A stretch of 64,000 nucleotides of DNA from Armatimonadota bacterium (GTDB lineage: Bacteria; Armatimonadota; UBA5829; DTJY01): positions 1 through 64,000 of the forward strand of contig JAGONM010000021.1 of NCBI GenBank assembly GCA_017993055.1. Direction: 5' to 3'. How positions within the stretch are numbered: position 1 is the stretch's first letter; each line of letters opens with the position of its first letter. The notes under the pieces were generated by a model that was not told the DNA's origin, ran no database searches, and saw only the letters and a list, made by a program, of their open reading frames with translations. Position numbers and translations under genes: made by a program. Below, piece by piece: positions 1 through 64,000 of the stretch.

Positions 1-2
1 AC

Positions 3-3000
3 GCGGGCGTTTCCTACGACAGGGATTTCCTCTACGCCTACTACGGCTATCAGACGCCCGGGCCCTACCCGATCAATACCTACGCGATCAACGAGAACTT
101 CCAGTGGCGCAACCCGGACGATCCATCCACGAACCAGCCGGACAACGGCACGACCTCGACCTGCTATGAGTTTCGCGTCGTCTACGTGAACAGCGACAAC
201 TTGCCTCCGGTACCGTATCTGACGGAGTGGGGCGGGCCTATCGGAGACGACTACATCGGCCTGAGGACCGGTGAAGTCGATACAGGGGTCGTGCTGTACC
301 TGAGGAACAAGTCATGGGATCCTGAAGCGGACTTCATCGCCATCCCGATGCAGAAGGTGAACGAGGGCGATACCAACTATGCGGATGGTTGCGAGTACTT
401 CTACGCCATCGAGCCCCAGGGCAGAAACGCTCACGTTGGACTTCCGATCGGTGAGTACGAGTATTTCTTTGGATGCAGCGACGATCTCATCAGGACGAAG
501 GGCGGTGCCATACCCTGGTGGCTCGACAACGATCTCATATACAGTCCGCTCGATATCCTGCCCAAGAGGGCGCTGGATCTCCCGATCACCGGGGCGACGA
601 GGTCGCGGCACCCCGTCTGGTACGCGTTCATGAGCGCCTACAACATGGGTCTCTATTTGGACAGGCCGACCCTGCAGCCGGGTGTCTCGAACTCGTACTA
701 TCTTCTGGCGGACCGGCATCCGGTCGTCAGCGTCGGTCTGAAGCATCCCGATCCCAGCCTTTCGCCTTGGCAGTGCACAGTCTCGCCGGCGTATCCGATG
801 GTGAACCCCCAGACAGGTGGCGTGCAGATGGGCGGTGCCGAGAACCAGAAGTGGGACTTCCTGATTATGTACCAGCATCTCGACGGCGTTACTACACCCG
901 AATCCAGCCAGGGATCGGGTGGCGAGATCAGTGTCTGGATCAATAACTCCAATACCAGGACTCCCAACCCGGCCGATCCCAGTACTCTCTATACCAGGTA
1001 TACGCTGAGGCGTGATCCCGATAACGCTCTCGGAACCGACATCAAGGAAGGCATTCTATACAACCTCGACAAGCCGGTCCAGCTGTCGCCTGGACCCCAT
1101 TCGTACTTCTTTACCACCAGTGATGGTCGGAAGCGTGCGCGCTATCCGGTTGAGGGGCATTTCTACGAGGGCACACATGCCTTCACGGGGCCTTACGTCA
1201 ACCACAGGCCTGTGCTGTCCAATCCTCTGGTGGACCCCCCGACGGGCACCGCCGGTGACAGGTTCCGCTACTCGGTCTTGTACAAGGATGCTGACAACCA
1301 GCGTCCCTTCTCGGCAAAGATATACATCGAGTACGCGGACGGCCAGGTTCTCGTCGGTGAGATGGTGAAACAGAATCCTGCTGACAGCGACTACGATGGC
1401 ACCGGCGTGAGATACATCTTCGATACCGCAAATATGGCCCAGCAGTTCCAGGTCGGCCAGCGCAGGTTCTATTTCGAGTTCACGGACGACTGGGGCGCTC
1501 CGAACGATCCCAGGGACCAGCGTCGGGGCGAAGCCGTCTACTGGAACAGCGTCCGCCCCGAATCATGGATATACGGGCCCTACATCAACAGGAATACCCC
1601 GCCCCAGTTGTTCGAAGGCGGAGTGACTGCGACGGACGGCGCGAACAACAGCGCGACCCTGTTCGAGTACAAAGTCCGCTACGTGGACGTTGACAACCAC
1701 TCGCCGAAGTACATTGACGTCTACATCGGTCAGATGCAGTCCAACGGCAGCATCAGTTGGGACAACGGCCACCGCATGGATCCGGTTGATCCGACTGACG
1801 TGATCTATGGCGACGGCGCATCGTTCCACTACTATTCCAGACTGACCGGAGATGCCGCGGGGAAGAACTACTACTACTGCTTCGTGGCATCCGACGGCTA
1901 TGACGTAGCCGAGTATGACGAGATCGAATCTCCCAGCTCAGGCACTGTATGGTACACGTGGAGCAGCGCGGACTTCTTCGATCCCCTTCGCAGGATTCTG
2001 CACAAGGGCGAGCGGCTCTCCTCCGGCAGCGGGGTCTTCGAGACCACCCACAAGCCGATCGTCGGCCCGATACCCAATGCTCCCACGTACAACCCGTACC
2101 GGGCGCCTCTGGTCTGGTCGGTGGTCGACGGCTCGGAGTTGAGCTACACCTCAGTCAGCTACGTGAGTGGGCTGGTGACGGTTCCGAGCCAGACTCAGAT
2201 TGATCTGCAGTACTGGTTTGCGACCGCCGGTCCGACGGGTGTGACCGCGAACAACCCGCCGAGCTTGTCCCAGGGCAGGGTCTCTCCCGACCCTGGGGAG
2301 TCGATCAACGAGTATACCTACACGGTTGTATACACAGACCTGGACGGTACGACGGGTCAGGCGCCGTACTACATCAGGGTGAGAATAGATGGTGTCGCCT
2401 ACGATATGATGCGGGCGTCTGGGCAGGGTGAACCCGACTACAAGCGCGGCGTGACCTACTACTACCGAACGAGTTCGCTGACTCCTCAACTGCCTCACCG
2501 CTACTACTTCGAGGCCTCGGATGGAAGCGGCTTCGCGATATTCGACAACAACGGCGGCAGGCAGTCAGGTGAGGAGATCGGGGCGGTTGTACCGATACCC
2601 GGTCCGTACGTAAACAACAAGCCTACGCTGACCGCACCCGCGGGCGGCGCGGTCAACCCGATACCGGGGACCCCGATTAACGAGTCCACCTGGGTCAACT
2701 TGAGCATCATCTACACCGATGCGAACAACGAGTGGCCGAGTAGCGGCTATCCGGTCGTGTATATACGCAAGGTGATAGCGGGCCAGCCGACTCCGCCGAT
2801 CGCGCCCGAACCTGCCAATGACTTCAAGGTTGGATCAGTCAACGGGAACAGCATCACTCTGCTGAATCTCGACGATTCCACGCCGAGTTGGACCGTTGAT
2901 GAGTTCAAGGGACTGCCGCTCCAGATGACGAGCGGCACACTCTCTGGAACATCGTTCAAGGTCACCGGGAATACGGCGAGCACGTTGACTGTGTTCGCAA

Positions 3001-5654
3001 CGAATCTCACCGGAGTCGCAGTCGGCAATACCCTGAGCGTAGGAAAGATCATACTCTCGAAGGCAGATCCGAGCGATACGAACTGCGCGGATGGGGTGCT
3101 CTACGAGTACCGCCTGAACACGCTGGGGATCGGCGACTACGCTCTGCATTTCGTCACCTCTACGCTGGAAACGATAGGCGCGGATCCCGTTCTTGGAAAG
3201 AGGACGACAGTCGTTCGGTACCCGGCCACCGGCGAGATCACGGGACTGAAGGTCACTTCGACCGCCCCTGTCGGCAACCTCGCACCGGTGCTGACCAGCG
3301 GCAGCGCGATTCCTCAGGTCGGGAGATCCGGCGATCTATTCACCTTCAGAGTGACTTACAGCGATGCGAACGGTCATGCCCCGGAGCTGAGGGAAGTGGA
3401 TCAGGTTCAAGGCTACGTCTGGCTGATCATTGATGACAGGCGCGTGGCTTACATTCCTATGACCGGCCCGCCGACGCCGCCTGCCCCGAATTATGTTACC
3501 GGTGCGGTGTTCACGGCGGTCGTTGACAGCGCTTCTCTTGCCGAGGGTCCTCACACCTACTACTTCGAGGCCTCCGACGGATGGGTCTCAACTAGACTTC
3601 CCGCAGTCGGCTCTGCGCCGCTCCTTTTCTATATCAACCGGAAACCGGTGCTTACGAATCCCGCGGTCACCCCGACTTCCGGGAACGAGGGCAGGCAATA
3701 CATATACACCGTGACCTATACGGACCCGGACAGCCAATCGCCGGCGTCCATACTGGTGTGGATTGACGGAACGTCTTACGCGATGACGATTGACACCTCG
3801 TTCGGCACGAACTTCGCTGCAGGCGTGCGATATCGCTTCGCGGTCCAGAATCCCACTATTCTGACGCCGGGTGCGCCGGATTCGCACAGCTTCTACTTCA
3901 CCGCGTCGGATGGACTCGAGAGTGCGACGCCGACTACGACCATCATTGGGCCATACGTGTATGCCAATGTCGCGCCCGTGCTGAGCAGTGGAATGGTCAA
4001 CCCCGTCAGCCGATGGACGGACAGCACGTACACATATAGTGTCGTTTACAGAGACCCGAACGGCGATGCGCCGCAGTTCGTGAAGGTATACATAGACGGT
4101 TCGGGCGATGCCAATGCCTTCCTCATGACTAAGGTCGCGAACCAGAACGACTACACTGCGGGCGTGACGTATACGTATAACAAGGTCGGGCTATCGAGAG
4201 GCGACGATCATACGTTCTTCTTCACGGCGAACGACTATCTGCTGGATGCGCGGGATCCGTCAACCGGCACGTTCATCGGCCCGACGGTCGCTGACAGGCC
4301 GACCGCCTTCCTCCAGGTGAACCAGCCGACGACGACCCCGGCAATCGGCCAGGCGACGACGATCACGGGCAGCGTGACGCCTGGGATGGCGATAACCCTC
4401 ATGCTTGAGTTCACGCGGCCGGATGGTACTTCGCTCCTGCGGTCAGTGACGACGAACTCCAGCGGCGTGTTCTCGACGGTTTGGACCCCGAACATGACTG
4501 GCATGCTGCCCGGCCCAACCTGGAGAGTATCGGCTTCGTGGACTGGGAACGCCGACTATGGGCCCACGGAGTCCAGTGAGATAGTCGTACAGGTAAGCGG
4601 GCCGAGCACGACCGTCAGGGGTCTGGACATGATCTCGATACCTCTGAACCCGGCGAACCCGTTCCCGGGTGTGGTATTCGGCGAAGGTTCCTATGCAGTG
4701 GCTCGATGGCGCCCATCTCTGAACGACTACGCGTACTACTTCTCGATACAGCGGCCGACACCGCCTAACTTCCCGCTCGCCGATATCGAACTCGGCTATG
4801 GGTACTGGGTCAAAGTCTACGAAAGTCAGACGATGAACCTCGCGCCGAGCGGGGACCTGGCGAGCACGTCATCGAACTACCTGATCTACGCGGCAACTGG
4901 GTGGAACCAGATCGGTTGCCCGTTTACCTCGAGGGTGGACTGGAGCGCGCTGAGGGTCAGAAGCGTCGCCACCGGGCAGACCGTTGACTTGGCGACTGCG
5001 GCCTCGCGCGGATGGGTGCGGGCCTACGGGTGGGCATTCCAGCAGTCGGGGAGCAATCCATACACCGGGGAGTACAAGTTGGTGGATCCGACCAAGAACG
5101 GCGCTCTCAGGTATCTGGAGCCGTGGCGTGGCTACTGGTTTAGGGCTTTGACGCCCTGTTACGTGGTCGTTCCGCCTCCTTCGACTCTCGCGGTCGAGGC
5201 GAGCAGGCCTATGTCCGTTGAGTCGGTTGGCGGTTCGGATTGGGAAGTCGGCCTGAGTGTCAGCGTGGAGGGCAAGATGGATGCCGATAACGGTTTCGGC
5301 AGCGGTCAGGTAGCCTCGAGGATCGAGAGTCCTCGCTACCTCGACAACTACATTGATCTCAGCTTCACCGACGACAAGGGCGGATCTTTCGCTTACGATA
5401 TCAGACTGAACGCTGCACAGGGTGAGACCTGGAAGTTCAAGGTGACCACCGACCAGGCCGATGGACTGGCGCAGATCGCGTGGAGCGGTGTGGGTAGTAT
5501 GCCGATAGGGCGTATCTTGATGCTGGTGGACGAGACCTCGGGCCAACGGGTGTTGATGACCCCTGGTGGAGTCTACACATTCCCGGCGTCAGATGCGGTC
5601 GGAGGCAAGTTATTCAGCGTGACCCTGGGCGATCAGCGGCCCAGCAAGCCATGA
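3..5654 (+). CDS. Giant repeat-containing surface protein, 5' end outside the window
   Basis: The reading frame is open from the first bases, so the N-terminus and any signal peptide lie upstream. The visible part of about 1,880 residues is built from roughly nine degenerate modules of about 110-200 residues. Each begins near an Asn-x-x-Pro-x-Leu hinge (about nt 189, 711, 1200, 1588, 2251, 2613, 3275, 3638 and 3964). Each continues with a Y-T-V-x-Y-x-D-x-D strand, a V-x-I-D-G strand, a G-V-x-Y-x-Y strand and a H-x-Y-Y-F-x-A-S-D-G strand. This resembles Ig- or cadherin-like beta-sandwich repeats of bacterial and archaeal surface proteins. After about nt 4300 come a different Ig-like domain and a GWNQIGCPF-type C-terminal domain. 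The stop overlaps the next gene's first possible ATG. Function is probably adhesive or structural; no catalytic motif was seen. Confidence 0.85.
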   Translation, partial: AGVSYDRDFLYAYYGYQTPGPYPINTYAINENFQWRNPDDPSTNQPDNGTTSTCYEFRVVYVNSDNLPPVPYLTEWGGPIGDDYIGLRTGEVDTGVVLYLRNKSWDPEADFIAIPMQKVNEGDTNYADGCEYFYAIEPQGRNAHVGLPIGEYEYFFGCSDDLIRTKGGAIPWWLDNDLIYSPLDILPKRALDLPITGATRSRHPVWYAFMSAYNMGLYLDRPTLQPGVSNSYYLLADRHPVVSVGLKHPDPSLSPWQCTVSPAYPMVNPQTGGVQMGGAENQKWDFLIMYQHLDGVTTPESSQGSGGEISVWINNSNTRTPNPADPSTLYTRYTLRRDPDNALGTDIKEGILYNLDKPVQLSPGPHSYFFTTSDGRKRARYPVEGHFYEGTHAFTGPYVNHRPVLSNPLVDPPTGTAGDRFRYSVLYKDADNQRPFSAKIYIEYADGQVLVGEMVKQNPADSDYDGTGVRYIFDTANMAQQFQVGQRRFYFEFTDDWGAPNDPRDQRRGEAVYWNSVRPESWIYGPYINRNTPPQLFEGGVTATDGANNSATLFEYKVRYVDVDNHSPKYIDVYIGQMQSNGSISWDNGHRMDPVDPTDVIYGDGASFHYYSRLTGDAAGKNYYYCFVASDGYDVAEYDEIESPSSGTVWYTWSSADFFDPLRRILHKGERLSSGSGVFETTHKPIVGPIPNAPTYNPYRAPLVWSVVDGSELSYTSVSYVSGLVTVPSQTQIDLQYWFATAGPTGVTANNPPSLSQGRVSPDPGESINEYTYTVVYTDLDGTTGQAPYYIRVRIDGVAYDMMRASGQGEPDYKRGVTYYYRTSSLTPQLPHRYYFEASDGSGFAIFDNNGGRQSGEEIGAVVPIPGPYVNNKPTLTAPAGGAVNPIPGTPINESTWVNLSIIYTDANNEWPSSGYPVVYIRKVIAGQPTPPIAPEPANDFKVGSVNGNSITLLNLDDSTPSWTVDEFKGLPLQMTSGTLSGTSFKVTGNTASTLTVFATNLTGVAVGNTLSVGKIILSKADPSDTNCADGVLYEYRLNTLGIGDYALHFVTSTLETIGADPVLGKRTTVVRYPATGEITGLKVTSTAPVGNLAPVLTSGSAIPQVGRSGDLFTFRVTYSDANGHAPELREVDQVQGYVWLIIDDRRVAYIPMTGPPTPPAPNYVTGAVFTAVVDSASLAEGPHTYYFEASDGWVSTRLPAVGSAPLLFYINRKPVLTNPAVTPTSGNEGRQYIYTVTYTDPDSQSPASILVWIDGTSYAMTIDTSFGTNFAAGVRYRFAVQNPTILTPGAPDSHSFYFTASDGLESATPTTTIIGPYVYANVAPVLSSGMVNPVSRWTDSTYTYSVVYRDPNGDAPQFVKVYIDGSGDANAFLMTKVANQNDYTAGVTYTYNKVGLSRGDDHTFFFTANDYLLDARDPSTGTFIGPTVADRPTAFLQVNQPTTTPAIGQATTITGSVTPGMAITLMLEFTRPDGTSLLRSVTTNSSGVFSTVWTPNMTGMLPGPTWRVSASWTGNADYGPTESSEIVVQVSGPSTTVRGLDMISIPLNPANPFPGVVFGEGSYAVARWRPSLNDYAYYFSIQRPTPPNFPLADIELGYGYWVKVYESQTMNLAPSGDLASTSSNYLIYAATGWNQIGCPFTSRVDWSALRVRSVATGQTVDLATAASRGWVRAYGWAFQQSGSNPYTGEYKLVDPTKNGALRYLEPWRGYWFRALTPCYVVVPPPSTLAVEASRPMSVESVGGSDWEVGLSVSVEGKMDADNGFGSGQVASRIESPRYLDNYIDLSFTDDKGGSFAYDIRLNAAQGETWKFKVTTDQADGLAQIAWSGVGSMPIGRILMLVDETSGQRVLMTPGGVYTFPASDAVGGKLFSVTLGDQRPSKP

Positions 5655-5665
5655 AAGGTACGGAT

Positions 5666-6475
5666 ATGCGAACGATGCTTAGACTGAGATGCGTCAGGTG
5701 GATCGCTTGGATGATCGTGGTGCAGTTCGGACTGCCCTACATGGGCGGCGCGGTCCTCGCGGCCACGTCCAAGGAAATGTTGAGGCAGACGGCTGTCATA
5801 TTTCCTGTCGGGAATATGGAAACGGATTCACCGTCTGCCGCGAAGGCGGCCAGAGCCGCCGACCACCTCACGGCTCTCCTTCAGAGGGGATTCGCGGGCT
5901 ATCCGAGATACCTCACCGTCAACTACTCGGAACGCCTACCATCAGTGCAGAAGATCGCAAGTATGGACCCTGATGGAAAGAAGCTTGTTGCAGGACCCTT
6001 TGCGGGCGATCCGGATGCCATGAAGCGAGCGCTGGCGATAGCGAAGGCGACGTCAGCTGATGTCGCCATCACGAGTACTCTCGACTTCTATAAGTTCGAC
6101 GCAGGCAAGAGCGAAGTGGCCATTACGGCGACCGTTCACGTGGTTGACGTGAAGAGCGCCAAGTCCTATGATACGACGGTTACTGGTCGCGCATCCAGGC
6201 CCGCCGGAGATGATACGGCCGAGGGCGTGCTGGCCGAAGACGCTGTACGCGATGCGGGCATGAAGCTTATGGAGCAGATTACTGGCGGACAGTACGATTC
6301 TGCGCAGCAGCAGCCGGTGGTGGTTGCTTCCGCTGAGAAGCGTTCCAAAAAGAACTGGCTTCCGATGCTCCTGTTGTCGCTCGGTGTGGGTCTGCTGGTG
6401 AGTAGCTCGGGCGGCAGCAGCGATTCAGGAACGCCAGGCGGGGCTGATCCTCCGCCGAATCCGCCGGGCTTCTAG
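5666..6475 (+). CDS. Secreted protein of unknown function, first of a paralogous pair
   Basis: A 269-residue protein with a Sec-type signal (basic start, hydrophobic stretch, cleavage near VLAA). A body of about 190 residues follows, then a hydrophobic segment (LPMLLLSLGVGLLV) and a short Gly/Ser/Pro tail. The body starts with a beta strand reading AVIFPVGN and has an S-x-L-D-x-Y-x-F-D-A-G motif shared with the next gene, so the two are tandem paralogs. The fold looks like TolB- or CsgG-type N-terminal alpha/beta domains, but that is only an impression. ATG 5666 is preferred because AAAGG lies seven bases upstream; the alternative ATG at 5651 overlaps the previous stop and has no clear ribosome site. 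Confidence 0.8.
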   Translation: MRTMLRLRCVRWIAWMIVVQFGLPYMGGAVLAATSKEMLRQTAVIFPVGNMETDSPSAAKAARAADHLTALLQRGFAGYPRYLTVNYSERLPSVQKIASMDPDGKKLVAGPFAGDPDAMKRALAIAKATSADVAITSTLDFYKFDAGKSEVAITATVHVVDVKSAKSYDTTVTGRASRPAGDDTAEGVLAEDAVRDAGMKLMEQITGGQYDSAQQQPVVVASAEKRSKKNWLPMLLLSLGVGLLVSSSGGSSDSGTPGGADPPPNPPGF

Positions 6476-6548
6476 TCTACACGAGTTCCAGTGTCGCATG
6501 GCGCCGGCAAGTGCGGTATCATGCGAGTGATCTCTCAAGGAGTAGGGG

Positions 6549-7271
6549 ATGGTACGATCTTCACGCATGACTGGTGTGGTGGCAGTGCTCTGGTGTCTTG
6601 CGGTGTTGGTTTGCGGGCCGGCGCGTGCGCAGACCCAGCGTGGGTCCATTCTGGTGTTGCCCGTCTTCAACGGAATCGGTGAGGACAAAGCTGGGATGGC
6701 CGAGGACTTGGTTGTGATGCTCAAGGACGGTTTGACTATCACCGGAAAATACCTCGTCCTGAGCAGCGACCCGGCCACAAGCGTGAGCGTGCAGCGTGCC
6801 ATCGCGGAGCAGCAGCTGAAGGTCGAGGATATGACCACGGCATTCAAGACCGATGCTCAGGGCATAGCTCGGGCGGCCAAGGTGTGCAAGGCCATCGGTG
6901 CCGATATGTGTGTTATGAGTTCTCTGGACAGCTATGCTTTCGATGCTGGCGCCAAGACCGTGGACATAGGATTGACTGTAAAGATCGTGCGCGCGGCGTC
7001 TGATGCGGATGCGACTACGATCTCAGTCAAAGGATCTGCGTCCGGCAGCCTGGACGACCAAAGCCAGACCGAGAGCGGGGTGGCCGTTGCTGCGCTGGAT
7101 GATGCCGCGTCCAAGGCTCTCTCGGGTATCCTCGATGCCACCCTCGTTGAGACTTCCGTGCCTACCGGGGAGGGCGTCTCGTCCGGTGAGAAGCCCAGAG
7201 GGCGCGACAAGGGTCTTCTTCAGGCTATGCTTGCGGCACTGCTCATCGGCCTGCTCGTGGGAGGCAGGTAG
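6549..7271 (+). CDS. Secreted protein of unknown function, second of a paralogous pair
   Basis: A 240-residue protein with a signal peptide ending around ARAQ, an alpha/beta-like body beginning with the strand SILVLPVFNG, and a C-terminal hydrophobic anchor (LLQAMLAALLIGLLVGG). It shares the motif S-x-L-D-x-Y-x-F-D-A-G and the overall plan with its upstream neighbour, but the sequences have diverged widely, so the duplication is old. The start is well supported by AAGGAG six bases before ATG 6549. A strong hairpin follows the stop. Its position between a giant surface protein and an Ig/beta-strand protein suggests a role in envelope assembly or anchoring, which is inference. Confidence 0.8.
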   Translation: MVRSSRMTGVVAVLWCLAVLVCGPARAQTQRGSILVLPVFNGIGEDKAGMAEDLVVMLKDGLTITGKYLVLSSDPATSVSVQRAIAEQQLKVEDMTTAFKTDAQGIARAAKVCKAIGADMCVMSSLDSYAFDAGAKTVDIGLTVKIVRAASDADATTISVKGSASGSLDDQSQTESGVAVAALDDAASKALSGILDATLVETSVPTGEGVSSGEKPRGRDKGLLQAMLAALLIGLLVGGR

Positions 7272-7306
7272 TAGAGCCTTCTGGAAATACGCTATGTGCT
7301 CGTTGA

Positions 7307-7338
7307 GGCCCGATGCCTTTCAAGGCGCGGGCCTTATT
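7307..7338 (+). terminator. Hairpin terminator after the paralogous pair
   Basis: A near-perfect hairpin: GGCCCG (7307-7312) pairs with CGGGCC (7328-7333) and the inner GCCTT (7315-7319) with AAGGC (7322-7326), leaving a two-base loop. TTATT follows. It sits 36 bases after the stop of the second paralog and 30 bases before the next start, so it probably ends or attenuates transcription between them. The T tract is short, so termination may be partial. Confidence 0.6.
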
Positions 7339-7368
7339 GCTGAACTCGACTGGCGTGATTGAGGGACG

Positions 7369-9318
7369 ATGGGGCGGTTCTTCACTGCAATCCTATGTCT
7401 AGTGGCGATCGGTGGCGTATGCGGACCACTGCAGGCCGACAGGGGGGTCGGAAGCATCCGCCTGACGGTCAACCCGGCGATCATCCCGGCGGATGGCAAG
7501 ACGATCTGCACCATAAGCGCGAGCGTTAGGGACCGCGATGGCAACCTTGTCCCCGATGGGACCGAGATACAGTTCAGCGCTAGCCTCGGTCTCGTGGAGG
7601 AGGCTGCCGAAACTTCCTCGGGCGTCGCCCGCGCGAAGCTGACCAGCGCCGATATACCCGGGGATTCCGTCGTGACCGCAACGTGGCTCGATGGGCAGGC
7701 GGTCTCGCAGACTTCGGTTACCTTCGCCGTGTCGGCGGGGCAGTTCGTCGGTCCCCAGTACCTCAGTATCGAGTCCGGCGAATATCTGGCCTACAGCATT
7801 GACTACAGGGTGATGGAAGCCATTGGAGATGTCCGTATCAGGTATCGTATGTTGGAGATCACCGCCGACAGCGCCCAGGTGGATCTCCAGATGGACAGAA
7901 TCGTGGCGCGTGGTGAGGGCCGTGAGAAGCCGATAACGATCCGAGCTGGAGAGAAGACGATCACTGGCAGCCTGCTCGTATGCGGCTTGGAGAGTCTCCA
8001 GGGGCAGTTGATCTCTATTGCCGATGGTACCAGTTTCGACGTAGACCTTGCCGCCGGATCTGTTAGACCTTCTGACGGCCTGTCGTCCGTTCCGCCTGAG
8101 GAGCAGGAGTTCGTGGACCTGTCGGCGAGCAGCATCCTTATCAAGGCGAGGAGGGCCGTCATATTCCCGAGCGACAAGATCCAGTTCAAGAGGGTCTCTG
8201 TCTACGTCAATCGAAAACACGCCATTTCCTTTCCGTACTACGTGCTCTCGCTGACCGACTATCAGGCGGATGAGGAGCAGTATGTCGGGTATGGCACAGG
8301 TGGCTTGACCCTTAACCTTCCAGTCTACTATTCGCTGACGCCGACATCTAGTGGCGCGCTTCTCCTTCGACGCGGGGAGAGCGCGGGGTGGGGATGGTAC
8401 GGCCAGAGTCCGGGATGGTATCTCGATGTTAGGCAGAGATACAGCTCATCCAATGCGAGTGGGCAGATCCTGTTAAGCCAGGTTACGAATCAGGACTGGG
8501 GTGCCCACTTCAATCACAACCAGCAGTTTGATGATCGAACCCAGGGCTATCTGTACCTGGACTGGGCCGCGCATGAGGATCTCTACGGCATGGTCAACCT
8601 GAATCGGAGCTACGATCGGTTCAATGCAGGACTTAACGTATATGGCTCACACTCTGGGGATGGCGCGGACTATCACACAACCGAGATGAGTGTACGAACG
8701 CGGCCCAGACCCGTCGGTTCGATTCCTGCCAGGCTGACATTCCTGAGCAGAACCGCATATTCTAGCGGGTCGGGTCTGGTCGGTCATTCCGGTCTGCAGC
8801 AATCCGTCCTCGCCAACATTCAATCGAGCGCGATCCGACTGGGTAGCTCGGCGACTTTCCGCAGTACGCTCGGCATGGGGTATCTCTGGGGAAGCGACCG
8901 TGCCTCCGGTCTCTCTTCAGTGGCCACTGCGATGCTCGACTGGCGGCTGGCGACCTACAGCAGGCTTCAGGTAAACTACAGGTTTGCAGATCGTGCTACG
9001 TCGTATACTAGTTCGGTGCTCGGGAAACAGAGTCTCAGCGCAAATCTTCGCGTGAGCGATGGAAAACGCTGGGGGGCTACGCTCTACGCGATGAGAGGCC
9101 TTGACTACGCATCGTCTAACTTCTTTGGGGATCTGAGCTATCGCGTGTCGAGGGAATGGCGAGTGGGCGTGCGTTCTACATCCAATAGGTACGGTGACCT
9201 CCACTACAACGACACGGAATATGCGCTGGGAAAGCTCTTCGGTAGCCGAGAACTCATAGCAGTGTGGTCGCAGTCTCAGCAGAGGGTGATGCTGGAGTTG
9301 GGCTATGGCGGGTTCTAG
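7369..9318 (+). CDS. Secreted Ig-like/beta-strand protein, probable outer-membrane protein
   Basis: A 649-residue protein with a signal peptide (cleavage near LQA at about residue 23). Residues about 27-125 match the invasin/intimin Ig-like type 1 pattern (LTVNPAIIPADGKTICTISA, with a V-x-D-G-T-x-I-x-F strand). A middle domain follows. From about residue 310 there are many alternating aromatic/polar strands typical of a transmembrane beta-barrel, and the chain ends LELGYGGF. A C-terminal phenylalanine is the usual recognition signal of the BAM machinery, so this is good evidence for a diderm cell. GAGGG just upstream supports ATG 7369. It could be an export or anchoring partner of the giant surface protein encoded upstream, but no experimentally known family was recognised. 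Confidence 0.8.
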   Translation: MGRFFTAILCLVAIGGVCGPLQADRGVGSIRLTVNPAIIPADGKTICTISASVRDRDGNLVPDGTEIQFSASLGLVEEAAETSSGVARAKLTSADIPGDSVVTATWLDGQAVSQTSVTFAVSAGQFVGPQYLSIESGEYLAYSIDYRVMEAIGDVRIRYRMLEITADSAQVDLQMDRIVARGEGREKPITIRAGEKTITGSLLVCGLESLQGQLISIADGTSFDVDLAAGSVRPSDGLSSVPPEEQEFVDLSASSILIKARRAVIFPSDKIQFKRVSVYVNRKHAISFPYYVLSLTDYQADEEQYVGYGTGGLTLNLPVYYSLTPTSSGALLLRRGESAGWGWYGQSPGWYLDVRQRYSSSNASGQILLSQVTNQDWGAHFNHNQQFDDRTQGYLYLDWAAHEDLYGMVNLNRSYDRFNAGLNVYGSHSGDGADYHTTEMSVRTRPRPVGSIPARLTFLSRTAYSSGSGLVGHSGLQQSVLANIQSSAIRLGSSATFRSTLGMGYLWGSDRASGLSSVATAMLDWRLATYSRLQVNYRFADRATSYTSSVLGKQSLSANLRVSDGKRWGATLYAMRGLDYASSNFFGDLSYRVSREWRVGVRSTSNRYGDLHYNDTEYALGKLFGSRELIAVWSQSQQRVMLELGYGGF

Positions 9319-9398
9319 AGCTATAGCAGGCGGCAGAGTCTCACGATGTTATGAGTCGAACGCATGTGCGCGGTTGAGGTGACTATAGGGGTGTAGCG

Positions 9399-11393
9399 GT
9401 GTGTAAGTTCAGGATAGCTTCCGAGTTCGATCCGGCAGGGGACCAACCCAAAGCGATAGAGGAACTGGTTGCAGGCATCCGGGACGGCATGCGCTACCAG
9501 ACGCTTCTTGGCGTCACCGGCTCCGGCAAGACGTTCACAATGGCGAACGTCATCGAGAGGGTGCAGAGGCCGAGCCTGGTCATCGCCCACAACAAGACTC
9601 TCGCCGCGCAGCTCTGCGGGGAGTTCAGGGAGTTCTTCCCGGAAAATGCCGTCGAATACTTCGTCAGCTACTACGACTACTACCAGCCGGAGGCCTATAT
9701 TCCCCAGACCGACACGTATATCGAGAAAGATTCTTCGATCAACGATGAGATTGACCGTCTGCGGCACTCGGCCACCCAGGCAGTCTTGGAGCGGCGCGAC
9801 GTGATCATCGTCGCCAGTGTCTCATGCATCTACGGTCTCGGCTCACCGCGCGAGTACGTGAATACGATGCTCGCCCTCTCGACAGGCAGTTCGTATCCCC
9901 GCGAGGAGATTCTTCGACGGCTGGTGGACATGCAGTTCGTCCGCAATGAAGTGGCCCTGCAGCGAGGGACATTCAGAGTGAAGGGCGACATCCTGGAGGT
10001 CCAGCCTGCGGACGAGGAGATCATCATCCGGGTTGAGTGCTTCGGCGACGAAATAGAGAGGATCACCATCGTCGATCCACTGACCGGCGAGGTTCTGAGC
10101 CGTGAGGAGAAGATAACGGTTTTCCCTGCCACCCATTTCGTCGCCTCCGCGGAGAGCATCGAGCGCGCTCTGGGACAGATCGAGGCGGAGCTTCAGGAGA
10201 GAGTCGAGCAGTTCCAGCGCAACGGGCAACTCCTTGAAGCCCAGAGGATCGAACAGCGTACCAAGTACGACATGGAGATGATCAAGGAACTGGGATACTG
10301 CTCGGGCATCGAGAACTACTCGCGGATACTAGATGGGCGGGAGCAGGGCCAACCCCCCTTCTGCCTGCTGGACTACTTTCCGGAAGATTTCCTGGTGATG
10401 ATTGACGAGTCCCACCAGACGATCCCACAGCTACACGGGATGTACGCGGGAGACAGATCGCGAAAAGAGATCCTCGTCGACTTCGGTTTCAGACTGCCGT
10501 CCGCCCTGGACAATCGGCCGCTCAAGTTCGACGAGTTCGAGGAGCGGGTCAACCAGGTCGTATTCATTTCCGCCACTCCGGGGCCGTTCGAAATGAGGCA
10601 CAGCGAGAGGATAGTGGAGCAGATCGTTAGGCCGACCGGACTGATAGATCCGAAGGTGATCATAAGACCTACGACCGGTCAGATTGACGACCTGATCGGC
10701 GAGATTCGCGAACGCACCGAGAAGCGAGAGCGCACTCTCGTAACGACTCTCACGAAGAAGATGGCAGAGGATCTGACTGAGTACCTGGTTGAACTGGGAC
10801 TCAAGGTTCAGTACCTGCACTCGGAGGTACATACTCTCGACCGAATGGAGATTCTGCGGGATCTTCGGCTGGGCGTATACGATATTGTCGTCGGGATCAA
10901 CTTGCTCAGAGAGGGCCTTGATCTTCCCGAGGTGTCACTCGTCGCGATCCTGGATGCGGACAAAGAGGGCTTCCTGCGCTCTGAGACGGCGCTGGTACAG
11001 ACGATCGGTCGGGCAGCGCGAAACATCGATGGGACGGTCATCATGTACGCTGACGACATTACGGGCTCGATGCACCGGGCTATCGAGGAAACCAACCGCC
11101 GTAGAGCGCTTCAGTTGGAGTTCAATGAGCGTCACGGAATCACGCCGGCATCCGTCACGAAAGCCGTTCGCGAGGTAATCGAGGCAAAGAAGGTGGCTGA
11201 GACTAAGGTCGAGTATCGCGCGCGCAGTGCCGTAGACGAGGAGACACCACTCGATAAGATCATGCTGGTGATGGCCAATCTGGAGCGAGAGATGAAGAAA
11301 GCTGCGAAGAATCTGGACTTCGAGTATGCAGCCGAGATTCGCGACGAAATCGCGCGCCTCAAGAAGTTGCTTCCCACATCGCGATGGTCATAG
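9399..11393 (+). CDS. uvrB: Excinuclease ABC subunit B
   Basis: UvrB is the damage-verifying helicase of nucleotide excision repair. It is loaded by UvrA and recruits UvrC. The 664 residues are full length. Visible motifs are Walker A GVTGSGKT at residues 38-45, the DNA-clamping beta-hairpin [20 protein letters not shown] near residue 95, the DESH helicase motif near 336, and the C-terminal UVR motif ([12 protein letters not shown]) that contacts UvrC. The start is GTG with a weak AGGGG upstream. It stands apart from uvrA and uvrC, which form a pair 8 kb downstream. The gene converges on the alcohol dehydrogenase with only about 40 bases between the stops. Confidence 0.98.
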
Positions 11394-11433
11394 GCAATTC
11401 GCGAGGTGATCGAGGAAATCCGACACTCTTGGG

Positions 11434-12501
11434 CTATGGGTTGATGATCACCTTGATCGCGCCCGATTTATCCTTGCGATCCGCGACCTGGAAAGCCTCG
11501 ATGCCCTCAGAGATCGGGAAGCGGTGGGTGATGAGCGGCTCCGCCTTTATACGGCCTGAAGACAGGAGTTCGAGTGCAACGGGCCATTCCGAGTATTTGA
11601 AGTTGGCAGAAGTCATTACCGCTCGCTGACCCGCGAGGCGAATCTGTCCGAAATCCTCTCGGTAGTCGTGTACGGCAAGGTTCACCAGCCGTCCGCCGCG
11701 CGCGAGAGTCGGGAGGACTTCCTCCAGCGGTCTGCCGACGGTATCAATGATCACTCGCGCGCCTATTCCGTCGGTGAACTTCGCGACAGCGTGGCCCAAG
11801 TCACGGGCATTGCAGTTGATGGCATGATCGGCGCCGAGTGCGGCTCCCCGGACAAGATGGGTATCGTCGACGTCGGCGCAGATGATACTGGTGCAGCCGT
11901 AAACTCTGAGTGCCTGCACCGCCAGTAGTCCAAGAGTACCGGTCCCCATGACGAGCGCGCTTTCAGTTGGTCTGATCCGGGTCATCTCGAGGGCATGAAC
12001 CGCTACTGCCAGGCCGTCTAGCAGTGTCGCTTCGGCCGTGGAGACGTGACTGGGTAACGGGAAGACGTGGGTGGCCCAAACCGGCACGAACTCGGCCATG
12101 CCGCCGTAGTAGTAGTCTTGATAGCCCCAGCCCGCACCGTGGCCCATATGCTGTGTGTTCGGGCAGAGCTCTTCCTCTCCGTGGCGGCACCACCAGCATG
12201 TGCCGTCAACTCTGAAGCATAGAACCGCGACGCGCTTCCCCAGGAGTGATCGGTCGGCCCTATCGCCCACATCGTCGACGACCCCGGCCACCTCGTGGCC
12301 TGGGATGATATTTCGCGGATTGGCGCGCATCTCTCCGACAGTGTGCTGCGCCCACGGGTTTTCCCCGTGTAGGTAGCGGATGTCGCTTCCGCAGATTCCA
12401 CAGTCGGTCACGCGAACCATTACCTCGTCCGAGCCGAGTGGCGGTCTGGGTACGTCAGCGACCTCCAGATGTTCCGTATCGCGGAGTACGACAGCTTTCA
12501 C
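11434..12501 (-). CDS. Zinc-dependent alcohol/sorbitol-type dehydrogenase (MDR family)
   Basis: A medium-chain dehydrogenase/reductase of 355 residues, predicted to oxidise an alcohol or polyol with NAD(P). Catalytic zinc ligands are visible in CGICGSD and PGHEVAG. A structural-zinc lobe contains four cysteines ending in CWWCRHGEEELC, and the Rossmann motif reads GTGTLGLLAVQ. The substrate cannot be told from sequence; threonine, sorbitol or other sugar-alcohol dehydrogenases are all possible. GTG 12501 is chosen because GGGAG lies eight bases before it; the ATG at 12519 would place that site inside the gene. It has its own promoter (TATAAT at 12554-12559). Confidence 0.9.
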   Translation of the reverse strand: MKAVVLRDTEHLEVADVPRPPLGSDEVMVRVTDCGICGSDIRYLHGENPWAQHTVGEMRANPRNIIPGHEVAGVVDDVGDRADRSLLGKRVAVLCFRVDGTCWWCRHGEEELCPNTQHMGHGAGWGYQDYYYGGMAEFVPVWATHVFPLPSHVSTAEATLLDGLAVAVHALEMTRIRPTESALVMGTGTLGLLAVQALRVYGCTSIICADVDDTHLVRGAALGADHAINCNARDLGHAVAKFTDGIGARVIIDTVGRPLEEVLPTLARGGRLVNLAVHDYREDFGQIRLAGQRAVMTSANFKYSEWPVALELLSSGRIKAEPLITHRFPISEGIEAFQVADRKDKSGAIKVIINP

Positions 12502-12527
12502 ATTCGAAGCTCCCTTCATCGGCGTTT

Positions 12528-12540
12528 CGGGGAAGCCCCG
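12528..12540 (-). other. Small hairpin in the dehydrogenase leader
   Basis: CGGGG and CCCCG flank a three-base loop between the predicted start of transcription and the ribosome site of the dehydrogenase gene. No T tract follows, so it is not a terminator; it may only stabilise the short leader. Confidence 0.35.
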
Positions 12541-12553
12541 ATATCCCTCTCAG

Positions 12554-12559
12554 ATTATA
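12554..12559 (-). promoter_or_regulatory. -10 box of the alcohol dehydrogenase promoter
   Basis: A perfect TATAAT on the minus strand lies 52 bases before the GTG start and after the stop of the PilZ-like gene. No good -35 match was found 16-18 bases upstream, so the promoter may be weak or activator dependent. Confidence 0.5.
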
Positions 12560-12590
12560 CCCGAAATCGGCGAGGAGAGTTGGAGTGGAA

Positions 12591-13058
12591 TCAGATTGGC
12601 ATCCGATGGCTCTGGTGGAGTTCGTCGCAGCGGATGGATGTGCGTATCGCCCTTTCGTCTGTGGCCGAAAGGGCGCGGAAGCGGACTTCCGCTGAGTAGT
12701 GGAGCGTATCGGCGCAGCCGGACCGCGATACCTTGCGGACAACCGCCTTGACCGGGACAGGCGTAGTGCGGAGCAGCGTAAAGATTTCCATCTGGAGCGG
12801 GTCTCCCTGCGAAAGTCCTAGGCTGGCGGGCAGAACCAGGATGAGCCCTCTTCGATTGACCTCGTGACACAAACAGACGATCGGTGTTATGTTGCCGTTG
12901 GACCTGCGGATGTTGACCCGTACCAACACGGACTTGGCCAGCCGAACGTAGTCCTCCTGCGCCTTGTGAGGCGATTCGAGTACGGGCCGTTCAGTTCCTA
13001 TCTCACGGTTCATGGTCGAACTCACGGTTGCCTCTGAACGTCTCACCTTAAACTCCAT
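12591..13058 (-). CDS. PilZ-like domain protein
   Basis: A 155-residue protein. The segment from VLVRVNI to the ARFRAL-like strand (VRFRALSATDERAI) follows the length and strand pattern of PilZ domains, which bind cyclic di-GMP. The usual D/N-x-S-x-x-G element is changed to N-R-R-G, and only a partial arginine motif is seen (R-R-S-N-G), so nucleotide binding is doubtful. No signal peptide or membrane helix is present. The start is uncertain: ATG 13058 has a weak AGGTT, ATG 13013 is an alternative, and the frame stays open to a TTG at 13166. It is divergent from mnmG. Confidence 0.55.
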   Translation of the reverse strand: MEFKVRRSEATVSSTMNREIGTERPVLESPHKAQEDYVRLAKSVLVRVNIRRSNGNITPIVCLCHEVNRRGLILVLPASLGLSQGDPLQMEIFTLLRTTPVPVKAVVRKVSRSGCADTLHYSAEVRFRALSATDERAIRTSIRCDELHQSHRMPI

Positions 13059-13223
13059 GATTGGTGAACCTATCGGTGACGCCGGACCACTCGGCGCGTC
13101 GCCCCGACTTGAACTGGGCGCAGTAGAGATTATCGTGATTGCCGAGGCTTGAGGTGAGTTGTGCAAAATACTAGTTTACCGCAGAGTCTCGACTTGCAGA
13201 TCAGACGCCTGGGTGATGCCCTG

Positions 13224-13232
13224 TGGTATAAT
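13224..13232 (+). promoter_or_regulatory. Extended -10 promoter of mnmG
   Basis: TGG-TATAAT forms an extended -10 element (TGn plus TATAAT at 13227-13232), 47 bases before the GTG start of mnmG. No convincing -35 box is present, which is usual for extended -10 promoters. Confidence 0.55.
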
Positions 13233-13279
13233 GTGGCGTATTCGGTGTTCGAGAGCCAATCGCTGGCGAGGATAGCATC

Positions 13280-15235
13280 GTGCCTCAGCGTTACGACATT
13301 ATTGTTATCGGAGGGGGCCATGCGGGTTGCGAAGCAGCCCTGGCGTCCGCGCGTCTGAGTTGCGCAACTCTTCTTCTCACGCTGAATCCCGACACCATCG
13401 CGCTGATGCCGTGCAACTGCAGCATTGGCGGACCCGCCAAAGGGCACTTGGTGCGCGAGATTGACGCCCTCGGTGGAGAGATGGGGCTCAACACCGACGA
13501 GACGTACACTCATGTGCGGATGCTTAACACGGGTAAGGGGCCTGCCGTCCGAGCGATTCGCGCGCAGGCCGACAAGAGGTTGTACCAGGCCAGGATGCGC
13601 CGCGTGATCGAAAACCAGCCCAACCTCGAGTTGAAGCAAGCTATGGTCGAGCGGCTGATCGTCGAGGACGGTCGAATAATCGGCGTTGAGACACAGACAG
13701 GAACGCAGTATCTCGCACAATCGGTGATCGTGACGACGGGTACGTTCCTGAATGGCCTCGTTCATATCGGGGAGGCGAGCTACCCGGCCGGGCGGTCGGG
13801 CGAGTTCGCAGCGGAAGGACTCTCGCGGAGTCTCAGTGAACTGGGATTCGATCTGGGCAGAATGAAGACAGGTACTACCGCTCGCGTTGACAAGCGGACC
13901 ATAGACTTCAGATATACCGAGGTCCAGCCGTCGGATCCGGACCCATTGTTGTTTTCCTACGTGAGCCAGCCGCATCGCCGGAATGACCTGCTTCCGTGCT
14001 GGCTCACCTTCACGACCTCGCGCACCCACGAGGTAATACTTGAGAACCTTCACCGTTCGGCACTGTACGGTGGAAGGATTTCCGGCGTCGGGCCGAGATA
14101 TTGCCCCTCCATCGAGGACAAGCTCGTCCGGTTTCCCGACAAGCGAAGGCACCACGTCTTCCTTGAGCAAGAGGGCTGGGATACGAACGAGATATACGTG
14201 CAGGGCATGTCCACAAGCCTTCCTGAGGATGTTCAACTCGGCTTTCTCCGCACCATACCGGGGTTAGAGGAAGTCGAGATGATCCGCCCTGGATATGCCG
14301 TCGAATACGATTACGTTCCCCCAGTCCAACTCAAACCGTCACTGGAAACAAAGCTGGTCCACGGTCTATATCTTGCCGGCCAGATCAATGGGACCTCCGG
14401 ATACGAGGAAGCCGCCGGCCAGGGACTAATGGCCGGGATAAACGCAGTCCTTGCTCTTCGCGGCGAGGATCCGCTTGTACTACTCCGTTCTCAGGCGTAC
14501 ATCGGAGTCATGGTAGATGATCTCGTTACGAAGGGCGCCGATGACCCCTATCGATTGCTGACGTCCCGCGCGGAACATCGCCTACTGCTTCGCCAATCCA
14601 ATGCCGATGCTCGCCTTACTGCCATCGGCCGAAAAGTGGGGCTGGTCTCCGACGGCAGATGGGAGGTCTTCCAGCATCGATCGGAGATGATCCGGGAGGA
14701 GACGAGACGCCTGGGTAAGACCTGGGTTGGTGCCGAGGACGCGGACAGGCTGCGTGCCGTGCAGCTACCCGTCGTATCACGAAGAACTTCCCTGCGTGAG
14801 CTACTAAGGCGCCCGGAGGTATCGCACGTGGACATACAGCGACTGAGTGCGGGGGATTCGCCGCTGCCGTCTGAGGTGTGCGAGCAGGTGGAGTTGCAGG
14901 TCAAGTACGAGGGATATATCCGCAGGCAGCAGTCGCAGGCGGCCCAGCAGAGACGTCTATGGAATCTGCAGATTCCCTACGGTTTTGACTACGATGCGGT
15001 AGGCGCCATCTCGCGCGAGGGCCGAGAGAAACTCGCGAACGTGATGCCTGTTTCCGTCGGCCAGGCTGCGAGGATTCCAGGTTTGACGCCGGCGGATATC
15101 TCGATACTCACGGTCGTTGTGCACCGGGCGGCATGCGTTCGCGGGACTTCTCATTCGGAAGGTCTTTCGGACTTGCCTGCAGAACAGTCCGGCAGATGCG
15201 CCGGACCGAAGCCGGCCGTCAAGAAGAAGGAGTGA
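13280..15235 (+). CDS. mnmG: tRNA uridine-5-carboxymethylaminomethyl modification enzyme MnmG (GidA)
   Basis: MnmG is the FAD/NADH protein that, with MnmE, builds the cmnm5 group on U34 of tRNAs decoding split codon boxes. The protein has 651 residues. The FAD-binding GGGHAG is at residues 11-16. [28 protein letters not shown], the second GidA signature ([17 protein letters not shown]) and the C-terminal [10 protein letters not shown] are all present. A tail of about 40 residues after that last motif (ending PAVKKKE) is longer than usual and low in conserved residues. GTG 13280 has GAGGA eight bases upstream. mnmE is not in the window. The TIM-barrel gene follows after only six bases, so the two are probably co-transcribed. 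Confidence 0.97.
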
Positions 15236-15241
15236 CCCAAG

Positions 15242-16006
15242 TTGACACCGATTGCCCTGCAACTATACACGCTTCGCCCTGATGTCTACCCAGAAGGCCA
15301 AGATGACTTTCCAGGAGTACTTCGGACCGTTGCCGATATCGGATACAAGGGTGTGGAGTTCGCCGGACTCCATGGGCATGATGCCAAGGAGATCAAGCGA
15401 TTGCTCGACGATCTCGGACTCATGGCGTGCAGCAGCCACGCAGGCCTACCAACCCCGGAGATTCTGAGGCAGATGGCGGACACGGAATGCACGCTAGGAA
15501 GCACCCGGATCATTAGTGGACTGGGCCCCGATCAGTTCAGGACTGTGGACGACTGCAAGGCCGCGGCCGCGAAGTTCCAGAAGGCTGCCGAGATGCTGGA
15601 GCCCTACGGTATAAAGTTCGGCTACCACAACCACTGGTGGGAGTTCGACAGGGTGGAAGGTCAGACCGTGTACGAAATACTGATGGCCGAAGGCCTTGAT
15701 TTCTTCAGCGAGCTCGACGTCTACTGGGCTGCATGGGGAAAGACCGAACCGGTCGAGGTAGTAGGTCGCCACAAGTCGCGCATTCCGTTCCTTCACCTCA
15801 AGGACGGCATGCTCCAGGAGTCACACCCTCATGTCGCAGTCGGTTCGGGCAAGCTGGACTTCTCGGCGATCATCGGTGCGGCGGACCCACAGGTACTTGA
15901 ATGGCTGGTCGTGGAGTTGGATGCCTTCGACGGCCATATGTTGGAGGCCGTCAAGCAGAGCTATCGTTACCTCACGTCGAACGGACTGGCTGAGGGCGGC
16001 AAGTAG
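15242..16006 (+). CDS. Sugar phosphate isomerase/epimerase family TIM-barrel protein
   Basis: A 254-residue cytosolic member of the xylose-isomerase-like TIM-barrel family (AP endonuclease 2 superfamily). These enzymes use one or two divalent metals to isomerise or epimerise sugars and inositol derivatives. Likely metal ligands are in GVEFAG, YHNHWWEFD, SELDVYWA, PFLHLKDG and VVELDA. The start is TTG 15242 with AAGGAG nine bases upstream, at the very end of mnmG. A second, Tat-exported member of the family lies 2.5 kb downstream. The exact substrate is unknown; the neighbouring Gfo/Idh gene suggests oxidised sugars or inositols. Confidence 0.85.
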   Translation: MTPIALQLYTLRPDVYPEGQDDFPGVLRTVADIGYKGVEFAGLHGHDAKEIKRLLDDLGLMACSSHAGLPTPEILRQMADTECTLGSTRIISGLGPDQFRTVDDCKAAAAKFQKAAEMLEPYGIKFGYHNHWWEFDRVEGQTVYEILMAEGLDFFSELDVYWAAWGKTEPVEVVGRHKSRIPFLHLKDGMLQESHPHVAVGSGKLDFSAIIGAADPQVLEWLVVELDAFDGHMLEAVKQSYRYLTSNGLAEGGK

Positions 16007-16008
16007 CT

Positions 16009-17064
16009 ATGCACAGGGAGACTATGACGCCGCGCGAGAGGTGGTTGGCCGTTCTGAATCGGGAGAAGCCCGACCGGATTCCCATGGAGTACTGGGCGAC
16101 CCCTGAAGCCACGGAGAAGCTCCTGCGGCACCTCAACTGCGACCATGACGAGATGCTTGAGAGGTTGCACATTGATCCTATGGTCGGCCTCGGCGGCAGA
16201 TACGTCGGCCCGCCGATACCGGAGAACAGTGATGTCTTCGGTATCGAGCGGCGCAGGGTCGAATACGGGACCGGCGCGTACGACGAGTCGGTGAGCGCTC
16301 CACTGGGGGAGTATTGCTCCGTAGAGGAGATTGAGGCCGACTACGCTTGGCCGAAGCCGGACTGGTGGGACTATTCCCACCTGCAGAAGGAGGTTGAGGG
16401 CAAGGACCACCTTCCGATGAGGGGTGGTGGATCCGAGCCGTTTCTCACATACAAGGCGCTGCGCGGCGAGGCCCAGGCCTTCATGGATCTGATCGAGAAC
16501 CCTGATATAGTCCATTACTGCCTTGACAGGCTGTTCGAGTTAGCCTATCAGAACACACTGAGAATCTTTGAGGCGATTCCCGGCAAGGTAATGGTCACGT
16601 TTGTCGCAGAGGATCTTGGTGGGCAGACATCGCTGATGTACTCCCCTCAGCACATACGCGACTATCTGATCCCGCGGATGAGGCAGATGGTCGAACTTGT
16701 CAAGCAGCATGGCTCCTATGTGTTCCATCATTCGGACGGCGCGGTCAGAGAGATCCTACCCGACCTCATCGAGATGGGGATTGAGGTCCTCAACCCCGTG
16801 CAGTGGAGATGCCCCGGTATGGAGCGAGAGGGCTTGAAGCGAGATTTCGGAGACAGGCTGATCTTCCATGGGGGTGTGGACAACCAGTACACCATACCGT
16901 TCGGAACAGTCGAAGAGGTCCGTAGCGAGGTTGAAGAGAACATCAAAACTCTTGGCGCCGGTGGTGGCTATATTATCGCGCCGTGCCACAACATACAGGC
17001 GGTCGGGCCTCCGGGTAACGTGGTGGCATTGTATGAGACGGGCTATGAGTGCGGGTGGCAGTAG
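16009..17064 (+). CDS. Uroporphyrinogen decarboxylase-family (URO-D) protein
   Basis: A 351-residue protein of the URO-D superfamily, beginning TPRERWLAVLNREKPDRIPM, which is the typical N-terminal signature. It also has FHGGVDNQ and the late motif GGGYIIAPCHNIQ. True HemE enzymes are part of haem synthesis, but this copy lies in a sugar-utilisation run and resembles the expanded paralogs whose better-known members are corrinoid-linked methyltransferases or remain uncharacterised. A role in haem synthesis is therefore unlikely. It starts three bases after the previous stop, so it is co-transcribed. The ATG at 16024 is an alternative start. Confidence 0.8.
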   Translation: MHRETMTPRERWLAVLNREKPDRIPMEYWATPEATEKLLRHLNCDHDEMLERLHIDPMVGLGGRYVGPPIPENSDVFGIERRRVEYGTGAYDESVSAPLGEYCSVEEIEADYAWPKPDWWDYSHLQKEVEGKDHLPMRGGGSEPFLTYKALRGEAQAFMDLIENPDIVHYCLDRLFELAYQNTLRIFEAIPGKVMVTFVAEDLGGQTSLMYSPQHIRDYLIPRMRQMVELVKQHGSYVFHHSDGAVREILPDLIEMGIEVLNPVQWRCPGMEREGLKRDFGDRLIFHGGVDNQYTIPFGTVEEVRSEVEENIKTLGAGGGYIIAPCHNIQAVGPPGNVVALYETGYECGWQ

Positions 17065-17148
17065 CTGCCTAGCTCGGACCAGTCGAAGGAGAATGGGCCT
17101 CGAGCGTGGAACGAATGGACGAGAGCACACTGCGGGAGGTTCGCGGCA

Positions 17149-18483
17149 GTGAGGACTGATGATTGCGGCAAGTGGAGCAGAAGAGATTTCCTTAGGACAT
17201 CCTCGGCGGTGGTCGCCCTGGGAATAGGAGGAGTAGACATGACATCGGATTCGGCAAACGCGCGGAGCGTCTCGGCCGGCGACAAGATAGTCGTAGGCGT
17301 GATCGGGTTGGGTGGCCGCGGCACGGGGGTCATGCGAGGCTTCATGAGCTACCCTGACGTGGAGATAGGTGCTGTATGTGATGTGGATGACGGGCATCTG
17401 GCGGCCGGTCTTGAGGCGGCCGGGGGAAGTGCGAAGACCTACAAGGATTATCGGAGACTGCTAGAGCAGAAGGATCTCGACGCAGTCCTCGTATCGACGC
17501 CCCCCCACTGGCACCCACTGATATCGATAGAGGCGTGCCAGGCGGGCAAGGATGTGTACTGCGAAAAACCGATCTCGCGGTACCCTGCGGAGGCGGTCGC
17601 AATGGCGAAGGCTGCTCGCGATAACAAGAGGGTCACGCAGGTCGGCACCCAGATTCACTCCCTCGACAACTTCCGACGCTGCGTGGAGATAGTGCGTTCG
17701 GGGATGCTTGGCAAGATACATGCTGTTCGAGTGGTCTGCACGATGAATGACTATCCCGGCGGGTGCGGCCGGCCCGCCGATGGTCCCGCGCCGGACGGTC
17801 TCGATTGGGACATGTGGTGCGGTCCCGCGCCGCTGGTCCCGTTCAACGAAGCGCGCTTCACGGTTCACCGATACTTCAAGGATTACGTGGGAAGCTGGCT
17901 GAACGAACTGGGGCCGCATATAGTGGATCTAGCCTTCTGGGCCATGGATCCGGGGCAGCCGAGATCGGTCATGGCAACCGGGGGAAGGTTCATAGCGAAC
18001 GACATAAGCACTATCCCGGATACGGTTGATGTCCTTTGGGAGTTCGACGGTTTCACGATGACCTGGATGAACATGTGCGGGAACAGCTTCAACTTCGATT
18101 TTGGCGGGCCGCCGGATGGTGGGCGCAGGCTTGGAGTTATCTTCCACGGAACTGAGGGCACTCTGCTTGGTGACTATGGATCGCACAAGGTCATCTCCGA
18201 GGGCAACAGGCTCGATGAGGTCCCTCTGCCGGAGCCGAGCATACCGTCCTCTCCCGGGCACGATAGAGAGTTCCTCGATGCGATCAAGACTCGCGAGCAG
18301 CCACTCTGCAACTTCGACTACCATATGCCGATGGCTGTGGCTCTGAACTTGGGGCATGTCGCACTTGACGCGAGACGAAGGGTGTACTGGGACCCCCAGA
18401 AGCTCGAAGTCACAGGAGATAGGGAGGCATCCGAACTTGCGACACCAAAGTATCGCAAGCCCTGGAAGTTCCCGAAGGTCTAA
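17149..18483 (+). CDS. Tat-exported Gfo/Idh/MocA family oxidoreductase
   Basis: A 444-residue NAD(P)-dependent oxidoreductase. The N-terminus carries a twin-arginine export signal (WSRRDFLRTSS plus a hydrophobic stretch), so the protein is folded with its cofactor before export to the periplasm. The Rossmann motif is VGVIGLGGRGTG near residue 48. The family's EKP motif is in CEKPISRYPAEAVAMAK, and the substrate-binding His is in ELGPHIVDLAFW. The start is GTG with GGGAGG nine bases upstream. Exported members of this family are expanded in Planctomycetota and Armatimonadota and are thought to act on sugars, sometimes by NAD-retaining chemistry. Confidence 0.9.
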   Translation: MRTDDCGKWSRRDFLRTSSAVVALGIGGVDMTSDSANARSVSAGDKIVVGVIGLGGRGTGVMRGFMSYPDVEIGAVCDVDDGHLAAGLEAAGGSAKTYKDYRRLLEQKDLDAVLVSTPPHWHPLISIEACQAGKDVYCEKPISRYPAEAVAMAKAARDNKRVTQVGTQIHSLDNFRRCVEIVRSGMLGKIHAVRVVCTMNDYPGGCGRPADGPAPDGLDWDMWCGPAPLVPFNEARFTVHRYFKDYVGSWLNELGPHIVDLAFWAMDPGQPRSVMATGGRFIANDISTIPDTVDVLWEFDGFTMTWMNMCGNSFNFDFGGPPDGGRRLGVIFHGTEGTLLGDYGSHKVISEGNRLDEVPLPEPSIPSSPGHDREFLDAIKTREQPLCNFDYHMPMAVALNLGHVALDARRRVYWDPQKLEVTGDREASELATPKYRKPWKFPKV

Positions 18484-18510
18484 GCGCGGTCAGCGGACGA
18501 GGTAGTACGA

Positions 18511-19410
18511 ATGGACAGACGCAGGTTTCTGGGATGGGCTGCGAGAACCGTCGCAGCCGCAGGCATCGCGCCGCAGATCGTTCACGATGGTGTTTTCGCC
18601 AAGGAGGTAGGTCTAGTGTCTAAGCCCGAACTGAAGAAGGCTCTGGTCTATGGTATGTTGCCGGGCGACCTGAGCATGGAGGATCGGTTCCAGCTCGCCG
18701 CCGAATGTGGATTCGACGGGGTGGAGGCACCTCCGGTGACGGATAGGGTGGAGTGCGAGGCGATGCGGAAGGCCGCGACCGCCGCCGGCATCGAGATACA
18801 CTCCGTGATATATGGCGGATGGGGGAAACCCCTCTCCGCTCCTGAACCGAAGGATCGGCAGGAGGGTGAACAGGCGGTGAAGGATGCTCTACACGGAGCC
18901 AGAGCATTGGGAGCCGACACCCTGCTTCTAGTACCGGGCCGTGTCACCGAGGAGATACGCTACCAGGACGTGTATGAGCGTTCACAAGCTAGCATCAGGA
19001 AACTCATCCCGACGGCCAAACGTCTCGGCGTTGTCATCGCCGTTGAGAACGTCTGGAATGGCTTTCTGCTGAGTCCTATCGAGTTCGCGAGGTATGTGGA
19101 TGAACTCGATAGTCCGTTCGTCCAGGCGTATTTCGACGTCGGCAATGTGATTGGCGCATTTGGGTTCTCACAGGACTGGATCAGGACGCTTGGACCGAGA
19201 ATAAGGCGTCTCCACGTGAAGGACTTCAAGCTCGACGGCAGGCAGTGGACGAATCTCCTGGATGGTAGCGTCAACTGGAAGGAGGTGCGCAAGTCCATCG
19301 AAGAGGTTGGTTACGGCGGCTACATGACCTGCGAACTCGGCGGCGGCGACGCTGCATACCTCAAGGACGTTGCCGCCAGAATGGATCGGATCATCACGGG
19401 CGACCTGTGA
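18511..19410 (+). CDS. Tat-exported sugar phosphate isomerase/epimerase family protein
   Basis: A 299-residue TIM-barrel protein of the xylose-isomerase-like family. It starts MDRRRFLGWAART, a twin-arginine signal, and so is probably exported, unlike its 15242-16006 relative. Likely metal-binding elements are GFDGVEAP, AVENVWNGF, YFDVGNV, RLHVKDFK and CELGGG. GAGG upstream supports ATG 18511. It directly follows the exported Gfo/Idh oxidoreductase after 27 bases. The pair may oxidise and isomerise the same sugar outside the cytoplasm. A strong terminator follows. Confidence 0.87.
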   Translation: MDRRRFLGWAARTVAAAGIAPQIVHDGVFAKEVGLVSKPELKKALVYGMLPGDLSMEDRFQLAAECGFDGVEAPPVTDRVECEAMRKAATAAGIEIHSVIYGGWGKPLSAPEPKDRQEGEQAVKDALHGARALGADTLLLVPGRVTEEIRYQDVYERSQASIRKLIPTAKRLGVVIAVENVWNGFLLSPIEFARYVDELDSPFVQAYFDVGNVIGAFGFSQDWIRTLGPRIRRLHVKDFKLDGRQWTNLLDGSVNWKEVRKSIEEVGYGGYMTCELGGGDAAYLKDVAARMDRIITGDL

Positions 19411-19447
19411 CGGTGCGCGTGAGTATAGGGGTTGTAGAGTACCAATG

Positions 19448-19481
19448 ACCGGGCGGGACACTCATGTTCCCGCCCGGTTTG
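19448..19481 (+). terminator. Rho-independent terminator closing the sugar cluster
   Basis: An 11-base-pair GC-rich stem (19448-19458 with 19468-19478) with a nine-base loop is followed by a short TTTG. It lies 38 bases after the isomerase stop and just before the uvrA promoter, and separates the two transcription units. Confidence 0.85.
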
Positions 19482-19505
19482 TCATGCACCGGGTCGTGCA
19501 GTTCG

Positions 19506-19534
19506 TTGACGCGGACAGTGGTTGCTGATACAAT
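19506..19534 (+). promoter_or_regulatory. Promoter of uvrA
   Basis: TTGACG (19506-19511), a 17-base spacer and TACAAT (19529-19534) form a near-consensus sigma70 promoter. The expected transcript start near 19541 gives a leader of about 40 bases. No SOS-box (LexA) palindrome was recognised beside it. Confidence 0.8.
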
Positions 19535-19582
19535 ATTTTTCTAGCAGCCGACGGACTAGTGCCGGCGGAGAGCGAGACCGAA

Positions 19583-22393
<2,811 letters not shown>

Positions 22394-22415
22394 GTACGCA
22401 CGGAGCGTATTCGCT

Positions 22416-24254
22416 ATGAAAGACAAACTCGCGGAGAGGCTGTCTCATCTGCCCGACAGGCCCGGGGCCTACATGATGAAGAGCTCCGAGGGAGAGATCA
22501 TCTACGTCGGGAAGGCTTCCTCGTTGCGCAGCCGGGTCCGTTCATACTTCCAGAGTGGTCAGGCTCACCCGTCCAAGGTCGCCGTCATGGTTACCCACGT
22601 TGCGGACGTTGATTGGATGGTAACGGACAGCGAGGTTGAGGCACTGATGCTCGAGTGCAATCTGATCAAGAAGCACCGCCCCAGGTACAACGTACGACTC
22701 CGCGACGACAAACACTATCCGTATCTTTGCGTCACCATGTCCGAACCCTATCCGCGAGCCATCGTGACCCGCAGGAGCAAACGCGACGGCAACCGCTACT
22801 TCGGACCGTACACGGATGCGAGGGCCCTCAGGGAGAGCCTCCGCCTCATTCGGCGCGTCTTCAGAATCCGGGGCTGCAATAAGAAGCTCACTGGCAGGGA
22901 AGCAGATCGCCCTTGTCTCAACCTGCATCTGGGAAGATGCGATTCGCCTTGCTCAGGCGCGATCAGTCGAGAAGACTATCGCCAGACGGTGCACGACATA
23001 TGTCTATTCGTTGAGGGAAGGTTGGACTCGATATCTGCGCGAATCGAAGCGGAGATGAATGAGGCATCAGAGAGACTCGAGTTCGAGCGGGCGACCAGAC
23101 TCCGTGATCAGCTTCACGCAATCCGCAGGTTCGCCGAGAGGCAGAGGATGATCAATACTGATCAGATCGACCGCGATATCATTTCGATTCTGAGTTCCAA
23201 CGGTTCTACCTATGCCCTGCTTGTCTTCATCCGCTCGGGCCGGGTCATAGGTCAGGAGCAGTTTCAGCTGGATGGCCCGGACGACGAGGATTCCCCCGGG
23301 ACGGCCGTCGCTGGCTTCATCAAGCAGTACTACCGCGACGCTGTATACGTCCCCAGGGAGTTACTGGTATCTCACGCTCCCGAGGATCACCGCCTGCTGG
23401 AAGATATGCTGTCCGTACGGCGAGGTAGCCGGGTTACCATAAGCCGGCCTCTTCGTGGCGAAAAGAAGCGTCTAGTTGAGATGGCGCAGCAGAACGCGCG
23501 GCTGCTTGCGTCTCGGGAGGAAGATGAATCGGCGCAGCATGAAGAGAGTCTGGCGAGTCTCGCAGAAACCCTTGGGCTTGCCCAGCTGCCGAACAGGATT
23601 GAAGCCTTCGATATCTCGAATACGCAAGGTAGACTCTCAGTGGCGTCAATGGTTGTGTTTGAGAAGGGGTTGCCCGCAAGAAGAGAGTATCGGCGCTTCA
23701 GGATTCGAACTGTGGACGGGCCGGACGACTACGCTTCCATTCGTGAAGCCGTGCGGCGAAGGTTTTCTGCGGCGTCGGCAAACCCGAAGTTCTCATGCTC
23801 TCCTGATTTGGTCGTCATTGACGGCGGACCGGGACAGCTCTCGGCCGCGCTGGAGGGACTGGTCGAAGGGAGCGGGGAATGCGACCTCGATCACAGAGGC
23901 GATATAGTCTTCATCAGCCTTGCCAAGCGTTTCGAGGAGGTGTATCTTCCTGGCAAGGACGAGCCGCTCGTCCTTGCCAGGAGTTCGCCGGGGCTTCGGT
24001 TGCTGCAGAGGGTTCGCGATGAAGCTCATCGCTTTGCACTATCGTACCACCAGAACCTGCGCCGCAAGAGCGCAACGAAATCCGTGCTTGAGGACATTCC
24101 GGGCATCGGCGATCAGAGGCGGAAGGCACTCATAAAGCGTTTCGGTTCTCTGAAAGGCGTGCGAGCAGCTTCCCTGGAGGAGATCCAGTCCACCCCCGGT
24201 ATGAACCGGAAGACCGCCACGGTACTCTATCAGGCGCTGCGCCCCGATGAGTGA
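22416..24254 (+). CDS. uvrC: Excinuclease ABC subunit C
   Basis: UvrC makes the two incisions of nucleotide excision repair. The protein has 612 residues with all expected parts in order. These are a GIY-YIG nuclease domain from residue 12 (GAYMMKSSEGEIIYVGKA), a UVR motif near 206-240 (LEFERATRLRDQL) that binds UvrB, an RNase H-like nuclease domain (EAFDISNTQG and VVIDGGPGQLSAA), and a C-terminal helix-hairpin-helix pair (IPGIGDQRRKALIKRFGS). It lies directly behind uvrA; a weak GGAG precedes ATG 22416. The close uvrA-uvrC pairing with uvrB elsewhere is less usual than a lone uvrC. Confidence 0.98.
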   Translation: MKDKLAERLSHLPDRPGAYMMKSSEGEIIYVGKASSLRSRVRSYFQSGQAHPSKVAVMVTHVADVDWMVTDSEVEALMLECNLIKKHRPRYNVRLRDDKHYPYLCVTMSEPYPRAIVTRRSKRDGNRYFGPYTDARALRESLRLIRRVFRIRGCNKKLTGREADRPCLNLHLGRCDSPCSGAISREDYRQTVHDICLFVEGRLDSISARIEAEMNEASERLEFERATRLRDQLHAIRRFAERQRMINTDQIDRDIISILSSNGSTYALLVFIRSGRVIGQEQFQLDGPDDEDSPGTAVAGFIKQYYRDAVYVPRELLVSHAPEDHRLLEDMLSVRRGSRVTISRPLRGEKKRLVEMAQQNARLLASREEDESAQHEESLASLAETLGLAQLPNRIEAFDISNTQGRLSVASMVVFEKGLPARREYRRFRIRTVDGPDDYASIREAVRRRFSAASANPKFSCSPDLVVIDGGPGQLSAALEGLVEGSGECDLDHRGDIVFISLAKRFEEVYLPGKDEPLVLARSSPGLRLLQRVRDEAHRFALSYHQNLRRKSATKSVLEDIPGIGDQRRKALIKRFGSLKGVRAASLEEIQSTPGMNRKTATVLYQALRPDE

Positions 24255-24278
24255 GCGATGCGTTGGGCGGCCGATATC

Positions 24279-24287
24279 TGATATAAT
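24279..24287 (+). promoter_or_regulatory. Extended -10 promoter of ogt
   Basis: TGA-TATAAT (24279-24287) lies between the uvrC stop and the first ATG of ogt, which starts only 12 bases after the -10 box. A transcript beginning about seven bases downstream would have a leader of six to nine bases. No -35 box with normal spacing was seen. Confidence 0.5.
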
Positions 24288-24299
24288 GCCGGCTGGGGA

Positions 24300-24818
24300 A
24301 TGATGGATAGGCGGTTGTATGTATTTGAGACGCAGATGGGCTGGGTCGCCATTGTGGGATCCCGCGAGCTGATCTCCCGCCTCACTCTGCCAAGACCCTC
24401 TCGGGAGGAAGCCGCATCGCATGCGCTGGGCGGTGGCGGAGGCGACGCTGTGGAATCGCCGAACGATTTTTCCGGGGAGTGCGGGCGGATCAGGAGGTAT
24501 TTCGCGGGACATCCTGTCACTTTCTCATGCGAGCTGGACATCTCCGCGCATACCCCGTTTCGGCGCGCAGTCTGGAGTGTCGTTCGCGGGATTCCCTACG
24601 CTGAAACCCGGACCTACCAATGGGTTGCTGAACAAACCGGTCGGATTCGGGGCGCGCGGGCGGTCGGTCAGGCTCTAGGCTCCAATCCGGTGCCCGTCAT
24701 TGTTCCATGCCACAGAGTAGTTCAGTCAGACGGATGCCCCGGCGGGTTCAGCCTCGGGAGTCGATGGAAGAGGATATTGCTCGAGATGGAGCAGGGCCAG
24801 AGGGCGGTGCAGAGATGA
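24300..24818 (+). CDS. ogt: Methylated-DNA--protein-cysteine methyltransferase
   Basis: A suicide repair protein that moves the methyl group from O6-methylguanine to its own cysteine. The 172 residues contain the active-site motif VPCHRVV with the acceptor cysteine, preceded by the DNA-binding helix region (RGARAVGQALGSNPVPV) and the Y-A-x-T-x-T-Y motif with AET. The N-terminal half is short and variable, as in Ogt-type enzymes. Two adjacent ATGs (24300 and 24303) could serve; a GGGG sits immediately before them. The stop overlaps the next start as ATGA. It extends the local repair set of uvrA and uvrC. Confidence 0.95.
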   Translation: MMDRRLYVFETQMGWVAIVGSRELISRLTLPRPSREEAASHALGGGGGDAVESPNDFSGECGRIRRYFAGHPVTFSCELDISAHTPFRRAVWSVVRGIPYAETRTYQWVAEQTGRIRGARAVGQALGSNPVPVIVPCHRVVQSDGCPGGFSLGSRWKRILLEMEQGQRAVQR

Positions 24819-25180
24819 GAGGTCTTCTTGTTCGGTGGGTGATCAGCGCGGTCGCGCTGTACGTGACAGCGTTGGTCGCCCGGTTGGTGGAGCTTGGCAT
24901 CGAGGTAAGTGGGGCGCCGGGTGCGCTGCTTGCGGTTGCGGTTCTGGCTGTCGTAAACGCTCTGATCCGACCGCTTGTACTGCTCTTGACCCTGCCGTTG
25001 AATTGCCTGACACTCGGCTTGTTTACCCTTATCGTAAACGCATTGATGTTCTGGCTCGTCGGCGCGGGATGGGTCCCTGGCTTTCGGGTGGACGGCCCGC
25101 TTCCGGCGATCTTCGGATCGGTAGTGATGGGTATTATAGCGGGTTCGGCCAACCATCTTCTATCGCGCGGGGAGAAGTGA
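24815..25180 (+). CDS. Four-helix membrane protein of the phage holin family IV
   Basis: A 121-residue, very hydrophobic protein with about four transmembrane helices, for example VRWVISAVALYVTALVARL, LLAVAVLAVVNALIRPLVLL and FTLIVNALMFWLVGAG. The motif N-A-L-I-R-P-L and the pattern of helices match the 'mycobacterial 4 TMS phage holin' family (YvlD-like). This family is common in bacterial chromosomes, and most members have no link to phage. ATG 24815 overlaps the ogt stop as ATGA, so translation is coupled. Its function is unknown; nothing around it is phage-like. Confidence 0.8.
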   Translation: MRGLLVRWVISAVALYVTALVARLVELGIEVSGAPGALLAVAVLAVVNALIRPLVLLLTLPLNCLTLGLFTLIVNALMFWLVGAGWVPGFRVDGPLPAIFGSVVMGIIAGSANHLLSRGEK

Positions 25181-25189
25181 GAGCTGGAT

Positions 25190-26053
25190 ATGAACCTAGT
25201 AGTTGTCACGGGGATGTCCGGGGCAGGCAAGACCCTTGCGATCAGGGCCTTCGAGGATATGGGCTATTTCTGCGTGGACAACCTCCCTCCCAGCCTACTG
25301 CCCACCCTGAGGGATTTCTGCGGGAACCTCGACAGTTGTCCCGTTGGGAACGTAGCCGTCGTCGTTGACATACGATCTGGCCGGCCTCTGGATGAACTGG
25401 CCAGAACATTCCCGGATCTCTCCAACGGATACGGGCAGGCGAGGATTCTGTTCCTCGATGCCACTGATGAGGTGCTGATCCAGCGTTTCAAAGAGACGCG
25501 ACGCAGGCATCCGCTCTTTGACCGAAGCCATGGTATCATCGAGAGCGTGTCCGAGGAGAGGCGGATGCTGGTCGAGTTCAAGGAGTTAGCGGACAAGGTC
25601 ATCGACACGTCTGACTTGGAGCCGAGCGTACTGAAGTCTGAGATCGTGAACTACTTTGGTGCCGATACCGTGAACGCGGGGATGATCGTTACCGTGACTT
25701 CCTTTGGATTCAAGTGGGGGGTGCCACTTGATGCCGACCTGGTGTTTGACGTTCGGTTTCTCATCAACCCGCACTGGGTGCCTGAGCTCCGTCTTTACGA
25801 TGGACGTGATCAACCGGTTCAGGACTACGTAATGGGCGACGACATGACTCGCCAGTACCTGGATAAGCTCTGCGATCTGATAGGCTTCTCTCTGCCTCAG
25901 TACGAGACGGAAGGCAAGGCCTATCTGAACATCGCCATCGGATGCACCGGCGGTCGGCATCGATCGGTTGCGGTCGCCGACGAACTCGGAGCTTTCTTCA
26001 GGGAGCGGGGATATCGCACGATCGTCGAACACCGAGACGTCGGCAAGTCTTAG
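25190..26053 (+). CDS. rapZ: RNase adapter / nucleotide-binding protein RapZ
   Basis: A 287-residue P-loop protein. Walker A GMSGAGKT is at residues 8-15, followed by the family motif YFCVDNLPPSLLP. The C-terminal domain has FGFKWGVPLDADLVFDVRFL and the signature CTGGRHRSV, the region linked to RNA and UDP-GlcNAc metabolism in E. coli RapZ. In Gram-positive bacteria the same family (YvcJ) sits before yvcK, as here. The role outside E. coli is not settled. It begins nine bases after the membrane protein and is followed by yvcK after 11 bases, an operon. Confidence 0.95.
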   Translation: MNLVVVTGMSGAGKTLAIRAFEDMGYFCVDNLPPSLLPTLRDFCGNLDSCPVGNVAVVVDIRSGRPLDELARTFPDLSNGYGQARILFLDATDEVLIQRFKETRRRHPLFDRSHGIIESVSEERRMLVEFKELADKVIDTSDLEPSVLKSEIVNYFGADTVNAGMIVTVTSFGFKWGVPLDADLVFDVRFLINPHWVPELRLYDGRDQPVQDYVMGDDMTRQYLDKLCDLIGFSLPQYETEGKAYLNIAIGCTGGRHRSVAVADELGAFFRERGYRTIVEHRDVGKS

Positions 26054-26064
26054 GAACACCATCA

Positions 26065-27387
26065 ATGGCTGGTAGAAGGCGCGTCAAGAGTCTGTTCAAA
26101 TGGCTGTATCCGGGGATGCGCGTGAAGAGATGGCTGGCCCTCACGCCAATAGGGCTGTTCTTCGTTGTCGTAGGAGTCGTCCTGTTCACCAACATGCAGG
26201 TCGTGGACTACCTGAATCTCGGCGCAGGACTGCTCTTCGAGAAGACCGGCCTCATCCTGACACAACCAAGCGTTCACATCCCGGTATCAATCGCGGCGAT
26301 AGGCATCGGACTGATTCTGATATTTATCAGTTTCCGTCAGGTAATCGGTTCGATCGCCAGCGTCATCAGTCCTGAAGACAAGGATCGGCTCGCCGACGTC
26401 ATCTACAAACGACGGTATCTCGCACAGGGCCACAGGATCGTGGTGATTGGCGGCGGAACAGGTCTCTCCACTATGCTGAGAGGTCTCAAGGAGTATACCA
26501 GCAACATCGTGGCCATAGTCACGGTCAGCGACGATGGCGGCAGTTCGGGTGCTCTCAAGAGCCATATGGGCATGCTCCCTCCCGGGGACATTCGCAACTG
26601 CCTGGTGGCATTGGCCGATGCCGAGCCGCTGCTCTCCGAGTTGTTTCAGTATCGCTTCGATACCGACGATGGCCAACTGGCCGGTCATTCGTTTGGCAAC
26701 CTGCTAATCGGAGCGATGACCGATATAACCGGGGATTTCGAGCGCGCCGTAAAGGAGACCAGCCGTGTACTGGCGATCCGGGGAAGCGTGCTGCCTTCGA
26801 CTCTGCAGAACGTGAACCTGCGGGCGGAGATGGAGGACGGTGAGGTAGTGTGCGGCGAGTCACAGATAGTCGCTTTCGGAAAACCTATTAAGAGAGTGTC
26901 GCTGGTCCCGGAAGACGTGCGACCGATGGAAGAATCCTTGGACGCGATTCGCTTGGCGAATGCCATTATCATAGGTCCGGGGAGTGTGTATACAAGCGTG
27001 ATCCCTAATCTACTCGTCAATGGCATATCGGATGCAGTGGCGGCATCCAGAGCTGTCAAGGTCTATGTGTGCAACGTGATGACTCAACCGGGCGAGACCG
27101 ATCGTTTTCAGTCGTCGGACCACGTCAAGGCGGTTGTCGAGCATGCCGGACGCAGGATATTCGATTACGTGCTGATTAATCGGGAAGCACCTTCTCTGCG
27201 ACTTCTTGAGAAGTACGAGACGCAGGGGGCTCACCTTGTGTCGCCGGACGATGCCACTGTTCGCGATATGGGGTACACGCCGATCACCGGCAACTTCATC
27301 AGCCAGACCGAAGTGGTGCGCCACGATCCCCAGAAACTGGCGCAGGCCATACTCCGCTTGGTATCGGAGAAGTCGTTCTTTCCGTAA
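26065..27387 (+). CDS. YvcK family protein (gluconeogenesis factor) with N-terminal membrane anchor
   Basis: A 440-residue protein. Residues about 30-50 and 75-95 form two transmembrane helices (GLFFVVVGVVLF and IPVSIAAIGIGLILIFISF). The cytosolic YvcK/CofD-like domain then starts at IVVIGGGTGLSTMLRGLK. Other family motifs are TVSDDGGSSG, PPGDIRNCL, SFGNLLI and the late IIGPGSVYTSVIPNLL. YvcK binds UDP-sugars and is needed for growth on gluconeogenic carbon and for cell-wall synthesis in Bacillus. ATG 26065 has TAGGA ten bases upstream. The usual third gene of this cluster, whiA, is absent; gap with its own promoter follows. Confidence 0.9.
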   Translation: MAGRRRVKSLFKWLYPGMRVKRWLALTPIGLFFVVVGVVLFTNMQVVDYLNLGAGLLFEKTGLILTQPSVHIPVSIAAIGIGLILIFISFRQVIGSIASVISPEDKDRLADVIYKRRYLAQGHRIVVIGGGTGLSTMLRGLKEYTSNIVAIVTVSDDGGSSGALKSHMGMLPPGDIRNCLVALADAEPLLSELFQYRFDTDDGQLAGHSFGNLLIGAMTDITGDFERAVKETSRVLAIRGSVLPSTLQNVNLRAEMEDGEVVCGESQIVAFGKPIKRVSLVPEDVRPMEESLDAIRLANAIIIGPGSVYTSVIPNLLVNGISDAVAASRAVKVYVCNVMTQPGETDRFQSSDHVKAVVEHAGRRIFDYVLINREAPSLRLLEKYETQGAHLVSPDDATVRDMGYTPITGNFISQTEVVRHDPQKLAQAILRLVSEKSFFP

Positions 27388-27394
27388 TGAACGC

Positions 27395-27422
27395 TTGACA
27401 CCGGAAACCCCCTCGCTATAAA
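27395..27422 (+). promoter_or_regulatory. Promoter of the gap-pgk-tpiA operon
   Basis: TTGACA (27395-27400), a 16-base spacer and TATAAA (27417-27422) form a strong sigma70 promoter. TAAAAT two bases later gives an alternative -10 with an 18-base spacer. The expected transcript start is near 27429, giving a leader of about 110 bases. Confidence 0.8.
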
Positions 27423-27428
27423 ATAAGT

Positions 27429-28554
<1,126 letters not shown>

Positions 28555-28580
28555 AGACGCTTCGTTTACTCCCGTAACAA

Positions 28581-28631
28581 GGCAAGACGGGGCCAGGTAA
28601 CCTGTGCGAAACGGGTCTTGCCTGGCCCCGT
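28581..28631 (+). promoter_or_regulatory. Overlapping inverted repeats between gap and pgk
   Basis: Two inverted repeats interlock. GGCAAGAC (28581-28588) is complementary to GTCTTGCC (28615-28622), and ACGGGGCCAGG (28587-28597) is complementary to CCTGGCCCCGT (28621-28631). The order of arms is A, B, A', B', so the stems are either alternatives or form an H-type pseudoknot; they share two bases at each junction. No T tract follows. The pgk ribosome site starts ten bases later. Confidence 0.65.
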
Positions 28632-28653
28632 ATTCCGTCGAAAGGAGATCAGT

Positions 28654-29868
28654 ATGCAGAAGAAAAGTATTACCGACATCGATGTTCAGGGCAAACGTGT
28701 CCTTGTGCGCGTGGACTTCAATGTGCCTCTGGACGAGAGCCGCAATGTCACCGACGACAGGCGCATACGGGCGGCGATGCCCACGATTGAGTACCTCCTG
28801 AATCATGGAGGCAGAGTCATACTTGTTTCGCATCTCGGTCGTCCGAAGGGCGGCCCGAAGGAGGAACTTCGGCTCGACCCGGTTGCGAAGAGGCTCTCCG
28901 AGTTGCTTGGCAAACCAGTGACGAAACTGCACGATTCTATTGGTCCTGAGGTCGATTCTGCAGTCAGCCGCATGCAGCCAGGAGAAGTCGTGTTACTCGA
29001 GAACATCCGTTTCTATCCTGAGGAGGAGGCCAACGACCCCGAGTTTGCGAAGAAACTCGCTGCGCTGGCCGAGGTGTATGTGAATGACGCCTTTGGCACG
29101 GCGCACAGAGCCCATGCCTCGACGGAAGGTGTCGCACACTTCCTTCCGACAGCGGTTTCTGGGTTTCTCATGCAGAAGGAGATTGACTACCTCGGGAACG
29201 CGTTGAGCAGCCCGGATCGGCCGTTTGTCGCGATTCTAGGCGGGGTCAAAGTATCTGACAAGGTCAAGGTCATAGACAACTTGATCGACAAAGTTGACGC
29301 CCTCCTTATCGGCGGCGCGATGACCTACACGTTTCTTGTCGCGAAGGGCCTGAATGTCGGCAACTCGATGGTAGACGAGCCGGGCATACAGCTGGCGAAG
29401 GATGCCATGCGGAAGGCTGCGAGTCGAGGCGTCGAGCTGCTGCTACCGGTTGACACGATTGAGGTTGAGCTTCCGGCCGACTTCGACATTCCGTCCGGAG
29501 TTCCCGCCGATGTGAAGATCACGACCGTGCCGACCGAGTCCATGTCTGAAGGATTTCGCGGCCTTGATATCGGTCCGGATACTATCCGGCTCTTTGGCGA
29601 GAGGATCAGAAGCGCCCGAACGGTCATCTGGAACGGTCCGATGGGTGTCTTCGAGGATGCCCGATTCGCGAATGGTACCCTCGGAATCGCCAAGGCGATG
29701 GCTGATTCCTGCGGCACTACGATCGTCGGCGGAGGTGACTCCGCGGCTGCAATCGAGCAGATGGGCTATTCGGAGAAGGTGAGCCACGTCTCAACCGGAG
29801 GCGGGGCTTCCCTTGAGTTCCTGGAAGGCAAGGCGCTTCCGGGCGTTGTGGCTCTAAGCGACAAGTAG
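28654..29868 (+). CDS. pgk: Phosphoglycerate kinase
   Basis: This enzyme transfers the acyl phosphate of 1,3-bisphosphoglycerate to ADP. The 404 residues show [13 protein letters not shown], the substrate motif [25 protein letters not shown], the hinge region with [13 protein letters not shown], and the C-terminal [17 protein letters not shown] with [21 protein letters not shown] six bases upstream fixes ATG 28654 rather than an in-frame start at 28618. It lies between gap and tpiA. Confidence 0.98.
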
Positions 29869-29881
29869 GAAGGAACGTGGC

Positions 29882-30679
29882 ATGCGAATACCTTTGATAG
29901 CTGGTAACTGGAAGATGCACAAGACCGTAGGAGAGGCGGTCAGCTTCGTTGAGGAGCTTAGAGTCAAGGTGGCAGGGTTGGACAAGATCGAAGTTATTGT
30001 CTGTCCTCCGTATACGGCCATTTACGAGGTGGCACGGACTCTGATGGGAGCAAAGGTCGGCGTCGGCGCTCAGGATGTGTTCTGGAAGGGGCAGGGCGCC
30101 TACACCAGCCAGGTCTCGGCTGGCATGCTCCTGGACGCGGGATGCACATACTCGATCATCGGGCACTCTGAGACAAGAGGCCGCTTCGGCAAGGTCGAAG
30201 AGGGGATGACCTCCGAACTGCTAAGGCATTTCGGAGAGACGGACGAGAGCGTGAACAGGAAGGTTCGCGTGTCTTTGGATGCCGGTCTCAAGCCGATCAT
30301 GTGTTGCGGTGAGACGCTGGACGAGCGCAAGGCCGGCAGGACCGACGATGTGATCCGTGTCCAGGTGGAGGTCGGTCTGAACGGATTGACCCCTGCGGAA
30401 GCGGCCGGTATGGTCGTCGCCTACGAGCCCGTGTGGGCGATCGGCACGGGTGAGGTCTGTGGCACTCCTGAGGCGGAGCGCGTGTGCGGAATGATACGGG
30501 GTGTGGTACGCGGTCTTTTCGGCGATGCTGCCGCAGAGGGTATTCGCATCCAGTACGGCGGAAGCGTCAAGCCCGATAACGCGCGCGACCTGCTGAGTCA
30601 GGCTAACATTGACGGCGCATTGGTAGGCGGAGCTAGTCTGAAGGTTGACGATTTCATGGGTATAATACGCTCCGCATAA
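29882..30679 (+). CDS. tpiA: Triosephosphate isomerase
   Basis: This enzyme interconverts dihydroxyacetone phosphate and glyceraldehyde-3-phosphate. The 265 residues start [14 protein letters not shown] with the active-site Asn and Lys. [11 protein letters not shown] carries the catalytic His, and [11 protein letters not shown] the catalytic Glu. The phosphate-binding end [11 protein letters not shown] and [10 protein letters not shown] is intact. AAGGA precedes ATG 29882, 13 bases after the pgk stop. Confidence 0.98.
30661..30666 (+). promoter_or_regulatory. Possible -10 box for the DUF72 gene
   Basis: TATAAT lies within the last codons of tpiA, 27 bases before the next ATG. No -35 box with proper spacing is present and the bases also encode conserved tpiA residues, so this may be chance. 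Confidence 0.3.
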
Positions 30680-30693
30680 CGACCGGTTGACTC

Positions 30694-31512
30694 ATGGGAG
30701 ACATACTGATCGGCACATCCGGCTTCAGCTACGACGACTGGCGCGGTTTCTTCTACTCCAAGGGCCTGCCTAAAGGGGATATGCTGGCTTACTACGCTAC
30801 GAAGTTCCGGGCGGTGGAGATCAACTCATCGTACTATGCGGTCCCTCTGCCCGCTACCTTCGAGCGCATGGCGGAGAAAACTCCCGACGGCTTTCGATTT
30901 GTGGTGAAGGCGCACAAGGATATCACGCATGCTCCAGATCCTGATTTCTCCGTGTTCAGGTACTTCAGCACGGCTGTACAGCCGTTAGTTGCATGCGGCA
31001 AACTCGGATGTGTTCTCGCGCAGTATCCTTGGGGTTTCCGCAAGAGCAAAGTCAATGAGGGGAGGTTGCGGCAACTGCGGGAGGGATTTGGCGACTTGCC
31101 GCTAGTTGCGGAGTTCCGGCACTGCAGTTGGGTGGCTCGCGATGTAACCGCGCTGCTGAGGGGACTGGACATCGGGTATTGCTGCGTGGATGAGCCGAGG
31201 CTGAACGGCCTGATGCCGCCGATCGCAGGCGCTACCTCCGATATCGCCTATGTTCGCTTTCACGGTCGGAATGCCCGCAAGTGGTTCAATCACGGGGAAG
31301 CCTGGGAACGGTATGATTACCTCTACGCGGGAGATGAGCTGGCCGAATGGACTCCGAAGGTCAAGAGGCTGGCCTCAAGGAGCAGGGAGACCTATGTGTT
31401 CTTCAACAACCACTACCAGGGTAAGGCCGCTCAGAATGCCGTGATGTTTGCCGAAATGTTGGGCGTGACCCTGCCCGAAGGTGGTGAGGGACAGATCGAG
31501 GAGGCGATCTGA
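30694..31512 (+). CDS. DUF72 (YecE-like) TIM-barrel protein
   Basis: A 272-residue protein of the DUF72 family. It begins ILIGTSGFSYDDWRGFFY, the family signature, followed by FRAVEINSSYYAVP and FRFVVKAHKDITH. Later come LVAEFRHCSW, AYVRFHGRNARKWF and the conserved YVFFNNHYQGKAAQNAVMF. The fold is a TIM barrel; the biochemical role is not known, although family members are common in bacteria and archaea. It follows tpiA by 14 bases and may be co-transcribed. The TGA stop is followed in the same frame by the groES-like remnant. Confidence 0.9.
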   Translation: MGDILIGTSGFSYDDWRGFFYSKGLPKGDMLAYYATKFRAVEINSSYYAVPLPATFERMAEKTPDGFRFVVKAHKDITHAPDPDFSVFRYFSTAVQPLVACGKLGCVLAQYPWGFRKSKVNEGRLRQLREGFGDLPLVAEFRHCSWVARDVTALLRGLDIGYCCVDEPRLNGLMPPIAGATSDIAYVRFHGRNARKWFNHGEAWERYDYLYAGDELAEWTPKVKRLASRSRETYVFFNNHYQGKAAQNAVMFAEMLGVTLPEGGEGQIEEAI

Positions 31513-31518
31513 GAGGTC

Positions 31519-31611
31519 ATGCACGGCAGGTGTGGAGAAACCGAGATCAGAATCGGCGGCAAGGAGTTCGTGATTCTGCGCGAATACGGGGTGCTCGCGA
31601 TACTGGAGTAA
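31519..31611 (+). pseudogene. groES C-terminal remnant (30 codons)
   Basis: This short frame reads GETEIRIGGKEFVILREY and ends VLAILE. It is very like the end of co-chaperonin GroES, where the pattern is G-T-E-I-x-I-D-G-E-E-Y-V-I-L-x-E-x-D-L-L-A-V-L. The first about 70 residues of GroES, including the mobile loop that binds GroEL, are missing, and DUF72 occupies that place. No groEL follows. It starts seven bases after the DUF72 stop, in the same frame. It is best read as a decayed or recombined groES end; a functional micro-protein is less likely. Confidence 0.6.
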
Positions 31612-31774
31612 ACCCTATGGCCTCCGCTCGAAGCAGAGTGGCTATCGCGCGGGGATGTGGTGGGAGTCGGCACGTTGGGGCTCGTGGTTCGAGACGCGGT
31701 CATACGAAGACCTCTTCCCAACACACCGAGGAACCTACGCGAGAAACTACCTGGATATCCTGATTCGCACTTGA
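31574..31774 (+). other. Open frame without a start, possible remnant of a lost gene
   Basis: A frame of 66 codons, rich in Trp, Arg and Tyr (for example MWWESARWGSWFETRSYEDL), overlaps the groES remnant and runs to a TGA at 31772-31774. Only an ATG at 31655 could start a 39-residue peptide, with no good ribosome site. It looks protein-like but no family was recognised. With the groES fragment it suggests a decayed junction between DUF72 and guaA. Confidence 0.3.
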
Positions 31775-31799
31775 CAGACGAAGCCCGTTTTGTTAGAAT
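31771..31799 (+). promoter_or_regulatory. Promoter of guaA-hpt
   Basis: TTGACA (31771-31776), a 17-base spacer and TAGAAT (31794-31799) form a near-consensus sigma70 promoter. The expected start is near 31806, giving an unusually long leader of about 240 bases before guaA. Confidence 0.8.
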
Positions 31800-31805
31800 T
31801 AAAAC

Positions 31806-32048
31806 GCATCCGGCGGGGTCTCGTGACAGCCGAGATTCCCCTGATCCTCTAAGCCCAACGGATATCCTACCGGTATATAGTTTCGTGCCCGTGCTTCAGG
31901 GTTTGTCGCGTAGTCCAAATCATTGTAGTTCCGGTGTCGCGTCCGTTGCGGAGATGAGATCCACCAGAGTCTGCAGAGGGGCTTGGTCTTTGATCATTGC
32001 GCCTTGCTGCGCGCAGGCCTTGAGCGCACGAGCCCAGATGTTTTCGAT
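31806..32048 (+). promoter_or_regulatory. Long guaA leader with a 5' hairpin
   Basis: At its very start the predicted leader can form a hairpin: GGGG-TCTCG (31815-31823) with CGAGA-TT-CCCC (31831-31841). The rest shows no purine-riboswitch core and no convincing gene. The conserved sequence of a guanine riboswitch was looked for and not found. Confidence 0.4.
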
Positions 32049-33596
32049 ATGAAAAGCCAAGATATACAGCACGAACTCGTCGTTGTCCTCGACTTCGGCG
32101 CTCAGTACAGCCAACTTATCGCCAGGCGAATTCGCGAGTGCAAGGTCTACTCTGAGATACTCCCATTCGACACACCAGTCGAGCACCTCGAATCTCTACG
32201 GCCGTCTGGCATAGTTCTATCCGGCGGTCCATCCAGCGTCTACGAGGGAGGTGCTCCGTCTTGCGATGCGGCCATATTTGAGATGGGAGTTCCGGTGCTG
32301 GGCATATGCTACGGCATGCAACTCATGGCCCATCTGTTAGGCGGTAAGGTTCTTCCGGGGGACAAGCGCGAATACGGTAGGACCGCGCTAGGGATCGTCA
32401 ACGAGGATGGGCTCTTCAAAGGCCTGGGGCCTAGCTTGGAGTGCTGGATGAGCCATGGCGACGCCGTTAACGAGGCACCGGAAGGCTTCCAAGTTCTCGC
32501 GCGAACGGACAACACTCCGGTGGCTTCGATGTTTGACCCACGGCGCCGGCTCTGCGGGGTGCAGTTTCATCCCGAAGTTGCCCACACCCCCAGAGGCATG
32601 GAGATTCTCAGGAACTTCCTCTATGAGATATGTGATTGTCGAGGGTTGTGGACTATATCGTCGTTTGTCGCCGAGGCGGTGGCAGCGATTAGACAGCAGG
32701 TAGGCGACGGCAGAGTGGTTTGCGGACTAAGCGGCGGCGTTGACTCTTCAGTAGTCGCGGCGCTGATACACAGAGCCGTCGGCGAGCAGTTGACGTGCAT
32801 TTTCGTCAATCATGGTTTGTTGCGTAAGAACGAGGAAGAGAAGGTTCGCGCCACGTTTGCCGATGCTTTCAACATCAACCTGGTGTATGTGGACGCGGAA
32901 GAGCGGTTTCTCTCCAAACTGAACGGTGTCACGGATCCGGAGCAAAAGCGGATGGTTATCGGTGAGGAGTTTGTCCGTGTCTTCGAAGAGGAAGCCGCCA
33001 AACTGGGCGATGTCCGATTCCTCGCACAGGGTACGCTCTACCCGGACGTGATAGAGAGCGGCACGGATACTGCCGCTGTGATTAAGTCGCATCACAACGT
33101 AGGCGGCCTTCCCGACGACATGAAGTTGGAACTGGTGGAGCCGCTTCGAAATCTGTTCAAGGACGAAGTCAGAAGGGTGGGGGATGAACTGGGCCTGCCC
33201 GCGGAGATCACGTGGCGCCACCCATTCCCCGGACCCGGTCTGGGGATACGCATCATAGGCGAACTCACCAAGGAGAGACTCGACATTCTTCGCGAAGCGG
33301 ATGCCATCGTCATCGAGGAAACAAAGGCCGCTGGCTTGTACCGTGACCTATGGCAGGTATTTGCTGTTCTCCCATGCGTTCGGTCGGTGGGCGTGATGGG
33401 TGACCAGCGTACCTACTCATATCCGATAGTTCTGCGTGCGGTGACGAGCGAAGACGCGATGACTGCTGACTGGGCTCGACTTCCTTATGAGGTTCTAGAG
33501 CGCATAAGCAACCGCGTGATAAACGAGGTGAAGGGCGTCAACCGTCTGCTGTATGATGTAAGTTCCAAGCCGCCTTCGACGATCGAGTGGGAGTAG
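32049..33596 (+). CDS. guaA: GMP synthase (glutamine-hydrolysing)
   Basis: This enzyme aminates XMP to GMP with glutamine and ATP. The protein has 515 residues. The class I glutamine amidotransferase domain shows [14 protein letters not shown], the nucleophile in [15 protein letters not shown] and the catalytic His/Glu in VQFHPEV. The ATP-pyrophosphatase domain has the P-loop LSGGVDSSV, and the C-terminal dimer domain ends [12 protein letters not shown] 32049 fits the family start, but no clear ribosome site precedes it. A purine salvage gene, hpt, follows after six bases. Confidence 0.97.
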
Positions 33597-33602
33597 CGGC
33601 AG

Positions 33603-34148
33603 ATGTCCCAGCTAGATGGCATTGGCCGGGTACTCCTGACCACCGAGCAGATATCTGAACGGGTGCGAGAGATCGGCGATCGAATCTCGGCCGATTATGA
33701 GGGAAGACAACTCGTACTCGTTGGGATACTCAAGGGTGCGTTCGTCTTCCTGGCTGATCTGGTGAGAGCGGTCACTATACCGGTTGAGGTTGATTTCGTT
33801 GCGTTTTCGAGCTATGGGGCTTCTACAACTTCGTCCGGGGTCGTCCGGATACTCAAAGACCTTGATGAGAGCGTCGAGGGGAAACACGTCCTGATAGTTG
33901 AGGACATCATTGACACGGGGCTCACCCTGAAGCTGAGCTATATGGTGGAGAATCTCAAGGCACGAAAGGTTGCCGGAGTCAGAATCTGTACCTTTCTCGA
34001 TAAGCCGAGTCGGCGAGAGACCGACATCAACCCGGACTATGTGGGATTCGTTGTGCCGGACGAATACGTGATCGGCTACGGCCTAGACCTGAATGGCATG
34101 TACAGGAACCTTCCTTTCATAGCGGCATTGGGAGATGGACGGAAGTAA
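33603..34148 (+). CDS. hpt: Hypoxanthine phosphoribosyltransferase
   Basis: A 181-residue purine salvage enzyme that makes IMP or GMP from the free base and PRPP. The PRPP motif is LIVEDIIDTGLTL, with the LKGAFVFLADL loop and the base-binding end FVVPDEYVIGYGLD. GGAG eight bases upstream supports ATG 33603. It is in one operon with guaA, joining purine salvage and GMP synthesis. Confidence 0.97.
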   Translation: MSQLDGIGRVLLTTEQISERVREIGDRISADYEGRQLVLVGILKGAFVFLADLVRAVTIPVEVDFVAFSSYGASTTSSGVVRILKDLDESVEGKHVLIVEDIIDTGLTLKLSYMVENLKARKVAGVRICTFLDKPSRRETDINPDYVGFVVPDEYVIGYGLDLNGMYRNLPFIAALGDGRK

Positions 34149-34209
34149 CCTTCGTCCGATGCGAGGATGTACGACGTCGCAGTTGCTCGGATATGGGGAG
34201 ATGTTTTCA

Positions 34210-34239
34210 TAGACAAGAAGCGGTGAGAGATGGTATAAT
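34210..34239 (+). promoter_or_regulatory. Promoter of rho
   Basis: TAGACA (34210-34215), an 18-base spacer and TATAAT (34234-34239), with an extended -10 TGG in front, form a good sigma70 promoter. The expected transcript start is near 34246. Confidence 0.7.
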
Positions 34240-34245
34240 TCCCGT

Positions 34246-34417
34246 TGATACAGAAGAATCCCCTGCGCCGTAGCGAGCGGCCGCCGGATGATGATCACCT
34301 CAGTTCACTTACCCGTACCCTGGCAGATGTGAATGCCAGATGTTCCGGTTCGATTCTCGGAGCTTACTTTCCCATACTCAGTCACTATTATCCATCCCAT
34401 AAAGAGGTGCGGTCATA
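34246..34417 (+). promoter_or_regulatory. rho leader, C-rich with a hairpin
   Basis: The leader of about 170 bases contains a hairpin CTGGCA/TGCCAG (34320-34339). After that comes a C- and T-rich, G-poor stretch (about 34359-34400), the kind of sequence that Rho binds (rut-like). E. coli rho is controlled by Rho-dependent attenuation in its leader, so feedback control is plausible here. Confidence 0.45.
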
Positions 34418-35698
34418 ATGGAGACACTAGAACTCGCGGATCTCGAGAGCAAGAGCGTGGAGGAGATCCAGGACATCGCCAAGGAACTCGGTATTGGCAC
34501 TGACGAAGACGACCTTCAGAAGCAGGAACTGGTCTTCAGAATTCTGCAGGCCCAAACTGAGCAGAGTGGGCTTATCTTCGGTCAGGGGACCTTGGAGATT
34601 CTTGCGGACGGGTGGGGGTTTCTGCGCAGGAACAAGAACTTTGCGCCTGATCCAGAGGATATCTACGTCTCTCAGTCGCAAATCAAGAGATTCGGGCTAA
34701 AGACTGGCGATCTGGTATCCGGTCAGGTTCGTCCTCCGAAGGAGAGCGAGAAGTATTTCGGCCTCCTTCGAGTGGAGGCCGTCAATGGTCTTGATCCCGA
34801 GGTCGCTCGCCGTCGCGTCAACTTCGACGATCTCACGCCAATCTATCCTAACGAGAGAATCGTTCTTGAGACCGACGGCAAGAACACAGCAGCACGGTTC
34901 ATCGATCTGATTGCCCCGATCGGCAAGGGACAGCGAGGAATGATCGTGGCCCCGCCCAAGGCGGGCAAGACCACAATATTGAAGACTATCGCCAATAGCA
35001 TCACTGCCAACCATCCAGAGATCGTCCTCCTGGTTCTGCTGATTGACGAGCGCCCCGAGGAAGTCACGGACATCCGCCGCTCTGTTAAGGGCGAGGTCAT
35101 CAGTTCCACATTCGATGAGATGCCTGAGAACCATATGAGAGTATCCGAGATGGTCCTCGACAAGGCGAAACGCCTGGTTGAGTCGGGTAGGGATGTGGTC
35201 GTTCTGCTTGACAGCCTGACCAGACTCGCGCGAGCATCCAATCTCACTGTTACTCCGAGCGGCAGGACACTCTCCGGTGGACTGGATCCGTCAGCGCTCT
35301 ACAGGCCGAAGCGGTTCTTCGGTGCGGCGCGGAATATTGAGGAAGGTGGCAGCCTCACCGTGCTTGCGACAGCCTTAGTCGAGACGGGCAGTCGCATGGA
35401 CGATGCGATATTCGAGGAGTTCAAGGCGACTGGTAACACTGAGCTGGTGCTTGACAGGGGATTGGCCGAACGCAGAATATATCCCGCGATTGACGTCAAA
35501 CGCTCAGGGACACGGCACGATGAACTCCTGTACGACGACGATACGCTGAAGAGAATCTGGCAGTTGCACCGTTTGCTGTCTGCACTAGGAGCGGCGGAGG
35601 CGACCGAACTTCTGATAGACAGATTGGCGCATACGAAGACGAACCTGGATTTTCTTAAGATAGTTGACAAGACGATGAAGAGCAGCGACCCGGATTGA
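34418..35698 (+). CDS. rho: Transcription termination factor Rho
   Basis: A hexameric RNA helicase that ends transcription at C-rich sites. The 426 residues include the N-terminal helical domain and the RNA-binding cold-shock-like domain (LEILADGWGFLRRNKNFAP, IYVSQSQIKRFGLKTGD). They also include Walker A APPKAGKTTIL, the Walker B region VVVLLDSLTRLARASN and the R-loop region FGAARNIEEGGSLT. It lacks the long inserts found in some phyla. AGAGG precedes ATG 34418. Confidence 0.98.
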   Translation: METLELADLESKSVEEIQDIAKELGIGTDEDDLQKQELVFRILQAQTEQSGLIFGQGTLEILADGWGFLRRNKNFAPDPEDIYVSQSQIKRFGLKTGDLVSGQVRPPKESEKYFGLLRVEAVNGLDPEVARRRVNFDDLTPIYPNERIVLETDGKNTAARFIDLIAPIGKGQRGMIVAPPKAGKTTILKTIANSITANHPEIVLLVLLIDERPEEVTDIRRSVKGEVISSTFDEMPENHMRVSEMVLDKAKRLVESGRDVVVLLDSLTRLARASNLTVTPSGRTLSGGLDPSALYRPKRFFGAARNIEEGGSLTVLATALVETGSRMDDAIFEEFKATGNTELVLDRGLAERRIYPAIDVKRSGTRHDELLYDDDTLKRIWQLHRLLSALGAAEATELLIDRLAHTKTNLDFLKIVDKTMKSSDPD

Positions 35699-35779
35699 GG
35701 AGACCACTCTGCCGTCGCCTACAGGACTGGTGTGGGGCATCCCACGCATACGACCGGCTGGAAGTGAGAGGATTGCATC

Positions 35780-36352
35780 GTGACGGAAGACGAACAGCCC
35801 TTCGATCAGGAACCCGAAGCAGAGGGAGAAGAAGGATCTCACGCGGATGATAGCGATCAGGACCCCGGCGCAAGCCCGGACCGGTCGTTCAGCTCTGAGA
35901 TAGAGAATCGCGTCCCACGAGACCTCGAGGAGAAGGAGGTCAGGGTGATGGGTGTCTACGAACATCTCGAGCAGGGCATGGAGCCCGCAGCCTTCGTCCT
36001 CCTGCGAGATGATCAGGGCCGCCAGGTTCTGATATGGATTGGACGTTACGAGGCTTATGCAATATCTCTCGCCTTGGAGGGTACCACTCCGGACCGCCCA
36101 ATGACACACGACCTGATGAAGAGCCTGATTGATCGTCTAGGGGGATCGATGGAGCGCGTTGTCATTGATGACTTGTGGCACGAGACCTACTACGCGAAGA
36201 TCTCCGTGGCGAAGGGTGACAGCGTGTTGGACATAGATGCGAGACCGAGTGACGCGATAGCCCTCGCACTCAGAGCAAGGGCCCCAGTATTCGTTGCCGA
36301 GTTCGTTCTTCAGCAGGCCGCGGTCAGCGAGGACTTGATACCGCCCGAGTAG
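35780..36352 (+). CDS. Bifunctional nuclease (DUF151) family protein
   Basis: A 190-residue protein. Residues 1 to about 48 are a highly acidic, probably disordered extension (many Glu and Asp). The DUF151/BFN domain follows (VYEHLEQGMEPAAFVLLRDD, LIWIGRYEAYAISLALEG, PMTHDLMKSLIDRLGG, ARPSDAIALALRARAPVF). Plant members were described as bifunctional nucleases; bacterial function is little known. The start is GTG with GAGAGGA nine bases upstream. It lies 80 bases after rho and may be co-transcribed. Confidence 0.88.
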   Translation: MTEDEQPFDQEPEAEGEEGSHADDSDQDPGASPDRSFSSEIENRVPRDLEEKEVRVMGVYEHLEQGMEPAAFVLLRDDQGRQVLIWIGRYEAYAISLALEGTTPDRPMTHDLMKSLIDRLGGSMERVVIDDLWHETYYAKISVAKGDSVLDIDARPSDAIALALRARAPVFVAEFVLQQAAVSEDLIPPE

Positions 36353-36401
36353 TGTGCAGTTAACATAACAAACATTATCAGGCGTTCCGTCTCGCTCAAG
36401 A

Positions 36402-36435
36402 AAGGGTGAGAGACTTGTGTCAACCCCTCACCCTT
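36402..36435. terminator. Hairpin between convergent units
   Basis: AAGGGTGAG (36402-36410) pairs with CTCACCCTT (36427-36435), with a 16-base loop. It lies 50 bases after the DUF151 stop and 38 bases after the end of the opposing small membrane-protein gene. There is no T tract on the plus strand, so termination efficiency is uncertain. Confidence 0.5.
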
Positions 36436-36472
36436 GTGCGCCTATAATTTCGTCATGTCGCTGCAGCAAATG

Positions 36473-36682
36473 TCAGCCTACTGGTGACTCAAGTAAGACC
36501 CCGAGACCGGACTCGATCTCCCGTATCTTTGCGTGGCACTGCGCTATGATATCCTGTGCGTCCCGAACCGGATGCACTGGCTCTCTCCGCGTTCGCGTGA
36601 ACAAGTATAGTCCTACAACAAGTCCGCCGACGACTCCCGCGGTCACCCCCAACACAGTCGCCAATCGTCCATTCGCGTCCAC
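36473..36682 (-). CDS. Small single-helix membrane protein
   Basis: A protein of about 69 residues: a short N-terminus, one transmembrane helix (LGVTAGVVGGLVVGLYLF), a basic RTRR stop, then a charged amphipathic tail (RDAQDIIAQCHAKIREIESG). The plan is like YtxH-type small membrane proteins, but the sequence was not recognised. GGAGG lies nine bases before GTG 36682; another in-frame GTG at 36688 is too close to it. It is 36 bases behind the response regulator and may be its co-transcribed partner. Confidence 0.6.
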   Translation of the reverse strand: MDANGRLATVLGVTAGVVGGLVVGLYLFTRTRREPVHPVRDAQDIIAQCHAKIREIESGLGVLLESPVG

Positions 36683-36717
36683 GTCCACTATCCTCCGCGT
36701 CCTTACCAGTTCGCAGA

Positions 36718-37128
36718 CTACTTGAGTTCGTATCTCTTGCCGCCGAAATCGTCCTGGTCCAGTGACTTGAAGATGCGCTGGACGAAGGACAGCAGTTCCA
36801 TCGGGTTAAATGGTTTCGTCAGATAGCAGTCCACACCAGACTGCCACCCTTTGAAGACATCCGCGTCCTGGGCTTTTGCTGTCAGCATTATTACAGGAAT
36901 ATCACGCGTACTTGGGTTGCGTTTCATGTTCTGCAGCACTTCAAAACCGTCCATATACGGCATCATAACGTCAAGGATGACGAGATCGGGGCGCTCGGAG
37001 TCCACCTTCTCAAGAGCCTCGCGCCCGTCATAGGCCGTCACCACTTCATAGCCTTGCCGTTCCAGGTTCACCTGAATCAGTCGGACTATGTGCTTCTCGT
37101 CGTCCACAGTCAGAATCTTCCGAGGCAT
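36718..37128 (-). CDS. Single-domain response regulator (CheY-like receiver)
   Basis: A 136-residue receiver domain with no output domain. The acidic pocket is VDDE, the phospho-acceptor Asp is in LVILDVMMPYMDG near residue 54, the Thr is in VIMLTAKA and the Lys is in LTKPFNP. It can signal only through protein contacts or by phosphorelay. No histidine kinase is encoded in the window. ATG 37128 has a strong GGAGGAGG; the longer form from 37149 would place that site inside the gene. It has its own consensus promoter. Confidence 0.93.
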   Translation of the reverse strand: MPRKILTVDDEKHIVRLIQVNLERQGYEVVTAYDGREALEKVDSERPDLVILDVMMPYMDGFEVLQNMKRNPSTRDIPVIMLTAKAQDADVFKGWQSGVDCYLTKPFNPMELLSFVQRIFKSLDQDDFGGKRYELK

Positions 37129-37157
37129 CCTCGTCCTCCTCCAAGACAATCGTCGTT

Positions 37158-37186
37158 AGTATAACATGGGTACTCGCCAGTGTCAA
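37158..37186 (-). promoter_or_regulatory. Promoter of the response regulator
   Basis: On the minus strand TTGACA (37186-37181), a 17-base spacer and TATACT (37163-37158) match consensus. The -35 box contains the TGA stop (37185-37183) of lipM. The leader is about 23 bases. Confidence 0.85.
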
Positions 37187-37968
37187 CGAACAGGGCGATA
37201 CGCCCGCAACGTCCACTCCGGGTCGTCATACTTGGCAGAGCGCAAGGAGAGCGCCTTATCTACTTCCAGCGGCGAGAGCTCTCCGTCAAAGGGCGGTGCC
37301 CCGAGCATGTGTGCGAAACTTCCAACTATCGCACTCTCAAGTGCGTCTCTATCGAGTACAACGGCTGACTCCCCGGCCTCAGGAGAGGGGCTGCCAAAGA
37401 CGTCTTCGAGGTTGACTACGGGCTTCTGTAAGGGGATGGATCCCTGTTCCAGAATGATCCCCTGCTTGCGTGCTTGTGCAGAACCGGCCACTTTTCGGTC
37501 GCCGACCGTGACATCGCATGAGGCGATATGCGCGAAGCAGTCTGCGCTGCGGCCCGATGGAGCCGCTTGACTCCGTCCGAGCCGAGCGTCCAGTCCCATA
37601 GCCCTCAGACCGCCGATAATGCCCTGCATGAGCCAGGAATGGCTGCCCGGCACACTTCTACGGTCTGCTGGCAGCAGTTCCGAGCCTACCACAATGCTGA
37701 AGGTCAGGTCATGCCCGTGCAACACTGCACGACCTCCGGTGAGCCTCCGTACTAACTGCAAGCCGCGAGCTCGAATAGCGTCGGGATTGAGGCCGCGCTC
37801 GGAATCCTGGAAGTAGCCCAGGGAAATGGAGGGTCTATCCCAGCCGTAGAACCTGATCGTCGGTGGAGACTTGCCTTCCGCATGGGACAGCAGAAGCGCC
37901 TCATCGACCGCCATGTTAAGTGCGGCATCGAGATCACCCTGCCGAATCAGTCGCCAGATTGCTGCCAT
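37183..37968 (-). CDS. lipM: Octanoyltransferase LipM / lipoate-protein ligase family
   Basis: A 261-residue BPL/LplA-family enzyme that attaches octanoyl or lipoyl groups to carrier proteins. Visible motifs are TIRFYGWDRPSISLGYFQ, RRLTGGRAVLHGHDLTFS and CFAHIASCDVTVGDRKVAGS, in which the first Cys would be the LipM acyl acceptor, followed by GSAQARKQGIILEQGSIPL. LipM transfers octanoate from ACP; a lipoate ligase activity cannot be excluded. ATG 37968 lies 22 bases inside the end of gcvPB with GGAG five bases upstream, so translation is coupled to the glycine cleavage genes. Its target GcvH is made from the same mRNA. Confidence 0.87.
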   Translation of the reverse strand: MAAIWRLIRQGDLDAALNMAVDEALLLSHAEGKSPPTIRFYGWDRPSISLGYFQDSERGLNPDAIRARGLQLVRRLTGGRAVLHGHDLTFSIVVGSELLPADRRSVPGSHSWLMQGIIGGLRAMGLDARLGRSQAAPSGRSADCFAHIASCDVTVGDRKVAGSAQARKQGIILEQGSIPLQKPVVNLEDVFGSPSPEAGESAVVLDRDALESAIVGSFAHMLGAPPFDGELSPLEVDKALSLRSAKYDDPEWTLRAYRPVR

Positions 37969-39404
37969 GTCAACTCCAGCTTCCGTGCGGCTTGGGCTTC
38001 GTCAATCCTGACTCTAATCTTGGAATGAGGCGCTGACAAGATGATGTCCGGGTCGGATTCCGCCTCGCGGGCTATACTAATCATTGCATCCGCAAAGGCA
38101 TCCAGAGTCTCGATGCTCTCGGTCTCCGTCGGCTCTATCATCAACGCCTCTGGAACGATCAGCGGGAAGTAGATCGTCGGCGGATGGAACGCGAAATCCA
38201 TAAGGCGCTTGGCAATATCCGCGGCTCTGACTCCGCGGACCTTCTGGCGTGTCGCTGATGCTACGAACTCATGCATACAGCGATTCCCATAGGGTACATC
38301 GTAGTGCTCCCCCACCCTCGCAAGCAAGTAGTTGGCGTTCAGGACCGCATTCTCGCTGACCGCTCGGAGTCCGGCTCCACCAATACCGAGGATGTACAGG
38401 TATGCGCGTATGATCACGCCTACGTTGCCGAGAAAAGCATGGGCGCGGCCGATCGAATGCGGTCGTTCCTGCTCCAACACGAACCCTTGATCTCGCCGAA
38501 CAATCCTTGGGATCGGCAGATAAGGTGCGAGAAAGCTCTTTACGGCGACAGGGCCGGACCCGGGTCCTCCACCACCATGCGGTGAGGCGAACGTCTTGTG
38601 CAGGTTGAAATGCATGGCGTCGAATCCCATGTCCCCCGGACGTGCAACTCCCAGTATGGCATTCATGTTGGCACCATCGCAATAGAGCAAAGCGCCCGCC
38701 TCGTGAACCATACGTGCAATCTCCGTCACCCGCACTTCGAATAGCCCGAGCGTATTCGGGTTGGTGAGCATCAAGGCAGCAGTATCGTCTGAGAGGCTCT
38801 CGCGCAGAGCCTGCAGGTCCACGCAGCCATCACGTCCGGAGGGGATCTTCACCACCTCGTAACCGCATCGAGAGGCGGTCGCCGGATTCGTGCCGTGCGA
38901 CGAATCAGGGACGAGAACTACTCGACGCTGGACGTCTCCCAGCCGCTCATAGTGTTTCTTGAAGAGCATCATAGCGACGAGTTCGCCCTGCGCGCCAGCT
39001 GCCGGCTGCAGTGTTACGGAATCCATTCCGGCGATCTCCGCAAGGAACCGCTCCATCTCAAAGAGCACCCGCAAGATACCCTGGCAAGTCGAATCATCCT
39101 GATACGGATGCACCATGCTGAACCCGGACAAGGCGGCCAGGCTCTCGTGAATCTTCGGGTTGTGTTTCATGGTACAGGAGCCGAGTGGGTAAAACCCCGT
39201 ATCAACACCGTAGTTACGAAGAGAAAGTCGCGTGTAGTGGCGCACCACATCCGCCTGGCTTAGCTCAGGCAGCGGAAGCTCCGCGCGCAGAGCACTCTCC
39301 CCCAGGATTTCTCCGGCGTCGGTGTCAGGGACGTCGCTTGATGGAAGCATTATGCCGGTCCGCCCCCGAGAACTCAGTTCGAAAACCGTGCACTCGTCAT
39401 TCAT
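37947..39404 (-). CDS. gcvPB: Glycine dehydrogenase (decarboxylating) subunit 2
   Basis: This is the C-terminal half-type subunit of the P-protein, which decarboxylates glycine and passes the aminomethyl group to lipoyl-GcvH. The 485 residues contain the PLP-binding Lys in HFNLHKTFASPHGGGGPG. Other family motifs are GFYPLGSCTMKHNPK, SHGTNPATA and the late YFPLIVPEALMIEPTETES. ATG 39404 overlaps the gcvPA stop as ATGA; a GTG at 39416 in the same frame is an alternative start. The split P-protein (PA plus PB) is typical of many non-proteobacterial lineages. Confidence 0.96.
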   Translation of the reverse strand: MNDECTVFELSSRGRTGIMLPSSDVPDTDAGEILGESALRAELPLPELSQADVVRHYTRLSLRNYGVDTGFYPLGSCTMKHNPKIHESLAALSGFSMVHPYQDDSTCQGILRVLFEMERFLAEIAGMDSVTLQPAAGAQGELVAMMLFKKHYERLGDVQRRVVLVPDSSHGTNPATASRCGYEVVKIPSGRDGCVDLQALRESLSDDTAALMLTNPNTLGLFEVRVTEIARMVHEAGALLYCDGANMNAILGVARPGDMGFDAMHFNLHKTFASPHGGGGPGSGPVAVKSFLAPYLPIPRIVRRDQGFVLEQERPHSIGRAHAFLGNVGVIIRAYLYILGIGGAGLRAVSENAVLNANYLLARVGEHYDVPYGNRCMHEFVASATRQKVRGVRAADIAKRLMDFAFHPPTIYFPLIVPEALMIEPTETESIETLDAFADAMISIAREAESDPDIILSAPHSKIRVRIDEAQAARKLELTWQQSGD

Positions 39405-40741
39405 GCGTTGAGACACTCTGCAAAGTATTCAATCTGCTCTCTCGTGTGTTTCTCTGTCACGCAGACCAGCATATGCCCCGCCAACTCGGAGTAGAAGCTT
39501 CCGAGGTCGAGCCCCCCGATGATGCCGCGCTTGAGCAGTTCCGCGTTCAACGACTTAATAGGCTTATTAGTCTTAAGCACAAATTCCTTAACAAAGCTAT
39601 ATCCGAATGGGATGGCGAAGCCCTCAGACTCAGACGCCAGTCGTGACGCGTACTGCGACTTATCGAAGCAGAGACGGGCGGTGTTACGGAGCCCTTCCGG
39701 TCCCAGCGTCGCGAGATAGACTGTCGCGGCGAGAGCGTTAAGGGCTTGGTTGGTGCATATGTTGGAAGTCGCGCGCTCTCGTCGGATGTGCTGTTCACGG
39801 GTCTGAAGAGTGAGCGTGTAGGAGCGGCATCCGTTTGCATCCGTAGTGCCGCCGACGAGTCTGCCGGGCATCTGCCTAACGTGCTCCTTCTTACATGCCA
39901 TCAGTCCGAGAAGCGGTCCTCCGTACCCGGGGTGAACTCCGAGAGACTGCCCCTCAGCAACGCAGATATCCGCATTGAACTCTCCCGGCGGCTTGAGCAG
40001 TCCCAGGGAGATTGGATCCGCGCACACGACCAGCATCGCCCCATGCCTATGTGCGATCTCTTCAATGAGATGTACGTCTTCAACCAATCCGAAGAAGTTC
40101 GGGTACTGGATGACGACGCACGACACGGTATCGCTCATGAGTCTCGAGATACCGTCCGGATCGGTTTCGATCCCACAGAGGGGTGTCTCCTTCATGACGC
40201 TGCCGGAACCCCATGCGTATGTCTCCATAGTCCTGCGATACGCGGGGTGGACGGACCGAGACACGAGCCATTGGTTGCGACTTGTGATATTGTCAGCCAT
40301 GAGTGCCGCTTCCGCGAGCGCGCTAGCGCCATCATACATGGAAGCGTTGGAGACTTCCATTCCGGTGAGCTGGCTGATCATAGTCTGAAACTCGAATATG
40401 ACCTGCAGGTTCCCTTGGCTCATCTCCGGCTGATAAGGTGTGTACGATGTGTAGAACTCCGATCGCGCCGTGATGGCACGCACAGTCGCGGGAATGTAGT
40501 GGTCGTAGACACCTGCTCCGAGAAAACAGATGCATTCGTCGAGGTTCCTGTTCTCACGGCTGAGACCGTCGGCGAAACGGCGTAGCTCCAACTCGGACAT
40601 GGGACCCGGTACGTCCAGTTCCTTGTCGAGGCGGAGATCGCCAGGAATATGAGCGAAGAGATCTGATACCTCTGCCAGGCCGATCGTCTCCAGCATAGTG
40701 CGGATGTCGGAATCGGTGTTGGGTATGTATGGTGATCTCAA
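39401..40741 (-). CDS. gcvPA: Glycine dehydrogenase (decarboxylating) subunit 1
   Basis: The N-terminal half-type subunit of the P-protein; it forms an alpha2beta2 enzyme with GcvPB. Family signatures are SPYIPNTDSDIRTMLETIG at the start, YHYIPATV-like DHYIPATVRAI, FYTSYTPYQPEMSQGNLQ and GVHPGYGGPLLGLMA. The start is inferred to be TTG 40741. It overlaps the gcvH stop as TTGA, fits the family N-terminus, and has GAAGGG just before it. No ATG or GTG lies nearby in frame. The predicted length is 446 residues. Confidence 0.94.
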   Translation of the reverse strand: MRSPYIPNTDSDIRTMLETIGLAEVSDLFAHIPGDLRLDKELDVPGPMSELELRRFADGLSRENRNLDECICFLGAGVYDHYIPATVRAITARSEFYTSYTPYQPEMSQGNLQVIFEFQTMISQLTGMEVSNASMYDGASALAEAALMADNITSRNQWLVSRSVHPAYRRTMETYAWGSGSVMKETPLCGIETDPDGISRLMSDTVSCVVIQYPNFFGLVEDVHLIEEIAHRHGAMLVVCADPISLGLLKPPGEFNADICVAEGQSLGVHPGYGGPLLGLMACKKEHVRQMPGRLVGGTTDANGCRSYTLTLQTREQHIRRERATSNICTNQALNALAATVYLATLGPEGLRNTARLCFDKSQYASRLASESEGFAIPFGYSFVKEFVLKTNKPIKSLNAELLKRGIIGGLDLGSFYSELAGHMLVCVTEKHTREQIEYFAECLNA

Positions 40742-41118
40742 TGCCCTTCGATGAACCTCTCGTATTGTTCGGAGGACATCAGGTCCTCCACTTCGCTGGG
40801 GTCGTCCATCTTGACGATCACCATCCATCCCGCTGCATAGGGGCTTTCATTGACCCGCTCGGGGGTCTCAGTGAGTTCCTCGTTGACTTCCACTATCTCA
40901 CCGCTGACTGGTGCGATGATGTCGGAAACACTCTTGATCGACTCGATGGTTCCGAACATGTCGCCCCTCTGCACAGTCGCCCCGACGTCGGGCAACTCCA
41001 TGAACACTATGTCTCCCAGTTCGGATTGAGCGTGCTCCGTGATTCCGACCGTGGCCAAGTCATCCTCGACCTTGAGCCACTCGTGCGATGCTGTGTATTT
41101 GAGATCATCAGGATTCAT
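40738..41118 (-). CDS. gcvH: Glycine cleavage system H protein
   Basis: A small lipoyl carrier of 126 residues that shuttles the aminomethyl intermediate between P and T proteins. The start reads MNPDDLKYTASHEWLKVEDD. The lipoylated Lys is in ESIKSVSDIIAPVSGEIVEV. ATG 41118 overlaps the gcvT stop as ATGA and has GGAGGAGGGAG upstream. Lipoyl attachment is probably by the LipM-like enzyme encoded at the operon end. Confidence 0.97.
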   Translation of the reverse strand: MNPDDLKYTASHEWLKVEDDLATVGITEHAQSELGDIVFMELPDVGATVQRGDMFGTIESIKSVSDIIAPVSGEIVEVNEELTETPERVNESPYAAGWMVIVKMDDPSEVEDLMSSEQYERFIEGH

Positions 41119-42236
41119 AGTTCTCCCTCCTCCTGCGCGGGCATCCCGACATGGATAGGCTTCGGCCTGTAGAATGGAGTGCCGGTCACGCGAACACCGC
41201 ACTTCCTGTCGCGTATCATGATCGCAAGATCGGTTCCCGGTTGAACGAACTTCCGGTCAACGTATGCAAGCGCGATTGGTTTCTGCAGCGTGGGCGAGAA
41301 GGTCCCACTGGTGACAATGCCCACCTGAACATCGTCCGCGAGAACGACTTGCGCATGGCGTGGAATGCATCTGTCATTGACCTCAAGTCCGACGAGTCTC
41401 CTTGCGGCGCCTGCAGCAGACTGCGACTCAATGGCTGTGCGCCCCAGAAAATCGCCCTTCTCGAGATGTACTGCCCACATCAGGCGTGCCTCTACGGGAG
41501 TGATCTCCGCCGAGAGTTCGTGCCCGTGAAGCGGATAGGCCAACTCCAGCCTGAGCACATCCCGAGCTCCGAGGCCGGCGGGTTCCATGCCGTACGCTTT
41601 TCCTGTGTCCAGCAGATGTGACCATAGAGTCGAGGCATCGTTCCAGTCACAGAGCAGTTCGAACCCGTCTTCCCCGGTGTAACCTGTGCGCGCCGCGAGA
41701 CACTTGACAGCGCCCACCTTACCGTACCGAGCGTGAAACCTGGGTATCAGGGTAAGATCTAAATCCGCCGACTCAGTGAGAACCTGTTCAGAACGTGGGC
41801 CTTGCACGGCGATTATGGCGGTATCGGTGGACCGGTTTGTCACTTCAGCGCCAGGCGCCGCGTGAGCACTGATCCAACGAAAATCGTTGTCGGCATTGGA
41901 TGCGTTCACCACCGCGAGATAGGAGTCGCTCTCTAGGCGATAGAGTATTAGGTCGTCGAGCACGCCGCCATCATCGGCGCACAGTAGAGTGTACTGGGCT
42001 TGCCCTTCGCAAAGTCTCGAGGCGTCATTGGTCATAATCCTCTGCAAAGCCTCGAGTGCGCCGGTGCCGGAGATGAGTATCTCGCCCATGTGCGACAGGT
42101 CAAAAAGGCCAACGGCGTAGCGAACCGACAGGGTCTCATGCGATATGCCGGAGTATTGCAGCGGCATCTCCCATCCCGCGAAGTCGGTCATTCTGGCCCC
42201 TAGCCGGATATGTTCATTGAAAAGAGGGGTGCGCAT
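41115..42236 (-). CDS. gcvT: Aminomethyltransferase (glycine cleavage T protein)
   Basis: The T protein moves the one-carbon unit from GcvH to tetrahydrofolate, giving 5,10-methylene-THF and ammonia. The 373 residues show TPLFNEHIRLGARMTDFAGW, the FDLSHMGEI motif, RTGYTGEDGFEL with the folate-binding site, and GLGARDVLRLE. GAGG eight bases upstream supports ATG 42236. It follows the homocysteine methyltransferase gene by 27 bases. No glycine riboswitch is seen in front of it. Confidence 0.97.
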   Translation of the reverse strand: MRTPLFNEHIRLGARMTDFAGWEMPLQYSGISHETLSVRYAVGLFDLSHMGEILISGTGALEALQRIMTNDASRLCEGQAQYTLLCADDGGVLDDLILYRLESDSYLAVVNASNADNDFRWISAHAAPGAEVTNRSTDTAIIAVQGPRSEQVLTESADLDLTLIPRFHARYGKVGAVKCLAARTGYTGEDGFELLCDWNDASTLWSHLLDTGKAYGMEPAGLGARDVLRLELAYPLHGHELSAEITPVEARLMWAVHLEKGDFLGRTAIESQSAAGAARRLVGLEVNDRCIPRHAQVVLADDVQVGIVTSGTFSPTLQKPIALAYVDRKFVQPGTDLAIMIRDRKCGVRVTGTPFYRPKPIHVGMPAQEEGEL

Positions 42237-42263
42237 CAGGAAGCCTCAAAGAGCAGGCGGTAT

Positions 42264-43133
42264 TCAGACCTTGAGACGCTTCTTCATCTCGCGTATATGA
42301 TCAGGAGTACTTCCGCAGCAGGCCCCGACTACGTTGACCCCGAGTCGTGCACATTCGACGGCGAAACCGGCAAGCTCGGCCGGAGTCGCATCGTAAACAA
42401 CTTGGCCTCCCATTACCTTCGGGAGACCAGCATTCGGCTGTGCAATCACAGGTATGTCGGTCGAGGCGCGAATCTCTGAAATCACCTGAAGCATGCCCTC
42501 GGGACCGACGCCGCAGTTGGCGCCGACGCCATCCGCTCCGGCCGACGTCAGTTCACTTGCCGCACTTGAGGGCTTCACGCCCATCATAGTCCTACCCCCA
42601 GTGTCGAACGCCATAGTACACAGGCACGGGAGTCCGGAGCGCCGCGCGCCCTCGAGAGCCGCTTTGAGTTCGTCCAGATCGGAGAAGGTCTCCAAAAGGA
42701 TCGCATCAGCGCCGGCAGAGGCCTGAGCGCCCGCCGCTTGGGCAAAGGCATCCGACACGTCAGCGAAGCGCAGATTCCCCAGTGGCTCAAGAAACTGGCC
42801 TGTCGGTCCCAGAGACGCCATCACGAAGCACTCATCGCCGGCAGCGTGTCTGGCAAGTGATACGCCGGCGGCGTTCAGTTCGGCCGCGCGGTTCTCCAGT
42901 CCGTAGCACGCAAGTTTGATCCGTGTGCCCCCGAAGGTGTTGGTGGAAATCATGTCCGATCCTGCCTCTACATAGGCGGTGCACACATGCTTCACCGCGT
43001 CGGGATGCTCGACATTCCACAACTCGGGGCATTCACCTGCGTCCATTCCGTGCCGTTGCAGCATGGTACCCATCGCGCCGTCGGCCAGCACCGGGCCTCC
43101 CAAGATCGCTTCGAGAAAACGAATACTGCTCAT
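42264..43133 (-). CDS. Homocysteine S-methyltransferase domain protein
   Basis: A 289-residue stand-alone domain like the N-terminal module of cobalamin-dependent methionine synthase (MetH) and the BHMT/MmuM enzymes. Zinc-binding cysteines are in GANCGVGPE and in GACCGSTPDHI near the C-terminus. The start VLADGAMGTMLQRHG and the TNTFGGTRIKL motif are typical. The methyl donor is unknown; S-methylmethionine, betaine or methyl-corrinoid/THF from a separate subunit are all possible. ATG 43133 overlaps the previous stop as ATGA. Its place next to the glycine cleavage genes suggests feeding one-carbon units into methionine. Confidence 0.9.
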   Translation of the reverse strand: MSSIRFLEAILGGPVLADGAMGTMLQRHGMDAGECPELWNVEHPDAVKHVCTAYVEAGSDMISTNTFGGTRIKLACYGLENRAAELNAAGVSLARHAAGDECFVMASLGPTGQFLEPLGNLRFADVSDAFAQAAGAQASAGADAILLETFSDLDELKAALEGARRSGLPCLCTMAFDTGGRTMMGVKPSSAASELTSAGADGVGANCGVGPEGMLQVISEIRASTDIPVIAQPNAGLPKVMGGQVVYDATPAELAGFAVECARLGVNVVGACCGSTPDHIREMKKRLKV

Positions 43134-44206
43134 TCGTTCAGTCCATCCTTCTTATCTGACTGTGTCTCCCGCTGTCCAGCCGTGTGTCTTGCCATCGCGA
43201 GTTGAGCCAGTAGCAGCGAGATACATGCCTCGGCGCCTTGATTCTCGTTGACCCCAGACGGATTGATCCCGTCTCTGCAGCCGCCGGTCTCCGGGTCGTA
43301 AACCGATCTTCCTGACCGATTCTTGCCGAAGAACCAGTCGTAGCTGGTACGCGCCGAATCCAAGTACTCCGGTGCGTCCAGGATCGAGTAAGCGGCGGTG
43401 AGGGCATGTACCGAGTAGCCCGCATCTATGCTCTGTTGATCGTACCATGGGCGGTCCCCGCCCTTCTGGTACCAACCGTCGTTACCGATGATCTCGAGTC
43501 GGCCCCCAACCACCGTGGTCTCAATCAGGAAGTCAAGAGTCCGCCTGCCCACATCGAGATACCCTTTGTCGTCGGTGGCACTTCCCGCCATCAGCATACT
43601 GAGTGGGAGCACGGCATTACCGTAGGTCATGTACGGCTCGAACCAATGCCACCGGTCGTCCGAGTACTCTCTGACCTGAAAAGCGAGTCTGTCGGCAAGC
43701 GCGCGGACTTGGTTCTGTATGCCCTCGTCATGCTCGACCCTAAGGTACTCGCACAGGCCGATCAGGGAGTATGCGATCGCGCGAGGGCTGGTCAGGTCCC
43801 CGACGTGCGGAGCAGCAGCCCTGATGATCTTCTTCGCTACCGTGCTCATGCTCTCGGGAATACGGGCAGAAGCCGCAACTCCGCAACCCCACATGCATCT
43901 CCCAAGGCAGTCCTCAGTACCGTCCGCGTCGAGGAATGATCGCTGGTAGGTCATTATGTTGCTGAACCGGTATTGCGGATTCTGTGCATGATGAACGAAA
44001 CTGAGGTACTTCCGTGCGAGTTCCAGCGCGTCTGCGGAATGGGTAAGTTCGTACCCTCTCACCGCGACCAGCAGGGCGCGGGCGTTATCGTCCGTAGTGT
44101 AACCCAAGCGTCGGTTGGGGATCGAGAACACACCGTGCTGCAGGATACCCGTATCGTCGGTCATGGACTTCAAATAGCGCAGCGACAATGGTGGGTGCGT
44201 GGTCAC
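43130..44206 (-). CDS. Alpha/alpha-barrel (six-hairpin-like) glycan-associated protein
   Basis: A 358-residue protein of mostly helical character. It has the motif TTDDNARALLVAVRGYEL, Trp- and Tyr-rich segments (WHWFEPYMTYGNAVLP, NDGWYQKGGDRPWYDQQSID) and SYDWFFGKN. These resemble six-hairpin glycosidase-type toroids that occur next to family 4 glycosyltransferases; the exact activity is unknown. GTG 44206 overlaps the glycosyltransferase stop as GTGA, so translation is coupled. No signal peptide is present, so it is cytosolic. It probably acts on, or is a partner for, the glycan made by its neighbour. Confidence 0.75.
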   Translation of the reverse strand: MTTHPPLSLRYLKSMTDDTGILQHGVFSIPNRRLGYTTDDNARALLVAVRGYELTHSADALELARKYLSFVHHAQNPQYRFSNIMTYQRSFLDADGTEDCLGRCMWGCGVAASARIPESMSTVAKKIIRAAAPHVGDLTSPRAIAYSLIGLCEYLRVEHDEGIQNQVRALADRLAFQVREYSDDRWHWFEPYMTYGNAVLPLSMLMAGSATDDKGYLDVGRRTLDFLIETTVVGGRLEIIGNDGWYQKGGDRPWYDQQSIDAGYSVHALTAAYSILDAPEYLDSARTSYDWFFGKNRSGRSVYDPETGGCRDGINPSGVNENQGAEACISLLLAQLAMARHTAGQRETQSDKKDGLNE

Positions 44207-45594
44207 TGATCCCGTTCCTCTCGTGACTCGATGTTCTTGATGTCCACAGGTTTGGCATTCGCGATCTCCAGCTTACACCGCGCGCACAACTTGTGAAAGA
44301 GGTCGAGATAGTCTATAGCTACGTTGAACCATGCCGCGCGTCGGCCATACTTGTAAGCCTTCGTCTCCATCTGCTCGCGCAATGCCGGGTCAGCGAGTAT
44401 CTTGTTGATTGCTAAGCCTGTGCACTCAGGATCCTTGAAATCAACCAGTATCCCCCGGCCCTCGGAAAGGACCTCTTCCGCATAGAGGTACGGCGTAGAG
44501 ACCACTGGCTTTCCACACCCAATCGCGTAGGCGAGAGTCCCGCTGGTGATCTGATCTCTGTTGATATACGGCGTCAGATAGACATCCGTGGCCCCCAAGT
44601 AGTTAATCAACTCCTCGAGCGTCAGATACCGGTTGTTGAAGCGAACGTTCTTCTCGAGATGCAAATCCGACACGAGTTGAAGCAGTTCGTTACGATAGCT
44701 CTCTCCCTCGTGATTACGTACGCCGGGATGCGTCTCGCCAAGTACCAGATAGATGGCGTCGGGATTCTCCTCCACGACGGTCGCCATTGCCTTGATGCCG
44801 TACTCGATGCCCTTCCCGCGGCTGATCAGTCCAAAGGTTGATATAACCGGCCTGTCAGAGATGCCGAGGGCCTTCTTGACAGAGACCGAACTGACTCGAT
44901 GTACGTTGGGGACGCCGTGAGGAATTACCACAACCTTCTCCGGACGCGCCCGGTAGGTGTTCAGGAGAATCGCACGGCCGGCCTTGATCATAACCACTAC
45001 GGCATCGGAGAGTTCCGCGACGCGGTTCATGACCTGGCGCTGACCATCCGAGGGGTCAGACAGCACGGTGTGCAGAGTCGTGACGATAGGCTTCTGCAGC
45101 CTGTCCATGAATGCCAAGACATGCGAACCGTCCGGACCTCCGAAAATGCCGTATTCGTGCTGCACGCTGACCACATCAATCGTTGAGGCGTTGATCTGAT
45201 CGGCCACATCAAGGTACGACTGCAGGTCGTGTTTCTCGATATGATACTTGACGCTCTTTGGGTATTGCTCGATGGCGATGTCGCCGCCCACCGCGACTAC
45301 CGCCGGATCGGAAAAAGGCGTGTACTTTGCCACCGCCGTTACGACATCTTTGGTGAAGGTCGCGATTCCGCATTCCTGGGGCGGGTAGGTGCCGACGTAC
45401 GCGATCTCGATGCGGTTTAGGACCTCCCGAAGGAACCTGAACATCTTTAAATCTTCGGGATGCCAGCCTTCTCTGTCACCGTATCCCGCCAGAGCCAGAT
45501 CCTCCAGGCTCTTCGTGGCACGACTCGACCTCTTGCCCTCTGCCTTCTCTTCTACCGCCAATTTCCTTCTCCGAATCATACAGACGCGGTTCAT
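44203..45594 (-). CDS. Glycosyltransferase family 4 protein
   Basis: A 463-residue GT-B retaining glycosyltransferase that would use a nucleotide sugar. An N-terminal extension of about 60 charged residues precedes the first Rossmann domain (IEIAYVGTYPPQECGIATFT). The acceptor half has VVSVQHEYGIFGG. The donor half has VVIPHGVPNVH, VISTFGLISRGKGIEYGI, the E-x7-E-like DVYLTPYINRDQITSGTLAYA and the family turn GCGKPVVSTPYLYAEEVL. It is the first gene of the operon that continues to lipM. The start ATG 45594 is uncertain because no good ribosome site is seen; ATG 45579 is an alternative. Confidence 0.87.
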   Translation of the reverse strand: MNRVCMIRRRKLAVEEKAEGKRSSRATKSLEDLALAGYGDREGWHPEDLKMFRFLREVLNRIEIAYVGTYPPQECGIATFTKDVVTAVAKYTPFSDPAVVAVGGDIAIEQYPKSVKYHIEKHDLQSYLDVADQINASTIDVVSVQHEYGIFGGPDGSHVLAFMDRLQKPIVTTLHTVLSDPSDGQRQVMNRVAELSDAVVVMIKAGRAILLNTYRARPEKVVVIPHGVPNVHRVSSVSVKKALGISDRPVISTFGLISRGKGIEYGIKAMATVVEENPDAIYLVLGETHPGVRNHEGESYRNELLQLVSDLHLEKNVRFNNRYLTLEELINYLGATDVYLTPYINRDQITSGTLAYAIGCGKPVVSTPYLYAEEVLSEGRGILVDFKDPECTGLAINKILADPALREQMETKAYKYGRRAAWFNVAIDYLDLFHKLCARCKLEIANAKPVDIKNIESREERDQ

Positions 45595-45709
45595 TCGTTA
45601 TTGCCCTGCGACTGCATGGCGATCATTCGTGGTACAACACTGTATTCGACGGGAATCGTGAACGTACCTCCATCTAACCCCGCCACATGTTCTTGCCGCG
45701 AGCAGCAGC

Positions 45710-45738
45710 TTGTACCTTAGCCGGAATTCCTCTACAAT
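45710..45738 (+). promoter_or_regulatory. Promoter of the nucleoside phosphorylase gene
   Basis: TTGTAC (45710-45715), a 17-base spacer and TACAAT (45733-45738) form a good sigma70 promoter in the divergent region. A small hairpin, CTGCC with GGCAG, lies in the leader. No comparably clear promoter was found for the opposite glycosyltransferase operon. Confidence 0.7.
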
Positions 45739-45810
45739 AATCGCGTACCCCCTGCCAAGAAGGGGCAGCCGGCATCTGGGCGCACTAGTTCAGGGATGCG
45801 GAGGTGTGAT

Positions 45811-46566
45811 ATGACGATTGCGGTAATCGCTGGTACTGGTCTGTCAGATCCAGCAAGTGATCGCAAAATGCGCGTGTCTACAACCCCGTTCGGAGAGGCG
45901 TTTCTTTCTGAGGTCTCATTCGGCGGGTCAAGGACACTGATGCTCGCCCGGCATGGATCCGAACTCAATATCCCGCCGCATCTCATAAACTATCGCGCCA
46001 ACATGTGGGCGCTAAGAGATGCCGGGGTGGATACCGTAATCGCGACGGCCGCAGTCGGCTCCCTTGTGCCCGATCTCGCTCCTGGAAGCCTTGCCGTAGT
46101 CAAGGATTTCTTGGACTTGACACGGCAGAGGCCCAGCACATTTCAGGATGTGCCGGGAGAGTCAGTGAGACATCTGGACCTCAGCGTCGCCTACTGCCCC
46201 GAAGTTCGTGATGCCTTGTGCGAGGCGGCAGGACATGACAAGTTTCCGGAGGTCGTATACGCCTGCACGGAGGGTCCGCGTTACGAAACTCCGGCGGAAG
46301 TGCGGATGCTCAGACGGCTTGGTGCAGACGTTGTGGGAATGACCGGTGTCCCGGAGGTCGTGCTGGCGAGAGAACTGGGGATGTGTTACGGTACCCTGGC
46401 AATCGTCACGAACTACGCCGCAGGAATATCCCCCACCCCACTGTCGCACAATGACGTTGCCTCGGTAGCCCGAGAGCACCGCCAAGTTGTGCTCGAGATC
46501 ATCGGACGTGCGGTCGGTCTTCTGGTCGGGCGCCGGGGTTGTGCCGGATGCGCAACCGACGGTTAG
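45811..46566 (+). CDS. MTAP/PNP family purine nucleoside phosphorylase
   Basis: A 251-residue trimeric-type (class I) phosphorylase that splits a purine nucleoside with phosphate. Motifs are IAGTGLSD at the start, MLARHGSELNIPPHLINYRAN, TEGPRYETPAEVRMLRRLGA, VVGMTGVPEVVLARELG and IVTNYAAGISPTPLSH. In methylthioadenosine phosphorylases the segment after TNY carries Asp residues that bind the 6-amino group; here it is TNYAAG. A 6-oxopurine substrate (inosine, guanosine or methylthioinosine) is therefore more likely. ATG 45811 has GGAGG upstream, whereas ATG 45796 contains that site. The TAG stop overlaps the pilT stop on the other strand. Confidence 0.88.
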   Translation: MTIAVIAGTGLSDPASDRKMRVSTTPFGEAFLSEVSFGGSRTLMLARHGSELNIPPHLINYRANMWALRDAGVDTVIATAAVGSLVPDLAPGSLAVVKDFLDLTRQRPSTFQDVPGESVRHLDLSVAYCPEVRDALCEAAGHDKFPEVVYACTEGPRYETPAEVRMLRRLGADVVGMTGVPEVVLARELGMCYGTLAIVTNYAAGISPTPLSHNDVASVAREHRQVVLEIIGRAVGLLVGRRGCAGCATDG

Positions 46567-47624
46567 GGCCTCCGGATCATCTGTTTCAGTTCGGTGAGAT
46601 TGCCCGCATTTATGTACGCTTCCTCTTCCGTAATCAGGCCACCCTTGAAGAATTTCGTGAGGCACTGGTTCATAGTCTGCATGCCCCAATATCCACCTTC
46701 GGTGATCGCTGCGTATATCTGACTGGACCGCCCTTCCTCGATCAACTTGCTGATGGTGGGAGTAGCGATCATTATCTCGACGGAGGCAATCCGGCCCTGT
46801 CCATCGGCCTTGGGTATCAGCTTTTGGGAGACGATGCCGCGAAGCGACTGAGACATTCTCAGACATATCTGCGGCTTATCGTGAGGCGGGAACATGTTGA
46901 TGATTCGATCCAGAGTCTCCGCCGCGCTCGATGTATGTACCGTCGAAAGAACCAGGTGCCCGGTCTCTGAAGCCTGCAGGGCGACATTCATTGTCTCGAC
47001 GTCACGCATCTCACCTATCAGGATAATATCCGGGCTCTGACGCACGACATATTTCAGTGCCTCAGTGAACGAATTGGTGTCAATGCCGACCTCTCTCTGG
47101 TTCACTACACCGAGCTTGTCGGGATGAACGAACTCGATCGGGTCCTCGACGGTGACGATGTTGCACCGCCGGGTCTGGTTTATGAGGTCTATCATAGCTG
47201 CAAGAGTGGTGGACTTGCCTGATCCGGTCGGGCCCGTGACAAGAATCAACCCCTGCCTGTGCAACACCATGTCCTTCAGAACCGGGGGCATGCCTAGGTC
47301 GTCGAGGGAGAAGATATCAAGTGGGATGAGCCGGCAGACCATGCCCATGCTGCCGCGCTGCTGGTATATGTTCGCCCTGACGCGAGTGACGTCAGGAATG
47401 GTAAAGGCCAAGTCCATCTCATGGCGATTCTCAAACCTTCCGATCTGGTCGTGGGTCATGACGCTGTAGGCAAGGTCTCGTACCTGCTCGGCTGTCATAG
47501 GCTCCTGCTGATCCATCGGACTGATCCTGCCGTGAACGCGCAGCACCGGCGGCGCGTTCTCCTTGAGAAACAGGTCGGATGCTGTCTGACTAGCGCCGAT
47601 CTTCAGAAGTTCGCTCAAATCCAT
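46563..47624 (-). CDS. pilT: Type IV pilus retraction ATPase PilT-like
   Basis: A 353-residue hexameric secretion-type ATPase. The N-terminal PAS-like domain (ASDLFLKENAPPVLRVHGRI) is followed by Walker A GPTGSGKSTTLAAM. The Asp box (VTVEDPIEF), Walker B PDIILIGEMRD and His box TGHLVLSTVHTSSAAETLDR come next. The C-terminal retraction motif in PilT proteins is A-I-R-N-L-I-R; here the matching late part is different (NLTELKQMIRRP). It drives pilus retraction, hence twitching or DNA uptake. No other pil genes are in the window. GAGAGGG precedes ATG 47624. Confidence 0.93.
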   Translation of the reverse strand: MDLSELLKIGASQTASDLFLKENAPPVLRVHGRISPMDQQEPMTAEQVRDLAYSVMTHDQIGRFENRHEMDLAFTIPDVTRVRANIYQQRGSMGMVCRLIPLDIFSLDDLGMPPVLKDMVLHRQGLILVTGPTGSGKSTTLAAMIDLINQTRRCNIVTVEDPIEFVHPDKLGVVNQREVGIDTNSFTEALKYVVRQSPDIILIGEMRDVETMNVALQASETGHLVLSTVHTSSAAETLDRIINMFPPHDKPQICLRMSQSLRGIVSQKLIPKADGQGRIASVEIMIATPTISKLIEEGRSSQIYAAITEGGYWGMQTMNQCLTKFFKGGLITEEEAYINAGNLTELKQMIRRP

Positions 47625-47640
47625 GAGAATACCCTCTCTT

Positions 47641-48363
47641 TCAGCCCTCGCCGCTGGTGTCGGCAGCAGTCCCTCTCCTGATCAGGAAATACACCAGCAC
47701 GGCGGATAACAGTCCCAACAGAAGTATCAAGGCCACATACAGAAATGGGGTGCGCGTGCGAATGCCGCTACTCTCATCAGGACGGAGATCCGACTGAAGA
47801 AGCGGCAACCCAAGTGTGCGAAACGAGGAGTCCTTGATGCGAACGCTATACCCATAAGCATTAGTGCCACGGTGAAGGGCAATATTCAAGTAATCATTTT
47901 CGAACCGTTGAAGTCCCCGGAACCGAAAAGGCGTCGAGAGCATAAACTCAACTTGGAGATACCTCTGATCCTTGAATGCCTTGATTATCGGCTCCAGGGG
48001 AAAACCGCCCGACTCAGTGTTCACCGTACCGAGTGCTACAAACTCCACGCTTGTCGTCACGCTGCCATCCGCCATCTTTGCCTGATCTATCCGAATCTGA
48101 TCTGCAGTCCATCCCGTCTCGCGAAGTAGATTCGCAAGATGCCGTTCCGCCTTCGACTGCTCCACCGCCCGCGGATAGGCGAATGAAACGGAATCAAAGT
48201 CCTTCGTAACGAGTACGAGCATGAGAACGTCCGGCATCGGCAGAAGGGTCTGAGTCGGCGATGCCGGCTCGACACCGGCAGCGGTCTTGGGAGTGAAGAC
48301 CGATCCGGATAGGATAGCGGCCAGAGCGAGGGTCGAGAGGAACTTCGCGGCAGAATAACGCAT
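47641..48363 (-). CDS. Secreted protein with C-terminal membrane anchor, unknown function
   Basis: A protein of about 240 residues. A signal peptide (MRYSAAKFLSTLALAAILSG, cleavage near AAG) leads a domain with MLVLVTKDFDSVSFAYPRAV and a Trp- and Lys-rich middle. The C-terminal transmembrane helix is FLYVALILLLGLLSAVLVYFLI, followed by a short basic tail. Most of it would be periplasmic. No family was recognised. ATG 48363 fits the signal peptide; GTG 48438 and ATG 48420 are upstream alternatives. It lies 16 bases before pilT and is probably co-transcribed. Confidence 0.7.
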   Translation of the reverse strand: MRYSAAKFLSTLALAAILSGSVFTPKTAAGVEPASPTQTLLPMPDVLMLVLVTKDFDSVSFAYPRAVEQSKAERHLANLLRETGWTADQIRIDQAKMADGSVTTSVEFVALGTVNTESGGFPLEPIIKAFKDQRYLQVEFMLSTPFRFRGLQRFENDYLNIALHRGTNAYGYSVRIKDSSFRTLGLPLLQSDLRPDESSGIRTRTPFLYVALILLLGLLSAVLVYFLIRRGTAADTSGEG

Positions 48364-48473
48364 AGAGCGAAATCTGCAGGGACCGGATAGTTGGGTTGTC
48401 GAAGACCTGTCTGGATGCATGCATCCCTGCGACTTCACTGGACGATCCTGTCAGCATCGGAGATCAAAGAAAA

Positions 48474-48549
48474 TGGTGGAGGTTAGGGGATTCGAACCCC
48501 TGACATTCACGCTGCCAGCGTGACGCTCTCCCAACTGAGCTAAACCCCC
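48474..48549 (-). tRNA. tRNA-Ala (GGC)
   Basis: The minus strand folds as a full cloverleaf of 76 bases with encoded CCA. The acceptor stem is GGGGGTT with AACCTCC (one G-T pair). The anticodon loop CTGGCAG gives anticodon GGC, and the T arm is GGGGTTCGAATCCCC. It reads GCC and GCU alanine codons. A consensus-like promoter lies just upstream. Confidence 0.97.
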
Positions 48550-48562
48550 ACGCATCGTTGTC

Positions 48563-48591
48563 ATTATACAAGGAGACGCCACAGAATGCAA
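48563..48591 (-). promoter_or_regulatory. Promoter of tRNA-Ala
   Basis: On the minus strand TTGCAT (48591-48586), a 17-base spacer and TATAAT (48568-48563) precede the tRNA. The transcript would start about seven bases before its first base. Confidence 0.8.
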
Positions 48592-48724
48592 TAGCGATTC
48601 CGTTCCAGTGGAAGGACCGCTTGCCGAATCTACTGAGCAGCGTCCTACCTATACAGGAGACTCTGCCCAGAACGTGGAACATCCCGTAGAGTTACCCATC
48701 ACACCTGCTGGGAGGATAGCCAAC

Positions 48725-49003
48725 ATGGTGACCGCGATCGTGATGATCAGGGCTGATCGAACGAGCATCCCGGAGACGGCTCAGGCATTGGCTGACATCG
48801 AGGGCGTCGCCGAGGTCTATTCAATTTCGGGCGACTACGATATCGTCGCAGTAGTGCGTGTAAAGGAATACGATCAACTCGCGTCGGTCGTGACCGAACA
48901 CCTGCTGAAGATGCCGGCGATCCTGGGAACCCAGACACACATGGCTTTCCAGACCTATTCGAAACACGATCTGGAAAGCGTCTTTACGATAGGTGAAGAG
49001 TGA
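48725..49003 (+). CDS. Stand-alone Lrp/AsnC ligand-binding (RAM) domain protein
   Basis: A 92-residue protein made only of the alpha/beta RAM domain of Lrp/AsnC regulators (VTAIVMIRADRTSIPETAQA, VAEVYSISGDYDIVAVVRVK, AILGTQTHMAFQTYSKHDLE). The helix-turn-helix DNA-binding domain is absent. Such small proteins bind amino acids and may act as sensors or tune full-length Lrp proteins. GGAGG nine bases upstream fixes ATG 48725, although the frame is open further upstream. It ends only nine bases from the 3' end of tRNA-Sec, which is on the other strand. Confidence 0.88.
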   Translation: MVTAIVMIRADRTSIPETAQALADIEGVAEVYSISGDYDIVAVVRVKEYDQLASVVTEHLLKMPAILGTQTHMAFQTYSKHDLESVFTIGEE

Positions 49004-49012
49004 CGCGGGACA

Positions 49013-49109
49013 TGGCGGGAGCGTGTGGGAATCGAACCCACCTGAGACCCTCTTCAGGCCTCACACAGGTTTTGAAGACCAGGCGAGCCACCAGACCCAA
49101 TCCGCCCCC
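49013..49109 (-). tRNA. selC: tRNA-Sec (TCA), selenocysteine tRNA
   Basis: A 97-base minus-strand tRNA with anticodon loop CTTCAAA (anticodon TCA). It has a long extra arm and a T arm GTGGG-TTCGATT-CCCAC. The long acceptor stem GGGGGCGG faces CGCTCCC, the discriminator is G and CCA is encoded. The anticodon stem has one T-T mismatch. Long acceptor, long variable arm and TCA together identify selenocysteine tRNA, which reads UGA at SECIS elements. selA is 0.9 kb upstream on the same strand. Confidence 0.95.
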
Positions 49110-49141
49110 GATTGCGTTCAACTTTGCAGAGCACAGGGTCA

Positions 49142-49170
49142 AGTATACGGGGGTGCAATAGGTATGTCAA
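49142..49170 (-). promoter_or_regulatory. Promoter of selC
   Basis: TTGACA (49170-49165), a 17-base spacer and TATACT (49147-49142) on the minus strand form a consensus sigma70 promoter. The transcript start should be near 49135, some 25 bases before the tRNA. It lies just after the HD-GYP stop, so selC need not depend on read-through from selA. Confidence 0.88.
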
Positions 49171-49185
49171 GGACACGCGACCCCG

Positions 49186-49869
49186 CTAGTTCGGCCTGCC
49201 GTGCTCCAGCGGTTCGTCTCTGTTTCCTGCAGCTTGACCCGAAATCGGGATGGCGTTCGCATTCAGCGCGGTTAGGAATGCATCGACGATAATTGGGTCG
49301 AACTGGGTACCCGAGTTATCTCTTACCTCCTGCACAGCGCTGTTCAGCGGGAGAGCTTCACGCCACGGTACGTCCGACACCAGTATATCGAAGGTTTCGG
49401 CCACCGCTATGATGCGCGCACCCAGTGGAATCTCGTGCCCGGCGAGTCCATCCGGGTATCCCTTCCCGTCGAAGCGTTCGTGGTGGTGCTTGATCATCGG
49501 AAGCGCATCCTCAAGTCCGTTGACTTGCTCTAGCATCCGGATCGCAATGGTGGAGTGCAGTCGCATGATCTCGAACTCTCGGTCGGTCAACCTCCCAAGT
49601 TTATCCACGATTGATGACGAGATTCCGACCTTGCCGATATCGTGAAGTACCGCGGCGCGCTGCAGACTACGAAGCATCTTGTCATTGAGATCAAGCTGCT
49701 TTCCCATCGCCACGGCATAGCTCGCCACACGTTCACTGTGCCCGTCAGGAGCGCCGAGCTTCGCCGAACGCAGATTCAGCATTCCCAGAGCCGCATCGGT
49801 AGTCGCGTCCGATTCACGGATCTCCGGAGCGATACTCTGCGTAACATCATCCGATAGATTTCGGTTCAA
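49186..49869 (-). CDS. HD-GYP domain protein, probable cyclic di-GMP phosphodiesterase
   Basis: A 227-residue protein that is nearly all HD-GYP domain, without receiver, PAS or membrane parts. Metal-binding motifs are VLHDIGKVGI and HHHERFDGKGYPDGLAGHEI with the GYP triad, followed by GARIIAVAETFDIL. The usual A-D-x-F/Y-D-A is A-E-T-F-D-I. The expected reaction is hydrolysis of cyclic di-GMP to pGpG or GMP. The start is TTG 49869, strongly supported by AAGGAGG seven bases upstream. It follows selA and may be on its mRNA. Confidence 0.9.
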   Translation of the reverse strand: MNRNLSDDVTQSIAPEIRESDATTDAALGMLNLRSAKLGAPDGHSERVASYAVAMGKQLDLNDKMLRSLQRAAVLHDIGKVGISSSIVDKLGRLTDREFEIMRLHSTIAIRMLEQVNGLEDALPMIKHHHERFDGKGYPDGLAGHEIPLGARIIAVAETFDILVSDVPWREALPLNSAVQEVRDNSGTQFDPIIVDAFLTALNANAIPISGQAAGNRDEPLEHGRPN

Positions 49870-49993
49870 AACTAATCCTCCTTGCAGTAATCGCGGAATA
49901 GAGGAACGATCAGCCGTTAAGGCCGAATGCCCCGCTCCTTATCTGGACAGTATCCGATCGTAATTATCGGTGTGTGCGCCTTCGCTCAGAAGG

Positions 49994-51403
49994 TCAGTTT
50001 CGAAAAACTCCGGACGCCGCGCAGACAATCTGGTCAAGTTCACCATGGAGGATCGTGCGGAGGTCGAGGAGAAATGCGCCGTCGGCCACTCTGCCGAATA
50101 TCGGCGGGTCGTTGTGGCGGAAAGCGAGAGCGATGGCATCGGGGGAGAGGTCGGCTGCGATGATCGCCACGAGCGTGGTCGGAATCTGCTCACCCGGCAG
50201 AGATCCGCTTCCGACCTCGGAGTTTCCTGTTCGGAGTTCCGCGTAGACGTCAGGCAGTCTTAGTGAATCCAACTTCTTCTTCAGTTGCGCGGCTTCTCGG
50301 GCGACCTCATCGGAGGGTCGAGTCATGCAGTGGATAGACGGTATACTGGTGGCGACTGTGTCGGGTTCGAGGTAGAGGCGTAATGTGGCCTCGAGCGCTG
50401 CGAGAACGAGTTTGTCGAGTCTGAGGGCGCGCGCCAAGGGATTGACGGCCATGGCATCAACTAGATCTCGCCTGCCTACGATCAGCCCCGCCTGCGGCCC
50501 GCCCATGAGTTTATCGCCGCTAAACGTTACGATGTCAGATCCGGCACCGAGACTCTCCGCCACCAGTGGCTCGGCGTGCATTCCGAACGAGGAGAGATCG
50601 AGCAACTCCCCGCTGCCGACGTCGTCCATCACCGTTATCCCGTATCGTCTTCCCAGATCAGCGATCTCGGAGAGCGATGCCTCTTGAGCGAAACCGACGA
50701 TACGAAAGTTGCTCGGATGCACTCGAAGCAGGACCGCCGTCTTCTCTGTGATCGCGCGCTCGTAGTCGGAAATGTTGGTTCGATTCGTCGTCCCAACCTC
50801 CACTAGTCTGGCACCCGCGCGGGACATTATCTCGGGCATCCGGAACGACCCGCCGATCTCGACAAGCTGTCCTCGGGACACTATGATCTCTGCGTCGAAC
50901 GCAAGCGTGTTGAGGGCGAGAAGCACTGCGCCGGCGTTGTTATTGACGGCGAGTGCCGCTTCAGCACCGCATAGTTGCGACAGCATATCCGAGTAGTGAC
51001 TTGAGCGAGACCCCCTCGATCCCGATTCGACGTCCATCTCCAGGGTTGAGTGGCCGGAGGCTACCTCCATGACAGCATCCCGAGCGGCATCGGACAGAAC
51101 GGCTCGCCCCAGACCAGTATGCAGGATGATTCCGGTCGCATTCACGGCCCGGCGCAGAGATTTTCGCGCCATCCGCAAGGCCGCTTCACGCACAGCGGCC
51201 AAGATCGACTGAAGCGAAAGATCGGAATCCGCCAACATCTCACCGCTGCTTGACCTGTCACGAAGATCATCCACGATGCAGCGGGCGGCCTGGAGGAGAA
51301 CGGATCGAGGTATGGACGCTCGGAGCGATTCCATCGAAGGATCGCTCACCAGCTTCTCGATGGCCGGAAGCCGACGTAGTCTGTCGCTGCTGCCTTTCGA
51401 CAT
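49994..51403 (-). CDS. selA: L-seryl-tRNA(Sec) selenium transferase
   Basis: SelA is a PLP enzyme that converts seryl-tRNA(Sec) to selenocysteyl-tRNA(Sec) with selenophosphate. The 469 residues are full length. The N-terminal tRNA-binding region leads to VNATGIILHTGLGRAVL, the family motif NNNAGAVLLALNTLA, RVHPSNFRIVGF, and the PLP lysine in TFSGDKLMGGPQAGLIVG. The next steps need SelD and SelB, neither of which is encoded here. A five-base-pair hairpin follows the TGA stop directly. The gene is 41 bases behind the TPR protein and 0.9 kb from selC. Confidence 0.97.
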   Translation of the reverse strand: MSKGSSDRLRRLPAIEKLVSDPSMESLRASIPRSVLLQAARCIVDDLRDRSSSGEMLADSDLSLQSILAAVREAALRMARKSLRRAVNATGIILHTGLGRAVLSDAARDAVMEVASGHSTLEMDVESGSRGSRSSHYSDMLSQLCGAEAALAVNNNAGAVLLALNTLAFDAEIIVSRGQLVEIGGSFRMPEIMSRAGARLVEVGTTNRTNISDYERAITEKTAVLLRVHPSNFRIVGFAQEASLSEIADLGRRYGITVMDDVGSGELLDLSSFGMHAEPLVAESLGAGSDIVTFSGDKLMGGPQAGLIVGRRDLVDAMAVNPLARALRLDKLVLAALEATLRLYLEPDTVATSIPSIHCMTRPSDEVAREAAQLKKKLDSLRLPDVYAELRTGNSEVGSGSLPGEQIPTTLVAIIAADLSPDAIALAFRHNDPPIFGRVADGAFLLDLRTILHGELDQIVCAASGVFRN

Positions 51404-51444
51404 CTATGCCCCCAGTACCCCTCGCTGCTGAAGAGAATCGGACA

Positions 51445-52212
51445 CTACCAACCCACGTGCATCCGCACTAAGAACGCGATTAGCACAACCAGCATGACCG
51501 TAGACGCGGCGACCATTTGCTGAATCGGTGAAAGGGCGCTTCCAAGGAGAAGCACAACCGTCACAACGGTCGCCCAGGCCGCAATGAGGGACAGATAGCG
51601 CGAGAGAGATGCAGCCTCCAGCGAAATCCTCATCCTGTTCGCAGTTTCAAGGCTTGCTTCACAGTCAGCGCAATGGAGCCTGCCCTTCGGGTTTCTGTGT
51701 CTGCATTCGGGACACAGAACAGAGGTTACACACTGATCGTCGCGTTCTCGGAGAAGCTGCATTAGCCTGTGAGCCTCCTCGGTGCTGCCTGGTGCGAGGC
51801 GTACCACCTCGGAATACTGCTCAATCGCCTCGTCTACATGACCGAGCTTGTAGAGCGCATCAGCGGCGCGGCTTCTGGCTGCCAGGTTGTTCGGGTCAGC
51901 CTCCAGCGCCTCCCTATACTGCCTGACTCGCTCCTCATAGAAGCGGGAACGATCATTGACTTCTGTACGCTTCGAGAGCACGAGCCATACCGCGACCGCT
52001 ATTGATACCGTAAGCAGAAGCCACCACGACCGGAAGACCGCCACGGACGATATCAGCCCGATGAGCAGGCCAGTGTAGACGATGCACCCGTATGCACTGA
52101 TGGCTCCCTCAATGTAATCGCCGATGACGCGGTGCGCCAACAGACCCACTAGAATGCCCGCAAGCGCACCGGCAGAAGCTATGCCCAGTACGACCGTTGC
52201 GGCATGACCCAT
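51445..52212 (-). CDS. Membrane protein with TPR repeats and a zinc ribbon
   Basis: A 255-residue protein. About three N-terminal helices (ATVVLGIASAGALAGILVGL, IVYTGLLIGLISSVAVF, WWLLLTVSIAVAVWLVL) are followed by one or two TPR units (YREALEADPNNLAARSRAAD, DEAIEQYSEVVRLAPGS). A zinc ribbon comes next (CPECRHRNPKG, then CADC), then two C-terminal helices. It is probably a membrane scaffold; the function is unknown. GAGGAG ten bases upstream supports ATG 52212. It lies directly ahead of selA. Confidence 0.78.
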   Translation of the reverse strand: MGHAATVVLGIASAGALAGILVGLLAHRVIGDYIEGAISAYGCIVYTGLLIGLISSVAVFRSWWLLLTVSIAVAVWLVLSKRTEVNDRSRFYEERVRQYREALEADPNNLAARSRAADALYKLGHVDEAIEQYSEVVRLAPGSTEEAHRLMQLLRERDDQCVTSVLCPECRHRNPKGRLHCADCEASLETANRMRISLEAASLSRYLSLIAAWATVVTVVLLLGSALSPIQQMVAASTVMLVVLIAFLVRMHVGW

Positions 52213-52259
52213 AGGTCAGATCTCCTCAGCTTGCTGCGCAGGTACCGTCCCGCGGCGCA

Positions 52260-53162
52260 TCATTTCTCCCCGGACGTCCCTGCGTTTGGGGGAAGTGTCT
52301 CGACTGTAATCTTGGTCTGGTACTGCTCGACTCTGAGCGCCGTCGCCGACCCCATCGGGAGGTCTCCTGCAGGCAACCCGGGGAGTCCCATCGGTGCGCG
52401 GACCACGGTCTTCAACTCCCCGGCGGCCGACATGACCCGCTCCCTGTCAGCAAGAAACTTCAGGACGACTCGCCCCTGCACCCGGCTCCCCTCCTCCTCG
52501 GGGTTATCCTCGGCCTCGGTTTCCGCTGAACCGAGCATCTGCTCAATGATAGCAATCGGCCCTTCATCCGTCTGCTTGATCTCCATTAGCTTCGAAGTCA
52601 CTTTGATCTTCGAACCCACATGGAGCGGGTTGACGGCGAGTTCCGACCACTCACCCCCTGGTGCAATCGGCTTCTGCGGAAGCGCGCCGAGAATCACGAT
52701 GGGCTCAATCCATGCAGGATCCAGTACAGAACGGCTCGCAGTCGGTTTGGGCGTCTCACTCCCCTGCGTCTGCGGGACCAGCCTGCCGGACCGGTCAATA
52801 CGATAAACCCGCGATTGCTTCGACGGAGGCAGGCTGCGGGAGCCTCTGCCCGGCAGTTTCAGGGACGCCGACTCGGTATCCGCAGCGATCTCCATGCCCC
52901 CGGCGGCCAGGGGTTTGATCAGGTGGACGGCTATCACCGCAGTCAACTCGCTCTCCACGGGAGTAGGAGTCGTAGCGCCCGGCAGAGTCCGGGTGCCGGT
53001 AATCCGCTGGATGATTCTGTACCTTATGACCTCACCTTGACCGAACCCGTACGCGAGTGAGCAGGTATCGCTGTCACTCCGCTGCGCGAACAATGGCGCG
53101 ATCCCCGTAACGAGCGGGACAAAGACGAAGGCAATGAGAATCGAAATAGTTCTTCTGTCCAT
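52260..53162 (-). CDS. Secreted protein of unknown function from a probable leaderless mRNA
   Basis: A 300-residue protein with a signal peptide (SILIAFVFVPLVTGIAPLFA). The body of beta-strand character is YGFGQGEVIRYRIIQRITGT, a GGMEIAADTESASLKL strand, then a Pro-rich linker and GGEWSELAVNPLHVGSKIK. The plan recalls DUF6263-type secreted proteins, but this is not certain. ATG 53162 begins only nine bases after a perfect -10 box, so the transcript would start at or within a few bases of the ATG. The frame is open further upstream, but that would run through the promoter. Confidence 0.72.
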   Translation of the reverse strand: MDRRTISILIAFVFVPLVTGIAPLFAQRSDSDTCSLAYGFGQGEVIRYRIIQRITGTRTLPGATTPTPVESELTAVIAVHLIKPLAAGGMEIAADTESASLKLPGRGSRSLPPSKQSRVYRIDRSGRLVPQTQGSETPKPTASRSVLDPAWIEPIVILGALPQKPIAPGGEWSELAVNPLHVGSKIKVTSKLMEIKQTDEGPIAIIEQMLGSAETEAEDNPEEEGSRVQGRVVLKFLADRERVMSAAGELKTVVRAPMGLPGLPAGDLPMGSATALRVEQYQTKITVETLPPNAGTSGEK

Positions 53163-53171
53163 AATGAATCC

Positions 53172-53200
53172 ATTATATCCCCGCTCGCGCGGACGGTCAA
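53172..53200 (-). promoter_or_regulatory. Promoter of the 53162-52260 gene, leaderless
   Basis: TTGACC (53200-53195), a 17-base spacer and TATAAT (53177-53172) on the minus strand. The -35 box contains the TGA stop (53199-53197) of the gene in front, and the ATG is nine bases after the -10 box. Confidence 0.85.
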
Positions 53201-54633
53201 TCCGTGGAATTACCAGGGCTAACAGACGGCCTACGCGCCTCCTCTGGGCTGACTGTGTAGAACCAGCTCTCGCTTGTCGCGACGACAAGGCCTGCTCCGT
53301 TCAAGCCCCTGATCTCGACGCGGTGTTCGCCGGGGTTGTACTTGAGCGTGTTGATGCGGAAAGTGAACGGCGGACTAGTGCTGATGCCGCGAAACTCACC
53401 GTCCACAAACAGCGATGCCGTCTGAACCGCCGAGAGATCCGATCCGGAGAGAGCGAAGTTGAACTCGTCACCGGCTGACCTCTGTCCGCCGTAGCTTCGA
53501 ACTACATGACTCTCGGCAGCCTTGCGAACCTGCTGAGCGAGCCACTCTTCTGAGGCATCAGGGAATATGAGGCGGAGGTGTGTCATCGGTTCACCTACTC
53601 CCCGATAGTCGACCAGCGAGCGATCGTTCTTACCGATCAGTTGTTTGATGGGTAGCCAATCAACACCTCCGGCCCGCACCTCGACACCGAAGGAACGTCC
53701 TGGCGTGTCAGCATCACTAGCGAGGCCGATAAACCCCTGGAACAGAGGCGGTTGACCCTCCAGAGTGGCGGAACCCGCATCTATGGGTGCGACTACCATG
53801 TACTGAGGGATCATTCCGATACGGTGTGCATGCCGGGACGGGAGTATCTGAAATCCCCCTCTCTGCTCACCGTGCCTTGCCGTCTGACCGACTCGCGGGG
53901 CTGTGGAGACGGTTATCACACCGCAATGGTTTGTGTTGATGCACCCTACGCCGGTGTACTCCGTGGCATCGAAACGCCCGGTACCCGCCACCGGCTTCTC
54001 GACAACGGCGATCCTCTCGATGCTGTCGCCGTAGACGGCCTGCACTGCGCCGCCGCGGCGATTCTCGATGACGATCTCGGACGGACGCCTCCTCGGAACA
54101 AGCACGGTGATGACGAGCTTGTCACCGCTGGAAGGCATGTAGTCCCTCGAAAGTGGGCTGAGCCTGCCATTGACCTCCAAGAACACAGGGTTGCCCACGA
54201 GCGGCGACAGGTTCCGAAAGATAGCCGTGCCCGCCGGGATATCAGTGTATATCCCCGACGAACCGTTCTCATACCCGGTCGAGGGTGACTCGAACTCCCT
54301 TGGTATAATACTGAACACCGGAGGCCATGCATTCCGTGGTGAGGCATTACCCGACCTGATGCGGATTGCGTGAACCGCGATTGCGGCTACCGTCCCTGGA
54401 TCGGCGTACTCACCGGCGGCGAAACCAGGCATGCTCCGCACCGCCGGCAGCGTAACTCGCCCCACGGTGGTGTAAGATTCCCCCCGGTCTACGCTGACCT
54501 GAACCAGCCCCCCTTTAGCGTTATGGATGCGGATCCGGTGGCTCTCCTGCGCGATCTCGTCCAACCCCGCACATGAGACTGAAGCTACAAACGTACTGAT
54601 CGTCACTAGGGCAAACGAGAATGCTCGCCTCAT
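53197..54633 (-). CDS. Secreted protein of unknown function, about 478 residues
   Basis: A signal peptide (MRRAFSFALVTISTFVASVS, cleavage near SCAG) is followed by a beta-rich chain. The middle has LVITVLVPRRRPSEIVIENR. A late Ig-like domain contains SLFVDGEFRGISTSPPFTF and YNPGEHRVEIRGLNGAG, which resembles Ig-like domains appended to carbohydrate-active or surface proteins. The start ATG 54633 has GAGGA eight bases upstream and lies one base past the stop of the preceding gene; earlier ATGs (54648, 54651) lie within that gene. Function unknown, probably envelope or carbohydrate related. Confidence 0.7.
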   Translation of the reverse strand: MRRAFSFALVTISTFVASVSCAGLDEIAQESHRIRIHNAKGGLVQVSVDRGESYTTVGRVTLPAVRSMPGFAAGEYADPGTVAAIAVHAIRIRSGNASPRNAWPPVFSIIPREFESPSTGYENGSSGIYTDIPAGTAIFRNLSPLVGNPVFLEVNGRLSPLSRDYMPSSGDKLVITVLVPRRRPSEIVIENRRGGAVQAVYGDSIERIAVVEKPVAGTGRFDATEYTGVGCINTNHCGVITVSTAPRVGQTARHGEQRGGFQILPSRHAHRIGMIPQYMVVAPIDAGSATLEGQPPLFQGFIGLASDADTPGRSFGVEVRAGGVDWLPIKQLIGKNDRSLVDYRGVGEPMTHLRLIFPDASEEWLAQQVRKAAESHVVRSYGGQRSAGDEFNFALSGSDLSAVQTASLFVDGEFRGISTSPPFTFRINTLKYNPGEHRVEIRGLNGAGLVVATSESWFYTVSPEEARRPSVSPGNSTD

Positions 54634-54634
54634 A

Positions 54635-56110
54635 TCAGAAATCCTCATCATGCGGCGCAACAGCCTCCTCGTCGAACAACCGCTCCACAATGGGCCACCA
54701 GTGGTATTTCTCAAGGTAGACGAGATCGAAGAGCATTACTCCATCACTATGCGCGAGCGCTGCGCGGACCGCGGACTCGAAGGCGTTAGGGCTTTTCTCG
54801 TAATCTCTCAGGTACAGACCGCCGTATACGGGGCATGCACCCCTCACTGCCTTGCGCGATCTCCTGCAGGCCGCCTCCACTGTTGCCCCCTCTGGACGGC
54901 CTGCGCGCCTGGCCTGATCTACCGTCGCAATCGGATAGTAACAGCCAGTGCACAGGAAGTCGAGCAACTCGGCATACCCGGTGCGGTTATGCGCAGGTGT
55001 CATCCATGGAGCCCCGGCATGGTATCCTTCACTGGCCCAGTTTGCACCTTCGTTGTAGTAGTGATCGTACCAAGAGCCGACATACGCGGACACCTTTGCT
55101 CCCGGACGGAGCGAGTGGCAGATACGAGTCGCATCCACGACAAAGTCCTTGATCTGGTGGGCTCGCCACTCGAGCCACTCACGATAGTACTTGCCCTGCA
55201 CCACAGGAAGCCAGGGCCTGTCGTTGATTCGGAATACGTCGTCGGGCCACATCAGGCATGAGTCGCCGAGCCACGCACTGAACCGCTCCCTGCTGAGATC
55301 GCTGAAATCGGCATGCAGGTTGGGGTATCTCATTCGGTCGAAGACAATACCGTCAACCGGATAGCCACTCATGATCTCCGCTACGATATCTAACTCGTAT
55401 TCGCGGGCCGGCCCGATCGGGTTCACAAATACGCCGTAGGATGGCAGGCGCGATTCGGCCATCCTGCGAAACACGGGAGATGCTGAGAAACTCACCCTGT
55501 CCTCAGTGGCTATTCCACGCGCTTGACCTTCGGGAATCGCAATCACACACCCGTCAGTTTCAGGAGGAGCATACTCCGGAGATACCGCCCTGACGCAGTC
55601 TCTGCTCACCGTAACGAAGGTTCTCGCCTCGCCGGAGGGAGATGCCGCATTCCTGGAGGTATAGATGCTGACCGTTTCACGCAAATCCGGCCTGTCAACC
55701 GAGGATGCCTCAAACTCAGCCTTTCCGATCGATATGCGCCACAACCCCTCGTGCGAGACAACCTGCCATTCCGGACGATCGAAGCCGGGTCCCTGCCTGA
55801 AGTGCCTGTGGCCCTCGGAGAACACATTGATATTGGCGTGCACCCTGATGCCACGTGCATGCCCTTCAGCGATCATCACCTGGAGCAGGTCAAAATCGCC
55901 CGGGTAGGCGAATCCCTCTACCTGCGTAAGTCTCGGCGCGACAGCACTCTTGTACAGCACTTCTCCGATTAGCGGTTTGACATCCACCACTATCGCATTG
56001 ATCCTCGCCCGCTTCGCGCTCTCTACGATCCGGCGAACGCCTTCGACGTCGGCCATGCGGCTGATGTTGGCCTCTGCGTCGCACCAGAGTATCCTTGCTT
56101 GCTTCAGCAA
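54635..56110 (-). CDS. Glycoside-hydrolase-like protein of the GHL10 (YngK) type
   Basis: A protein of about 491 residues with a predicted TIM barrel. Motifs are VRRIVESAKRARINAIVVDV, HARGIRVHANINVFSEGH, YPVDGIVFDRMRYPN and VSAYVGSWYDHYYNE, which match the GHL10 family of glycosidase-like proteins; acidic residues near FDRMRYPN are likely catalytic. Despite secreted neighbours on both sides, no signal peptide is visible at the N-terminus. TTG 56110 is preferred because AGAGGAG lies eight bases upstream; GTG 56119 is too close to that site. The substrate is unknown. Confidence 0.75.
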   Translation of the reverse strand: MLKQARILWCDAEANISRMADVEGVRRIVESAKRARINAIVVDVKPLIGEVLYKSAVAPRLTQVEGFAYPGDFDLLQVMIAEGHARGIRVHANINVFSEGHRHFRQGPGFDRPEWQVVSHEGLWRISIGKAEFEASSVDRPDLRETVSIYTSRNAASPSGEARTFVTVSRDCVRAVSPEYAPPETDGCVIAIPEGQARGIATEDRVSFSASPVFRRMAESRLPSYGVFVNPIGPAREYELDIVAEIMSGYPVDGIVFDRMRYPNLHADFSDLSRERFSAWLGDSCLMWPDDVFRINDRPWLPVVQGKYYREWLEWRAHQIKDFVVDATRICHSLRPGAKVSAYVGSWYDHYYNEGANWASEGYHAGAPWMTPAHNRTGYAELLDFLCTGCYYPIATVDQARRAGRPEGATVEAACRRSRKAVRGACPVYGGLYLRDYEKSPNAFESAVRAALAHSDGVMLFDLVYLEKYHWWPIVERLFDEEAVAPHDEDF

Positions 56111-56135
56111 AACACTCACTCCTCTAGGAAGGATC

Positions 56136-57974
56136 TCACTTCGCGACTCGTACGATCAAAGTCGCCGGATATGCTGACCCGGACAAGGGTATCGTCCGGA
56201 TCGTGCTCCGGCGGGTCTGCCCCGGCTGCAGCGTATACCTACCGATCACCCGTTCGTCCGGCGGATGCATCCGTTTGATTTCCGAGTAGGTGCCATCTAG
56301 AAGGAAGATTCCAGCGGCCGGACCGGCGGGTGCCTCAAAGAGAACCTCAACGATCTGCTGCCTGTCGGTCGGATTATCGATCGTCAGGCGGATATCGTAT
56401 GTGATTCCGAAGCCATACAGCACTCTATCGAGAGTAGCGTGCTGGATGGGGTTCTTCCCCAGTCGAATGAATTGCCACGACTTCCCTACTGTGTATTCCG
56501 CGTCCACGATCTTCCAAGGTCTCGGAAAGACACCATCGGAATAGGCGACTTTCGCTGGATCGAACCCTGTCAACGGCAGGTCAACACCGAGCGGGTCGTC
56601 CGCCAGTCGCTGCGTCTCCGGCTTCGCGATCACGCGAGCGACCAGCTGCTGCCCCGTGAGTTGTCGGAACTCCATGATCCCGCTGGCCGTCTTGGGGTGA
56701 TGAACCGCTTGGCTCACGAGCACGCGTCTCGAATTGGGGGCAAGGGTCAGAATGCGACCGATCAGCGACTGATAGCTGTTCAGGAAATCCCTGCCCGCAA
56801 CGTACCCGACGACCACAACGTCGGCCATCGGCTCCGCGACACCTTCGATTATGTGCAGTTCCGCAGGCTGGTCGGATGGATTTACAACATCTATAACAAA
56901 CCCCATGCACTGCTGCATATCATTGAAGTGGTGATAGAGCAGTCGGGTAGACTCCTGCGATGGGACCAGCTTCCCTGTGAAGAGCACCTGGAATCTGCGC
57001 ACGGTCTCGGGTTCGTTGCAGAACCATATGCTCTCGGATTCGACCTTGGGCATCACGCGATTCTGGAGTTCCACCGTGCCCGTAAGTCTCACCGGAAGGT
57101 AGTCCACTCCCTCCGCCTCAAGCGACACCGGTACCTGCGTGCTCCGACCTGGCACGGGGACAGATACGGATTGAGGGACTTCCGTCTTCCTGATTGACGC
57201 GCCCGGCTCCAGCGATATCATTGAGTGAACCGATTCGCGAATCGATCGAAGTGCCAGAGACTGTGGAGGATTCAAGCCCGTGACCGTGGCCTTCACTCCG
57301 CCGTTGATGGCGGCCGCATACTTCCGCACCTTCACCGGCACGTTCACTTCATGTTGTCCGCAGCGCACTCTTATGGAACTATCTCCTACGGTCAGTCCCT
57401 CAACGAGGAGCATCCCGGCACTGGACGCAGGTTGCGCTCTGACCACACTGACATCAGCGACCTCCGCGCTGATGTCGCCGGGTATGAATACCTTTACCGA
57501 GAGAGTACGCTTCTCCCCGAGTGGGATCAGCATGCTCTCCGGCTCAACATAGATCGGTGGCAGGGTCAATACCTTTCGCAGGTTCGAGACCCACGTTTCC
57601 GCCAACTTCATCGCGGTCGTGCTTGCCGCCTTCGCATCGGTTGGAGTTGCGATCGCAAGAAGCGCACCGTTGACCAAGACCAGTCCGTTCGCGCCGGAAG
57701 CCTTCGCGGATATGGCCCGGATGTCCGTAAGCTTCTGAAGCATGACGGAGAGTCTATCAGCGACGATCGCCGCTCGATCCGCAGGCTTGAGGGTCCCATT
57801 AGAGCGCTGGACATGCATGAACCTTCTCCCGCTAACTGTGACGTATGCGGAACCGTCCTGCATCCGCTCGACCCCGACTCTGGCAGGGAACTTGGTCTGC
57901 TCCACAGCGGCGAGGCTGCCAGCCATCATGATAGAGATTATCGCAGAGAGTATCCACTTCTGTCGAAGAGTCAT
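56136..57974 (-). CDS. Secreted 612-residue protein of unknown function
   Basis: A signal peptide (WILSAIISIMMAGSLAA) leads a long chain without cysteine clusters. Residues about 30-115 look like an alpha/beta start domain (LVLVNGALLAIATPTDAKAA). Around 145-225 there is an Ig-like Big_2-type segment (SMLIPLGEKRTLSVKVFIPG). The C-terminal half is beta-rich (AGIFLLDGTYSEIKRMHPPD). No catalytic motif was recognised. It lies eight bases behind mutL and ahead of the GHL10-like gene, so a DNA repair operon runs into envelope genes. Confidence 0.7.
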   Translation of the reverse strand: MTLRQKWILSAIISIMMAGSLAAVEQTKFPARVGVERMQDGSAYVTVSGRRFMHVQRSNGTLKPADRAAIVADRLSVMLQKLTDIRAISAKASGANGLVLVNGALLAIATPTDAKAASTTAMKLAETWVSNLRKVLTLPPIYVEPESMLIPLGEKRTLSVKVFIPGDISAEVADVSVVRAQPASSAGMLLVEGLTVGDSSIRVRCGQHEVNVPVKVRKYAAAINGGVKATVTGLNPPQSLALRSIRESVHSMISLEPGASIRKTEVPQSVSVPVPGRSTQVPVSLEAEGVDYLPVRLTGTVELQNRVMPKVESESIWFCNEPETVRRFQVLFTGKLVPSQESTRLLYHHFNDMQQCMGFVIDVVNPSDQPAELHIIEGVAEPMADVVVVGYVAGRDFLNSYQSLIGRILTLAPNSRRVLVSQAVHHPKTASGIMEFRQLTGQQLVARVIAKPETQRLADDPLGVDLPLTGFDPAKVAYSDGVFPRPWKIVDAEYTVGKSWQFIRLGKNPIQHATLDRVLYGFGITYDIRLTIDNPTDRQQIVEVLFEAPAGPAAGIFLLDGTYSEIKRMHPPDERVIGRYTLQPGQTRRSTIRTIPLSGSAYPATLIVRVAK

Positions 57975-57982
57975 TCCCGTGC

Positions 57983-59791
57983 CTATGCCCTCCCGAAGAG
58001 TCTGTCAAGGTCGTGGTTGGAGAAGCAGACAACTATCGGCCTGCCGTGCGGGCAGAGGTAGGGGTTGCTTGTGCGACGAAGCTCCTCCACGAGTCGGATC
58101 ATCTCGTCCGCGGCAAGCCGGTCGCCCGCCTTGACTGCCATCTTGCATGCAGTTGTGGTAATGATCGCGTCCCGATGTACGAGCAACCGGCGAGACGCGC
58201 TCATCTCCGTGAGTTCTTCAACGGTGTCCCGCAGAATCTCCTCGTAGTTCTTCTCGGCGATCAGCGCCGGTATGCTTCGAACGAGAAACGCGTCCCTGCC
58301 GAATGACTCGATCTCGAACCCCATCGCCCGCATTTCCTCGAGCCTGCTATCGAGGACCAGCGCTTCCCTGTGACCGAATGTCACCGTGAGCGGCATCATG
58401 AGCCTCTGTGCGCTCAGCTTCTCCTGCATGCCGCTAAGTTGATCGTAGATGACTCGCTCGTGTGCAACATGCTGGTCAATCAGGAGCACTCCCGCTGGAC
58501 TCTGGGCGATAATGTACATATTTCGAGCCTGTCCGATGACCACCGATTCGGACAGAAGGTCCTGTGGGTCGGTGGGTTTCGGTTCGGTTGCACGTGCAGG
58601 TTCAGCGTTTGGAGAGGATGGCAGTTTGGAAGCCTGCATCCGCGTATGCAGGGCTTGTCGGAAGGACTCCAGATCGAGGCATCCGGATCCGGAACCCTGG
58701 GCCTGCGGCGTGGACGACGGAGCGAACGTCGGTCGCTGCACAGATGTTGCCGCCAATGGGATAATATCCGATCCGTCGGGCGCAACGGTGCTCGATGACA
58801 GCGCCTCGCGAATGCTCACTGAGAGCAGGTTGTGAATCTCCCACTCCTTGCTGAACTTGACCTCCATCTTCGTGGGATGAACGTTTACATCCACTATCTG
58901 TGGGTCCACTTCTATGAAAACGACAAGTAGTGGGAACCTCCCCTGCGGCAGGATGCCCCGGTAGGCTTCATCCAGAGCATGTATCAGGTTGCGGTTGCGG
59001 ACGAAGCGCCTGTTGACGAAGAACATCTGCGCAGAGCGGTTCGCTTTGGAGTACGAAGGCCGGGAGACCAAGCCGCTCACGCGGTACGCGCCCGCATCGC
59101 CCGCCACAGGGATGACTGACTCTGCGGCATCCCGACCAAATACGGTGAGCACAGAGTCCACCGGACGGAAGGACTTCGGCGATCGGAGAATCTGCCGATC
59201 ATTGTGCAAGAGAGTGATGTCAGTCTCGCTGTGTGAGACGGCGAACCGGCCGACCAGTTCTGTAATGTGACTCAGCTCGGTCTGCGCGGTCTTCAGAAAC
59301 TTCTGCCTGGCAGGAAGGTTGTAGAAAAGCTCGTGCACCGAAACGCATGTCCCGACCGGCGCTCCTGCATCGGCGACCTCGACAACCTCGCCACCCATGA
59401 CCGCGACCCTTGTTCCGCAGTCGTCGCAGTCCCTGCGCGTGAGAATCTCCGCGCGCGAAACGGAGGCAATGCTGGGCAATGCCTCGCCGCGGAAGCCGAG
59501 GGTTCGTATGTTGAACAGATCGTCGGCTGACCGCAGCTTTGAAGTCGCATGCCTCTGCAGGCAGACAATCGAGTCCTCCCGTGACATGCCGGTCCCGTTG
59601 TCGGTGACGCGGATCAATCGCTTTCCTCCGTCCTGAATCTCGATCCGTATCTCCGCAGAACCCGCATCGAGGGCGTTCTCCACCAGTTCCTTGACAACGG
59701 ACGCCGGACGCTCGATTACCTCGCCGGCCGCAATCTGGTTCGCGGTCGTATCGTCGAGGACGTTGATTATCCGATTCGGGGTTACGGTCAT
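57983..59791 (-). CDS. mutL: DNA mismatch repair protein MutL
   Basis: A GHKL ATPase that connects mismatch recognition by MutS to excision. The 602 residues show IAAGEVIERPASVVKELVEN, LIRVTDNGTGM, LGFRGEALPSIASV and DVNVHPTKMEVKF. The C-terminal endonuclease elements are present but altered: DQHVAHERVIYDQL in place of D-Q-H-A-x2-E-x4-E, then ACKMAVKAGD and CPHGRPIV. A Pro/Ser-rich linker of about 60 residues joins the halves. ATG 59791 fits the family start; the frame is open upstream to a TTG at 59866. Confidence 0.95.
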   Translation of the reverse strand: MTVTPNRIINVLDDTTANQIAAGEVIERPASVVKELVENALDAGSAEIRIEIQDGGKRLIRVTDNGTGMSREDSIVCLQRHATSKLRSADDLFNIRTLGFRGEALPSIASVSRAEILTRRDCDDCGTRVAVMGGEVVEVADAGAPVGTCVSVHELFYNLPARQKFLKTAQTELSHITELVGRFAVSHSETDITLLHNDRQILRSPKSFRPVDSVLTVFGRDAAESVIPVAGDAGAYRVSGLVSRPSYSKANRSAQMFFVNRRFVRNRNLIHALDEAYRGILPQGRFPLLVVFIEVDPQIVDVNVHPTKMEVKFSKEWEIHNLLSVSIREALSSSTVAPDGSDIIPLAATSVQRPTFAPSSTPQAQGSGSGCLDLESFRQALHTRMQASKLPSSPNAEPARATEPKPTDPQDLLSESVVIGQARNMYIIAQSPAGVLLIDQHVAHERVIYDQLSGMQEKLSAQRLMMPLTVTFGHREALVLDSRLEEMRAMGFEIESFGRDAFLVRSIPALIAEKNYEEILRDTVEELTEMSASRRLLVHRDAIITTTACKMAVKAGDRLAADEMIRLVEELRRTSNPYLCPHGRPIVVCFSNHDLDRLFGRA

Positions 59792-59885
59792 AGCAGACCA
59801 CTCTGTCGCAGTATTAGGGGCTCCAACGAGACTTCCCATTGCGCTGTCATTTGGCTCTGAGTCCAATCCATCGTAGCTGTACGGA

Positions 59886-62483
59886 CTATTCTCTCAAGCT
59901 CTTCTGGAGGTCGTAGAGCATAGTCAAGGCCTCGATTGGTGTCATCACGCTGGTATCGAGCGCTTCCAGCTTCTCGATGACGTGATGCGGCTCGGCCTCA
60001 AAGAGCGTGAGTTGCAGCCTCTCAGTGCGCGCCGCCACCCTCACCTCCCGTCCGAGTTGTCCCCTCGACGTCCCGTTGCTCTCCAGCGACCAGAGGACCT
60101 CCTTCGCACGCTCCACGACTTCCTTCGGAAGCCCCGCCAGCTTCGCCACCTGAATCCCGTAACTTCGGTCCGTGCCGCCGGGAACGATCTTCCGAAGCCA
60201 GATCACCCGCTCCTCATCCTCCTTGACGGCAATGCGGTAGTTCTTGATTCCCGGCATCGTGCCTGCGAGGTCATTCAGATGGTGGTAGTGAGTGGCGAAT
60301 AGCGTCTTCGCTCCGATTCCCCGTATGTGCTCCGCGACGGCCCAGGCGATAGATAGGCCGTCGAATGTGCTGGTGCCTCTGCCGATCTCGTCGAGGATGA
60401 TCAGGCTTCGTTCGGTCGCATTGTTCAGTATGTTCGCGGTCTCGGTCATCTCGACCATGAAGGTGCTCTGGCCCGCATGGAGTTCGTCGTGCGCTCCCAC
60501 ACGCGTGAATATCCGGTCCACGACTCCGATTCGAGCGGAGTCTGCCGGGACGAAGGCCCCAATCTGCGCCATCAACGTGATCAGGGCCACCTGTCGCAGA
60601 TATGTTGACTTCCCGGCCATGTTGGGTCCGGTGATGATAAGCAGTTGATTCTCCTCGCAGTCCAGCAAGGTGTCGTTCGGCACGAACGGCTCTCCGGTCT
60701 GAACACGTTCCACTACCGGATGCCTCCCGTTTCGTATCACCAATCCGGGGCCGTCATCCACCTCCGGTTTGCAGTAACGGTTGACCGCCGCTGACTCCGC
60801 GAACGAACAGAGCACGTCGACCTGTGCGACGGCGCCGGCGGCTGCAAGGACTCCTTGGGCCTCTTCGGAGACCCGGTCACGGACTGCGCAGAAGAGATCG
60901 TGCTCGAGTTCGGCAGCGCGATCCTCCGCGCCTAGAACGGCAGCCTCGTATTCCTTGAGTTGCGGCGTTATGAACCGTTCTCCGTTCACCATCGTCTGCT
61001 TCCGAATGTAGTCCTCGGGCACCAACGCAAGATTCGACTTGCTTATCTCAATGTAGTAGCCGAACACCGAGTTATAACCGACCTTCAGTGACCTGATGCC
61101 TGTGCGCTGTCTTTCCTCGGCTTCGAGACTCGCGATCCAGGACTTGCCATCCTTGCTAGCGCCGCGAAGCGTGTCGAGATCGGGATTGAACCCTGCCCTG
61201 ATCACTCCTCCGTCCCTCACGTTGACCGGCGGCTCCTCGACAATGGCGTCACCGATGATCCCCGCCACAGCGTCCAGGCCCGACATAGATGAGCTCAGAC
61301 CATGAAGCAGGTCGTTGGGAGAGATCGAGAGAGAATCCGCGATCTCGGGAAGCGCAAGGACTGAGTCCCGAAGTGCAATGAGGTCGCGAGCATTCGCAGT
61401 CCTCGCGACGGTTCGCGAAATCAACCTCTCCAGGTCGTATACCTTCTGAAGGGATTCCCTGAGGGCGCTGCGAATGAGAAGGTCCTCATGCAGTGCCCCC
61501 ACCGCGTCTAATCGCCCGCGAATCTTCTGAACGTCCAGAAGCGGCTGTTCGAGCCATCTCCTCATCAGGCGCCCGCCCATCGGAGTGACCGTCATGTCGA
61601 GCACTTCGAGTAGGCTACCCTTCTTCGGTCCTTCGAGCAGTGACTGGGTGAGTTCCAGATTCCGTCTGGTCGGCGCATCCAGCACCATGAAACCGGAGGT
61701 CGAGTACGTGCTAAGGGACCGAATATGGGCCAGCGCTGCCGGCTGGGCTGACTCAAGATACCTGAGAACCGAGGCGGCGGCATCGAGGCCCGCAGTGAAG
61801 TCGTCGCAGCCGAATCCCCGTAGGGATGAGGTCTCGAAGTGTTCTAGCAGTACATCACGCGATGTCATGAACCCACCCGGAGAGAATCGGGTGAGTCTGG
61901 CCTTGCACGAGTCCTGAATGCGCTGGGATAGCTCGTCGCACTCTTCCGGGACGAGGACTTCCGCGGGGGCGATCCTGGCAATCTCGTCGAGAAACCGCTG
62001 CTCTGACTGACATCCGGCGATTTGGGTCACGAGAAACTCGCCGGTAGAGATATCTATGACCGCGAGGCCGAATACCTCGCTCCTGAGCACGACCGCCATG
62101 AGGTAGTTGTTGCATCCCGGATCGAGCATTGAGTCCTCGAGTACGGTTCCGGGAGTCACGACTCGGGTCACCTCGCGCTTGACCAGTCCCTTCGCGGACT
62201 TGGTGTCCTCGACCTGGTCGCAGATAGCCACGCGATAGCCTCGAGATATGAGGCGAGCGATATAACGGTCGACGGAATGGTATGGGACTCCGCACATCGG
62301 CATGCGCCCGGACTTGCCGGCATCCCGCGACGTCAGGGTGATTTCCAACTCCTTAGAGGCTATGTGGGCGTCTTCGCCGAACATCTCATAGAAATCGCCG
62401 AGCCGGAACATGAGGATGACGTCCGGGTGCTCCTGCTTGACGGCCGTATACTGCTGGAGCATGGGGGTGAGTCTCGAAGTCAT
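59886..62483 (-). CDS. mutS: DNA mismatch repair protein MutS
   Basis: MutS recognises mismatches and small loops. The 865 residues include the mismatch-wedge motif FYEMFGEDAH near residue 31, the connector and lever domains, Walker A ITGPNMAGKSTYLRQVAL, the ABC Walker B region LIILDEIGRGTSTFDGLS, and the C-terminal helix-turn-helix with a short tail. ATG 62483 follows the miaB stop after one base. It forms an operon miaB-mutS-mutL. Confidence 0.98.
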   Translation of the reverse strand: MTSRLTPMLQQYTAVKQEHPDVILMFRLGDFYEMFGEDAHIASKELEITLTSRDAGKSGRMPMCGVPYHSVDRYIARLISRGYRVAICDQVEDTKSAKGLVKREVTRVVTPGTVLEDSMLDPGCNNYLMAVVLRSEVFGLAVIDISTGEFLVTQIAGCQSEQRFLDEIARIAPAEVLVPEECDELSQRIQDSCKARLTRFSPGGFMTSRDVLLEHFETSSLRGFGCDDFTAGLDAAASVLRYLESAQPAALAHIRSLSTYSTSGFMVLDAPTRRNLELTQSLLEGPKKGSLLEVLDMTVTPMGGRLMRRWLEQPLLDVQKIRGRLDAVGALHEDLLIRSALRESLQKVYDLERLISRTVARTANARDLIALRDSVLALPEIADSLSISPNDLLHGLSSSMSGLDAVAGIIGDAIVEEPPVNVRDGGVIRAGFNPDLDTLRGASKDGKSWIASLEAEERQRTGIRSLKVGYNSVFGYYIEISKSNLALVPEDYIRKQTMVNGERFITPQLKEYEAAVLGAEDRAAELEHDLFCAVRDRVSEEAQGVLAAAGAVAQVDVLCSFAESAAVNRYCKPEVDDGPGLVIRNGRHPVVERVQTGEPFVPNDTLLDCEENQLLIITGPNMAGKSTYLRQVALITLMAQIGAFVPADSARIGVVDRIFTRVGAHDELHAGQSTFMVEMTETANILNNATERSLIILDEIGRGTSTFDGLSIAWAVAEHIRGIGAKTLFATHYHHLNDLAGTMPGIKNYRIAVKEDEERVIWLRKIVPGGTDRSYGIQVAKLAGLPKEVVERAKEVLWSLESNGTSRGQLGREVRVAARTERLQLTLFEAEPHHVIEKLEALDTSVMTPIEALTMLYDLQKSLRE

Positions 62484-62484
62484 T

Positions 62485-63846
62485 TCACTCGATCTCGCCG
62501 CTGAAACCCCACGGGTGAGCCTGGGAAGCGCGCACCATGACCAACTCCCCAGTCAAACCGGGATGAGCCCTGAAGTTTACCGTCTTGTTGCCTCGGGTAT
62601 ATCCTGTCAATCTGGAAGCGTCTCGCTGACTCGGACCCTCCGTCAGCACCTCGAAGGTTTCGCCGACACGCTCCTCATTGCCCCTGAGGGTGATTTCATT
62701 CTGAACGGCGATCAGCTCGACGAGACGCCGTGTCTTCGTTCTGCCGTCCACCTGGTCGTCCATGAGAGCGGCGTCGGTTTCGGGGCGCGGGTTAAAAGCA
62801 AACATGAACGCACCGTTGAAGCCGATGGCCTCAACGAGAGTGACGGTGTTCTCGAACCGCTCGTCCGTCTCACCGGGAAAGCCCACCATGACGTCGGTGG
62901 TCAGGGAAATACCGGGAACGCGCAGTCGCAGCTTGTCAACCAGATCCAGATACTGCTCGGCCGTATACCCTCTTCCCATCCTGCGGAGTATCTCATTGTC
63001 CCCTGACTGCATCGGCAGGTGAAGATGCTCGCAGACCTTCGGCAGCTCGGCAATTGCCTCGATGAGTCTGTCGCTCAAATCCTTGGGATGCGAGGTAGTG
63101 AAGCGTATTCGCTGGAGCCCTTCGACATCGTTCAACTGTTCCAGCAGATCGGTGAAGTCCGTGTCCACCGACTCCCCGCGGTAACTGTTCACATTCTGCC
63201 CAACCAGTGTGACCTCACGACAGCCCTTGTCCACCAATTCCCGAACTTCAGCAACGATCTCGGATGCTGCGCGGCTGCGTTCGGGACCTCGGACACGCGG
63301 GACGATGCAGTAGGTGCAGAAGTTGTCGCAGCCGTACATCACGGGCACGAACATCCTGAGTCCGACATCCCCGATGATTCGTTCGATACAGCAGCAACGT
63401 GAATGACGCGCGCTCGAAGGCCGTTTGCCGTTCCTCAATGGAAGATCGAGCGCCGATGCAAATCCGCGGGAACTTCGCACATCTTCGATGAGAGACGGCA
63501 GTCGCTCAATGTTGGCGGTTCCGAGCACCAGATCTATGAACGGCATCGTCTTTCGCAGCTCCAAGCCGTCTCTCTGTGCCATACATCCGCACACGCCGAT
63601 GATCAGATTCGGTTTCTCCTGCTTGAGAAGCCTGAGTTCGCCGAGTCTGCTCCGAACCTTCTGCTCCGGTTTCTCCCGAACGGAGCATGTATTGAGGACG
63701 ACGATATCGGCGTCCATCGGATCATTCGTAGAGCTGAATCCTGCTCGGGCAAGGAGATTCGCCATCTGCGTGGAGTCGTCCTCGTTCATCTGACAACCCC
63801 ACGTCATGATCATGAACTTGGTTTGATGCTGCTGAGTGAAGGCCAT
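62485..63846 (-). CDS. miaB: tRNA-2-methylthio-N6-dimethylallyladenosine synthase MiaB
   Basis: A radical SAM methylthiotransferase that modifies A37 of tRNAs reading UNN codons. The 453 residues have the three cysteines of the first cluster (TWGCQMNEDD, VVLNTCSVREK, GVCGCMAQR). The radical SAM cluster is MYGCDNFCTYCIVPRVRG, and the protein ends in a TRAM domain. The linker before the radical SAM motif contains an odd run of three Cys (SRCCCIERI). ATG 63846 is chosen because a -10 box covers the alternative ATG at 63870. It leads the mutS-mutL operon. Confidence 0.96.
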   Translation of the reverse strand: MAFTQQHQTKFMIMTWGCQMNEDDSTQMANLLARAGFSSTNDPMDADIVVLNTCSVREKPEQKVRSRLGELRLLKQEKPNLIIGVCGCMAQRDGLELRKTMPFIDLVLGTANIERLPSLIEDVRSSRGFASALDLPLRNGKRPSSARHSRCCCIERIIGDVGLRMFVPVMYGCDNFCTYCIVPRVRGPERSRAASEIVAEVRELVDKGCREVTLVGQNVNSYRGESVDTDFTDLLEQLNDVEGLQRIRFTTSHPKDLSDRLIEAIAELPKVCEHLHLPMQSGDNEILRRMGRGYTAEQYLDLVDKLRLRVPGISLTTDVMVGFPGETDERFENTVTLVEAIGFNGAFMFAFNPRPETDAALMDDQVDGRTKTRRLVELIAVQNEITLRGNEERVGETFEVLTEGPSQRDASRLTGYTRGNKTVNFRAHPGLTGELVMVRASQAHPWGFSGEIE

Positions 63847-63868
63847 TGTGCAACCAACCTCTGCGAGC

Positions 63869-63898
63869 ATTATAGCGTAATCTGGGTGCGTGAATCAA
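63869..63898 (-). promoter_or_regulatory. Promoter of miaB-mutS-mutL
   Basis: TTGATT (63898-63893), an 18-base spacer and TATAAT (63874-63869) on the minus strand. The expected transcript start is near 63862, about 16 bases before ATG 63846. The -10 overlaps an upstream in-frame ATG, which argues against that start. Confidence 0.75.
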
Positions 63899-63962
63899 AT
63901 GCGGCTGATGCCGGGGGCTGTGTGGTGAGGAGTAGACGCCGATAGGCGCCGCGAATATAGGA

Positions 63963-63986
63963 GGCGGCGAACCGAAGCCCGCCGCC
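63963..63986. other. GC hairpin near the window end
   Basis: GGCGGCG (63963-63969) and CGCCGCC (63980-63986) form a seven-base-pair stem with a ten-base loop. No T tract is seen on either side. It could end a gene outside the window; nothing else in 63899-64000 could be assigned. Confidence 0.35.
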
Positions 63987-64000
63987 ACAAGGATCGGACT

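Follow-up and report, generated by a model that had tools for sequence, protein, structure and literature searches.

Why does a glycosyltransferase gene, followed by a glycosidase-like gene, head a run of genes that carries the glycine cleavage system? The question is raised by eight minus-strand open reading frames (ORFs) at positions 45594-37183 of the window, a 64,000-nucleotide stretch of a contig from an Armatimonadota bacterium. The original prediction described a glycan gene pair translationally tied to one-carbon metabolism, with no obvious metabolic reason. The analysis suggests that the eight genes are probably one operon of three modules, a lineage-specific assembly within one class of Armatimonadota, in which the glycosyltransferase (GT) and the glycosidase-like protein (GLY) form a mannoside module.

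Gene order and packing of the unit

Base-by-base re-reading of the minus strand gave the following order, from the first gene of the unit to the next gene downstream:

44203..45594, minus strand: GT, GT4-like glycosyltransferase, 463 aa, first gene (Pfam Glycos_transf_1, 2e-17)
43130..44206, minus strand: GLY, (alpha/alpha)6-toroid glycosidase/epimerase-like protein, 358 aa, GTG start (AlphaFold2 model, fold matches)
42264..43133, minus strand: HMT, stand-alone homocysteine S-methyltransferase domain, 289 aa (PF02574, 1.4e-72)
42237..42263, minus strand: HMT-gcvT gap, 27 nt, the sole gap of the unit (sequence)
41115..42236, minus strand: gcvT, aminomethyltransferase (TIGR00528, 382.8 bits, cut-off 235.85)
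40738..41118, minus strand: gcvH, with a lysine in ESIKS (TIGR00527, 169.8 bits, cut-off 115.85; alignment)
39401..40741, minus strand: gcvPA, TTG start (NF001696, 618.9 bits, cut-off 364)
37947..39404, minus strand: gcvPB (NF003346, 723.1 bits, cut-off 441)
37183..37968, minus strand: LipM/LplA-like octanoyl- or lipoyl-transfer protein, 261 aa (PF21948, 103.7 bits, cut-off 27)
37158..37186, minus strand: sigma-70-like promoter candidate before RR, overlapping the end of the lipM-like gene (TTGACA-17-TATACT, 11/12 consensus, TG before the -10)
37128-36718, minus strand: RR, response regulator, next gene downstream of the unit (ORF)

All seven junctions agree with the original prediction: five are 4-nt overlaps (GTGA for GT/GLY, ATGA for GLY/HMT, ATGA for gcvT/gcvH, TTGA for gcvH/gcvPA and ATGA for gcvPA/gcvPB), one is a 22-nt overlap (gcvPB/lipM-like) and one is the 27-nt gap before gcvT (42263-42237). 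The TTG start of gcvPA is backed by relative G003, whose GcvPA starts in the same residue region with GTG. The proposed translational tie could apply within GT-GLY-HMT and within gcvT-lipM, each an overlap chain, but not between them, since the gap breaks the chain exactly at the border of the two halves. Twenty-two close same-strand gene pairs were counted in the whole window from a rough longest-ORF gene call, in which starts are approximate and gcvH is missing; outside the operon, just one of them has a 4-nt overlap (186-5654 / 5651-6475). Judged from this packing, the eight genes are likely co-transcribed.

A scan of 36300-46000 for sigma-70-type promoters found four sites, against a mean of 4.2 in shuffled sequences. 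One is strong (37186-37158) and, lying at the end of the lipM-like gene and before RR, marks the likely downstream border of the unit. Internal sigma-70 promoters were rejected because the two 9/12 minus-strand matches within genes are at chance level for the scan. Terminator-like sites in the same region were uninformative (four, against 5.0 in shuffles). A riboswitch or other RNA control within the unit was also rejected: 36000-47000 has zero Rfam matches up to E 0.1, and six relative loci gave one tRNA only at the gathering score.

The glycine cleavage and methyltransferase modules

As a glycine cleavage operon, the gcv-lipM half is unremarkable: it has a split P-protein, and GcvT, GcvH, GcvPA and GcvPB each score above an NCBIfam cut-off. 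The lysine of ESIKS in the window's GcvH, which we take to be the lipoyl lysine, is also present in the aligned proteins of G001, G003, G017 and G024. A gene for the L-protein (dihydrolipoyl dehydrogenase) is absent from the eight-gene unit. The last protein contains an LplA-B catalytic domain (PF21948) and reaches no NCBIfam cut-off; the name lipM comes from the original prediction, and the protein is graded here as LipM/LplA-like, with a Cys-Phe context that we regard as a hint toward LipM. It probably acylates GcvH.

HMT consists of the homocysteine methyltransferase domain alone and is not a full MetH (TIGR02082, 190.2 against a cut-off of 1010.85); it also scores below the cut-offs of the betaine-homocysteine methyltransferase model NF005718 (261.2 against 338 bits) and of PRK08645 (281.6 against 453). 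Elsewhere in the same genome, an MTHFR-family gene adjoins a second HMT gene, and a gene for a stand-alone corrinoid protein adjoins one for a RACo-type activator. HMT would thus turn homocysteine into methionine, probably as a piece of a split corrinoid-type methionine synthase, while glycine cleavage would yield methylene-THF. Methylenetetrahydrofolate reductase could reduce the latter to the methyl-THF used for methionine, so that the second and third modules would belong together metabolically. HMT thus supplies part of the metabolic reason that the original prediction had missed: as a one-carbon/methionine enzyme bridging to gcv, it leaves GT-GLY alone as foreign in the unit.

The best NCBIfam models of the corrinoid protein are MtgC, below cut-off. 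This likeness and PMC12478193 brought up a glycine-betaine route, with HMT as a betaine-homocysteine methyltransferase feeding gcv; it was not adopted, as HMT falls below the betaine equivalog cut-off.

The GT-GLY pair

GT contains a Glycos_transf_1 domain (Pfam, 63.7 bits against a cut-off of 26.4) and is matched by profile search to MshA, PimB' and further GT4-like chains; for a fused homologue (L075, a protein other than the window's GT), the model matches the folds of GlgM, MshA and PimB'. The EX7E donor-site motif is typical of GT4 enzymes, and the chains MshA, tll1590, 5i45 and PimB' do have E-7-E in the printed alignments. By alignment columns, EX7E is found in none of 43 rows of GT sequences: 22 from alignment A2 (the window and 21 of 39 GT loci) and 21 from A3 (21 of 59 fused genes). 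GT has QITSGTLAYA where the motif would stand, and a strict QxxSGxLxY-type pattern occurs in 40 of these 43 rows. The lack of the usual GT4 donor-site motif suggests that the chemistry is perhaps not ordinary glycosyl transfer.

The AlphaFold2 model of GLY (pLDDT 90.5, pTM 0.90) has 7tem as its best fold match (Z 39.8), followed by cellobiose 2-epimerase and GH9 (Z about 32) and GH76 (Z about 28). GLY has the toroid fold in common with GH9, GH76 and cellobiose 2-epimerase, but the sequence-profile matches to them are weak. Against the D-glucuronyl C5-epimerase C-terminus (PF06662), the whole protein scores 25.3 bits, with a gathering score of 23.3, but no single stretch passes and the match spans only profile positions 22-62 of 188; 17 of 24 GLY members match this family at E up to 0.1. 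The GLY reading frame contains two internal stop codons in G016 and one in G015. Two further alignments were used, A1 (the window plus 23 of the 40 fetched loci) and A4 (the window plus 30 of the 80 loci). Two GLY-positive genomes, G011 and G030, were left unfetched, and G011, with a 22.7-bit match only, was not counted as a GLY carrier.

GT-GLY is a widespread pair, often near GH130 mannoside phosphorylases. Of 40 loci fetched from 39 relatives, 39 have GT beside GLY, as do 78 of the 80 best loci in a named genome collection; the three exceptions all lie at contig edges. The loci range from archaea to Bacteroidota. In 59 of the 77 loci with a readable GLY in this multi-phylum sample, the two are fused as one ORF. 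A recurrent neighbour cluster lies near GT-GLY in 62 of 78 loci; the sole member put to Pfam (L081) is GH130. Pfam also identifies GH130 as a neighbour of GLY at L059 and L067, two loci outside the class but within the phylum, and an annotated Rhizobium plasmid carries a GT-GLY fusion followed by a GH130 gene. Among 28 class genomes, the four without GLY are the same four without GH130; this co-absence is confined to two genera of one family and may reflect one or two events. Six GH130 matches were counted in the genome of the window, all on contigs other than the window's own (C21).

These neighbours and folds point to a mannoside role for GT-GLY, with GH130 not adjacent in the window. GT-GLY would be the two-gene form of a mannoside module normally found near GH130 beta-mannoside phosphorylases: GT would build or extend an oligosaccharide, the toroid protein GLY would trim or rearrange the product, and the GH130 enzymes encoded elsewhere in the genome would give back mannose 1-phosphate. 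The pair, a GT lacking the usual GT4 motif and a toroid protein often fused to it, is a large enzyme pair for which the libraries searched have no separate name.

Conservation within the class and comparison with known systems

The GT-GLY/gcv junction was seen only in the window's class of Armatimonadota, where the stretch from GT-GLY to gcv is unbroken in the window and in G003, interrupted in G024 and eroded in G002 and G004. Neither HMT nor gcv lies near GLY in any of the 80 best loci from the named genome collection, where flanks of at most 8 kb were covered, less where a contig ends, or in any of the 18 loci fetched from other Armatimonadota classes. Elsewhere GT-GLY usually neighbours GH130, so its tie to gcv appears to be lineage-specific. 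Conservation of the order in relatives was borne out in part: the whole order occurs in G003 (another genus of the same family) and part of it in G024 and G017 (another family), but the other gcv-bearing genomes of the class lack it over the extent of their contigs. Nine of the 23 class loci, from three families, have GT-GLY-HMT; gcv-lipM-RR is present in families f1 and f4. These two are not sisters in the GT+GLY tree, so the junction either persisted or arose twice, the family order being that of the GT+GLY tree itself and not of an independent species tree. The HMT tree separates the operon HMTs from others with a support of 57 only and joins f1 and f4 with a support of 75.

Chance co-orientation within a syntenic block (PilT-MTAP-GT-GLY-...-RR-BFN-Rho-HPRT), not favoured by selection on co-expression, would also place these genes together. 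The block with PilT, MTAP, RR, BFN, Rho and HPRT is indeed retained in G002, G003 and G004, and the GLY-HMT spacing varies from an overlap (the window; G005 by longest ORF) through about 118 nt (G003) to 355 nt (G002). However, five of the unit's seven junctions are 4-nt overlaps, GLY and HMT are co-oriented in all nine loci with HMT after GLY, and MTAP and BFN-Rho-HPRT of the block are not co-oriented with the unit. Pure neighbourhood is judged distinctly improbable.

Of the 22 fetched class loci, 21 have a STAS gene directly 5' of GT, and the remaining one is truncated by a contig edge; in the window itself, GT has no STAS gene ahead of it. The gene after GLY was scored in 22 informative loci of 23, L035 being excluded because it ends too soon: HMT in nine (that of G017 taken from tblastn and genome search), an APC-type permease in five, an SNF-type symporter in two, RR in four and an opposite-strand gene in two. 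One APC and one SNF gene were assigned by Pfam, and the rest were matched to them by tblastn. The first gene of every filled slot seen is thus an amino-acid enzyme or transporter. RR lies downstream in the window, as it does in three of the four remaining f1 loci and 9 of 11 f3 loci. Amino-acid transport or one-carbon genes stand behind GLY at 16 of 22 informative loci, a raw count that looks more uniform than random packing.

These counts are consistent with a regulated linkage, in which GT-GLY would make a storage carbohydrate or compatible solute that is turned over according to amino-acid and one-carbon status; STAS ahead and RR behind would define a signalling locus with swappable cargo (HMT-gcv, HMT-liv, APC or SNF transporter). 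Such a linkage is unlikely, however, given that the window has no STAS gene at GT, RR has its own promoter-like site, RR in f2 (L039) lies on the other side and on the opposite strand, four loci are without cargo, and Pfam found no DNA-binding output domain on RR or in the eight genes. A more specific version, rather unlikely as well, holds that STAS-GT-GLY-slot-RR is a signalling-controlled locus linking a mannoside store inside the cell to the supply of amino acids and one-carbon units, and that GT is a non-canonical GT-B enzyme lacking EX7E, which may act with GLY on a non-nucleotide-sugar donor such as a sugar phosphate.

Under the preferred reading, a three-module operon assembled within this class, GT-GLY would share the transcript because it heads the class-conserved STAS-GT-GLY-amino-acid genes-RR arrangement and not because of a common glycan/glycine reaction. 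The locus is a clear example of an operon changing cargo, the slot behind GT-GLY holding glycine cleavage, branched-chain-type amino-acid transport or amino-acid permease genes, depending on the family. If the cargo theme is functional, a carbohydrate reserve would be tied to one-carbon and amino-acid supply.

The closest solved structure to GLY is 7tem, the putative exported protein YPO2471 (sequence profile 7.6e-25; rmsd 2.4 over 335 residues at the Z given above, with 20% identity over the alignment). It is described as exported, with no stated function; a literature search on 7tem/YPO2471 found no paper on its function. The mycobacterial methylmannose polysaccharide enzymes ManT and MmpH, a mannosyltransferase and an endomannosidase acting on the same glycan, offer a works-like analogy (PMC9883506). 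Both appear in the fold searches, but neither is among the closest matches (ManT 7qsg, rank 17; MmpH 7qsj, Z 25.8, rank 38). A methylated mannan as in mycobacteria, considered after these fold matches, was rejected because the eight genes of the window include no sugar methyltransferase.

A literature search for an operon of gcv and a glycosyltransferase in Armatimonadota found no description, although one may still be in print; gcvT, gcvPA, lipM and operon are mentioned together in PMC12674515 and PMC3519856. Compared with a glycine cleavage operon of gcvT-gcvH-gcvPA-gcvPB and a lipoyl/octanoyl-transfer gene, the window contains the same set, with the lipM-like gene overlapping gcvPB, but differs from the usual operon in having GT-GLY-HMT ahead and no L-protein gene.

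The GT-GLY pair itself has a probable published counterpart in the GH130 cluster of Thermoanaerobacter sp. X-514 (Teth514_1785-1796), where, according to PMC4264767, a GT4 gene predicted to encode a GDP-mannose-dependent mannosyltransferase adjoins a gene of unknown function. The Thermoanaerobacter loci L081 and L082 have the order GH5-like, GH130, GH130, guanylyltransferase-like, GT, GLY, which agrees with the order published. From this gene order, and not from its sequence, we infer that the 'hypothetical' Teth514_1785 is a GLY member. The Teth514 pair is accompanied by two beta-1,2-mannoside phosphorylases and a GDP-mannose gene, the pair in the window by HMT and gcv.

Gene content and borders of the unit

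The genome of the Armatimonadota bacterium (G000; 3.72 Mb in 82 contigs, 99.63% complete) encodes eight adjoining genes in the order GT (a GT4-like glycosyltransferase), GLY (an (alpha/alpha)6-toroid glycosidase-like protein), HMT (a homocysteine S-methyltransferase), gcvT, gcvH, gcvPA, gcvPB and a lipM-like gene. Re-reading of the sequence bears out the start and stop codon overlaps and the gap that the original prediction listed for their junctions. The unit and its borders are:

45594-37183, minus strand: eight-gene operon
45796, plus strand: divergent MTA-phosphorylase-type gene, upstream border (score 233.3 bits, below the 274.85 required for that name)
37186-37158, minus strand: promoter-like site of the response regulator gene (RR), near-consensus TTGACA-17-TATACT
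37128-36718, minus strand: RR, a single-domain response regulator, downstream border

RR shares 75-86% identity across the loci compared within the class (65% in the relative G001). In families f1, f3 and f4 of the class it comes after GLY, after the cargo genes that follow GLY or after lipM; in f2 it does not.

The gcv half of the unit is an ordinary glycine cleavage operon. GcvT, GcvH, GcvPA and GcvPB exceed their curated cut-offs, GcvH retains the conserved lysine, and 22 nt of gcvPB are shared with the gene for the LplA/LipM-domain protein. HMT consists of nothing but a homocysteine S-methyltransferase domain (PF02574, 1.4e-72) and reached no cut-off in an NCBIfam search. A second HMT on contig C3 of the same genome (498 aa, the last ~200 residues having no Pfam match at E 0.001) is directly followed by an MTHFR-family gene (L155, 6624-8992). 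On contig C16, a 211-aa stand-alone corrinoid protein, closest to the NCBIfam models for MtgC and related corrinoid proteins and below their cut-offs, adjoins a RACo-type reductive activator (L179, 6587-9121); two pterin-binding matches are also present in the genome. Judged by sequence, these HMT, MTHFR, corrinoid and pterin-binding genes would fit a methionine synthase whose parts are encoded by separate genes.

The GT-GLY pair and its probable GH130 neighbour

A search of the window's genome and 60 relatives turned up GLY in 42 of the 61; in G011 the match is only weak. GT adjoins GLY in 39 of the 40 loci fetched from 39 GLY-positive genomes, the exception beginning at a contig edge. Among the 80 best GLY loci of a named genome collection, drawn from some archaea and a wide range of bacterial phyla according to their record titles, 78 have GT next to GLY and the remaining two are contig edges. 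Genes were called on 78 of these loci (L072 and L080 were left out), giving a readable GLY gene in 77; GT and GLY form one open reading frame in 59 and do not in 18, some of the latter being cut by contig ends. Thus, GT-GLY is a widespread pair. In two loci the GLY frame is broken, by one stop codon in L042 (G015) and by two in L064 (G016), which reflects either sequencing error or decay.

A recurrent neighbour cluster, taken as GH130 from the Pfam test of one member, occurs in 62 of the 78 called loci. GLY neighbours in L059 and L067, two loci belonging to other classes of the phylum, are GH130 by Pfam, and an annotated plasmid carries the fusion, GH130 and an AGE-family epimerase in a row. 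The four of 28 class genomes without GLY are the same four without GH130; all four belong to just two genera within a single family, so that this co-absence may represent only one or two loss events.

Conservation and origin of the sugar-glycine junction

GLY is followed by HMT on the same strand in nine of the 23 class loci examined (the window and 22 fetched loci):

f1: the window, G002, G003, G004
f2: G005, G007, G009
f4: G017, G024

The linkage of the glycan pair to glycine cleavage proposed in the original prediction is conserved in part. The window and G003 have all eight genes in an uninterrupted row; G003 belongs to another genus and shows 43-67% protein identity over the eight genes. 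The order is partial in G024, where a branched-chain-type amino-acid ABC transporter separates HMT from gcvT and the contig stops inside gcvPA, and in G017, where GT-GLY-HMT and gcvTHPAPB-lipM-RR occupy different contigs. Neither HMT nor gcv was found near GLY in any of the 80 collection loci (L072, L080 and probably L145 being from the window's own phylum) or in the 18 fetched loci that represent other classes of the phylum. Of the 28 class genomes, 13 contain gcvPA. It is about 218 kb from GLY in G005 and on another contig in G007, G009, G011 (which has no accepted GLY), G014, G015, G018 and G020, several of these contigs being short enough that nearness across breaks is possible. Three contigs of G001 (GT-GLY; gcvTHPAPB; gcvPB-lipM-RR-BFN-Rho-HPRT) are compatible with the operon order and do not prove it; no operon-type HMT was found in that genome.

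Only gcvH remains between HMT and RR in G002 and G004. It is the sole GcvH match in these genomes (loci L032 and L033), its conserved lysine is replaced by Glu in G002 and Asp in G004, and neither GcvT nor GcvPA was found in either genome. Between the two copies, 15 of 128 codons differ, 6 of them with a change of residue, so that the gene does not obviously appear to be decaying.

The slot directly behind GLY could be read in 22 of the 23 class loci (L035 ends too soon). It holds HMT in nine, an APC-type amino-acid permease in five, an SNF-type sodium symporter in two, RR itself in four and an opposite-strand gene in two; every same-strand gene other than RR seen there is an amino-acid enzyme or transporter. 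Directly upstream of GT, 21 of the 22 fetched class loci carry a STAS-domain gene, the exception being cut at a contig edge:

L034, 7668-8051: STAS gene, an anti-sigma factor antagonist in this one copy tested; 20 other class loci have the gene in the matching position

No STAS match precedes GT in the window. These two patterns would suit a regulated linkage of GT-GLY to amino-acid genes in the class, and because of them that reading is kept, as an unlikely one, and the junction is not ascribed to chance. The best-supported origin of the junction is lineage-specific operon assembly, in which a mannoside module would have come to lie first, followed by a methionine enzyme and then by the glycine cleavage operon. 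One-carbon units give a metabolic reason for HMT and gcv to lie together; GT-GLY has no need of glycine chemistry, as gcv is not nearby in the 80 collection loci and most class loci.

Comparison with known enzymes and structures

GT4 enzymes typically carry an EX7E motif in the donor-site region, which is visible in the alignments of MshA, tll1590, 5i45 and PimB'. The corresponding region of GT reads QIxSGTLxYA; 40 of 43 rows in two GT alignments match this pattern in its strict form and none contains EX7E. Thus, GT shows a GT4 family resemblance and, as far as the alignments indicate, lacks the usual donor-site residues. A model of the fused homologue L075 (727 aa) combines a GT-B domain with a GLY-type toroid, whose relative placement is uncertain because pTM is only 0.55. 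Pfam gives GLY a partial match to D-glucuronyl C5-epimerase, just above the cut-off (25.3 versus 23.3 bits). The GLY model, built from an alignment of 31 rows, is a helical toroid (pLDDT 90.5, pTM 0.90). When Foldseek's matches to it were compared by VIA-align, 7tem ranked first (Z 39.8), followed at Z about 32 by cellobiose 2-epimerases and a GH9-type exo-enzyme, and at Z about 28 by GH76 mannanases.
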